A program made the position numbers and the translations under genes. DNA of 33,722 nt from Planctomycetes bacterium GWF2_41_51 (GTDB lineage: Bacteria; Planctomycetota; Phycisphaerae; Sedimentisphaerales; UBA12454), in assembly GCA_001825665.1 (NCBI GenBank), contig MHXZ01000063.1, forward strand, positions 1-33,722, given 5' to 3'. The notes below the pieces were generated by a model. It had not been told where the DNA came from. It ran no database searches and worked only from the letters and a program-made list of their open reading frames with translations. Positions within the stretch are counted from its first letter, which is position 1, and each line of letters opens with the position of its first letter. Of this stretch, positions 1 to 33,722 are shown piece by piece.

Positions 1-1
1 G

Positions 2-115
2 TGGGCTCCATCTACTCCGCTTGAGGAAGGTCTGACTGCTACAATAGAATACTTCGAATCTCTTCTAAAGCAAAAAGCAATATCAGAACCTGATTTGTTA
101 ATGAATAAAATTTAA
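2..115 (+). CDS. NAD-dependent sugar-nucleotide epimerase/decarboxylase, C-terminal end only
   Basis: Frame 2 is open from the left edge to TAA at 113-115 and gives 37 residues beginning WAPSTPLEEGLTATIEYF. This is the usual C-terminal signature of extended short-chain dehydrogenases acting on nucleotide sugars (W-x-P-x-x-x-LEEGL-x-x-TI-x-YF), most like UDP-glucuronate decarboxylases and related epimerases. The catalytic and NAD-binding parts lie outside the window, so substrate cannot be assigned. It converges on the minus-strand GT9-like gene with only 8 bases between the stop codons, and no hairpin terminator is visible there. It suggests the sugar-nucleotide locus continues to the left. 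Confidence 0.75.
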   Translation, partial: WAPSTPLEEGLTATIEYFESLLKQKAISEPDLLMNKI

Positions 116-123
116 TTTATTTT

Positions 124-1023
124 TTATAAAAGCGAAAGTTCTCTTTTAACTTCATTGATTACACTGTCCCATTTTCCAAAAGTTTCCTGTCTGAATATCC
201 GCATAGTCGGATACCATGGGCTGTCTGAACGTTTATCAAGCCACCGCCAATCAGATTTGGAATTAAGAAGAAGCCAAACAGGAACTCCAAGGGCGCCTGC
301 AAGATGCGGTATCATGGTATCGACCGATATAACCACATCAAGGGACTTAATTATTCGGGCTGCTTTATAAACATCCTCTGAGCCTGACAATATCCCGAAA
401 TCTTCAGTTCTTTCAATCAGGCCGCTGCCTTTTTGGAGGATGTATAAATCTAAATCTTTAATTTTGCTTAACGAAATTATCTGGTCATAAGGTATTGAAC
501 GATATTTGTCCCAATCACCAGATTTCCAAACTATACCGGCTTTTATCGCGTTTGTTTTATCATCTGCCTGCGCATCAATATGTAAATATGGGACATTCGC
601 AGGTATATTATTAATATTTGTTCTGAAAATATAAGGCAGCTCCATTAATTCAATATCAACATCATATTCAACCGGCGGCGATTCATTGTTAAGCGGTAAA
701 AAAACAGCTTTAGTTTTCATTGTTTCAAGCAATTTAATTAATTCAGGCTGAACCCATACGAATGTTTTGGATGCAACAGCTTCTACAAGCGGAAGATAAC
801 GGATAAATTGAATTGTATCACCTAAACCATGATAACATCTTATTAAAACTGTTTTATTATTTAAAGATGAACCGTTCCATATAATTTGAAAATGGCGTGG
901 AATAGTATTTAAATTTTTTTGACGATGTAAATTAAAAATTATATCATTTATCTTCCAGGCTGATTCAAAATCACCATTAGTGATATGAAATTTCCATTTT
1001 AATGCCAAATCTTTTTCATTCAT
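124..1023 (-). CDS. GT9-like (heptosyltransferase-fold) protein
   Basis: The 299-residue protein resembles the GT9/ADP-heptose heptosyltransferase-like domain often found at the C-terminus of TPR proteins. Visible features are the N-domain loop RCYHGLGDTIQFIRYLPL near residues 62-79 and the C-domain acceptor/nucleotide region VDTMIPHLAGALGVPVWLLL near 235-254, followed by DWRW and the SPWYPTMRIFRQ block that is very typical of this subgroup. The N-terminal ~45 residues could be a remnant TPR-like helix pair. There is no signal peptide. It is the last gene of the minus-strand run, 13 bases after the GH133 stop. The ATG at 1023 has only a weak ribosome site. Family knowledge supports glycan transfer; donor and acceptor are unknown. 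Confidence 0.75.
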   Translation of the reverse strand: MNEKDLALKWKFHITNGDFESAWKINDIIFNLHRQKNLNTIPRHFQIIWNGSSLNNKTVLIRCYHGLGDTIQFIRYLPLVEAVASKTFVWVQPELIKLLETMKTKAVFLPLNNESPPVEYDVDIELMELPYIFRTNINNIPANVPYLHIDAQADDKTNAIKAGIVWKSGDWDKYRSIPYDQIISLSKIKDLDLYILQKGSGLIERTEDFGILSGSEDVYKAARIIKSLDVVISVDTMIPHLAGALGVPVWLLLNSKSDWRWLDKRSDSPWYPTMRIFRQETFGKWDSVINEVKRELSLL

Positions 1024-1036
1024 AAATCAACAAAGA

Positions 1037-3064
1037 TTATTCCATTGTTTTATAAAGGCATCTCAATATTTCAGCAACACTCCATGCCTGCGAGATACAT
1101 CCTCGTGCTGTAAACGGTTTTTCAGCATCAAAAATTTCGCTTACAGTCCCGATACAAGCTTCGTTAAGATGATCTTCAAAAGATTTCAAAAAATGGCGGG
1201 CTTTTGATTTTTCTTCAGGATAAATCTTTAACCAGGCATCAATATACGGCCCTATAAGCCAGGACCAGACGGTACCCTGATGGTATGCGGCATCACGTGA
1301 ACGTAAATCACCAAAATATTTTGCCTTATAATCAGGGTGGTCGGAAGACAAAGAGCGCAAACCGAACGGAGTTAAAAGTTTTGTCTGAACAGTGTTCAAA
1401 ACCTGCTGCCAATATTTTTTATCGAGGATTTCATGCGGCAAAGAAATTGCAAAAATCTGATTTGGCCGAAGAGCACTGTCGTTACCATTTTCACCGTCAA
1501 TTATGTCGTAAAGATATCCACCCTGTTCAAACCAGAACTTTTCATTGAACGACTCACGAGCTTTAGCGGCATATTCACTGTATTTATTAAGGTTCTTATT
1601 TTCAGGCTGCTCTTTCTTTAAAAATTTAATAATAACACACAGCGCATTGTACCAAAGTGCATTAATTTCAACTGCTTTTCCCCTGCGCGGCGTTACAATC
1701 CAATCTCCGCATTTGGCATCCATCCATGTTAAATGATAGCCTTGCTGTCCCTGACTCAAGAGTCCATCCTCCAAATCTACAGCAATTCCAAATAAAGTCC
1801 CTTTGAAATGCGCTTCAATAATGTCAATTAATTTCGGCAAAAGCATTCTTAATATCAATTTATCTTTTACATTCGTAAGATATCTATCGAGTGCATGAAA
1901 AAACCACAGAGTAGCATCGGCAGTCTGGTATATTCCCTGTTTTCTTTGTTCGGGAAACATATTAGGAATCAAACCATTCTTTACATAATCCGCAAATGTC
2001 CTGAGTATCCATCTTGCCTCGGTCGTTCTGCCGGTAATATGCGTAAGGCCTTCAAGGCTTATCATTGTGTCTCTGCCCCAATCTGTAAACCAGTGATAGC
2101 CGGCGATTACGGTTCTTATCTCATCGCCCAAGGCGTTAGCGCGTATGACATCGGCTGTTCTGCCTGCCGGAATAATGATATATTGGTCAGCCGCGAGTAC
2201 AAGTTCTGTGCTGAAATCAGATTTAATCATGGCATTTTCAATCAAGTGAGTTCTTCTGATATGTTCAGCATCGATAGCTTCTTTACTCGAGAGGGTGCGA
2301 ATCAAATCCCAGCTTTCACTGGATGCTATTATACAGGTAGATGAGCCGGGATTTAAGTTTAGGCAAAAAAACCCGGGACTCCACAAGGAAGATACAGAAT
2401 CATAACCTGCCTGCGATTCGTATGTATAGTTCAATTCATATTGTATATTGTCAAGTGTGAACGAATATTTTTCAGCATCTACAGTTATTTTCAGAGAAGG
2501 GAAAATGGAATTTAAATATATTTCAAATTGATTCGATTTCGCAGAAAATGTATATTCCTTTTTTCTCTCTCGTGTAAATGGTTTGCCATGAGGTCTGAAT
2601 TCCACGGATGGACGCAGAAGAAGCTGGATAGGAGTCTGTGAAAGTAAACGATATATTATATAGATTGTATTTTGGAGATGCGGCATTAACAATGTTTTTT
2701 CGAGAATGCAATCTTCAATCGTATATTTCCAGACAGGCAAGCCATTTTCAAGTCTAAACTCAGTGAGATATGTTCTATTTTCAGATAATTGCTCATCTTC
2801 CAACTGACTGCCTGCAAATGTTACTATTTTGGATTTAGCAGTTTTTAAATCTGCGGGGAAGCAAACCTGCTCAATTAGGTTATTCAGCATAATGATTCTT
2901 CCAAGCGGTGCGGCCAAAGCTGCTATAAGGTAGCCGTGATAGCGCCGAGTAGGTATGCAGCAAAGAGTGCCTGACGCATAACCGCCTAATCCATTGGTTA
3001 CAAGCCATTCCCGGTTTAGATTCGTATTATTTTCTATATTGATTTTACGGATTATTTTTTCCAT
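1037..3064 (-). CDS. Glycogen debranching enzyme, GH133 type (amylo-alpha-1,6-glucosidase)
   Basis: The 675-residue protein is a bacterial/archaeal-type glycogen debranching enzyme. The N-terminal domain opens with the hallmark EWLVTNGLGGYASGT at about residues 19-33, then RRYHGYL. The C-terminal (alpha/alpha)6 barrel begins near residue 300 and contains YHWFTDWGRDTMISLEGL, the region carrying the catalytic acid Asp in this family. It is expected to hydrolyse alpha-1,6 branches of glycogen. I placed the start at the ATG at 3064 because AGGAGAAG lies just upstream. An in-frame upstream start at 3124 would add 20 non-conserved residues and run into the preceding gene. The gene sits 14 bases after the TreZ-like gene and is probably cotranscribed with it. 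Confidence 0.88.
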   Translation of the reverse strand: MEKIIRKINIENNTNLNREWLVTNGLGGYASGTLCCIPTRRYHGYLIAALAAPLGRIIMLNNLIEQVCFPADLKTAKSKIVTFAGSQLEDEQLSENRTYLTEFRLENGLPVWKYTIEDCILEKTLLMPHLQNTIYIIYRLLSQTPIQLLLRPSVEFRPHGKPFTRERKKEYTFSAKSNQFEIYLNSIFPSLKITVDAEKYSFTLDNIQYELNYTYESQAGYDSVSSLWSPGFFCLNLNPGSSTCIIASSESWDLIRTLSSKEAIDAEHIRRTHLIENAMIKSDFSTELVLAADQYIIIPAGRTADVIRANALGDEIRTVIAGYHWFTDWGRDTMISLEGLTHITGRTTEARWILRTFADYVKNGLIPNMFPEQRKQGIYQTADATLWFFHALDRYLTNVKDKLILRMLLPKLIDIIEAHFKGTLFGIAVDLEDGLLSQGQQGYHLTWMDAKCGDWIVTPRRGKAVEINALWYNALCVIIKFLKKEQPENKNLNKYSEYAAKARESFNEKFWFEQGGYLYDIIDGENGNDSALRPNQIFAISLPHEILDKKYWQQVLNTVQTKLLTPFGLRSLSSDHPDYKAKYFGDLRSRDAAYHQGTVWSWLIGPYIDAWLKIYPEEKSKARHFLKSFEDHLNEACIGTVSEIFDAEKPFTARGCISQAWSVAEILRCLYKTME

Positions 3065-3066
3065 TA

Positions 3067-3074
3067 CTTCTCCT
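3067..3074 (-). promoter_or_regulatory. Ribosome binding site deciding the GH133 start
   Basis: Minus-strand AGGAGAAG; the AGGAG part is 5 bases from the ATG at 3064. It supports the shorter GH133 start over the upstream ATG at 3124. Confidence 0.75.
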
Positions 3075-3078
3075 GCAT

Positions 3079-4920
3079 TCAAACCGATTTTAAAACAATA
3101 GCGCATTCGGCAGGCAAACGCCATCCTTCTATAAATTCAATTTCAGCAATTCCATATCCGCCATAAGCGGGTTCTTCGCTGTTAAAAACAATTTCCCACT
3201 TTTTATTCCTGTATGGGGCAAAAATTTGATTTGCGACAGGTGAACAAAACAAAGATTTTCCAAAATTAAATATCAGAAGTCTTCCTTCGTTTTCTTTCAG
3301 GAATCTGAGAATAAAAGTATTATCATTGAGAATCGCACTTTCTATATGATATAAATCAAGACTTGAAAAGACAGGGTCATTTTTTCGGAGTTTAACCAAT
3401 TCTTTAAACATCGTGTAAAAATTATTATTATGTCTCTCATTTAATTTCAATTTACATTTCAAAAAAGTATCGGATTCAGCGGGATGCGGCATAATACTCG
3501 CTATCTTTTCGGTTTTTATCACAGGAAACTGTTTCAAAAACTCCCATCGATATTTATCAATGGGGAAAGTCACATCCGCAAAATACAAAAACGGTGACGA
3601 ACAATTAAATTCCTGTCCCTGAAATATTAAAGGTGTCCAGGAGCCAAGCAGCAGCAATGCCGCTGCACATCTGCATTTAGAGGGAGAAATTAACTGGTGC
3701 ATTCTTGTGCCAAAAGCGGTATTTGCAATCTGATCATGATTTTCCGTATAGCAGATAAATTTTGAGAGAGCAATTGCTTCGGTAGAACTGCCTCGTCTTT
3801 TCTTCTGCCATCGCGAGAACTGCCCCTGATAAATAAATCCATATTTTACAGCCGATGTTATTTCCTGCGCGGCTCCGGTATAATCACTGTAATATGCGTC
3901 ATTTTTTCCAGTTAATGCTACATGCATAGTATGATGAAAATCATCGTTCCATATAGCGTCTAAACCGTAATCATCTATGAGCATTCTTTGCTGAGGTTCA
4001 TTTTCTCCGGTAATGAACAGAGATTTTTCCGGGCTGGCCTGTCGTACTTTGCTAACTATCTCTTTGATAATATGTACCTGCGATTTATCTATTATTTCCT
4101 GTGTAGCGTCTAATCTAAAACCATCGATGTGGAATTCATCTACCCAATAGCAGGCGTTGGTTATGAAAAATTCCCGCACATGTTTCGAACCACTCTCATC
4201 AAAATTATAGTGATTTCCCCATTCGCCGCTGTGAGAAGATAAATATTCTTTGGAAAAATATTCAATAAAACTTTCAGGGCCAATATGATTGTAAACGACA
4301 TCGAGGATGATCCCCATTTTCAATTTATGAGCTTTATTTACGAAAGTTCTAAAGTCATCAGGCGTTCCATAAATATGATAAGGAGAAAACAAACAAATAC
4401 CATCGTACCCCCAGCCAAAGTTTCCGATAAACTCACATACCGGCATAAGTTCGAGAATAGTAATGCCGGCATCAGCGATTTGTTCCAACTGCTCAGCCGC
4501 TGCGAGCCAGGTCCCCTCGGGAGTATAAACTCCTATATGCATTTCATAAATTATCTGATTTTTCGCGATTAATCCCTTCCAGTCCTGGTCTGACCATTCG
4601 AATAAAGAAGCATCAATAACTTGTGATGCACCTTTAGGCCCCTGAGGCTGAAATCTTGATACGGGATCCGGCAGAAGTGATTTGTAATTTTCCGGAAGAA
4701 AGCGATAAAGCATTGGTTCAGATTTTTTTTTTACTGAAGCGCTGAAGTATCCATCTTCTTCAACAGTCATTTTTATTTTTTGTGAAAAAGGCTGTTCAAT
4801 TATCAATTCCATATTGGTATTCGAGGAAGCCCAAACACGAAAATCAACAAAATCATCGATTATCTCCGCCCCAATCGGATAGTTTCTTGTCATGCTCGAA
4901 CGATTTTGCTCATTTGCCAT
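3079..4920 (-). CDS. treZ: GH13 malto-oligosyltrehalose trehalohydrolase-like enzyme (first copy)
   Basis: This 613-residue GH13 enzyme has a CBM48-like N-terminal domain (about residues 20-105, with VDFRVWASS) and then the TreZ-type opening YEMHIGVYTPEGTW at 125-138. The catalytic set is complete: nucleophile Asp271 in GFRLDATQEI, acid/base Glu306 in FITGENEP, and transition-state Asp396 in TENHDQIAN. The WNDDFHHTMHVALTG block (324-338) is characteristic of TreZ, which releases trehalose from maltooligosyl-trehalose. It is distinct from the second TreZ at 20919-22583, with a longer C-terminus and changed motifs (TGENEP instead of IAESDLNNP). It starts 4 bases after the FAD-Rieske stop, so translation may be coupled. 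A divergent specificity, such as branching or hydrolysis of another alpha-glucan, is possible. Confidence 0.8.
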   Translation of the reverse strand: MANEQNRSSMTRNYPIGAEIIDDFVDFRVWASSNTNMELIIEQPFSQKIKMTVEEDGYFSASVKKKSEPMLYRFLPENYKSLLPDPVSRFQPQGPKGASQVIDASLFEWSDQDWKGLIAKNQIIYEMHIGVYTPEGTWLAAAEQLEQIADAGITILELMPVCEFIGNFGWGYDGICLFSPYHIYGTPDDFRTFVNKAHKLKMGIILDVVYNHIGPESFIEYFSKEYLSSHSGEWGNHYNFDESGSKHVREFFITNACYWVDEFHIDGFRLDATQEIIDKSQVHIIKEIVSKVRQASPEKSLFITGENEPQQRMLIDDYGLDAIWNDDFHHTMHVALTGKNDAYYSDYTGAAQEITSAVKYGFIYQGQFSRWQKKRRGSSTEAIALSKFICYTENHDQIANTAFGTRMHQLISPSKCRCAAALLLLGSWTPLIFQGQEFNCSSPFLYFADVTFPIDKYRWEFLKQFPVIKTEKIASIMPHPAESDTFLKCKLKLNERHNNNFYTMFKELVKLRKNDPVFSSLDLYHIESAILNDNTFILRFLKENEGRLLIFNFGKSLFCSPVANQIFAPYRNKKWEIVFNSEEPAYGGYGIAEIEFIEGWRLPAECAIVLKSV

Positions 4921-4924
4921 ATCT

Positions 4925-6433
4925 TTATTCGATATCTACTTTCTTTAATGCTTCTCGCGGCGGTCCCACAATCACATTTCCATAAGAATCGTATCTTCCT
5001 CCATGGCAAGGACAATCCCAGCTCTGTTCGTTATTATTCCGCTGAACTATGCACCCCATATGCCTGCATGAAGCCGAAAAAACATGTGTCTTTCCGTCTT
5101 TGTCTTTATACACAGCACAGGTTTGATTTTTGATTCTCATCAACGCTCCCTCTTCAGGCTTCAACTTTTCTATATCTTCTTCATAATTAAAAATTCTGTC
5201 ACCGACAAAATGCTTGATAACATGCCCTATTTCCTTTGTCAGCTTCGGCATTGACAGCAGCAGTTTAATTCTTGAAGGTGAAAAAATTGCAGCAAGCGGA
5301 TTTTCCCTTTTCAAAACTAAATCACTGACCAATTTGGCTGATGCACTTCCGAAAGTTAAACCATCTCCCGAATACGATGCGAGCACAAGTACGTTTTCAG
5401 AGCCGGGAACAAAACCCGCATAAGGCAGTCCATCTGCCGACTCAAAATATTCACTGCACCAGTAGTATGGAATTGATTTCACTTTATATCTTTGGTTGGC
5501 ATATTCCTTAAGATTCTCAAAACTCTCTCTCGAATCAGGCTTTGACCCGACATGATAATCCGCGCCGCCAATTATCAATAAATTTTCATCTTGCGTCGAA
5601 GCAATTCGCGTATAATGATAAGGTACATCAGTATCCCAATAAAGTGCATCCTCAATTTTACTATCTGCTTCAACACCAATTACAAAAGAAAGCATTGGAT
5701 AGATTCGCGGCTGAATATTTATTTTTCCGGTTAGTGAAGTATGCCCGGCAAGGATAAGTTTTCCTGCTTCAATAGTGCTGGTAGATGTTGTAATTAAAAC
5801 TTTATCATTCTTTTCTTCAAATTCCTTCATCGTTGTATGTTCAAAAATCCTGCCTCCTGACGATGTAAATGCCTTAGCTAAACCTGTCAAATAAGCAAGC
5901 GGTGAAAACCTTGCCTGATTTTGAAAAAGCAGCGATTTGAATTTAGGAAATGGCAGCGGATTATTGGTTTGAATTGAAGTTGAAATATCGATTTTCGATG
6001 CGCAATCATGTTCTTCTTCTATTGCCTTATTATCTTTCTCATTCTCTGAATAAAGATAACCAGCTATCCTCTTGAAATCACATTCTATATTATATTTTGC
6101 CGCTAAGCTTTCAATCAACGTAACTGCATCTGCTTTTGCGTGTATTACTGTTTTTGCAGCACCCAACCCATAATGCTTTATTAATTTACAATATTCCTGA
6201 TCGTAATAATTATCCAAATGCCCTGTACTGAACGCAGTTGTGCCGTTCCTTAATGTATTCATTTCTATAAGAACTACATTAAAATTAGCTTCACAAAGCA
6301 GCATTGCTGCTGTTAACCCGCTAATTCCTCCTCCGACAACTGCGGCATCGCACTTTATGTTTTCAGTTAGATGAGGGAAATTTGTTTCATTAACCTGATT
6401 AAACCAATAAGGCTGATGTTTGTAATCGTTCAT
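4925..6433 (-). CDS. FAD-dependent oxidoreductase with C-terminal Rieske [2Fe-2S] domain
   Basis: The 502-residue protein starts with a Rossmann FAD-binding motif, AAVVGGGISGLTAAMLL at 30-46, of the DAO/glycine-oxidase-like family. It ends with a Rieske domain whose ligands are visible: Cys456-x-His458 (SCRHMGC) and Cys474-x-x-His477 (CPCHGGRYD). Cys461 and Cys476 are in place for the stabilising disulfide seen in high-potential Rieske proteins. Related DAO-Rieske fusions are common in bacteria, but their substrates are mostly unknown. There is no signal peptide or membrane helix, so it is probably cytosolic. It lies 4 bases before the TreZ-like gene, which ties it physically to alpha-glucan genes. 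The ATG at 6433 is preceded by AGAAG. Confidence 0.88.
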   Translation of the reverse strand: MNDYKHQPYWFNQVNETNFPHLTENIKCDAAVVGGGISGLTAAMLLCEANFNVVLIEMNTLRNGTTAFSTGHLDNYYDQEYCKLIKHYGLGAAKTVIHAKADAVTLIESLAAKYNIECDFKRIAGYLYSENEKDNKAIEEEHDCASKIDISTSIQTNNPLPFPKFKSLLFQNQARFSPLAYLTGLAKAFTSSGGRIFEHTTMKEFEEKNDKVLITTSTSTIEAGKLILAGHTSLTGKINIQPRIYPMLSFVIGVEADSKIEDALYWDTDVPYHYTRIASTQDENLLIIGGADYHVGSKPDSRESFENLKEYANQRYKVKSIPYYWCSEYFESADGLPYAGFVPGSENVLVLASYSGDGLTFGSASAKLVSDLVLKRENPLAAIFSPSRIKLLLSMPKLTKEIGHVIKHFVGDRIFNYEEDIEKLKPEEGALMRIKNQTCAVYKDKDGKTHVFSASCRHMGCIVQRNNNEQSWDCPCHGGRYDSYGNVIVGPPREALKKVDIE

Positions 6434-6525
6434 TATGTGTCTTCTAAATTCTTTTAAGATAAAAAAATATTAAAATTTAGCAAGACAGCAAAATGCTCAA
6501 AAAGAAATCAGAGATAAACTTAATT

Positions 6526-8298
6526 TTATGCCGCGATTAATCCGCGCATCTGCTTTTGGACAAGTGAATAGTAATAACCCTGCTGCCTCATCAGCGCAGC
6601 ATGAGTTCCTTGTTCTATTATTTTACCTTTGTTTAAGACAAGAATCCTGTCGGCATTTATTACGGTTGTGAGCCTGTGAGCGATAATGAATGTCGTTCTG
6701 CCTTTAATCAATTTTTCCACCGCCTCCTGGACAAGCATCTCTGTCTCGGAATCCAAGGCGGATGTAGCTTCATCAAGAATAAGAATAGGAGGGTTCTTGA
6801 GGAGAGCCCGGGCGATTGCGATTCGCTGTCGTTCGCCTGCGGAAAACCTGCCGCCCTTTTCGCCTACAATCGTATCATATCGTTGTTCAAGATTCATAAT
6901 TAAATTATGGATGTTCGCGGCTTTAGCGGCCGCTTCAATTTCGTGCTTTGATGCAGCAGGATTTCCATAAGCTATGTTGTCACGTATTGATTCATTGAAT
7001 AAAAGCGCATCCTGAAGGACAACGCCGATGTTTCTCCGCAAGTATTTATGCTTAATTTTGCGAATATCAACATTATCAAGCCGAATAGAACCGGCAACTG
7101 GGTCGTAAAAACGCTGAAGCAGGGACATCATTGTTGTTTTACCTGCACCGCTCGGCCCCACTATAGCGATTACTTCACCGGGCTTTGCTTCAAAGTCAAT
7201 ATTTTCCAAAATTTGATTAGCATTATTTTTGTAACCGAAACTTATCTTATCGAAAACGATATGGCCCTTAATTTCAGCCAGATTCGATGAATTCGGGTGG
7301 TCAATAATATAATCTGGTGTTTGCAGAATGTTGTAAATTTGCTCAATTGACACAACAGCAATTTGCATTGTTTTATAGATTGCCGCCAACCCCTGAATGG
7401 GGGTAAACATATATCCCATATAACTTATAAAAGCCACGAGCGTTCCAACCGTAATTTGGCCTTTAATGACCAAAAAACCGCCTAATCCTATACCGCAAAT
7501 TCGTGCGGCAAATACCGCGATATTTTGAGCTGCGGAAACGGTAGAGTCAAATTTAACCCCGCTGACAACTATGCGATTTGCAAAGCGAACAGAGCGAAGA
7601 AAACGTTTTTTTTCTATATCTTCCATCGCAAAACTGCGGACAGTAATTATTCCCGAAAGAACTTCATTGAACCTGCTGTAAATCTTTGTCCATTTACTTA
7701 GTAATGTTCTTTCTCTGAATCTTTGGCGAGGTGCTGCTAACGTTGCGATCAAAACAGGCATAGGAGCAAATACCAGTACAAGCAATGTTAATTGCCAGTT
7801 TAAATTAACCATTACTATCAATGATGTGATTAAATATACAATCGCAGGAAGAATGCTGAATGAAATTTCACTAACAGCGCCAATCAAACCCTGGATGCTT
7901 CTATCCAGCTTTGTCATTATAGCGCCTACACCTTCTTTGATATGAATATCGTGCGGCAGCCTGTGAATTTTTTCGATTGTGATATTCAGCAGGTTATAAT
8001 GCAGTTTTAAACGAGTTCGCCAGGTCAGCCAATTGGATAATGCAGAGTTAAATTCTTTGAACAGATTTAAACCAAGCAGCAGGAGAATTCCTTTAAAAAC
8101 TATTTGGAGTGCATTAGCACCAGAGAACCCGTCAAAGATATACTTCAGGATTAAAGGTTCCAGCGCGTTTAGACCGGCCAGCAGTAAGATCAAAAATAAC
8201 ACGCCGGCAATCGTAAACAGCAATGAACGTGAGAGCAGAAGCCCTAAAAGGTGTTTAAATTTAGTGTATAGACTAACGTCCTGTTTTCCTGTTTCCAT
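6526..8298 (-). CDS. ABC exporter, fused permease and ATPase (MsbA-like)
   Basis: This is a 590-residue half-transporter. The first ~320 residues are a hydrophobic type I exporter domain with about six membrane segments. The nucleotide-binding domain follows from about 345: Walker A GPSGAGKT, Q-loop VVLQDALLFN, signature FSAGERQRIAIARAL (FSAGE in place of LSGGQ), Walker B ILILDEATSALD and switch histidine IIAHRLTTV. Such transporters act as homodimers or heterodimers in the inner membrane and often export lipids, glycolipids or oligosaccharides. No partner half-transporter is in the window. The gene is flanked by 78 and 92 base gaps, so it could have its own promoter. Its place between inositol-phosphate synthase and glucan genes makes export of the locus product plausible but unproven. 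Confidence 0.92.
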   Translation of the reverse strand: METGKQDVSLYTKFKHLLGLLLSRSLLFTIAGVLFLILLLAGLNALEPLILKYIFDGFSGANALQIVFKGILLLLGLNLFKEFNSALSNWLTWRTRLKLHYNLLNITIEKIHRLPHDIHIKEGVGAIMTKLDRSIQGLIGAVSEISFSILPAIVYLITSLIVMVNLNWQLTLLVLVFAPMPVLIATLAAPRQRFRERTLLSKWTKIYSRFNEVLSGIITVRSFAMEDIEKKRFLRSVRFANRIVVSGVKFDSTVSAAQNIAVFAARICGIGLGGFLVIKGQITVGTLVAFISYMGYMFTPIQGLAAIYKTMQIAVVSIEQIYNILQTPDYIIDHPNSSNLAEIKGHIVFDKISFGYKNNANQILENIDFEAKPGEVIAIVGPSGAGKTTMMSLLQRFYDPVAGSIRLDNVDIRKIKHKYLRRNIGVVLQDALLFNESIRDNIAYGNPAASKHEIEAAAKAANIHNLIMNLEQRYDTIVGEKGGRFSAGERQRIAIARALLKNPPILILDEATSALDSETEMLVQEAVEKLIKGRTTFIIAHRLTTVINADRILVLNKGKIIEQGTHAALMRQQGYYYSLVQKQMRGLIAA

Positions 8299-8376
8299 TC
8301 TGGCAATTCAAATAAGAGAAATAAAGGTTTAAATAACAAATTATGTTACGATTTTGCTATTTCAATGTTCTGTTAT

Positions 8377-9474
8377 TTAGTGCTTTATTTTAAGAAGGAA
8401 TTTTTCTATCGATTGCCTGGCTGATATATCGCTAATTTGAACCGGAGGATGTTTCATAAAGTAAGAACTCATCGGTAAAAGAGGGCCTCCGATCTTCTTA
8501 TCTAAACCCAATTTACAAAACCTTATGGCATCTATGGCAACACCTGCACTGTTTGGAGAATCTTCCACGCTTAACCTTAGTTCCAGATTTAATGGAATGT
8601 TTGCAAACCCCCTGCCCTCTATCCGCAAGAAACAGACTTTATTATCTTTCTGCCAAGGAACATAATCAGCGGGGCCTATGTGCACCTGTTCGTCAGGCAG
8701 CGGTTCATTGAGTTGAGATTGTACTGCCATTGTTTTAGATATTTTTTTACTTTTTAATCTATGCCGATTCAGCATATTTAGAAAGTCGGTATTTCCGCCT
8801 GTATTTAGTTGATAAGTGGAATCTATTTTTATACCTCGATCGCAGAATAGCTTCGCTAAATTTCTGTGAAGAATTGTAGCTCCAAGCTGTGATTTTATAT
8901 CGTCCCCTATACAGGGAAGATGAGATTTTTTAAATTTCTGACCCCATATTTTATCGCTTACAATAAAAACCGGAATGCAATTGACAAAACCAAGTCCCGC
9001 ATCGAGAGCAGCCTGTGCGTAAAATTCAGCTGCTTTTTGGGAACCGACAGGCAAATAATTAATAAGTATATCGGCTTTGCTCTGTTTTAACACTTTCACT
9101 ATATCGGCTGCCTTTTGGCTGCTCAACCTGAAAGCATGTTTATCGGAATATTCCGACATATGTTCACTGACACCATCCATTACAGGTCCCATCTGCACAA
9201 CAGGTCCTGCCGTTTTGAAGTTCCTGAATATTTCTTTCGTGTTATTGGGCAAAGCAAAAATTGCTTCATTTAACGGTTTGCCTACTTTTCTTTTATCTAC
9301 GTCAAAAGCAGCGACCGGCTCTATATCAGCAGGTGTATATCCGCCAACTGAGTAATGCATTAAACCAATACAGCCATTGTTGGATTTATGGTTATTCCGG
9401 TAATATTCAATTCCCTGTAAAAGACTACTGGCACAATTGCCTACTCCAGCGATTGCTATTCGTATTTTTGCCAT
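8377..9474 (-). CDS. ino1: Inositol-3-phosphate synthase
   Basis: The 365-residue protein has the full signature of myo-inositol-1-phosphate synthase of the short bacterial/archaeal type: IAIAGVGNCASSLLQGIEYY at the N-terminal Rossmann fold, then GDDIKSQLGATILHRNLAKLF and TYQLNTGGNTDFLNML in the central catalytic domain. The enzyme converts glucose-6-phosphate to inositol-3-phosphate with bound NAD. A good ribosome site (AAAGGAA) precedes the ATG at 9474. It begins 12 bases after the permuted glycosidase-like gene, which makes a two-gene unit facing the divergent promoter region. Inositol-phosphate could feed phosphoinositide-type lipids, a compatible solute, or cyclitol sugars built by the oxidoreductases across the divergent promoter. 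Confidence 0.93.
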   Translation of the reverse strand: MAKIRIAIAGVGNCASSLLQGIEYYRNNHKSNNGCIGLMHYSVGGYTPADIEPVAAFDVDKRKVGKPLNEAIFALPNNTKEIFRNFKTAGPVVQMGPVMDGVSEHMSEYSDKHAFRLSSQKAADIVKVLKQSKADILINYLPVGSQKAAEFYAQAALDAGLGFVNCIPVFIVSDKIWGQKFKKSHLPCIGDDIKSQLGATILHRNLAKLFCDRGIKIDSTYQLNTGGNTDFLNMLNRHRLKSKKISKTMAVQSQLNEPLPDEQVHIGPADYVPWQKDNKVCFLRIEGRGFANIPLNLELRLSVEDSPNSAGVAIDAIRFCKLGLDKKIGGPLLPMSSYFMKHPPVQISDISARQSIEKFLLKIKH

Positions 9475-9486
9475 ATAATTGTTCCT

Positions 9487-10365
9487 TTAATTTACATATC
9501 TTTCTACTACTTCTCTGGAAAAATTGGAAAATTCGTTAATGTCGGTAGGCGGGCTTGTATGATCCGGTCTTATCCCGATTGATGGAGGAGTGAAGCAAAA
9601 TGTAAGTGTAACATCGAATTCGCTCAATTTGCTCATTTGATGATCGAACCATTTAACAGCATTTGGTCTGTGCCAATCCGCCCAACTTATTCCTGTTCTT
9701 AATTTTTTTACTTTTAATTTTCTCAGCCAGTAAACGGCTTCATCAAGCCTTTGGTCTTCGAAACAAAACCATTGGCATATTCCCATTGCAGGGTTGAAGT
9801 GTTCAAAAGCCGGTTTAACAGTTCCATCAGCACGTATTAATCCTAAATAAAAATGACGATAGTAACTGCTCCCTTCTTTTTCTTTATGTCTTGTAGTGGC
9901 TGCCCAGGTTGGAGGCAAATCGAGCAGGCTGTACCAGAAAATGTTTTCCACAATACCTGCTAGCAGTTCATTTGTCCGCTTTAAACCAAAAACCTGAACT
10001 TCCTCGGCACCAAAAGATGAAACTCCTACTTCTGTAACCCAAATAGGTAAATGTGTTACGCTTTGTATTTCTTTAATTTTATTCGGCCAATGATTTATTT
10101 GCCAATGATTCCAATCCAGAGGAAAGCCATGAACACCCACGGCATCGAGATTTTCGAGTACTTTATTATATGCCATAAGTTTTACGAAGTCAGGGTCAAT
10201 CGGGCTTATTCCGCCTAATACAAGCTTGATACGGGGTTTTAACTTTTTTATAACTGCGGCAGCTTTGCTTATCATTTGGCTGAACTGTTTCCATCCCGCA
10301 TCGATTTCAAAGTCCCAATGAGATAAATTATTCGGTTCATTCCAAAGCATTATAGCTGATACCAT
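9487..10365 (-). CDS. Glycosidase-like TIM-barrel protein with apparently permuted halves
   Basis: The 292-residue protein resembles clan-A glycosidases (beta-xylosidase-like). The catalytic pair appears in place: Glu10 in LWNEPNN (acid/base) and Glu112 in WVTEVGVSS (nucleophile). It starts directly at the strand that carries the acid/base Glu. The piece that should precede that strand comes last, from about residue 195: GICQWFCFEDQRLDEAV, KKLRTGISWADWH and DVTLTFCFTP. The fusion protein at 11657-13624 has the same blocks in ordinary order, which supports circular permutation. The ATG at 10365 has GAGGG upstream, and in-frame upstream sequence reaches a stop 9 codons earlier, so no N-terminal half is missing in frame. 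No signal peptide is seen. Substrate is unknown. Confidence 0.75.
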   Translation of the reverse strand: MVSAIMLWNEPNNLSHWDFEIDAGWKQFSQMISKAAAVIKKLKPRIKLVLGGISPIDPDFVKLMAYNKVLENLDAVGVHGFPLDWNHWQINHWPNKIKEIQSVTHLPIWVTEVGVSSFGAEEVQVFGLKRTNELLAGIVENIFWYSLLDLPPTWAATTRHKEKEGSSYYRHFYLGLIRADGTVKPAFEHFNPAMGICQWFCFEDQRLDEAVYWLRKLKVKKLRTGISWADWHRPNAVKWFDHQMSKLSEFDVTLTFCFTPPSIGIRPDHTSPPTDINEFSNFSREVVERYVN

Positions 10366-10402
10366 TTGGCCCTCACCGGTTCGAGTACATCAAAAGAATT
10401 AA

Positions 10403-10427
10403 ACTGATAAGAAAACATATTATCAGT
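10403..10427. promoter_or_regulatory. 8-bp inverted repeat in the divergent intergenic region
   Basis: ACTGATAA (10403-10410) and TTATCAGT (10420-10427) form a perfect 8-bp inverted repeat with 9 bases between. It lies in the 176-base region between the two divergent operons. It could be an operator for a dimeric regulator of both directions, or a small hairpin. No convincing -35/-10 pair could be fixed in this A/T-rich stretch. Confidence 0.4.
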
Positions 10428-10541
10428 ATTGGCCTTGGTACTTTCATTTAGAAATATGCTTAATTAATTCCAGCATTTTCCTGATTTATAAAATTATCTA
10501 AAAAAATATATTAAAACAATTCAATTTAAGGGGAATTTTTA

Positions 10542-11660
10542 ATGAAGAAAATACTCATTACAGGCGGCGCAGGTTTTATCGGTTCACATTTAGCAGATGA
10601 ATTGCTCAATAACGGTTATCATTTACGTATTATAGATAACCTCAACCCACAGGTTCACGGGTATATAGACAAACCTCCGCATTATCTATCCAAAGACGCA
10701 GAGTTTATCTACGGTGATGTTCGTAATCCCCAAATTGTGAATTCGGCGCTCAAAGGCATAGATGCTGTATTTCATCTTGCGGCAGCTGTGGGTGTAGGGC
10801 AAAGTATGTATGAAATAGAAAAATATACGAGCAATAACAGCCTGGGAACCGCGGTTTTATGCCAATGTATAATTGATAATCACCAGGATATAAGCAAGTT
10901 TATTGTTGCGTCGAGTATGAGTATATACGGCGAAGGACAGTATATTAATAACAATCATCAAATCGTGGGCAACGCAAAAAGAACTCTTGAACAGCTTAAA
11001 AAATATATATGGGAACCATTTGATACCGATGGAACTCCCCTTCAGCCAATACCAACAAATGAAAACAAACAGCCGGATTTAACCAGCATATATGCTTTAA
11101 CAAAATATGATCAGGAAAGAATGTGTATTATCATGGGAAACGCTTACAATATTCCGACTGTCGCTCTTCGCTTTTTCAATGTATATGGAACAAGGCAGTC
11201 TTTATCAAACCCCTATACCGGTGTATTGGCAATTTTCGCTTCAAGACTGCTAAATGGCAACACCCCTTTAGTTTTCGAGGATGGCAATCAGAAACGCGAC
11301 TTTATAAATGTGAAAGACATAGCACGAGCATGCAGGCTTGTTTTGGAAAATCCAATTACCAGAGATAAAATTTATAATATTGGAAGCGGAAATTGTTACA
11401 CTATTAAAGAAATTGCTGAATTACTTTCATCAGTTTTGAACAAGAATATAGAACCGGTAATCACACGCAAGTACAGGGTCGGAGACATTCGTCATTGTTT
11501 TGCAGATATTCGGCACGCGAACTCTGAACTTGGTTTTTCACCGCAAATAAATCTTGAACAGGGTTTAACAGAATTATCACAATGGCTTGCAGAACAGATT
11601 TCCACTGATGAATTTGAAAAAGCAAGTCAGCAGCTAATCCAGCGAGGACTTACAATATGA
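10542..11660 (+). CDS. NAD-dependent epimerase/dehydratase (extended SDR)
   Basis: The 372-residue extended SDR has the NAD-binding motif TGGAGFIG at residues 7-14, FHLAAAVGVGQSM at 77-89, an active-site segment ASSMSIYGEG and the catalytic YxxxK at Tyr184-Lys188 (SIYALTKYDQERM). The RFFNVYG and NPYTGVLAIFASRLLNG blocks place it near dTDP-L-rhamnose 4-epimerase and UDP-glucose 4-epimerase-like enzymes. Some relatives carry a cysteine-rich insertion between the GEG motif and YxxxK. Here that segment is present but lacks cysteine pairs. The ATG at 10542 has AAGGGG at a good distance. It is the first gene of the + operon and overlaps the next by 4 bases (ATGA). The exact nucleotide-sugar substrate is not determinable. 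Confidence 0.88.
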   Translation: MKKILITGGAGFIGSHLADELLNNGYHLRIIDNLNPQVHGYIDKPPHYLSKDAEFIYGDVRNPQIVNSALKGIDAVFHLAAAVGVGQSMYEIEKYTSNNSLGTAVLCQCIIDNHQDISKFIVASSMSIYGEGQYINNNHQIVGNAKRTLEQLKKYIWEPFDTDGTPLQPIPTNENKQPDLTSIYALTKYDQERMCIIMGNAYNIPTVALRFFNVYGTRQSLSNPYTGVLAIFASRLLNGNTPLVFEDGNQKRDFINVKDIARACRLVLENPITRDKIYNIGSGNCYTIKEIAELLSSVLNKNIEPVITRKYRVGDIRHCFADIRHANSELGFSPQINLEQGLTELSQWLAEQISTDEFEKASQQLIQRGLTI

Positions 11661-13624
11661 GCCGTCAGGAAACCTGTATAGAAGGATTGGGTGTTTCTGA
11701 ATGGTTTAAGATTGGCCAGTACGGACGAGTTGAAAAAGTACTCAATGAACTAAGAGCCATATCGATTAAGCATATTCGTGCGGCCTTTTCGTATGAAGAC
11801 TGGCATCAACAAGATGGCAGTCAATGGTTCGAATGGCTGTTTTCTAATTTAAGCAAAAATTTTGAACTTTTGCCCTGCTTTGTTTTCAATCCAGGCTCAA
11901 AAATTTACAACATGCAGGAATTCGCGGATTTTATTAAATTAATGATTCAGAAATTCGGACTGCATTTCCAATGGTTTGAATTATTGAACTCACAAAACAG
12001 TCGGATATGCAGTGATTATAAAACTTTCAACAACTTAATTAAAGAAGTCGCCGCAGAAGCCAAGATAAATCATAAAAAAATACTCGTGGGCGGCATATCT
12101 CCTTGTGACATAGAAATTTTAGATTTGTTTTCGAGCGATTTGGTTAATGATATTGATGCAATTGGAATTCGCGATTTTCCCGGTAATTACGGATGGATTA
12201 ATTGGGATAATTCCATAAATAAAGTCCGTAAAGTATTTGAGGAAAATAAAATAAATTTACAAATATGGATAACTGAAACGGGTTTTTCAACATGGGGCAG
12301 AGACGAATTCGGGCAAATAACAAATTTTATTGATTTTCTAAAAGTGCATGTCGATAGGCGTTACTGGTATTCTGCAGAAGATTTAACAAATGAATTATTT
12401 AACAAAAACGAAGATGTGGAAGAGAAGCGGCAATATCATTTCGGTTTAATTAAAAACGACGGCAATCCGAAACTAATTTATCGCATCTGGAAGCAGCAGG
12501 GTCTTCAGGGACTGCAAAGTATAAGCAGCTACAATGGTTTTACATCTCAATCGTTTGGCGAAAGCAGGAAATTGGCTATGATAACAGGCGGAGCCGGATT
12601 TATTGGTACTAATCTTGCCGACAAACTTCTCAGTTCAGGTAAATCAGTAATTATATTCGATAATCTTTCAAGGCACGGCACAGAACACAACATAAAATGG
12701 CTGAAACAAAAATATCCCGACAAAATAAAAATCAAATTTGCCGACATTCGCAATAAATACGCATTAAGAGATGTGCTTAATTGCGTTGATCAGGTATTTC
12801 ATCTGGCTGCGCAAGTAGCGGTTACATCGAGCATTATTGACCCGGTTGAGGATTTCAGCGTTAACATCAATGGAACTTTAAATCTGCTGGAAGAAATCAG
12901 AAGAATGAAAAATCGGCCTTCATTGCTTTTCACCTCAACAAATAAAGTTTACGGCCGTTTGGATGATATAAATTTTGTTCAGACCAATTCACGCTATGAG
13001 CCTGTAAATACAGATATTAAAAATAACGGTATTGGGGAAAACAGGCATCTCGATTTTCATAGTCCTTACGGATGTTCCAAAGGTTCGGCAGACCAATACG
13101 TTCTGGATTATTGCAGAATATATGATTTATCAAATGTTATTTTCAGGATGAGCTGCATTTATGGTCCGCATCAATTCGGAACCGAAGACCAGGGCTGGGT
13201 CGCATATTTTTTAATTCAGGCAATAAATAATAAAAATATCACAATTTTCGGGAATGGGAAACAGGTCAGAGATATTTTATTCGTAGATGATTTAACGCAG
13301 GCAATGACACTGGCAATGAAGAATATTGATGTTGTAAAAGGAAAAGTTTTTAATATAGGCGGCGGACCGGATAATACTATCAGCATATTGGAATTCCTCG
13401 AGGAGATTAAAAAGCTAAATATCCAAATGCCTGACATAAATTATGGACAATGGAGAAGCGGAGACCAGAAATATTATGTCTCAAATATTAATTTATTCAA
13501 AAGCCTTACAGGTTGGCAGCCAAAAGTAACTTCTCGCCAGGGAATTAAAAAACTTTTCGAATGGCTGAATGATAAACACTATAAAATTATCAATGAGAAA
13601 ATACATGAATATACAGCAATCTGA
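11657..13624 (+). CDS. Fusion: inactive-looking glycosidase barrel plus CDP-paratose 2-epimerase-like SDR
   Basis: This 655-residue protein has two domains. Residues 1-280 form a glycosidase-like TIM barrel paralogous to the protein at 9487-10365, but in ordinary order (KHIRAAFSYEDWH, then LVGGISPCD, then WITETGFSTWG, then QYHFGLIKNDG). Glu207 matches the nucleophile, but the acid/base position reads LLNSQNS instead of LWNEPNN, so Ser112 replaces Glu and hydrolysis is doubtful. Residues ~305-655 are an extended SDR with TGGAGFIGTNL, YGCSKGSADQYVLDY and FRMSCIYGPHQFGTEDQGW, the last typical of CDP-paratose (CDP-tyvelose) 2-epimerases. The barrel may now bind a sugar or present substrate to the epimerase. 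Start and stop overlap the neighbouring genes, so it is clearly part of the operon. Confidence 0.85.
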   Translation: MSRQETCIEGLGVSEWFKIGQYGRVEKVLNELRAISIKHIRAAFSYEDWHQQDGSQWFEWLFSNLSKNFELLPCFVFNPGSKIYNMQEFADFIKLMIQKFGLHFQWFELLNSQNSRICSDYKTFNNLIKEVAAEAKINHKKILVGGISPCDIEILDLFSSDLVNDIDAIGIRDFPGNYGWINWDNSINKVRKVFEENKINLQIWITETGFSTWGRDEFGQITNFIDFLKVHVDRRYWYSAEDLTNELFNKNEDVEEKRQYHFGLIKNDGNPKLIYRIWKQQGLQGLQSISSYNGFTSQSFGESRKLAMITGGAGFIGTNLADKLLSSGKSVIIFDNLSRHGTEHNIKWLKQKYPDKIKIKFADIRNKYALRDVLNCVDQVFHLAAQVAVTSSIIDPVEDFSVNINGTLNLLEEIRRMKNRPSLLFTSTNKVYGRLDDINFVQTNSRYEPVNTDIKNNGIGENRHLDFHSPYGCSKGSADQYVLDYCRIYDLSNVIFRMSCIYGPHQFGTEDQGWVAYFLIQAINNKNITIFGNGKQVRDILFVDDLTQAMTLAMKNIDVVKGKVFNIGGGPDNTISILEFLEEIKKLNIQMPDINYGQWRSGDQKYYVSNINLFKSLTGWQPKVTSRQGIKKLFEWLNDKHYKIINEKIHEYTAI

Positions 13625-14621
13625 AAAACAAAGCATATCGAAAATAATCAAAAACCCTCCTTCTTTAATGAAAGCTGCCGTTTTCGCAGGGCCGAATCAA
13701 ATTAAAATATATTCTGTTGAAATACCGCAGCCTAAAAAAAATCAAGTCAGAATAAAACTACAGGGATGCGGAATTTGCGCTTCGAATCTGCCGGTATGGC
13801 AGGGGCGGGAATGGTTCAAGTATCCGCTCGAACCAGGTTATCCGGGACATGAAGGCTGGGGTATAATTGATGATGTAGGAGACAATGTAAGCGAATTTAA
13901 AAAAGGTCAGCGTGTAGCTTTCCTGTCAGATCACTCGTATTGTGAATATGAAAATGTCAATTCGGATGCAGTTGTTAAATTACCAGATTCATTGAACAAA
14001 TACCCATTCCTCGGTGAACCTTTCGCATGCGCGATGAACATATTAAAAAGGAGCGAACTCCAGGCCGGACAAAAAATCGCAATTATCGGCATAGGCTTTC
14101 TCGGGGCAATGCTCACGTCATTAGCCGCCCAGCAAGGCTGTGAAGTTATAGCCATTTCAAGAAGGCCGTTTTCTCTCTCAGTCGCAAAGAATAAAGGGGC
14201 CGCTCATACAATCCTTATGGAAAATAAATATGACATAATCAAAAAAGTAAAAGAATTAACGAATAGCTCGGGATGTCAGCGCGTTATTGAAGCTGTTGGA
14301 AATCAGGAATCAATCGAATTGGCAGGAGAATTGATCTCTATCAAAGGCAAATTGATTATTGCAGGTTATCATCAGGATGGTTTGAGAAAAATTAATATGC
14401 AGGTTTGGAACTGGAAAGGCATTGATGTTATTAATGCGCATGAAAGAGAAATGTCAGTTTATTTGGAAGGCATTCGCTCGGCTATAACGGCAATCGAAAA
14501 GGGAGACTTCTGGCCGTTCGATTTGTTAACCAATAGTTATACCATTGAGCAATTGCCGAATGCTTTTGAAGATATGCAGAAAAGGCCTGATGGTTTCATG
14601 AAAGCTTATTTAATATTTTAA
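13605..14621 (+). CDS. Zinc-type medium-chain alcohol/polyol dehydrogenase
   Basis: The 338-residue MDR-superfamily enzyme has the catalytic zinc site: GCGICASN with Cys58, and GHE with His82-Glu83. The Asp usual after CxxC-type loops is Asn61. The Rossmann motif is AIIGIGFLGAM at about 162-172. The four-cysteine structural zinc loop of classical alcohol dehydrogenases is absent. Relatives oxidise or reduce polyols and sugars, including inositol derivatives. I chose the ATG at 13605, preceded by GAGAA and overlapping the previous stop by 20 bases. An ATG at 13569 is further inside the upstream gene, and the one at 13668 (MKAAVFAGP) matches family starts but lacks a ribosome site. The operon context points to sugar-nucleotide or cyclitol modification. 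Confidence 0.85.
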   Translation: MNIQQSEKQSISKIIKNPPSLMKAAVFAGPNQIKIYSVEIPQPKKNQVRIKLQGCGICASNLPVWQGREWFKYPLEPGYPGHEGWGIIDDVGDNVSEFKKGQRVAFLSDHSYCEYENVNSDAVVKLPDSLNKYPFLGEPFACAMNILKRSELQAGQKIAIIGIGFLGAMLTSLAAQQGCEVIAISRRPFSLSVAKNKGAAHTILMENKYDIIKKVKELTNSSGCQRVIEAVGNQESIELAGELISIKGKLIIAGYHQDGLRKINMQVWNWKGIDVINAHEREMSVYLEGIRSAITAIEKGDFWPFDLLTNSYTIEQLPNAFEDMQKRPDGFMKAYLIF

Positions 14622-14625
14622 TCCT

Positions 14626-15645
14626 ATGATTTTAGCAGCCGAACAAAATACAATCTCCACAAAACCCCGCGTTGGTTTTTTAGGCATGGGTTGGATAGGC
14701 ACCAGCCGAATGGAAGCAATAATAAAACGTAATTTAGTAGATGTTATAACAATCGCAGATCCGAATATAACAGTTTATGAAAAAATCAAAAACTTGGTTC
14801 CAAAAGCTTTTTTTGTACAAGATATGGAACAGATGATGGAACAAAAATTAGATGCGATTGTAATTGCGACACCAAGCGCTTTGCATTGCAAGCAATCGGT
14901 CAAAGCTCTTGAATCTGGAGCGGCCGTTTTCTGTCAAAAACCTCTCGGCAGAAATCTTCGAGAAACAACAAAAGTGGTCAATACGGCAAAGGAAATGAAC
15001 CGTCTTTTGGGAATTGATTTTTCATATAGATATGTTCGTTCCTTACAGGCGGTTTATGATTGCATCAGTCAGGGACAAATAGGCGATGTTTATGCCGTTA
15101 ATTTGGTTTTCCACAATGCTTATGGCCCTGATAAAGATTGGTTCTATGATGTAAAGCAATCTGGCGGCGGCTGCGTCATTGATTTGGGAATACATTTGAT
15201 AGATTTATGTTTATGGATTTTAGATTTCCCTGAAATCCTTCAATGCAGCAGCAAATTGTATTCAAAAGCAAAACCATTCAATCACGCAGAAAACAAAGTT
15301 GAAGACTATGCATCAGCTCAATTAATATCTGACAATGGTACAGTAATAAACCTTGCATGTTCATGGAACCTTTCTGCCGGCTGCGATGCGATAATAAAGG
15401 CAGAATTTTTCGGCAAAGACGGCGCGGCGGTTTGGGGAAATGTTAATGGTTCATTCTTTAATTTTAAATCTAAAAAAATGAAAGGGACCGCCTCGCAAAT
15501 CTTATTCGATTCACCGGATGACTGGTTTGGCAAAGCTGCCGCAAAATGGTCAGAAAAACTTGTAAAAAGCTGCGAATACGATTCGGATGTAGAATCCGTA
15601 AATGCAGTTGCAAAAGTTATAGATATGATTTACCAGCGTTATTAG
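14626..15645 (+). CDS. Gfo/Idh/MocA family oxidoreductase
   Basis: The 339-residue protein shows the N-terminal dinucleotide fold VGFLGMGWIGTSRMEAI (16-32), IATPSALHC (80-88), and the family motif with catalytic Lys105 in FCQKPLGRN, where Gln replaces the usual Glu of EKP. GGGCVIDLGIHLIDLCLW carries the His and Asp typical of the active site. Members oxidise or reduce sugars, inositols and nucleotide sugars with NAD(P). It starts 4 bases after the preceding dehydrogenase. The pair, facing inositol-phosphate synthase across the divergent promoter, would fit cyclitol or keto-sugar chemistry, but the substrate is unproven. Confidence 0.9.
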   Translation: MILAAEQNTISTKPRVGFLGMGWIGTSRMEAIIKRNLVDVITIADPNITVYEKIKNLVPKAFFVQDMEQMMEQKLDAIVIATPSALHCKQSVKALESGAAVFCQKPLGRNLRETTKVVNTAKEMNRLLGIDFSYRYVRSLQAVYDCISQGQIGDVYAVNLVFHNAYGPDKDWFYDVKQSGGGCVIDLGIHLIDLCLWILDFPEILQCSSKLYSKAKPFNHAENKVEDYASAQLISDNGTVINLACSWNLSAGCDAIIKAEFFGKDGAAVWGNVNGSFFNFKSKKMKGTASQILFDSPDDWFGKAAAKWSEKLVKSCEYDSDVESVNAVAKVIDMIYQRY

Positions 15646-15656
15646 GAGAAAATACA

Positions 15657-16022
15657 ATGCCTGCGAAAACAAAAAGTTCGAAATCTCGAATGTCCAGGAC
15701 TAAAACCAGAAGATCGGTAACAAAGCCGGTAACAAAAAGTAAAAGCACATCAAAACGCACCACAGACCACAAGGAAATTATGAAGTGGGCCGAAAACAGA
15801 GGCGGCCAACCAGCGGCTGTTAAAAGAACTCGCGGTTCAAAAGAAACCGGCCTTATCAGAATTGATTTTCCCGGATATTCAGGCTCTAAATCGCTTGAAC
15901 ATATTAGCTGGGATGATTTCTTTAAAAAATTTGATAAATCGAAACTGCAGCTCGTTTATCAGGATAAGACAAAAGACGGAAAGAAAAGCAGATTCAATCG
16001 CTTAGTTAAGATAAAAAAATGA
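15657..16022 (+). CDS. Small basic protein of the kind often annotated as 1,4-alpha-glucan branching enzyme
   Basis: The 121-residue protein has a Lys/Arg/Ser/Thr-rich, probably disordered N-terminal tail (1-35) and a compact domain at 36-118 containing TTDHKEIMKWAENRGGQPA, IRIDFPGYSG, ISWDDFFKKFD and LQLVYQD. This domain recurs as a free-standing small protein in many bacteria. From memory, databases often label it 1,4-alpha-glucan branching enzyme, although it has no GH13 or GH57 catalytic residues, so I would not assign that activity. AGGAG at 15644-15648 supports the ATG at 15657. A longer frame upstream lies inside the previous gene and is rejected. It overlaps the GT4 start by 4 bases (ATGA), so coupled translation is likely. 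Confidence 0.75.
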   Translation: MPAKTKSSKSRMSRTKTRRSVTKPVTKSKSTSKRTTDHKEIMKWAENRGGQPAAVKRTRGSKETGLIRIDFPGYSGSKSLEHISWDDFFKKFDKSKLQLVYQDKTKDGKKSRFNRLVKIKK

Positions 16023-17128
16023 TTTTTAAAAAATTGCCCAAACGTATTCTGATGACAGCCGATACAATAGGAGGAGTCTGGAATTATAGTATAGATTTAA
16101 TTGGTGCATTGGAACAATATGGAATAGAAACTGCCCTGCTTTCAATGGGCAGAAAGCTTGATAACTCACAGCGAAAACAAATAGCAAAGCTGAGAAATCT
16201 GCAACTCTATGAGACAGATTATAAATTGGAGTGGATGGATGATCCATGGAACGACGTTGAAGCAGCGGGCAGAACATTACTGGAAATTGAAAACATTTTC
16301 AGGCCGGACATTATTCATCTAAATGGCTATAGTCATGCGTGTTTAAACTTTAATGCTCCTGTCTTAGTTGTCGCTCATTCCTGTGTTTATTCATGGTATG
16401 AAGCTGTTTTCAATAAACGTCCTCCCGCCAAATGGAATAAATATTACGAAAATGTACTCGCGGGCCTGCGATCCGCAAATATTGTTACTGCCCCTACTGG
16501 TACTATGATTAAATCAATGCTGAAAATATACGGACAATTCAATTATGCTGAGCCTGTTCATAATGCCAGAAATACTATTGCTCAAACTACCAATAAAAAG
16601 ATGTGTTTTATTTTTACTTCCGGAAGATTATGGGATGAAGCCAAGAATATAGCTGCATTGGATTGCGCTGCTCAAAAAATCAAATGGCCGATATATGCAG
16701 CCGGAGAAAATATACATCCGAATGGAAAAGAATATAAATTTAAAAATATTACAGTAGCTGGATTTTTAAATCATAAAAAGATATCAGAATATAATTCAAA
16801 GGCTTCCATTTTCGTTCTTGCCGGTAAGTACGAGCCTTTCGGTTTATCGGCACTTGAAGCGGCATCGGAAGGATGTGCACTTGTTTTGAGCGACATTCCT
16901 TCGTTTAAAGAGATTTGGCAGGACTGCGCTTTATACGTTAATCCTGACAAATCCGAGGACATTGCTTCAAAGGTTAATTCTCTTATTAACGATAAACAAA
17001 AATTGAAATATTACGGTCAAAAAGCTCAAAACAAAGCGAAGATATATTCAATTGAAAAAATGTCCGCTGCTTATCTCAATATATATTGCAAATTACTTAA
17101 ACCTCAGCCATTGTGCCTTACGAACTGA
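16019..17128 (+). CDS. Family 4-type glycosyltransferase (GT-B)
   Basis: The 369-residue GT-B glycosyltransferase has an N-terminal acceptor-domain opening MTADTIGGVWNYSIDL. Its donor-site E-x7-E motif is EPFGLSALEAASEG (about residues 270-283), typical of retaining GT4 enzymes. HLNGYSHA and VVAHSCVYSWYEAV match a subgroup that recurs beside sugar-modifying loci. No signal peptide or membrane segment is visible, so it probably works at the cytoplasmic face. It overlaps the small protein upstream by 4 bases and is followed by three CgeB-type transferases. Together they could assemble an oligosaccharide, though donor and acceptor are not identifiable. Confidence 0.85.
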   Translation: MIFKKLPKRILMTADTIGGVWNYSIDLIGALEQYGIETALLSMGRKLDNSQRKQIAKLRNLQLYETDYKLEWMDDPWNDVEAAGRTLLEIENIFRPDIIHLNGYSHACLNFNAPVLVVAHSCVYSWYEAVFNKRPPAKWNKYYENVLAGLRSANIVTAPTGTMIKSMLKIYGQFNYAEPVHNARNTIAQTTNKKMCFIFTSGRLWDEAKNIAALDCAAQKIKWPIYAAGENIHPNGKEYKFKNITVAGFLNHKKISEYNSKASIFVLAGKYEPFGLSALEAASEGCALVLSDIPSFKEIWQDCALYVNPDKSEDIASKVNSLINDKQKLKYYGQKAQNKAKIYSIEKMSAAYLNIYCKLLKPQPLCLTN

Positions 17129-17146
17129 TTATAGGAAAGGAAAAAG

Positions 17147-18286
17147 ATGCGTATTGCAATGTTTTATCATTCCCTCATCAGTGATTGGAACAACGGCAAC
17201 GCTCATTTCCTGCGTGGGATTGTTGCGGAACTTTTACGGCTCGGCCATAATGTCAATGTTTATGAGCCTGAGAATGGCTGGAGTTATAATAATTTAATTA
17301 AATTTCATGGAAATAATCCTATTGAGGATTTCAGTAAATCATTTCCGCATTTAAAAAGCATAAAATACAGATTAGCTGATTTTGATTTGAACGTTTTGAA
17401 CGATATGGATTTAGTTATCGTTCACGAATGGAATGAACCTCAACTGATAAGGATGATAACACAGCACCGCAAATCAAATACTGGTTATAAATTATTATTT
17501 CACGATACTCATCATCGCTGCGCATGTCAGCCGCAACATACGCAAAATCTTGATATATCCTCGTTCGATGGAGTGCTTGCTTTTGGTAAAGTTTTGGCCG
17601 ACATTTATTTAGCCAAAAATTGGAATAATAATGTTTGGGTCTGGCACGAAGCGGCGGATACAAACATATTTAAACAAGTTAACGATGAAACAAGGAAAAG
17701 TGATTTAGTTTGGATTGGAAACTGGGGCGATAACGAACGATCGCAGGAAATTCAGGAATTTTTGATTGCCCCTTCCTGTGATTTGAAATTAAAGGCAAAT
17801 GTATATGGTGTCAGATATCCATCTAAAGCAATGAAAATGCTGAGTAATGCCGGCATTCAATATAAAGGCTGGCTTGCAAACCACAAAGTTCCGCATATTT
17901 TTCAACATCATCGATTCACAGTTCACATTCCGCGAAGGCCGTACAGCCAATTGCTTGTTGGCGTCCCGACTATCCGAGTATTTGAGGCATTGGCCTGTGG
18001 TATCCCATTGATTTGCGCTCCCTGGCAGGATTCAGAAAATCTTTTTACACCAGGAAAAGATTATCTGATGGCTGAAAATGGCAGTGAAATGAAAAAACAA
18101 ATGAAAAAGATTATCAATGAACCCGAATTTGCAGCGCAATTAGCCGAGCATGGAAGAAAAACAATATCACAAAGACATACTTGTGCCCATCGCGTTACTC
18201 AGCTATTAAGTATATGCAAACAGCTTGACATAGATATCAATACTGAGAAAAAACAATCTGCGAAAAAGGAAAAAATCAATGCCTGA
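17147..18286 (+). CDS. CgeB-family glycosyltransferase (copy 1 of 3)
   Basis: The 379-residue GT-B-type protein opens with ISDWNNGNAHFLRGIVAELL and VYEPENGWS, the layout shared by all three copies here. The C-terminal donor domain contains VGVPTIRVFEALACGIPLI and PWQDSENLFTPGKDYL, typical of the spore-maturation protein CgeB/Glyco_trans_1_2 family. HDTHHRCACQP at about 121-131 is His/Cys-rich and particular to this copy. An AGGAAAGGA ribosome site precedes the ATG at 17147. It lies 18 bases after the GT4 gene and overlaps the next copy by 8 bases. CgeB-type proteins glycosylate spore or surface structures in some organisms. The target here is unknown. Confidence 0.82.
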   Translation: MRIAMFYHSLISDWNNGNAHFLRGIVAELLRLGHNVNVYEPENGWSYNNLIKFHGNNPIEDFSKSFPHLKSIKYRLADFDLNVLNDMDLVIVHEWNEPQLIRMITQHRKSNTGYKLLFHDTHHRCACQPQHTQNLDISSFDGVLAFGKVLADIYLAKNWNNNVWVWHEAADTNIFKQVNDETRKSDLVWIGNWGDNERSQEIQEFLIAPSCDLKLKANVYGVRYPSKAMKMLSNAGIQYKGWLANHKVPHIFQHHRFTVHIPRRPYSQLLVGVPTIRVFEALACGIPLICAPWQDSENLFTPGKDYLMAENGSEMKKQMKKIINEPEFAAQLAEHGRKTISQRHTCAHRVTQLLSICKQLDIDINTEKKQSAKKEKINA

Positions 18287-19355
18287 AAAATGCCGAATAG
18301 ATTTTTACGGTTCAAGCCTTGTCTCAGCATACTGGAATGGAGCCGCTACTTATTATCGGGGAATTATCAAAGAGTTAAATAAGTTAGGTTATCAAGTAAA
18401 ATTTTATGAACCTGATGCGTTCAATCGCCAGAAGCATAGAGATATAAAAGATTTGACTTATGCGGAAAGTATTATTTACCAGGCTCAAAAAGAAGATGAA
18501 GTCAGAACAATCCTTAAAAAAAGTGTGGATGCTGATATCATTATCAAAGCCAGCGGTGTGGGTGTTTTTGACCGGTTGCTCGAAGAAGAAGTTTTAAAAC
18601 TTAAATCGCAAAAAAATCTCGTAATTTTCTGGGATGTTGATGCGCCTGCAACCCTTGACAGAATGCAAAACAATCCTGATGATTATTTTCGGTCTCTTGT
18701 TAGTCAATATGATTTAATTTTAACTTACGGCGGCGGTAAACCCGTAGTCGATAAATATCTTTCATTCGGTGCCAAAAAATGCGTTCCAATATACAATGCT
18801 CTTGACGCAGAAACACATTACCCTGTTGCGCGCTCAAATAAATTCAAAAGTGATTTAGCTTTTCTCGGCAATCGTATGCCCGATAGAGAAAAACGTGTTT
18901 TCGAATTCTTCTTCAAACCTGCGCAAAAGCTTGCACATAAAAAATTTTTATTAGGAGGCAGCGGCTGGGATATCAACACTCCCTTCTTATCTAATTTGGA
19001 GTATGTCGGCCATGTTTATACAGCAGAGCACAATGCTTTTAATTGCACGCCTTTGGCAATTCTAAATATAAGCAGGGAAAGCATGGCAAGCTTTGGCTTT
19101 TCTCCTGCGACTCGTTTATTTGAAGCGGCCGGCGCAGGCGCCTGTATAATCACTGATAAATGGCAGGGTATTGAGAATTTTCTCGAGCCGGAAAAAGAAT
19201 GTTTCATTGCTGAAGATGGCGAACAGGTTGCTGATATACTTTCACATTTAACGCCTGATATTGCGAAAAGAACCGGTTTAAACGCATTGCGAAGAATCCT
19301 TTCAGAACATACGTATTCCAAACGTGCCGCCGAATTAGACCGTTTGCTGATATGA
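18279..19355 (+). CDS. CgeB-family glycosyltransferase (copy 2 of 3)
   Basis: The 358-residue protein is homologous to its two neighbours. It opens VSAYWNGAATYYRGIIKELN and FYEPDAF. It has VIFWDVDAPATLDRM in the middle and FSPATRLFEAAGAGACII plus WQGIENFLEPEKECFIAEDG in the donor domain. The middle Asp-rich motif is shared with copy 3 (YDIDTPVTL) but not obviously with copy 1, so copies 2 and 3 look most closely related. The ATG at 18279 follows AAAAAGGA and overlaps copy 1. The stop overlaps the start of copy 3 as ATGA. The function is inferred only from family membership. Confidence 0.82.
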   Translation: MPEKCRIDFYGSSLVSAYWNGAATYYRGIIKELNKLGYQVKFYEPDAFNRQKHRDIKDLTYAESIIYQAQKEDEVRTILKKSVDADIIIKASGVGVFDRLLEEEVLKLKSQKNLVIFWDVDAPATLDRMQNNPDDYFRSLVSQYDLILTYGGGKPVVDKYLSFGAKKCVPIYNALDAETHYPVARSNKFKSDLAFLGNRMPDREKRVFEFFFKPAQKLAHKKFLLGGSGWDINTPFLSNLEYVGHVYTAEHNAFNCTPLAILNISRESMASFGFSPATRLFEAAGAGACIITDKWQGIENFLEPEKECFIAEDGEQVADILSHLTPDIAKRTGLNALRRILSEHTYSKRAAELDRLLI

Positions 19356-20425
19356 ATAAAAATCTAAACATTGTCTTTGTCGGACTTTCTATAACAAGTT
19401 CATGGGGCAACGGCCATGCGACAACATACCGTGCCTTAATACGGCAGCTTGCTGCACGAGGACACGATGTAACCTTCTTTGAATGTGATGTTCCATGGTA
19501 TTCATCGAACCGCGATTTACCCAGCCCCACCTTTTGCCGAACTTTGCTTTATAAAGATGTTGAAGATTTGCGCATCAATTATGAAAGGGTAATAAAAAAT
19601 GCGAATTTCATTATTCTCGGCTCTTATGTTCAAAAAGGCGTTCCCACCGCAAATTGGCTTTTGAAAACTGCCAACTGTCCTGTAGGCTTCTATGATATCG
19701 ATACTCCTGTAACACTCGCAAAACTTGCGAATGGAGATTATGAGTATATTGATAATTCAGTACTACCTCGATTTTCTGTTTATCTTTCTTTTACAGGCGG
19801 AAAGACACTTGATATTCTGCAAAATGAACTCGGCTCACCAAAAGCGATACCTTTCTATTGTTCAGTTGACATTGATAAATACTTTCCTCAGCAGCAGGAA
19901 AAATGTTACGACCTTGGTTATCTCGGAACCTTCAGTCCAGACCGTCAGCCTGCGTTAAAAAAGCTTATGCTCGATGCTGCCGATAAATGGATTAATGGAA
20001 AATTCATCGTAGTCGGGCCGCAATATCCAAAAAATGTAAAATGGCCGAAAAATTTAACTAAAATAGAACATCTTGAACCCTCAAAACATAGGAGCTTTTA
20101 CAATTCACAGCGTTATACTTTAAATATTACCCGTATAGATATGATAAAGGCCGGTTTTTCTCCGAGCGTCAGATTATTCGAAGCCGCAGCTTGCGGTACT
20201 CCGATTATCAGTGATTATTGGCAAGGCATCGAAACCTTTTTCAAACCCGACGATGAAATCTTAATTTCATCTTCACCTCAGCAAACCTTAAACTATATTC
20301 AGGATATCCCTGAAGAAACAAGAAAGCAAATAAGCATTAATGCAAGAAAACGTGTCATTAACGAGCATACCGCCTCTGTCAGGGCAAAGCAGCTTGAACA
20401 AATTATTTGTTCTTTATTGCCATAG
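19352..20425 (+). CDS. CgeB-family glycosyltransferase (copy 3 of 3)
   Basis: The 357-residue protein opens ITSSWGNGHATTYRALIRQL and FFECDVPWYSSNRDLPSP. It has FYDIDTPVTLAKL in the middle and FSPSVRLFEAAACGTPII with YWQGIETFFKPDD in the donor domain. It is the last gene of the + operon. Its final 12 bases overlap the 3' end of the convergent DUF2267 gene, which leaves no room for a conventional terminator between the two transcripts. It most likely transfers a sugar in the same pathway as copies 1 and 2. Successive addition of different residues is an inference from their divergence. Confidence 0.82.
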   Translation: MNKNLNIVFVGLSITSSWGNGHATTYRALIRQLAARGHDVTFFECDVPWYSSNRDLPSPTFCRTLLYKDVEDLRINYERVIKNANFIILGSYVQKGVPTANWLLKTANCPVGFYDIDTPVTLAKLANGDYEYIDNSVLPRFSVYLSFTGGKTLDILQNELGSPKAIPFYCSVDIDKYFPQQQEKCYDLGYLGTFSPDRQPALKKLMLDAADKWINGKFIVVGPQYPKNVKWPKNLTKIEHLEPSKHRSFYNSQRYTLNITRIDMIKAGFSPSVRLFEAAACGTPIISDYWQGIETFFKPDDEILISSSPQQTLNYIQDIPEETRKQISINARKRVINEHTASVRAKQLEQIICSLLP

Positions 20426-20836
20426 TGAAGTTATATCTGCAGGCAAAATATTCGACAGCCCGCTTATTTGTCCTTCCGTCATCTTGTTTTTGAAAACAGC
20501 AAAAACTGCGTGTATAACCTTTAGCGGATCTATATGACGTGTTAGATTTTTTGTCACGTAATTGACAAATTCGTGGCTGGTTTTCATTTTAATTGGTTTA
20601 TTCCCGGGTTTATAGCCGTGATAAAAGACGCCCTGCAATAGCATAGGAAGTTGTGCGGCAAAATCCGCCGCTTCATCGACTGTCAGCCGGTCACGCAACG
20701 CTATAAGCACTGCTCTCATTGCCACATAAGCTTCTTCCATATCGCCGAAACCAAGTTCGCTGTTTAAATCGCTCAGCCATTCATGCAATGTTGAAATTGA
20801 TTGGTCTAATGTATGTACTCCGGTTATTGACGTCAT
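20414..20836 (-). CDS. DUF2267 family protein
   Basis: The 140-residue protein matches the DUF2267 pattern: an opening helix with LHEWLSDLNSELGFGDMEEAY, then AMRAVLIALRDRLTVDEAADFAAQLPMLLQGVFY, and a second repeat-like unit with HIDPLKVIHAVFAVFKNKMTEGQI ending in LPADITSLW. The two halves look like tandem helical modules. The function of the family is not established. AGGTG precedes the ATG at 20836. It lies 82 bases downstream of treZ on the same strand and could be cotranscribed or have its own promoter in the A/T-rich gap. It overlaps the convergent CgeB copy 3 by 12 bases at the 3' end. Confidence 0.85.
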   Translation of the reverse strand: MTSITGVHTLDQSISTLHEWLSDLNSELGFGDMEEAYVAMRAVLIALRDRLTVDEAADFAAQLPMLLQGVFYHGYKPGNKPIKMKTSHEFVNYVTKNLTRHIDPLKVIHAVFAVFKNKMTEGQISGLSNILPADITSLWQ

Positions 20837-20918
20837 TATACACCTCAGATTTAATTTACTTTTTTATATTAAATTTTGAATCAAATAAAAATAAGCAATT
20901 AACTTAAATTCAATAAGA

Positions 20919-22583
20919 TTAATGGCTGTGCACCGTCTCTAAATTTAACATCATTTCAGATTTATTTTTAATTTCAATTTGTACAATACTGAGATTTACA
21001 ATTACCTGAAAATCGCCTCTGTTTATCTCAATAATTTTATTGGGTTCATCGAAATTAACGGTTACTTGCCCAGGTGAACCGTTTATCAAATGCAAATTTT
21101 CCTTTCGCAGCTTAATCAGACATTTATACCAATCAAGCATTGAATTATGAGGATGGATTTCAATTTCTGACCAGTTCAATTTTGAATTTAAAAAAGTTTG
21201 TTCAGACTGCGGGTCTGGAACATCATCTGGATTCCAGCCAAATGCACCAAATTCATTTTTACGTCCTTCCGTGATTCCTTGAGCAAGTTTCTCATCTTTA
21301 ACATCAGTAAAATATTGAAATGGAGACGAAGCGGCAAATTCTTCACCCTGAAAAATCATTGGAACAAATGGAGATGTCAGCACAATCGCAGCCGCAATTT
21401 TGGCTTTTTCATCTGATACTAAATGGCTGATTCTTTCTCCGGTTGCTCGATTGCCAATCTGGTCATGATTTTGAATATAACAAATAAAATTACTGCCATC
21501 ACAATGTTCTGCTGCTCTGCCATGAACTGCTTTTCGATATTTGCTGTATTTGCCGTCATAGACAAAAACAGATTTCAGACATTTAGCCAAATCGGCAATT
21601 TTCCCGAAATCTTCATAATACCCGCTTGTTTCACCCGTTAAAACAGTATGCAGCGCATGGTGAAAATCATCATTCCATGATGCGTCAAACCCGTACCCCC
21701 CAATATTGAAATCCTGCACAATTCGCGGATTATTCAAATCGCTTTCCGCAATCAAATAAAAATACCTGCCTGTCTCATATTCTAATTTCCTTACTTCTTT
21801 GGCAATTTGTTCAAGAATATGAATTGCCGACTGGTCATAAATCGAATGAACCGCATCAAGCCGCAATCCATCCAGATGATAATCTCTCAGCCACATCAGC
21901 ACATTATCAGCAATAAATTGCCTCGGTTCGAAACTCCACTCGCCATCGAAGTTAAAAGCGTTTCCCCAAATCGTCGAATACTTCTTTGAAAAATAAGGCC
22001 CGAATTGCTGAAGATAATTCCCTTCGAGTCCAAAATGATTATAAACGACATCTAATATCACTCCCATCTCTTTCAAATGGCAGCTGTTAATGAATTTTTT
22101 AAATCCATCCGGCCCGCCATAGAGATGATGAGGAGCAAAAATATTTACTCCATCGTATCCCCATCCCCTTCTTCCTGCAAATTCATTCACTGGCATAACT
22201 TCAATATGAGTTATCCCGAGTTCTTTTAAATAATCTAATTTTTCTATCGCCGCTTCAAACGTCCCTTCAGGAGTAAACGTACCTATATGCAATTCATATA
22301 ATATCGATGCTGCCAAAGGAGGCTGCTGCCAATCCTGATCAAGCCATGTAAACGAATCATGATCAATAGTCCTCGAAAGTCCATGAATACCATTCGGCTG
22401 GTAACAACTGCGAGGATCCGGATACGGCCCCTTACCATCAATGATATACCCGTAATCGCACGCTTCATTAAATTCAAAAACATATTCCCACCACTCCCCT
22501 TTTTTCGTCATAGGCAAAATCTTGTCATTTATTTTAATCTCCATCCTTCCTGTTTTCGGCGACCATACTCTAAAATTTCTCAC
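20919..22583 (-). CDS. treZ: Malto-oligosyltrehalose trehalohydrolase (second copy)
   Basis: The 554-residue GH13 enzyme has an N-terminal CBM48-like domain (FRVWSPKTGRMEIKI) and the family opening YELHIGTFTPEGTF at 96-109. The catalytic residues are Asp243 in GLRLDAVHSI, Glu280 in YLIAESDLNNPR and Asp374 in IQNHDQIGNR. These, with ASWNDDFHHALHTVLTG, are the standard TreZ motifs. It cleaves trehalose from the maltooligosyl-trehalose made by TreY, encoded just upstream. The start is GTG at 22583, one base after the treY stop codon, with a strong AAGGAGAAG lying inside the last treY codons. Tight coupling of TreY and TreZ is therefore expected. It is shorter at the N-terminus than the TreZ-like protein at 3079-4920. 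Confidence 0.92.
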   Translation of the reverse strand: MRNFRVWSPKTGRMEIKINDKILPMTKKGEWWEYVFEFNEACDYGYIIDGKGPYPDPRSCYQPNGIHGLSRTIDHDSFTWLDQDWQQPPLAASILYELHIGTFTPEGTFEAAIEKLDYLKELGITHIEVMPVNEFAGRRGWGYDGVNIFAPHHLYGGPDGFKKFINSCHLKEMGVILDVVYNHFGLEGNYLQQFGPYFSKKYSTIWGNAFNFDGEWSFEPRQFIADNVLMWLRDYHLDGLRLDAVHSIYDQSAIHILEQIAKEVRKLEYETGRYFYLIAESDLNNPRIVQDFNIGGYGFDASWNDDFHHALHTVLTGETSGYYEDFGKIADLAKCLKSVFVYDGKYSKYRKAVHGRAAEHCDGSNFICYIQNHDQIGNRATGERISHLVSDEKAKIAAAIVLTSPFVPMIFQGEEFAASSPFQYFTDVKDEKLAQGITEGRKNEFGAFGWNPDDVPDPQSEQTFLNSKLNWSEIEIHPHNSMLDWYKCLIKLRKENLHLINGSPGQVTVNFDEPNKIIEINRGDFQVIVNLSIVQIEIKNKSEMMLNLETVHSH

Positions 22584-22584
22584 C

Positions 22585-25080
22585 TTACTTCTCCTTTACC
22601 AGCAAGGCCAGCGGAAAATCATTAAGCAAATTTCTGATTTCCGTTTTACCTTCAAAAATTTGTTTCGTAAACTCATTCATCCATCTGCCTTCTCCCAGTT
22701 CAACCGCAGTATCCTGCCAATCATCACCCAAACTAATTAGAAGCCTTGATGCAACAGTAACAATTTTTCTGCTCCTGCCAAATGCGACAACATTCTCCGC
22801 CTTCTCCCCCGAAACCTTAATTAGCTCATAACTTCCCTCATTCCCAAAACATTCCAAATGCTCCCTGCGAACCTTTAAACAATGATATATTACATACATT
22901 TTCGTCAGCCCGCTATCAAGTTGCTCAAGGGCACCAATACAATCAAGTTTTTCCATTTGAGAAAAAATGTTTTTACGTAATTCATAATCAACTGCTCGGC
23001 GATTATCAGGGTCAACAAGGCTGATATCCCATAATTCAGTTCCCTGATACAGGTCAGGAATTCCCGGCGCTGTATATTTAATTAAAGTCTCCGATAATGA
23101 ACTTATCTGCGCAGCACCAAGAATCAATGTTGTAAATGATTCAAGGCTCTTTACAAATTCTTTATCTTTTAAAATATTATCGATAAATAAAATAAGGGCT
23201 TCTTCATAATCTTCTTTTACCTTTGTCCAGCTCGTACGAACCTTTTCTTCACGAACTGCCTTTATCATATAATCCTTTATTCTCTGCTGTTCAATGGGCC
23301 ATGAACCAATTAATGTTTGATATAACAGGTATTCGGTATTTGCCTCAGGAGCATTTCCTGAATGATATTTTCTATTATGTTCAAACCACCAGGTTACTGT
23401 TTGCTGCCATTGTTGCGGAATTTCTGAAATCATATTTATTCTCATCCGTACATCTTCGCTTCTCTTTGTATCGTGAGTCGATGTGGCAAGCATCGTCAAA
23501 GGCCAATCCTTTTGCATCCGAAAACAATAATCATGAAATTCATTTATCGATGTTCCAAACTTTGACGGATATCCCCCAACTTCATTTAAAGAAATCAAGT
23601 CATTAAAACAATAAAAAGTCGTATCTTCTGCCCCTTTTGCCATTACCGACCCTGTAAGTTGCTGAAATCTCAAAATAAATTCAAGCTCGTTGTTTCCTTT
23701 TAATTCCCCTGAAAACAAATCATTAAAAAATTGCCAGACTAACGGATGTACTTGCGGATTTTTTTCTCTCGAAATCGAAATCGCCTGCTCAATATATTTT
23801 TTATCCTCTTTGGTGATGGAATGCTTGAAATCTGTTATATATGTTCTATAAAAAGGAAAATATGCGATGATAATTGACAATCCTTCTTTAATTTCACTCA
23901 ATGTTAAATCGCGGAAGTGCCTGTATCTCATTGAAATTTCTTCAAGTATATCTATTAACCTTGTCAGTTCACCATTAAAACTTTTTTCCAGAGTTAATAA
24001 TTTCTTTTTATAAAGCACCTCGCTGTATTGGCGAGTTTCTCCCGTTAGCTGCCGATAGAGTTTCGATAAAGGTTCCTTTGCCGAGGCATTTACAAACAAA
24101 CCGTTTACTGCATTCAAAAAATCATAACCGGTAGTTCCATGAATCGGCCAATTATCAGGAATTTTCTCAGCCGGCCCAAGAATTTTTTCAACTATTATCC
24201 ATTTATTAGGTGCTTTTTTTCGCAGCCTTTTCAAATATTCTAACGGATTGCGCAAACCATCGATATGATCTATTCTCAAGCCGTCTAATTCTCTTTTTTT
24301 CAGCATTTGAAAAATATTTTTATGCACATGCTCAAACACCTTTTTTTCTTCAACACACATCCCGATTAGATGATTTATAGAAAAAAACCGCCTGTAATTA
24401 ATTTCTTTATCAGCGGCTTGCCAATGAGATAAAAAATAAAACTGAATGTTTAAAATTTCATCTATAAGCTGCGGATTTTGATTTATTTTTTCAAGTTCTT
24501 TATCTTTTTCAATGTTTGTTCTTTTCTTTATTATTCTTACACCAGCAGAGTTTATAGGAAAAACAAAAGAATAATAATTTGCATAGAAATCATTCTTGAT
24601 TTTTTTAATTTGAATGTGTCCGCTGTGAAGTTCCGTTTCATAGTGTTCTCCTAAAACAGGCAGTAATATTTTGCCGGCAAGTTTCTTCTGCGGCGGATTC
24701 CAGTTGATATCAAAAAAACGAGCATATTTGCTCTTCCTCCCGTTTTTTAATACATCCATCCACAATTTATTTCGGTCTGACTGAATAGAAGTGTGATTAG
24801 GAACAATATCCAGCACCTGCCCTAAATAAGGCTCCATCTTTTTTGTTAATCTTTGTAGTCCTTCTTTCCCTCCAAACTCTTCATTGACTTTCTGATTGTC
24901 AACAACATCATATCCGCTCTTTGAACCGTCTTCAGCCTGGAAATAGGGACTGAAATAAATATGACTGATGCCGAGCTTATAAAGATACGGAACTATTTTT
25001 GCGCATTCTTCGAATCCGAAATCTGATGTCATTTGAACACGATAAGTCGCTATTAATGGTCTATTCCTTTGTTTGGACAT
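22585..25080 (-). CDS. treY: Malto-oligosyltrehalose synthase
   Basis: The 831-residue GH13 enzyme shows the TreY hallmarks: ATYRVQMTSDFGFEECAKIV at the N-terminus, SHIYFSPYFQA, SKSGYDVVD, LDIVPNH, the nucleophile Asp271 in LDGLRIDHIDGLRNP, Glu298 in WIIVEKILG and the transition-state Asp in TSTHDTKRSEDVR. It rearranges the reducing-end alpha-1,4 bond of a maltodextrin into the alpha,alpha-1,1 bond of trehalose. The ATG at 25080 overlaps the treX stop by 20 bases. A TTG two codons upstream (25086) is also in frame. Neither has a clear ribosome site, so translational coupling to treX is likely. The length is within the range usual for TreY. Confidence 0.92.
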   Translation of the reverse strand: MSKQRNRPLIATYRVQMTSDFGFEECAKIVPYLYKLGISHIYFSPYFQAEDGSKSGYDVVDNQKVNEEFGGKEGLQRLTKKMEPYLGQVLDIVPNHTSIQSDRNKLWMDVLKNGRKSKYARFFDINWNPPQKKLAGKILLPVLGEHYETELHSGHIQIKKIKNDFYANYYSFVFPINSAGVRIIKKRTNIEKDKELEKINQNPQLIDEILNIQFYFLSHWQAADKEINYRRFFSINHLIGMCVEEKKVFEHVHKNIFQMLKKRELDGLRIDHIDGLRNPLEYLKRLRKKAPNKWIIVEKILGPAEKIPDNWPIHGTTGYDFLNAVNGLFVNASAKEPLSKLYRQLTGETRQYSEVLYKKKLLTLEKSFNGELTRLIDILEEISMRYRHFRDLTLSEIKEGLSIIIAYFPFYRTYITDFKHSITKEDKKYIEQAISISREKNPQVHPLVWQFFNDLFSGELKGNNELEFILRFQQLTGSVMAKGAEDTTFYCFNDLISLNEVGGYPSKFGTSINEFHDYCFRMQKDWPLTMLATSTHDTKRSEDVRMRINMISEIPQQWQQTVTWWFEHNRKYHSGNAPEANTEYLLYQTLIGSWPIEQQRIKDYMIKAVREEKVRTSWTKVKEDYEEALILFIDNILKDKEFVKSLESFTTLILGAAQISSLSETLIKYTAPGIPDLYQGTELWDISLVDPDNRRAVDYELRKNIFSQMEKLDCIGALEQLDSGLTKMYVIYHCLKVRREHLECFGNEGSYELIKVSGEKAENVVAFGRSRKIVTVASRLLISLGDDWQDTAVELGEGRWMNEFTKQIFEGKTEIRNLLNDFPLALLVKEK
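22588..22596 (-). promoter_or_regulatory. Ribosome binding site for the GTG start of treZ
   Basis: Minus-strand AAGGAGAAG is encoded by the final codons of treY. AGGAG is 7 bases from GTG at 22583. It decides the unusual start. Confidence 0.75.
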
Positions 25081-27184
25081 GCTCAAAAACCATCATTGAA
25101 TGCTCATTTATGGTTATTGTTTGATTGCGGGCAAAAACCTGACCTTCCAGCATTTTCTCCTCAGATGTATCGAATATTTTTTCCCATTCAGCATTTTCAA
25201 AAGGGCAGTTTAAAACAAAATCTATCTTATTTTCACTCGCATTAAAAACAACATAAAAATCATTATCTATGATTGGTTCACCCATTGAATCGGCATAGCC
25301 AAGATGACCGCTGAGAAAAACTGCTAAAAATTTAGTTTCAAGACCCCAGTCTTTTTCTTCCATCTCCTTGCCGTCCGGTCTGTGCCAGCCGATATCTTCC
25401 ATTTCTGCGAGAGTGCCTTTAAACCAGTTACGTCTGCGAAAGACCGGATGCTCTCTCCTGAATTTCACCAGATTTGAAACATAGTCTAAAAATGTCTCAT
25501 CGATTATTTCCCAGTCATACCACGAAATATCGTTATCCTGGCAATAGGTATTATTATTTCCATTTTTCGTTCTTCCTAATTCATCCCCGCCGAGAAGCAT
25601 CGGGATTCCCTGCGAAAGCATCAGCGTAGTCATAAAATTTCTTCGCTGTTTATCCCGTAATTTTACTATATTCTCATCCTCGGTCGGCCCTTCAGCTCCG
25701 CAGTTCCATGATTTGTTATCGTCTGTTCCATCTTTGTTATCATCCAGATTATCTTTGTTATGTTTGCCGTTGTAGCTGACCAAATCTGTTAAAGAAAATC
25801 CGTCATGAGCCGTAATAAAATTAATACTTGCGAAAGGCCTTCTACCTGTACTGCTGTATAGTTCCGAACTCCCGCTGAACCTGCGAGCCAATTCCCCCAA
25901 AAATCCCAATTCGCCCCGCCAGTAATCTCGCATACTGTCCCGATACTTCCCATTCCACTCTGACCATTTCGGCGGAAATTTGCCGATTTGATAACCCCCT
26001 TCGCCTACATCCCATGGCTCCGCGATTAATTTTACCTGGTTAAGAATCGGGTCCTGATGAAGAACATCAAAAAAGCTCGACAGTTTTTCCACTGAATGAA
26101 GTTCTCGCGCCAATGTCGCCGCAAGATCGAACCTGAAACCATCTACCTGCATTTCTATAGTCCAGTATCTAAGCGAGTCCATCACCAACTGCAAAACATT
26201 TGGATGCCGAAGATTCAGACTGTTTCCCGTTCCGCTGTAATCCATATAATATTCATTCTTATCTTTTACGAGATGATAGTATGCCTTGTTATCAAAACCC
26301 TTAAATGACAGCATTGGACCAAGATGATTTCCTTCCGCCGTATGATTATAAACTACATCAAGGATTACTTCAAAACCGGCCTCGTGAAGATTCTTTATCA
26401 TCTGCTTAAATTCTGAAACCTGCTCGCCTATTTCTTCTGAATAACAATATTCGCTGTGCGGTGCGAAATATCCGATCGAATTATATCCCCAGTAATTTCT
26501 AAGACCTTTTCGCAGTAAATTATCGTTATGTACAAAATGATGAACAGGCATTAATTCAATGCTCGTTACTCCCAGCTTTTCAAAATACCTTATAGAGGAT
26601 GGATGTGAAATGCCAAGATAGGTTCCTCGATATTCTTCAGGTATATCTGTATTTTTAATGCTGAAACCCTTTACATGAGTTTCATAAATCACCATTTCAT
26701 TCAAAGGAATATTCGGCTTGTGTGAAGTTGACCAGTCGAAAAAAGGTGTAATCACAACTGCCTTTGGTATAAATGGAGCGCTGTTGCCTTCATCGAGCCC
26801 GCTTAAAGCATCAATATCCTTATAGGGAAATAAAGCTCGGTCCCATTTTACCTGTCCTTCGATGCATTTCGCATATGGATCGATAAGCAGTTTTGCAGGA
26901 TTGCACCGATGGCCATTTGCAGGATCCCATGGCCCGTATACGCGATAGCCGTATCTCTGTCCGGATTTCACTTCGGGCAAATAACAATGCCAGCAATAGC
27001 CTGTTACTTCCTGCAAATTAACTTTAGTTTCGTTGATGCCGTCATCATCAAAAAGACAGAGTTCTACCCTCTCTGCCACTTCAGAAAAAACTGAAAAATT
27101 TGTTCCATTTCCATCGAAAGTAGCACCAAGCGGATAAGCGTTCCCCGGCCAGACTTTTACTTCCTTTTGAGTGGCAGTTAACAT
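25061..27184 (-). CDS. glgX: Glycogen debranching enzyme / isoamylase (TreX/GlgX)
   Basis: The 707-residue GH13 isoamylase-type enzyme has an N-terminal CBM48 (YPLGATFDGNGTNFSVFS at 17-34) and the catalytic set Asp353 in VDGFRFDLAATLAREL, Glu389 in LIAEPWDVG and Asp461 in ITAHDGFSLTDLVSYN. YNHTAEGNHLGP and GGDELGRTKNGNNNTY are typical of GlgX/TreX. It hydrolyses alpha-1,6 branches and supplies linear maltodextrins to TreY and TreZ, whose genes follow with overlaps. It is the first gene of the trehalose operon. Its ATG at 27184 lies just below a long stem that includes the GCGAG ribosome site (27191-27223), so its translation may be controlled by RNA folding. Confidence 0.93.
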   Translation of the reverse strand: MLTATQKEVKVWPGNAYPLGATFDGNGTNFSVFSEVAERVELCLFDDDGINETKVNLQEVTGYCWHCYLPEVKSGQRYGYRVYGPWDPANGHRCNPAKLLIDPYAKCIEGQVKWDRALFPYKDIDALSGLDEGNSAPFIPKAVVITPFFDWSTSHKPNIPLNEMVIYETHVKGFSIKNTDIPEEYRGTYLGISHPSSIRYFEKLGVTSIELMPVHHFVHNDNLLRKGLRNYWGYNSIGYFAPHSEYCYSEEIGEQVSEFKQMIKNLHEAGFEVILDVVYNHTAEGNHLGPMLSFKGFDNKAYYHLVKDKNEYYMDYSGTGNSLNLRHPNVLQLVMDSLRYWTIEMQVDGFRFDLAATLARELHSVEKLSSFFDVLHQDPILNQVKLIAEPWDVGEGGYQIGKFPPKWSEWNGKYRDSMRDYWRGELGFLGELARRFSGSSELYSSTGRRPFASINFITAHDGFSLTDLVSYNGKHNKDNLDDNKDGTDDNKSWNCGAEGPTEDENIVKLRDKQRRNFMTTLMLSQGIPMLLGGDELGRTKNGNNNTYCQDNDISWYDWEIIDETFLDYVSNLVKFRREHPVFRRRNWFKGTLAEMEDIGWHRPDGKEMEEKDWGLETKFLAVFLSGHLGYADSMGEPIIDNDFYVVFNASENKIDFVLNCPFENAEWEKIFDTSEEKMLEGQVFARNQTITINEHSMMVFEHVQTKE

Positions 27185-27190
27185 AAGTTT

Positions 27191-27223
27191 CTCGCTTAAA
27201 TATAAAAATCATATTTAAACGAG
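27191..27223 (-). promoter_or_regulatory. 5' leader stem that covers the treX/glgX ribosome binding site
   Basis: In the minus-strand RNA, CUCGUUUAAAUAU pairs with AUAUUUAAGCGAG around a 7-base loop. This gives a 13-pair stem with one G-U wobble. The 3' arm ends in GCGAG, the best available ribosome site, 7 bases before the AUG at 27184. The stem is mostly A-U pairs capped by CUCG/CGAG. This is the shape expected of an RNA thermometer or a simple translational gate. The pairing is read directly from the sequence; a regulatory role is inferred. Confidence 0.5.
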
Positions 27224-27269
27224 GGTATATGTATATATGGGAATTGCCTAAAACTGAGTAAGATTATGG

Positions 27270-27286
27270 TTTAGCTGTAAGCTAAA
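27270..27286. promoter_or_regulatory. Short inverted repeat between the protease gene and treX
   Basis: TTTAGCT (27270-27276) and AGCTAAA (27280-27286) form a perfect 7-bp stem with a 3-base loop, 34 bases after the protease stop codon. No run of U follows on the minus strand, so it is a weak terminator candidate or part of the treX control region. Confidence 0.3.
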
Positions 27287-27319
27287 TGATTGAAGGTACA
27301 GAAATTACATATAAACTGT

Positions 27320-28504
27320 TTATCTTCGTGCGGTTCTGATACTATCGTAAACGGCTTGGGCATCGTTGAGGAAGTCCTGCACTTCGTCTTCATTTATGCG
27401 CACGTCGTTGCCGAATCGTTTTTTCATGCTAAGCGCAAATTTTGCATCATAAATGAGGCTCTTTAATGCCTTCATCGCCTGGACGCGCGAACGCGTTGTC
27501 TCAAACCTTTTTACCCCTAAATCGATGGAAACCATTAATTCGTCGATTCTTTTGTCGATTTTTTCGTAAAGCTCCTTCGCCTTGGCTATAGAATCATCTG
27601 TAATAACCTGCGCAGTCGCCGCATTGTGGTCTTCAAGCAAATCCTGCCGGCTAAGATATATCTTATCCGCCATTCCGCAGGCAATGGCGTCTTTGGCCGG
27701 TAATGTCAGAAGCTCTCCCTTTTTCGACCAGACCTTGACTATCTGGCAATCGGGTTTTTTCTCGCTTGAATCTATGAAAACCCTTTTGCCGCCATCATTT
27801 ACCTCTATAACCTCAATATCCTTGTTTTCCATTGCTACCGCAAGAGCGGCCGGACGGTTCTTCGATGAAGCTAATGAGGCCATATAGTTGCGCCATGCGG
27901 AACTCATTTTTTCACCAACTGTTTCGCCAAGGGCTGTTTTCATGTCGATGGGCTTTCCGTTGGCATCTGTGCTAATCATAGTCGCAGCGCCAATAACAGT
28001 GCCGGGCGCCATATAAATCTTGTCGCAAGCCATTGATACTACAGCGGCTGCGGAATATGCCCCGCCGCTTTCGCCGCCTTTAATATATGCGTAAACATCA
28101 CAATTTCCAACCTGCTGAATCGCTGCACACATTCGTTTGCATAAATCCACCCTGCCGCCGGGAGAATCAATTTCCAGTAAAATGAATAGCGGACCCTGAG
28201 AAGCGGCTTTTTGCAGAGCTTCTTCCAAGGCTGTTGTTTCCATTCCGGCCATTATAGAACCTTCGATCTCAAATAAAGCAAAACAGTTGTTGCGGCCTGC
28301 GGAGTCGCGGGTGATTTTCAGATGAGATTTGTTTACCTTAATCAAACCCTTTTCGGTTGTATTTACATCCACTAAACCTGTGCTCTCTTTGCCGGTCAGG
28401 TAGCCGTGGTAAGTTTCGCTTGTAGCAGTATTTATGATTGTGTCGCCCTGCACGGTAATCGGCAGCAACAATGATATTAATGTTAATAAGGATAAAAGTT
28501 TCAT
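27320..28504 (-). CDS. Secreted ClpP/SppA/NfeD-like serine protease
   Basis: The 394-residue protein starts with a signal peptide (MKLLSLLTLISLLLPITVQG). Residues ~73-240 form a crotonase-like serine protease domain as in NfeD N-domains: FALFEIEGSIMAG, LLEIDSPGGRVD, GGESGGAYSAAA and KIYMAPGTVIGAA. By spacing to the MAPGT motif, Ser151 is the probable nucleophile. Lys199, before SSAWRNYMASLAS, is the probable general base. The remaining C-terminal part is helical (about 290-394). The transmembrane and OB-fold parts of full-length NfeD are absent. I chose the ATG at 28504 over an in-frame TTG at 28516, since it begins directly at the signal peptide and has GAAAG upstream. It faces the same way as treX, 135 bases away. 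The substrate is unknown. Confidence 0.8.
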   Translation of the reverse strand: MKLLSLLTLISLLLPITVQGDTIINTATSETYHGYLTGKESTGLVDVNTTEKGLIKVNKSHLKITRDSAGRNNCFALFEIEGSIMAGMETTALEEALQKAASQGPLFILLEIDSPGGRVDLCKRMCAAIQQVGNCDVYAYIKGGESGGAYSAAAVVSMACDKIYMAPGTVIGAATMISTDANGKPIDMKTALGETVGEKMSSAWRNYMASLASSKNRPAALAVAMENKDIEVIEVNDGGKRVFIDSSEKKPDCQIVKVWSKKGELLTLPAKDAIACGMADKIYLSRQDLLEDHNAATAQVITDDSIAKAKELYEKIDKRIDELMVSIDLGVKRFETTRSRVQAMKALKSLIYDAKFALSMKKRFGNDVRINEDEVQDFLNDAQAVYDSIRTARR

Positions 28505-29100
28505 TTTGTCTTTCAACTAAATATATAATTGTTACGCATTTTAGCATTTTAGGTTTTTTAGTTCCAGTATTTTTTAATAGTCGGTAATCTAAAGAGGTGA
28601 GAAGGTGATGCAAGCCCCCCCGCTGCGATGTGCCGCTTCGGGTATTTTCGCAAAACTCCGCAGGTTTTTACTTGCGCCTAAATGATGTTTTTCACAAAGA
28701 ATGCGCAAGTTTTCACCCTTGTTTTTGAGCTGAAAATAAGGTTTTTGTCTCAAAAAAATCCGCTTCTTTCTGCTTCCATTTTCTACGTAAATAAAGGACT
28801 TATGAATGAATCACAAAACATAACTGCTTGGAAAACAAGCAATTGCATCGAATTTAAAGAAAATGAAGAATTTTGCATGAAATAGCTTCGATTTTGGTGA
28901 AAAATTAAAAAAAATGGTATGAAAAGTATATCAAAATGAAGCGTTTTCTATAGAGGTTCAGGGTCTTTAATGGTCTGCTATTGGCGTAAATTGGCAGTTC
29001 AGGGGTACTAAATTGCAAAAAATTTTAACCGCGAATGAACGCGAATTTTCACCACCCCGGTTAGATAGCTGAAGCATCTTCAAGAAGCTAATCACCGCAG

Positions 29101-29128
29101 AAAATTAGTAAGGTGTCCCCGGATTTCC
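29101..29128 (+). repeat. REP-like element, copy 1
   Basis: The copy reads AAAATTAGTAAGGTGTCCCC followed by GGATTTCC. It differs from the other copies by TAAGG in place of TATGG. It has the same orientation as copies 2, 4 and 5. Confidence 0.7.
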
Positions 29129-29198
29129 AGGATTGATTGTATCTCGCATCTCGTGAAGCTTATTGCTTTTTTAGTGAAGAGTGAATAACGAATAGTGA

Positions 29199-29236
29199 CC
29201 CCAGTTAGATAGCTGTTGCGACAGTATCTAACGGGG
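29199..29236. repeat. Long hairpin element
   Basis: The left arm CCCC-a-GTTAGATA-g-CTGT pairs with ACAG-TATCTAAC-GGGG around the loop TGCG. This makes 16 base pairs with two single-base bulges. A related but decayed copy starts at 29055 (CCCCGGTTAGATAGCTGAAG). No U tract follows, so it looks more like an intergenic palindromic repeat than a terminator. Confidence 0.65.
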
Positions 29237-29374
29237 CAAGAAAGTTGTGGATTCGAAGCCGAGACTATTTTAATCACTACTACCAACCACAGATGAACAC
29301 AGATTTTTTTAGCCATCCTGATATGATTTCTTCTATGAATCACAATTTAATATTCTGGCAAATCAGATTTCCAT

Positions 29375-29404
29375 GAAAATTAGTATGGTGTCCCCAGATT
29401 TCCC
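29375..29404 (+). repeat. REP-like element, copy 2
   Basis: The core TTAGTATGGTGTCCCCAGAT differs by one base from the consensus TTAGTATGGTGTCCCCGGAT and is followed by TTCCC. It lies 43 bases beyond the stop codon of the NTPase-TPR gene and points towards that gene. Confidence 0.75.
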
Positions 29405-29446
29405 AGATTCCAGATTCTCCCGGGAGATTTTACAGAGTTCTTAGTT

Positions 29447-32020
29447 CTAAGTTTTGAGTTTCCAATTTGGATCATAAAGTAATTTTTGTGCAAATGCTTC
29501 TATTATAGGTGTTAGTATTGGCTCAAAAACTTGCTTTCCACAAGATTGATACATAATATGTATTTGGATCACGTATGTTGGGGAAATAAATGTGAGAAGA
29601 TTTCCTTCTTTAGGCCATGAGCTTACGATTTTAAAACTCCAGTTGCGGAAAATAAATGTATTTATAGATTTAGGGCCCTCAACCAATTTTTTTTCAACTT
29701 TACCAAATTTTTTTGTTGATTTAAGAAGTTCTGATTCTATTGCCTCAATAATCGAAGTTACTTTATTTTGTGTGTTATAAACTAACGTTATACTTGCATC
29801 ATTAGGGCATTGTATATTTTCATTCCAAGTTATAGAGGCAGGAGCGAAAATAACAATTAGATTGCCGCCAGAAAAATCTTCACGATCTATTTTCCAATCT
29901 TTTGGGAAACAAAGGTCTATGTTGAAGGATGGTATTTTGTAAATAAATTTTTCACCAAATTCTTTTTGCCTTAATAATGCAAATTGTTTTGTATCTTCCC
30001 ATTCCTTTGTATTATTGTAATTTTCTAATTGTATTTTAAAATCTGAATGTTCAGACAACGGTTTTTTATTAACTAACTCACTGCATTTGTCAAACCACTG
30101 TTTAGCCTTTAAAATATCACCCAAATCATAAAACAATGCAAAGTAAAGATATGCCGTCATATATTCATAAAATGAAGGGTTCGTATGTTTAGGTGAGCGT
30201 AAAGCTGCTTGTTGGACGTAATAAAGAGCATGCTGAGTATCACCTATATGTGAGTAAGCTGTTGCACAATTTAGATAAGCCTCTCCATATTCGGGTAACA
30301 GATTTATTACCATTTCTTCTTGTTTAATTGCATCATATTCTCGGTGGATTTCTTCCAAAAGATATAAAGCATATTTATGATGAACCATTGCGCATAGATA
30401 TTTTTTGTCAATGGATATTGTTTCCGGAATATCATAACCCAGTTCTTTATGCTCGTTATCAAGAATTTCTCTCAAATTAACATTGGGTTCAGGTATTCCT
30501 TTTAGTTGAATGGGTTCTCCATAGTCTTTGATACTAAAGTCTGGGAAATTTGCATCCGCAAGCAATTCCGCACGTTTAAACTCATTTTCTATGTACTTGA
30601 ACCGCTTCCAATGTCTTTTACTATTCTTATCGGCGCCAATTAAAAGATCCGCAAAAAGAAGGTGCATTTTAATACCAATCCATTTGCCAAAAACCATCTC
30701 CCGAACATCATTTTGTTTAAAAATTTTGTAAAGTGTAAGCATGCCACGAAGATATAAACCTTGAGTTTTATATGCTAAAGCAAGTAAATATGCAAAGTAG
30801 CGATCATGTGGGTACCATTTACATAATTTACGAAGCATTCGTAAATGCAACTGTGTAGAATGGTTTTCTGCAAGTATAGAAGCTACAGACTTTGTTTCCT
30901 CTTGGAATAAATATCGCTCTTTATGACGGAAGTGCGATGATTTTAGAATCATAGAAATGACTTTTTGTTTAGATTCCTCAGTATATTCAGGTACACTAAA
31001 TTGACCATCATATATTAATACCTGTGAATTTTTGATTGGCCATATTGAGGCAACTAATTTTTTTATTTCTTCCTGATTCCAAAATATGCCATCTAACTCT
31101 AAAAGGGTTTTTATATATTCGATACGAGGAGGTAATTTAAAATCCTTTAGAATTTTTATGTTTGTATATACCTTTTTTTGTTCGGTTGAGAGATTGTTTT
31201 GGAAGAGCATCCAAATAGTTGATAGATTATTATCAAAATTTGAGATATCATGCTTTGATATTGTTGAACCTTTATAGGAAGATAGGAATGTTGCAACTGT
31301 ATCAAAGCGGCCATCACAGTTTCTCGTTAATAATTCAATAGCATCATTCGATATGCTTTTCTTTAATGCTTGTGTAGTAACTGCAATAAATTTTTTAAAC
31401 TCATCCTGATTAACAGATGGTATTACCAAAACGCTACATTTAGGTATAATATTATGAATGTCTGAAACATTTACAGGTAGTTTATGCTGGTTTATTGTAA
31501 CAACTAGAGCATGCAAGTCAGTTTTGGAGAGCAAATTTTGATAAAGTTTTTTAAGATTTGATATTGCATATAAATAGGCAGTTTCGCGATCGATATACGA
31601 ATTTGATGTTGCCGGCTCAAATCCATAATCGTAATCATCGATCAGAACGATAATTCTTTTAACTTCTTTTTGGTTGGGCAAAGGTGCTATTTGATTAATA
31701 TAACCTTTTGCAAGATAAACAATTTTTGCTCCAGACATTGAAGCAAGGGTCTGAACATACGCCGCAGCTTCCCTTGTTTTTCCTACACCAGGCAATCCTA
31801 AAAAAATATGCAAACCAGGAGTTACATTTTTTTGAAAAGGCCTTTCGACTAGGTCAGGAACAACATTAAGTGGAGATGATAGGTTCGGGATAAGATCATC
31901 TATTGGAACTGCCACAAAAGGAGACTCACCGGGATCATTATATTTTCGAAAAAAAGCGGACAATGAAGCCATAGAAGCTAATGCTTGCAATATTCTCAAA
32001 AAAACAGTGAGAAATATCAT
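29447..32020 (-). CDS. P-loop NTPase with TPR repeats, uncharacterised accessory protein
   Basis: The 857-residue protein begins with a hydrophobic or amphipathic helix (MIFLTVFLRILQALASMASL). It then has an AAA+/STAND-like NTPase core: Walker A GLPGVGKT at 75-82 and Walker B IIVLIDDYD at 123-131. Helical tetratricopeptide repeats follow at about 530-660, with AYLNCATAYSHIGDTQHALYYV and YLYFALFYDLGDILKAKQWF. The last ~170 residues look like a beta-rich PsbP/Mog1-type domain (PSFNIDLCFPKDWKI). I do not recognise the exact family. The start is ATG at 32020, with AAAGGA 10 bases upstream; a TTG at 32029 is less likely. It stands alone between oppositely oriented REP-like copies. A signalling, scaffold or defence role is possible, but no effector domain is seen. 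Confidence 0.65.
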   Translation of the reverse strand: MIFLTVFLRILQALASMASLSAFFRKYNDPGESPFVAVPIDDLIPNLSSPLNVVPDLVERPFQKNVTPGLHIFLGLPGVGKTREAAAYVQTLASMSGAKIVYLAKGYINQIAPLPNQKEVKRIIVLIDDYDYGFEPATSNSYIDRETAYLYAISNLKKLYQNLLSKTDLHALVVTINQHKLPVNVSDIHNIIPKCSVLVIPSVNQDEFKKFIAVTTQALKKSISNDAIELLTRNCDGRFDTVATFLSSYKGSTISKHDISNFDNNLSTIWMLFQNNLSTEQKKVYTNIKILKDFKLPPRIEYIKTLLELDGIFWNQEEIKKLVASIWPIKNSQVLIYDGQFSVPEYTEESKQKVISMILKSSHFRHKERYLFQEETKSVASILAENHSTQLHLRMLRKLCKWYPHDRYFAYLLALAYKTQGLYLRGMLTLYKIFKQNDVREMVFGKWIGIKMHLLFADLLIGADKNSKRHWKRFKYIENEFKRAELLADANFPDFSIKDYGEPIQLKGIPEPNVNLREILDNEHKELGYDIPETISIDKKYLCAMVHHKYALYLLEEIHREYDAIKQEEMVINLLPEYGEAYLNCATAYSHIGDTQHALYYVQQAALRSPKHTNPSFYEYMTAYLYFALFYDLGDILKAKQWFDKCSELVNKKPLSEHSDFKIQLENYNNTKEWEDTKQFALLRQKEFGEKFIYKIPSFNIDLCFPKDWKIDREDFSGGNLIVIFAPASITWNENIQCPNDASITLVYNTQNKVTSIIEAIESELLKSTKKFGKVEKKLVEGPKSINTFIFRNWSFKIVSSWPKEGNLLTFISPTYVIQIHIMYQSCGKQVFEPILTPIIEAFAQKLLYDPNWKLKT

Positions 32021-32144
32021 TAAAATCAAATCCTTTGTTTTAATCTTTTAAATCTTTGAATTAATCACACACGAGTTCTTATCCTATGAAACATAGAATA
32101 TTATAGTCAGAAATAATTGAAAAACAAGAAATTATGAAATGAAG

Positions 32145-32171
32145 GAAAATCCGGGGACACCATACTAATTC
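32145..32171 (-). repeat. REP-like element, copy 3 (inverted)
   Basis: The minus strand carries the core TTAGTATGGTGTCCCCGGAT followed by TTTC. Its TTAG supplies the TAG stop codon (32165-32167) of the RAYT transposase. With copy 2 it brackets the NTPase-TPR gene in inverted orientation. With copies 4 and 5 it brackets the transposase gene. Confidence 0.78.
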
Positions 32172-32854
32172 TTTTGTTTTCCATCACTTTTTATATTCCA
32201 TTTCTTCGGTCTTCCAGCTTTTTTAGGCTTCAATATCCTGCTCAATATCTTCTCCAATTTCATCACAAAATTATCGCCGCCAAGAGGTCTGCCGGTATGT
32301 TCATGCCGACGCATTTGCTCTACCAATACCAAATCAACACCTTGCCTGAAAAACTCCGACCAGTTATCCACCTTTGCATTTAATCCGCTGCGTTTGATAA
32401 GATTATCTTCTTTGCCTTTAAGATATGCCGCTGTACTGCTCCAACGATACTGCTCCGGACGTTTAGACATACCAGCTTTAACAGGATCCATCGCTATATA
32501 ACGAACCGCTGCCAACAAATATTTATTGTCCATCACAAACGATGAAAATCGTCCCTGCCATAAATGACCTCGCCATTGTTCTCGAAAGTTTATTCTGCGT
32601 GTATAACGGCGGTGAGCCTCCCCGATAGCGCTGCGTAAGCCGTCTTCTGACTGCGGAACAGCGATCAAATGAACATGGTTTGGCATTAAACAATAAAACC
32701 ATATCTCTACGCCGCACTTTTCGCACCATTCAGACATCAAAGCTATATACGCCTCATAATCTTCATCATTGAAGAATGTTTGCTGCCGACGATTACCGCG
32801 TTGGATTATATGATGAGGATAACCGGGCACTACTACTCTCGCTAATCTTGCCAT
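32165..32854 (-). CDS. REP-associated tyrosine transposase (RAYT, IS200-like HUH protein)
   Basis: The 229-residue protein is a Y1 HUH transposase of the REP-associated type. Seen directly are the N-terminal ARVVVPGYPHHIIQRGNRRQ, the metal-binding His-hydrophobe-His at 60-62 in LMPNHVHLI, GHLWQGRFSSFVMD, and the catalytic Tyr119 in AVRYIAMDPVKAGM. RRHEHTGRPLGGDNFV is usual near the C-terminus of this group. The protein is full length with no frameshift, so it may be active. RAYTs are thought to mobilise or multiply the REP elements that flank them, and such elements lie on both sides here. One of them overlaps the stop codon, so transposase and repeat are physically joined. Confidence 0.92.
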   Translation of the reverse strand: MARLARVVVPGYPHHIIQRGNRRQQTFFNDEDYEAYIALMSEWCEKCGVEIWFYCLMPNHVHLIAVPQSEDGLRSAIGEAHRRYTRRINFREQWRGHLWQGRFSSFVMDNKYLLAAVRYIAMDPVKAGMSKRPEQYRWSSTAAYLKGKEDNLIKRSGLNAKVDNWSEFFRQGVDLVLVEQMRRHEHTGRPLGGDNFVMKLEKILSRILKPKKAGRPKKWNIKSDGKQKN

Positions 32855-32892
32855 AACGAAATACTACAATATTAAACATTGCGTGTCAATGT

Positions 32893-32922
32893 CAAAATTA
32901 GTATGGTGTCCCCGGATTTCCC
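32893..32922 (+). repeat. REP-like element, copy 4
   Basis: It carries the consensus core TTAGTATGGTGTCCCCGGAT flanked by CAAAA and TTCCC. It forms the end of the first tandem unit upstream of the RAYT gene. Confidence 0.8.
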
Positions 32923-32952
32923 AACAATATTAAACATTGCGTGTCAATGCCA

Positions 32953-32982
32953 AAATTAGTATGGTGTCCTCAGATTTCCCGG
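32953..32982 (+). repeat. REP-like element, copy 5
   Basis: It carries TTAGTATGGTGTCCTCAGAT, two substitutions from copy 4. It forms the end of the second tandem unit. Confidence 0.78.
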
Positions 32983-33030
32983 TCTGCCAAATATCGTCAA
33001 GCCAATCAACTACATTTCAATATCAATTAT

Positions 33031-33052
33031 TTGCGATTCATACGAATCGCAA
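33031..33052. repeat. 9-bp perfect hairpin
   Basis: TTGCGATTC and GAATCGCAA flank the 4-base loop ATAC. It sits 3 bases before the first 29-bp hairpin repeat. It could be a regulatory or repeat-boundary structure. Confidence 0.5.
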
Positions 33053-33055
33053 TTC

Positions 33056-33084
33056 GACGAACCCCCACTAAAAGTGGGGGCTAA
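33056..33084 (+). repeat. 29-bp hairpin repeat, left copy
   Basis: It starts GACGAA, has the 8-bp stem CCCCCACT/AGTGGGGG with loop AAA, and ends CTAA. It is identical over 29 bases to the copy at 33369-33397. Confidence 0.85.
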
Positions 33085-33368
33085 TCCCATGGAACATTTT
33101 GAAGAGAAATATTTTTCATTTTAAAGTTTTTCAAGTTCGTTCTGACGGGCAGTAATTGTAGTGGAAGGTATCACATCATAAAATTTTTGAATTACCCGCT
33201 CCATCCCGAAGATTGTAGAGTGACGCTCCCTCTCGATTTTATCTCAAGGAATAAAATCGCTGATAAATCGGGAGTGATTTTTACACAGTAAAAATCATCG
33301 CGGCTCTGACAATCTGTCTTGATGGATGCTTTGAAAGACTTTCAGAGGCGGAAGAAAGCAAAAGGGAA
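33085..33368. other. 284-base structured non-coding segment between two identical hairpin repeats
   Basis: No convincing reading frame spans it. It contains CGATTTTAT/ATAAAATCG (33234-33242 with 33251-33259), enclosed by CTCCC/GGGAG (33226-33230 with 33270-33274). A 10-bp stem with a 3-base loop follows at 33275-33297 (TGATTTTTAC/GTAAAAATCA). CTCTGA/TCAGAG pairs at 33304-33309 and 33342-33347. It could be a structured RNA, a small non-autonomous mobile element, or an array of intergenic palindromes. Confidence 0.4.
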
Positions 33369-33397
33369 GACGAACCCCCACTAAAAGTGGGGGCTAA
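33369..33397 (+). repeat. 29-bp hairpin repeat, right copy
   Basis: It is identical to 33056-33084 and in the same orientation. The two starts are 313 bases apart. It ends 67 bases beyond the stop codon of the AraC-type gene. Another small stem (33440-33461, TGTTGTAA/TTATAACA with one G-T wobble) lies between them. Confidence 0.85.
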
Positions 33398-33464
33398 ACA
33401 CATCATTTGCATTTGGGTTTCATCCTGCCAGAGCCATACTGTTGTAATAAGGGTTATAACAAAT

Positions 33465-33722
33465 TTAGAGATGGGCGGAGCGATAGAAAAGAGGTGAGAG
33501 GCCGTGGAATTTTTTGAACGTTCTTGAAAAATGATACTGGTCGGTGAAACCTAACTGGTCGGAGATCGCTTTTGCGGAAAGGTTCGATATCAAAAGGAGA
33601 TTGGCGGCTTTGTTCAGTTTTAATCTCATTATATAAGACTGGGGAGTAATGCCGGCGTGTTTTTTGAACAGCCGGGACATATAACGGATATTAATGCCGC
33701 ATTTATCAGCGACCTGGGAGGG
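33465..33722 (-). CDS. AraC-family transcriptional regulator, C-terminal DNA-binding domain (cut by the window edge)
   Basis: The frame stays open from TAA at 33465-33467 to the right edge, which gives 85 residues. An ATG at 33680 is internal: the 14 codons before it continue the same domain (PSQVADKCGINIRY). Both helix-turn-helix units of an AraC/XylS domain are visible: VADKCGINIRYMSRLFKKHA, then AKAISDQLGFTDQYHFSRTF, ending KKFHGLSPLFYR. GITPQSYIMRLKLNKAANLL is the linker helix typical of the family. The sensing domain lies outside, so ligand and targets are unknown. Its orientation and the repeats in between give no reason to link it to the sugar genes. Confidence 0.9.
   Translation of the reverse strand, partial: PSQVADKCGINIRYMSRLFKKHAGITPQSYIMRLKLNKAANLLLISNLSAKAISDQLGFTDQYHFSRTFKKFHGLSPLFYRSAHL

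Follow-up and report, generated by a model that had tools for sequence, protein, structure and literature searches.

A circularly permuted, putative glycosidase barrel in glycan-assembly gene clusters of many bacterial phyla

The DNA considered here, a stretch of 33,722 nucleotides from Planctomycetes bacterium GWF2_41_51 (contig MHXZ01000063.1; hereafter the window), encodes two glycosidase-like barrels whose halves appear in opposite order. The question is whether one of them is a natural circular permutant of the other or a product of misassembly, and what such a protein would do. The initial annotation had matched the sequence blocks of protein P0001 pairwise with those of the N-terminal part of P0002 (11657-13624, + strand). 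Both reading frames lie where it placed them, and all blocks that it quoted are present and in the order given. As judged from sequence profiles and predicted structures, P0001 is circularly permuted relative to the barrel formed by the first ~280 residues of P0002. The features of the locus are listed in Table 1.

Table 1. Features of the permuted barrel gene and its neighbourhood in the window.
Feature	Coordinates	Strand	Basis
P0001, circularly permuted glycosidase-like (β/α)8 barrel, 292 aa, β4-β8 then β1-β3	9487-10365	-	Rotation scan and AF2 model; conserved across phyla
P0001 residues 1-192, now N-terminal, homologous to β4-α8 of canonical barrels (their C-terminal two thirds)	9790-10365	-	Rotation scan and model strands
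P0001 residues 193-292, now C-terminal, homologous to β1-α3 of canonical barrels (their N-terminal third)	9490-9789	-	Rotation scan and model strands
Glu10 codon, predicted acid/base, WNEPNN on β4	10336-10338	-	Invariant in 88/88 permuted proteins; aligns with Glu of PslG WNEPN
Glu112 codon, predicted nucleophile, WVTEVG on β7	10030-10032	-	Invariant in 88/88 permuted proteins; aligns with Glu of PslG TEWG
P0002 residues 1-290, barrel domain of canonical order that has lost the acid/base Glu (LLNSQNS)	11657-12526	+	Sequence, AF2 model, structure search
NAD-dependent epimerase/dehydratase domain, P0002 residues 308-640, C-terminal to the canonical barrel	12578-13576	+	PF01370 E 9.9e-50; TIGR01181 below its cut-off
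Stand-alone NAD-dependent epimerase EPI1, first gene of the divergent + strand operon	10542-11660	+	Conserved neighbour
myo-Inositol-phosphate synthase homologue, next gene downstream of P0001	8377-9474	-	TIGR03450 E 6e-131, below its cut-off; 30/83 neighbourhoods
Zn-type alcohol dehydrogenase (13569-14621) and Gfo/Idh/MocA oxidoreductase (14626-15645), conserved cluster	13569-15645	+	Family matches, neighbourhoods
Four glycosyltransferases GT1-GT4, conserved cluster	16019-20425	+	Pfam PF00534, PF13524; order conserved

The rotation is evident from a profile of canonical order, built from 13 relatives with the window's own protein left out. In its native order P0001 scores 141.8 bits and covers profile positions 108-290 only; rotated at residue 192, the optimum of the scan, it scores 257.3 bits in a single collinear alignment over positions 5-290. 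Sequence comparison therefore finds homologous segments in swapped order that become collinear after a single rotation. The N-domain of P0002 scores best without rotation (231.6 bits), and seven further permuted proteins behave in the scan as P0001 does. Given these scores, the block match between P0001 and P0002 lies far above chance, and the claim of a swapped order stands. The displacement of an N-terminal third to the end is likewise real, although this segment comprises about 100 residues (193-292) and not 95; it is 31-43% identical to canonical β1-β3. Among solved structures the best match for both the permuted (E 9.6e-7) and the canonical profile (E 2.1e-7) is PslG of Pseudomonas aeruginosa (GH39; PDB 5bx9, 4zn2, 9g17). 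The canonical profile aligns with PslG in one piece; the permuted profile aligns in two crossed pieces, query 197-293 on chain 21-128 and query 2-166 on chain 131-303, which abut at 128/131.

The residues predicted to be catalytic, E10 and E112, are kept throughout the permuted proteins together with the surrounding aromatic residues (88/88 sequences). They align with the catalytic glutamates of PslG (E165/E276 of PMC11912335) at one constant numbering offset, and the WNEPN and TE(W/V)G motifs of PslG align with those of the window family. Profile similarity as well as the acid/base (NEP) on β4 and the nucleophile Glu on β7 would place the permuted protein in the GH39/PslG group. The curated GH39 model gives no Pfam match on P0001 up to an E-value of 1, and the protein is therefore not filed as GH39. 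Models for GH13 or GH70 are absent from its Pfam matches and the catalytic pattern is GH-A-like, so that membership of clan GH-H is not indicated.

Both glutamates are also intact in the stand-alone canonical barrels (6/6), and at least one is lost in 9 of the 17 barrels that are fused to an epimerase. P0002 belongs to the latter: where active relatives have LWNEPNN it has LLNSQNS, a change that removes the acid/base Glu, a loss the initial annotation did not flag; the nucleophile (TETG) is kept. By its sequence the fused P0002 barrel thus lacks the complete pair of glutamates that marks an active glycosidase, and it is probably a decaying, non-catalytic domain. Of the proposal of two paralogous glycosidase-like barrels the homology holds, but two working enzymes are unlikely, because the fused one has no acid/base Glu. 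Loss of Glu from fused barrels is found in 9 of 12 cases where the permuted gene is present and in 0 of 5 where it is absent (Fisher p 0.009), counts that amount to no more than four phylogenetically independent pairs; a link between the two is not established.

Conservation of the active site also bears on whether the permuted barrel is a hydrolase at all. Transglycosylation is frequent among retaining GH-A enzymes, and the setting is an assembly cluster with four glycosyltransferases, as would suit a transglycosylase. The barrel might also bind glycans or act as a glycan-sensing regulator, and a non-catalytic role does exist in the barrel group, since the fused paralogue has repeatedly lost catalytic residues. 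The invariant glutamates and aromatics nevertheless point to catalysis, and we consider a function other than hydrolysis rather unlikely; these residues do not by themselves separate hydrolysis from transfer.

AlphaFold2 models P0001 as a single closed barrel of eight strands (pLDDT 86, pTM 0.88) in the order β4-β8 (residues 2-7, 47-50, 75-79, 108-113 and 141-145), then β1-β3 (195-197, 221-227 and 251-257), with low confidence at residues 155-169, 83-85 and 12-15. Permuted and canonical models are of like quality (pLDDT 86, pTM 0.87-0.88, eight strands apiece). The last 100 residues of P0001 are predicted to form β1-α1-β2-α2-β3-α3 and to close the barrel, which the model thus presents as a complete single-chain (β/α)8 barrel. 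In alignments and model together, the cut is shown to separate helix α3 from strand β4 on the side of the barrel that faces away from the active site, with the ancestral termini joined by an α8-to-β1 link of fixed length (10-13 residues) in the permuted members. Order-dependent structure search with the canonical model finds PslG as the nearest fold (Foldseek E 9e-14; Z 23.7); with the permuted model it returns generic barrels only (Z 13.7 or less). In Pfam, P0001 matches PF11790 at E 7e-5, with PF07745 below cut-off. The permuted family escapes annotation because its Pfam matches cover one part only, NCBIfam holds no model for it, and order-dependent structure search misses the GH-A kinship.

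The βα units of TIM barrels are alike, and one could suppose that residues 193-292 make up a domain of their own with generic similarity to β1-β3, the barrel being incomplete or closed in a dimer; a domain-swapped dimer is compatible with a monomer model. We hold this to be very improbable. The prediction is of a monomeric barrel, and the segment matches canonical β1-β3 specifically and at the correct place on PslG. A separate C-terminal domain had been named at the outset as an observation that would speak against permutation; the model places these residues in the barrel.

Proteins 58-70% identical to P0001, with the permuted order and the same start and end, are encoded at no fewer than 80 loci in a dozen phyla, with isolate genomes and complete plasmids among the sources. 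The form is permuted and full-length in 80/80 of the best genome loci, in 99 plasmid records and in Planctomycetota genomes, which agrees with the earlier suggestion that other members of the family may be permuted. The start codon lies exactly 7 codons before WNEP in 81 of 87 permuted genes, and in several members an in-frame stop precedes this motif by only 7-12 codons. On this comparative evidence the gene is real, and the permuted form is one ancient family, found intact in a dozen or more bacterial phyla. In the tree, the sampled permuted members form one clade (support 100/95), as do the epimerase-fused (100/99) and the stand-alone canonical barrels (95/82). The two canonical groups are weakly favoured as sisters, and the alternative topology that joins the stand-alone canonical to the permuted barrels is not rejected (p-AU 0.39). 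As all sampled permuted members fall in one clade, a single origin of the permutation suffices; the canonical order is ancestral, since the outgroups are canonical. A search of all fetched ORFs with the canonical profile yielded no tandem-barrel intermediate, nor was a split one found.

An assembly or annotation artefact, or a frameshift-split gene of canonical order, is conceivable in a 138-contig assembly, where misassembled tandem copies can yield permuted ORFs, and was the other objection raised initially; it is ruled out by the identical order, start and end at these independent loci, and the only other copy in the source genome is the fused barrel. A recent derivation of the permuted copy from the neighbouring P0002 barrel would fit two genes within 1.5 kb on opposite strands, but is virtually excluded by an identity of ~31% to that neighbour, far below that to the permuted proteins of other phyla, and by the separate, supported clades.

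The conserved cluster consists of inositol-phosphate synthase, two epimerases, four glycosyltransferases and a TIGR04290 methyltransferase, often with a nucleotidyltransferase or ABC exporter in addition; no TIGR04290 gene is seen within the window. The order GT1-GT4-MT4290-barrel is common to clusters with permuted and with stand-alone canonical barrels: some Planctomycetota clusters carry, after the methyltransferase gene, an intact stand-alone barrel in unpermuted order where other clusters have the permuted one. An epimerase-fused canonical barrel is present in 11 of the 50 genomes with a permuted copy, and the coexistence of both forms is hence less unusual than had been supposed. The source genome holds no further copy of the permuted gene apart from the fused barrel; its PF00150 cellulases are unrelated to either barrel. 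A poorly supported tree of the second epimerase, with 7 label changes against one clade of fused barrels, suggests that the barrel was gained once on this epimerase and lost repeatedly.

Overall, we regard it as likely that P0001 is a GH39/PslG-like permutant of clan GH-A with one origin, and a putative intracellular retaining β-glycosidase of a glycan-assembly cluster. By analogy with PslG in the Psl cluster, the enzyme would trim or release an oligosaccharide intermediate. The permutation may have arisen by duplication and fusion, then truncation; the permuted barrel would correspond to the stand-alone, unpermuted barrel of Planctomycetota clusters, and the fused barrel a domain in decay. 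A more speculative scenario, which we put forward as doubtful, is that the permuted enzyme replaced the canonical stand-alone one in an ancient cluster and spread horizontally through an advantage of the rotated chain, while the fused barrel became redundant and lost catalytic residues several times independently. Such an advantage might be the new N-terminus at the catalytic strand, allowing coupling to a cluster partner.

To our knowledge, few enzyme barrels are circularly permuted in nature, and the enzymes of the textbook example, GH70/GH13, are large and multidomain. In the present case both orders of a minimal barrel of 290 residues occupy one slot in gene clusters that otherwise match, and the natural sequences related to the permuted form number in the hundreds. 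The slot-sharing pair would be a clean natural experiment on the effect of permutation on folding, stability and catalysis, and it draws attention to a broadly distributed, uncharacterised glycan cluster.

Among glycosidase (β/α)8 barrels, the best-known case of natural circular permutation is that of GH70 glucansucrases relative to GH13 α-amylases. Permuted barrels as such are thus known; we found none reported in the GH39/PslG-like GH-A group. A literature search that covered few subscription journals gave no report of a permuted GH-A glycosidase, no paper naming TIGR04290 or TIGR04295, and nothing under guessed pSymB locus tags. The GH70 chain begins at α3-β4 (PMC4919382), a cut nearly where the window family, which starts at β4, has its own, and permuted and non-permuted members coexist in the case of GtfC (PMC9732880). 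GH70 enzymes, however, belong to clan GH-H, have another catalytic apparatus, are large, extracellular and multidomain, and show no sequence kinship to the window family, whose members are minimal one-domain GH-A-like proteins of a biosynthetic cluster in many phyla. The N-terminal domain of PgaB, a circularly permuted CE4 (PMC13366581), offers another example of a permuted, barrel-type enzyme of carbohydrates encoded in an exopolysaccharide cluster, but its fold, that of a (β/α)7 deacetylase, and its chemistry are different. TIGR04290/TIGR04295-type glycan clusters of Bradyrhizobium and Sinorhizobium pSymB have the gene set of the window family's cluster: inositol-3-phosphate synthase, histidine phosphatase, nucleotidyltransferase, methyltransferase, two epimerases, four glycosyltransferases and an annotated 'beta-xylosidase', which is the permuted protein. 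Their second epimerase carries no barrel, whereas that of the window is barrel-fused. PslG, to which the profiles of both forms are closest among solved structures, is an intracellular retaining endo-β-glucanase whose gene lies inside an exopolysaccharide synthesis cluster (PMC9075953, PMC11912335). It has the canonical order and an extra C-terminal region, whereas the window protein is permuted, about 290 residues long, only remotely similar and part of a different cluster.

The 292-residue protein P0001 and the N-terminal barrel of P0002, which is fused to an NAD-dependent epimerase, had been described in the initial annotation as a natural circular permutation; both ORFs and every sequence block quoted there are located where it placed them. 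Against a canonical-order profile of 13 relatives, with the window protein left out, P0001 in native order scores 141.8 bits and covers profile positions 108-290 only. Rotated in three-residue steps, it reaches 257.3 bits at residue 192, in one single alignment over positions 5-290. Seven further permuted proteins show the same behaviour and the P0002 domain scores best without rotation; hence a single rotation placed at the α8/β1 junction renders the barrels collinear, as claimed.

Structures of both proteins, which the initial annotation had suggested predicting, were modelled with AlphaFold2: the permuted form from an alignment of 51 permuted proteins (pLDDT 86.2, pTM 0.88; strands 2-7, 47-50, 75-79, 108-113, 141-145, 195-197, 221-227, 251-257) and the P0002 domain (pLDDT 86.1, pTM 0.87; strands 11-15, 39-44, 70-77, 106-111, 141-147, 168-172, 202-208, 234-238). 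Each has eight predicted strands, and by comparison of both sets the first five of P0001 correspond in the models to canonical β4-β8, the last three to β1-β3. In order-dependent structure searches the canonical model finds PslG, the solved GH39 enzyme of Pseudomonas aeruginosa (Foldseek E 9e-14, Z 23.7), and the permuted model finds generic barrels only (best E 1.2e-5, Z 13.7), which is, for these models, what a permutation predicts. The canonical profile matches PslG in one piece; the permuted profile matches in two crossed pieces (query 197-293 to chain 21-128, query 2-166 to chain 131-303). E10 and E112 of P0001 align in the profile alignment with the catalytic glutamates of PslG WNEPN and TEWG, under a constant numbering offset E165 (acid/base) and E276 (nucleophile), respectively (PMC11912335). 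Circular permutation is confirmed at the level of sequence and model; the function we infer.

An assembly or split-gene artefact is ruled out as the source of the permuted order by its recurrence in plasmids, Planctomycetota genomes and all of the best loci. tblastn detects P0001 over its whole length, permuted order included, with about 60% identity in 99 plasmid records, chiefly Sinorhizobium and Rhizobium, and also in Planctomycetota genomes. A genome-wide scan gave at least 585 relatives, of which the best 80 were examined: each of them is a permuted protein of full length, with 59-70% identity. They come from Chloroflexota, Bacteroidota, Verrucomicrobiota, Bdellovibrionota, Pseudomonadota, Desulfuromonadales and relatives, Fibrobacterota, Gemmatimonadota, Acidobacteriota, Armatimonadota, Myxococcota, Nitrospirota and Planctomycetota. 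The suspicion that other family members are permuted is thus borne out, and the order is conserved in plasmids and genomes across many phyla. The position of the start is constant: among 87 distinct permuted ORFs, 81 have a start codon exactly 7 codons ahead of the WNEP tryptophan; in several ORFs, a stop just 7-12 codons upstream makes a preceding coding sequence impossible. Between the α8 lysine and β1, nearly all permuted proteins have a link of 13 or 10 residues.

Trees were computed with the permuted proteins rotated in silico and canonical-order outgroups, a quick tree with more rows beside a careful one. In the latter, permuted members (support 100/95), epimerase-fused canonical barrels (100/99) and stand-alone canonical barrels (95/82) form three clades; a single clade of stand-alone canonical plus permuted barrels is not rejected (p-AU 0.39). 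A single permutation event would be enough to explain all permuted members, and the outgroup indicates the canonical order as ancestral. The tree of permuted members does not match the phyla, which suggests horizontal spread. Duplication, fusion and truncation is the usual model for circular permutation, and the permuted barrel would have arisen by this route; a canonical-profile search of all fetched ORFs showed no tandem-barrel intermediate.

E10 and E112 are present in 88 of 88 permuted proteins, as are W8, N9, P11, H79, W144, Y145 and R223 around them. The catalytic glutamates are intact in all six stand-alone canonical barrels. At least one is lost in 9 of 17 epimerase-fused barrels (those of the window and of loci L086, L092, L112, L136-L138, L140 and L141), where the altered motifs are TATG, TAAG, SATG, TQTG, NHPN and NSQN; no fewer than three or four independent changes are needed to account for these losses. 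P0002 has NSQN but keeps TETG. Since the residues are kept throughout the permuted proteins, these sequences point to the fused barrel as a decaying or repurposed domain and to the permuted protein as the likely enzyme of the locus. In many other clusters the second epimerase carries no barrel. That both forms share one locus holds here, and the combination recurs: of 50 genomes that have the permuted gene, 11 carry the fused barrel as well, and in 5 of the 80 loci it lies within 10 kb.

Features of the window
Positions	Strand	Feature
124-1023		Gene with a counterpart in the Bacteroidota set
1037-4920, 20919-27184		Trehalose/glycogen-like genes flanking the cluster (by eye): glycogen debranching-like, two GH13-type, TreY-like, GlgX-like
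4925-6433		FAD-dependent oxidoreductase fused to C-terminal Rieske domain
8377-20425		Copy of a large glycan cluster whose type, with TIGR04290/TIGR04295 proteins among its members, is found in a dozen or more phyla
9487-10365	-	P0001, permuted barrel
11657-13624	+	P0002, canonical barrel and epimerase
32165-32854		REP-associated/IS200-type transposase-like protein near contig end (by eye)

The permuted gene belongs to a cluster that recurs with varying subsets of these genes: inositol-phosphate synthase, histidine phosphatase, two NAD-dependent epimerases, alcohol dehydrogenase, Gfo/Idh/MocA oxidoreductase, four glycosyltransferases (GT1-GT4), TIGR04290 methyltransferase, nucleotidyltransferase, UDP-glucuronate decarboxylase and an ABC exporter. 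Four Planctomycetota clusters lacking it (L171, L172, L174, L175) carry GT1-GT2-GT3-GT4-TIGR04290 followed by a stand-alone canonical barrel; in other phyla (e.g. L056, L065, L070) the permuted gene holds this slot, and the shared position suggests the same job for both forms. A conserved 580-residue protein (L050, 10330-12078) without Pfam match occurs in 15 of 83 neighbourhoods. Ten Bacteroidota loci (L072, L073, L074, L079, L091, L093, L100, L101, L103, L130) have a different set, comprising a counterpart of the first gene in the table, F420 hydrogenase-like FrhB, polysaccharide pyruvyl transferase and histidine phosphatase. With its flanking trehalose/glycogen-like genes, the region may be a stress or osmolyte island; the Bradyrhizobium cluster, too, has treZ at its flank. 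We found no paper on this type of glycan cluster in the literature covered.

The permuted enzyme is probably cytoplasmic, since its start is fixed at strand β4 with no space for a signal peptide ahead. Public records label it 'beta-xylosidase', a putative annotation; P0001 matches no curated GH39 model and is therefore not filed as GH39. Its nearest solved relative, PslG, acts inside the cell as a retaining endo-glucanase; it is transcribed together with the Psl synthesis genes, and its activity shapes polysaccharide placement (PMC9075953, PMC11912335). The most likely role of the permuted enzyme, by analogy with PslG, is to trim, release or quality-control an oligosaccharide intermediate that the four glycosyltransferases make. 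A permuted GH-A-type glycosidase is apparently new, no report being found in the incompletely covered literature. Barrel permutation as such is already known: carbohydrate esterases are found permuted (PMC13366581), and GH70 is circularly permuted relative to GH13, with duplication-fusion-truncation as the proposed route and a cut site at nearly the same place as in the P0001 family (PMC4919382).
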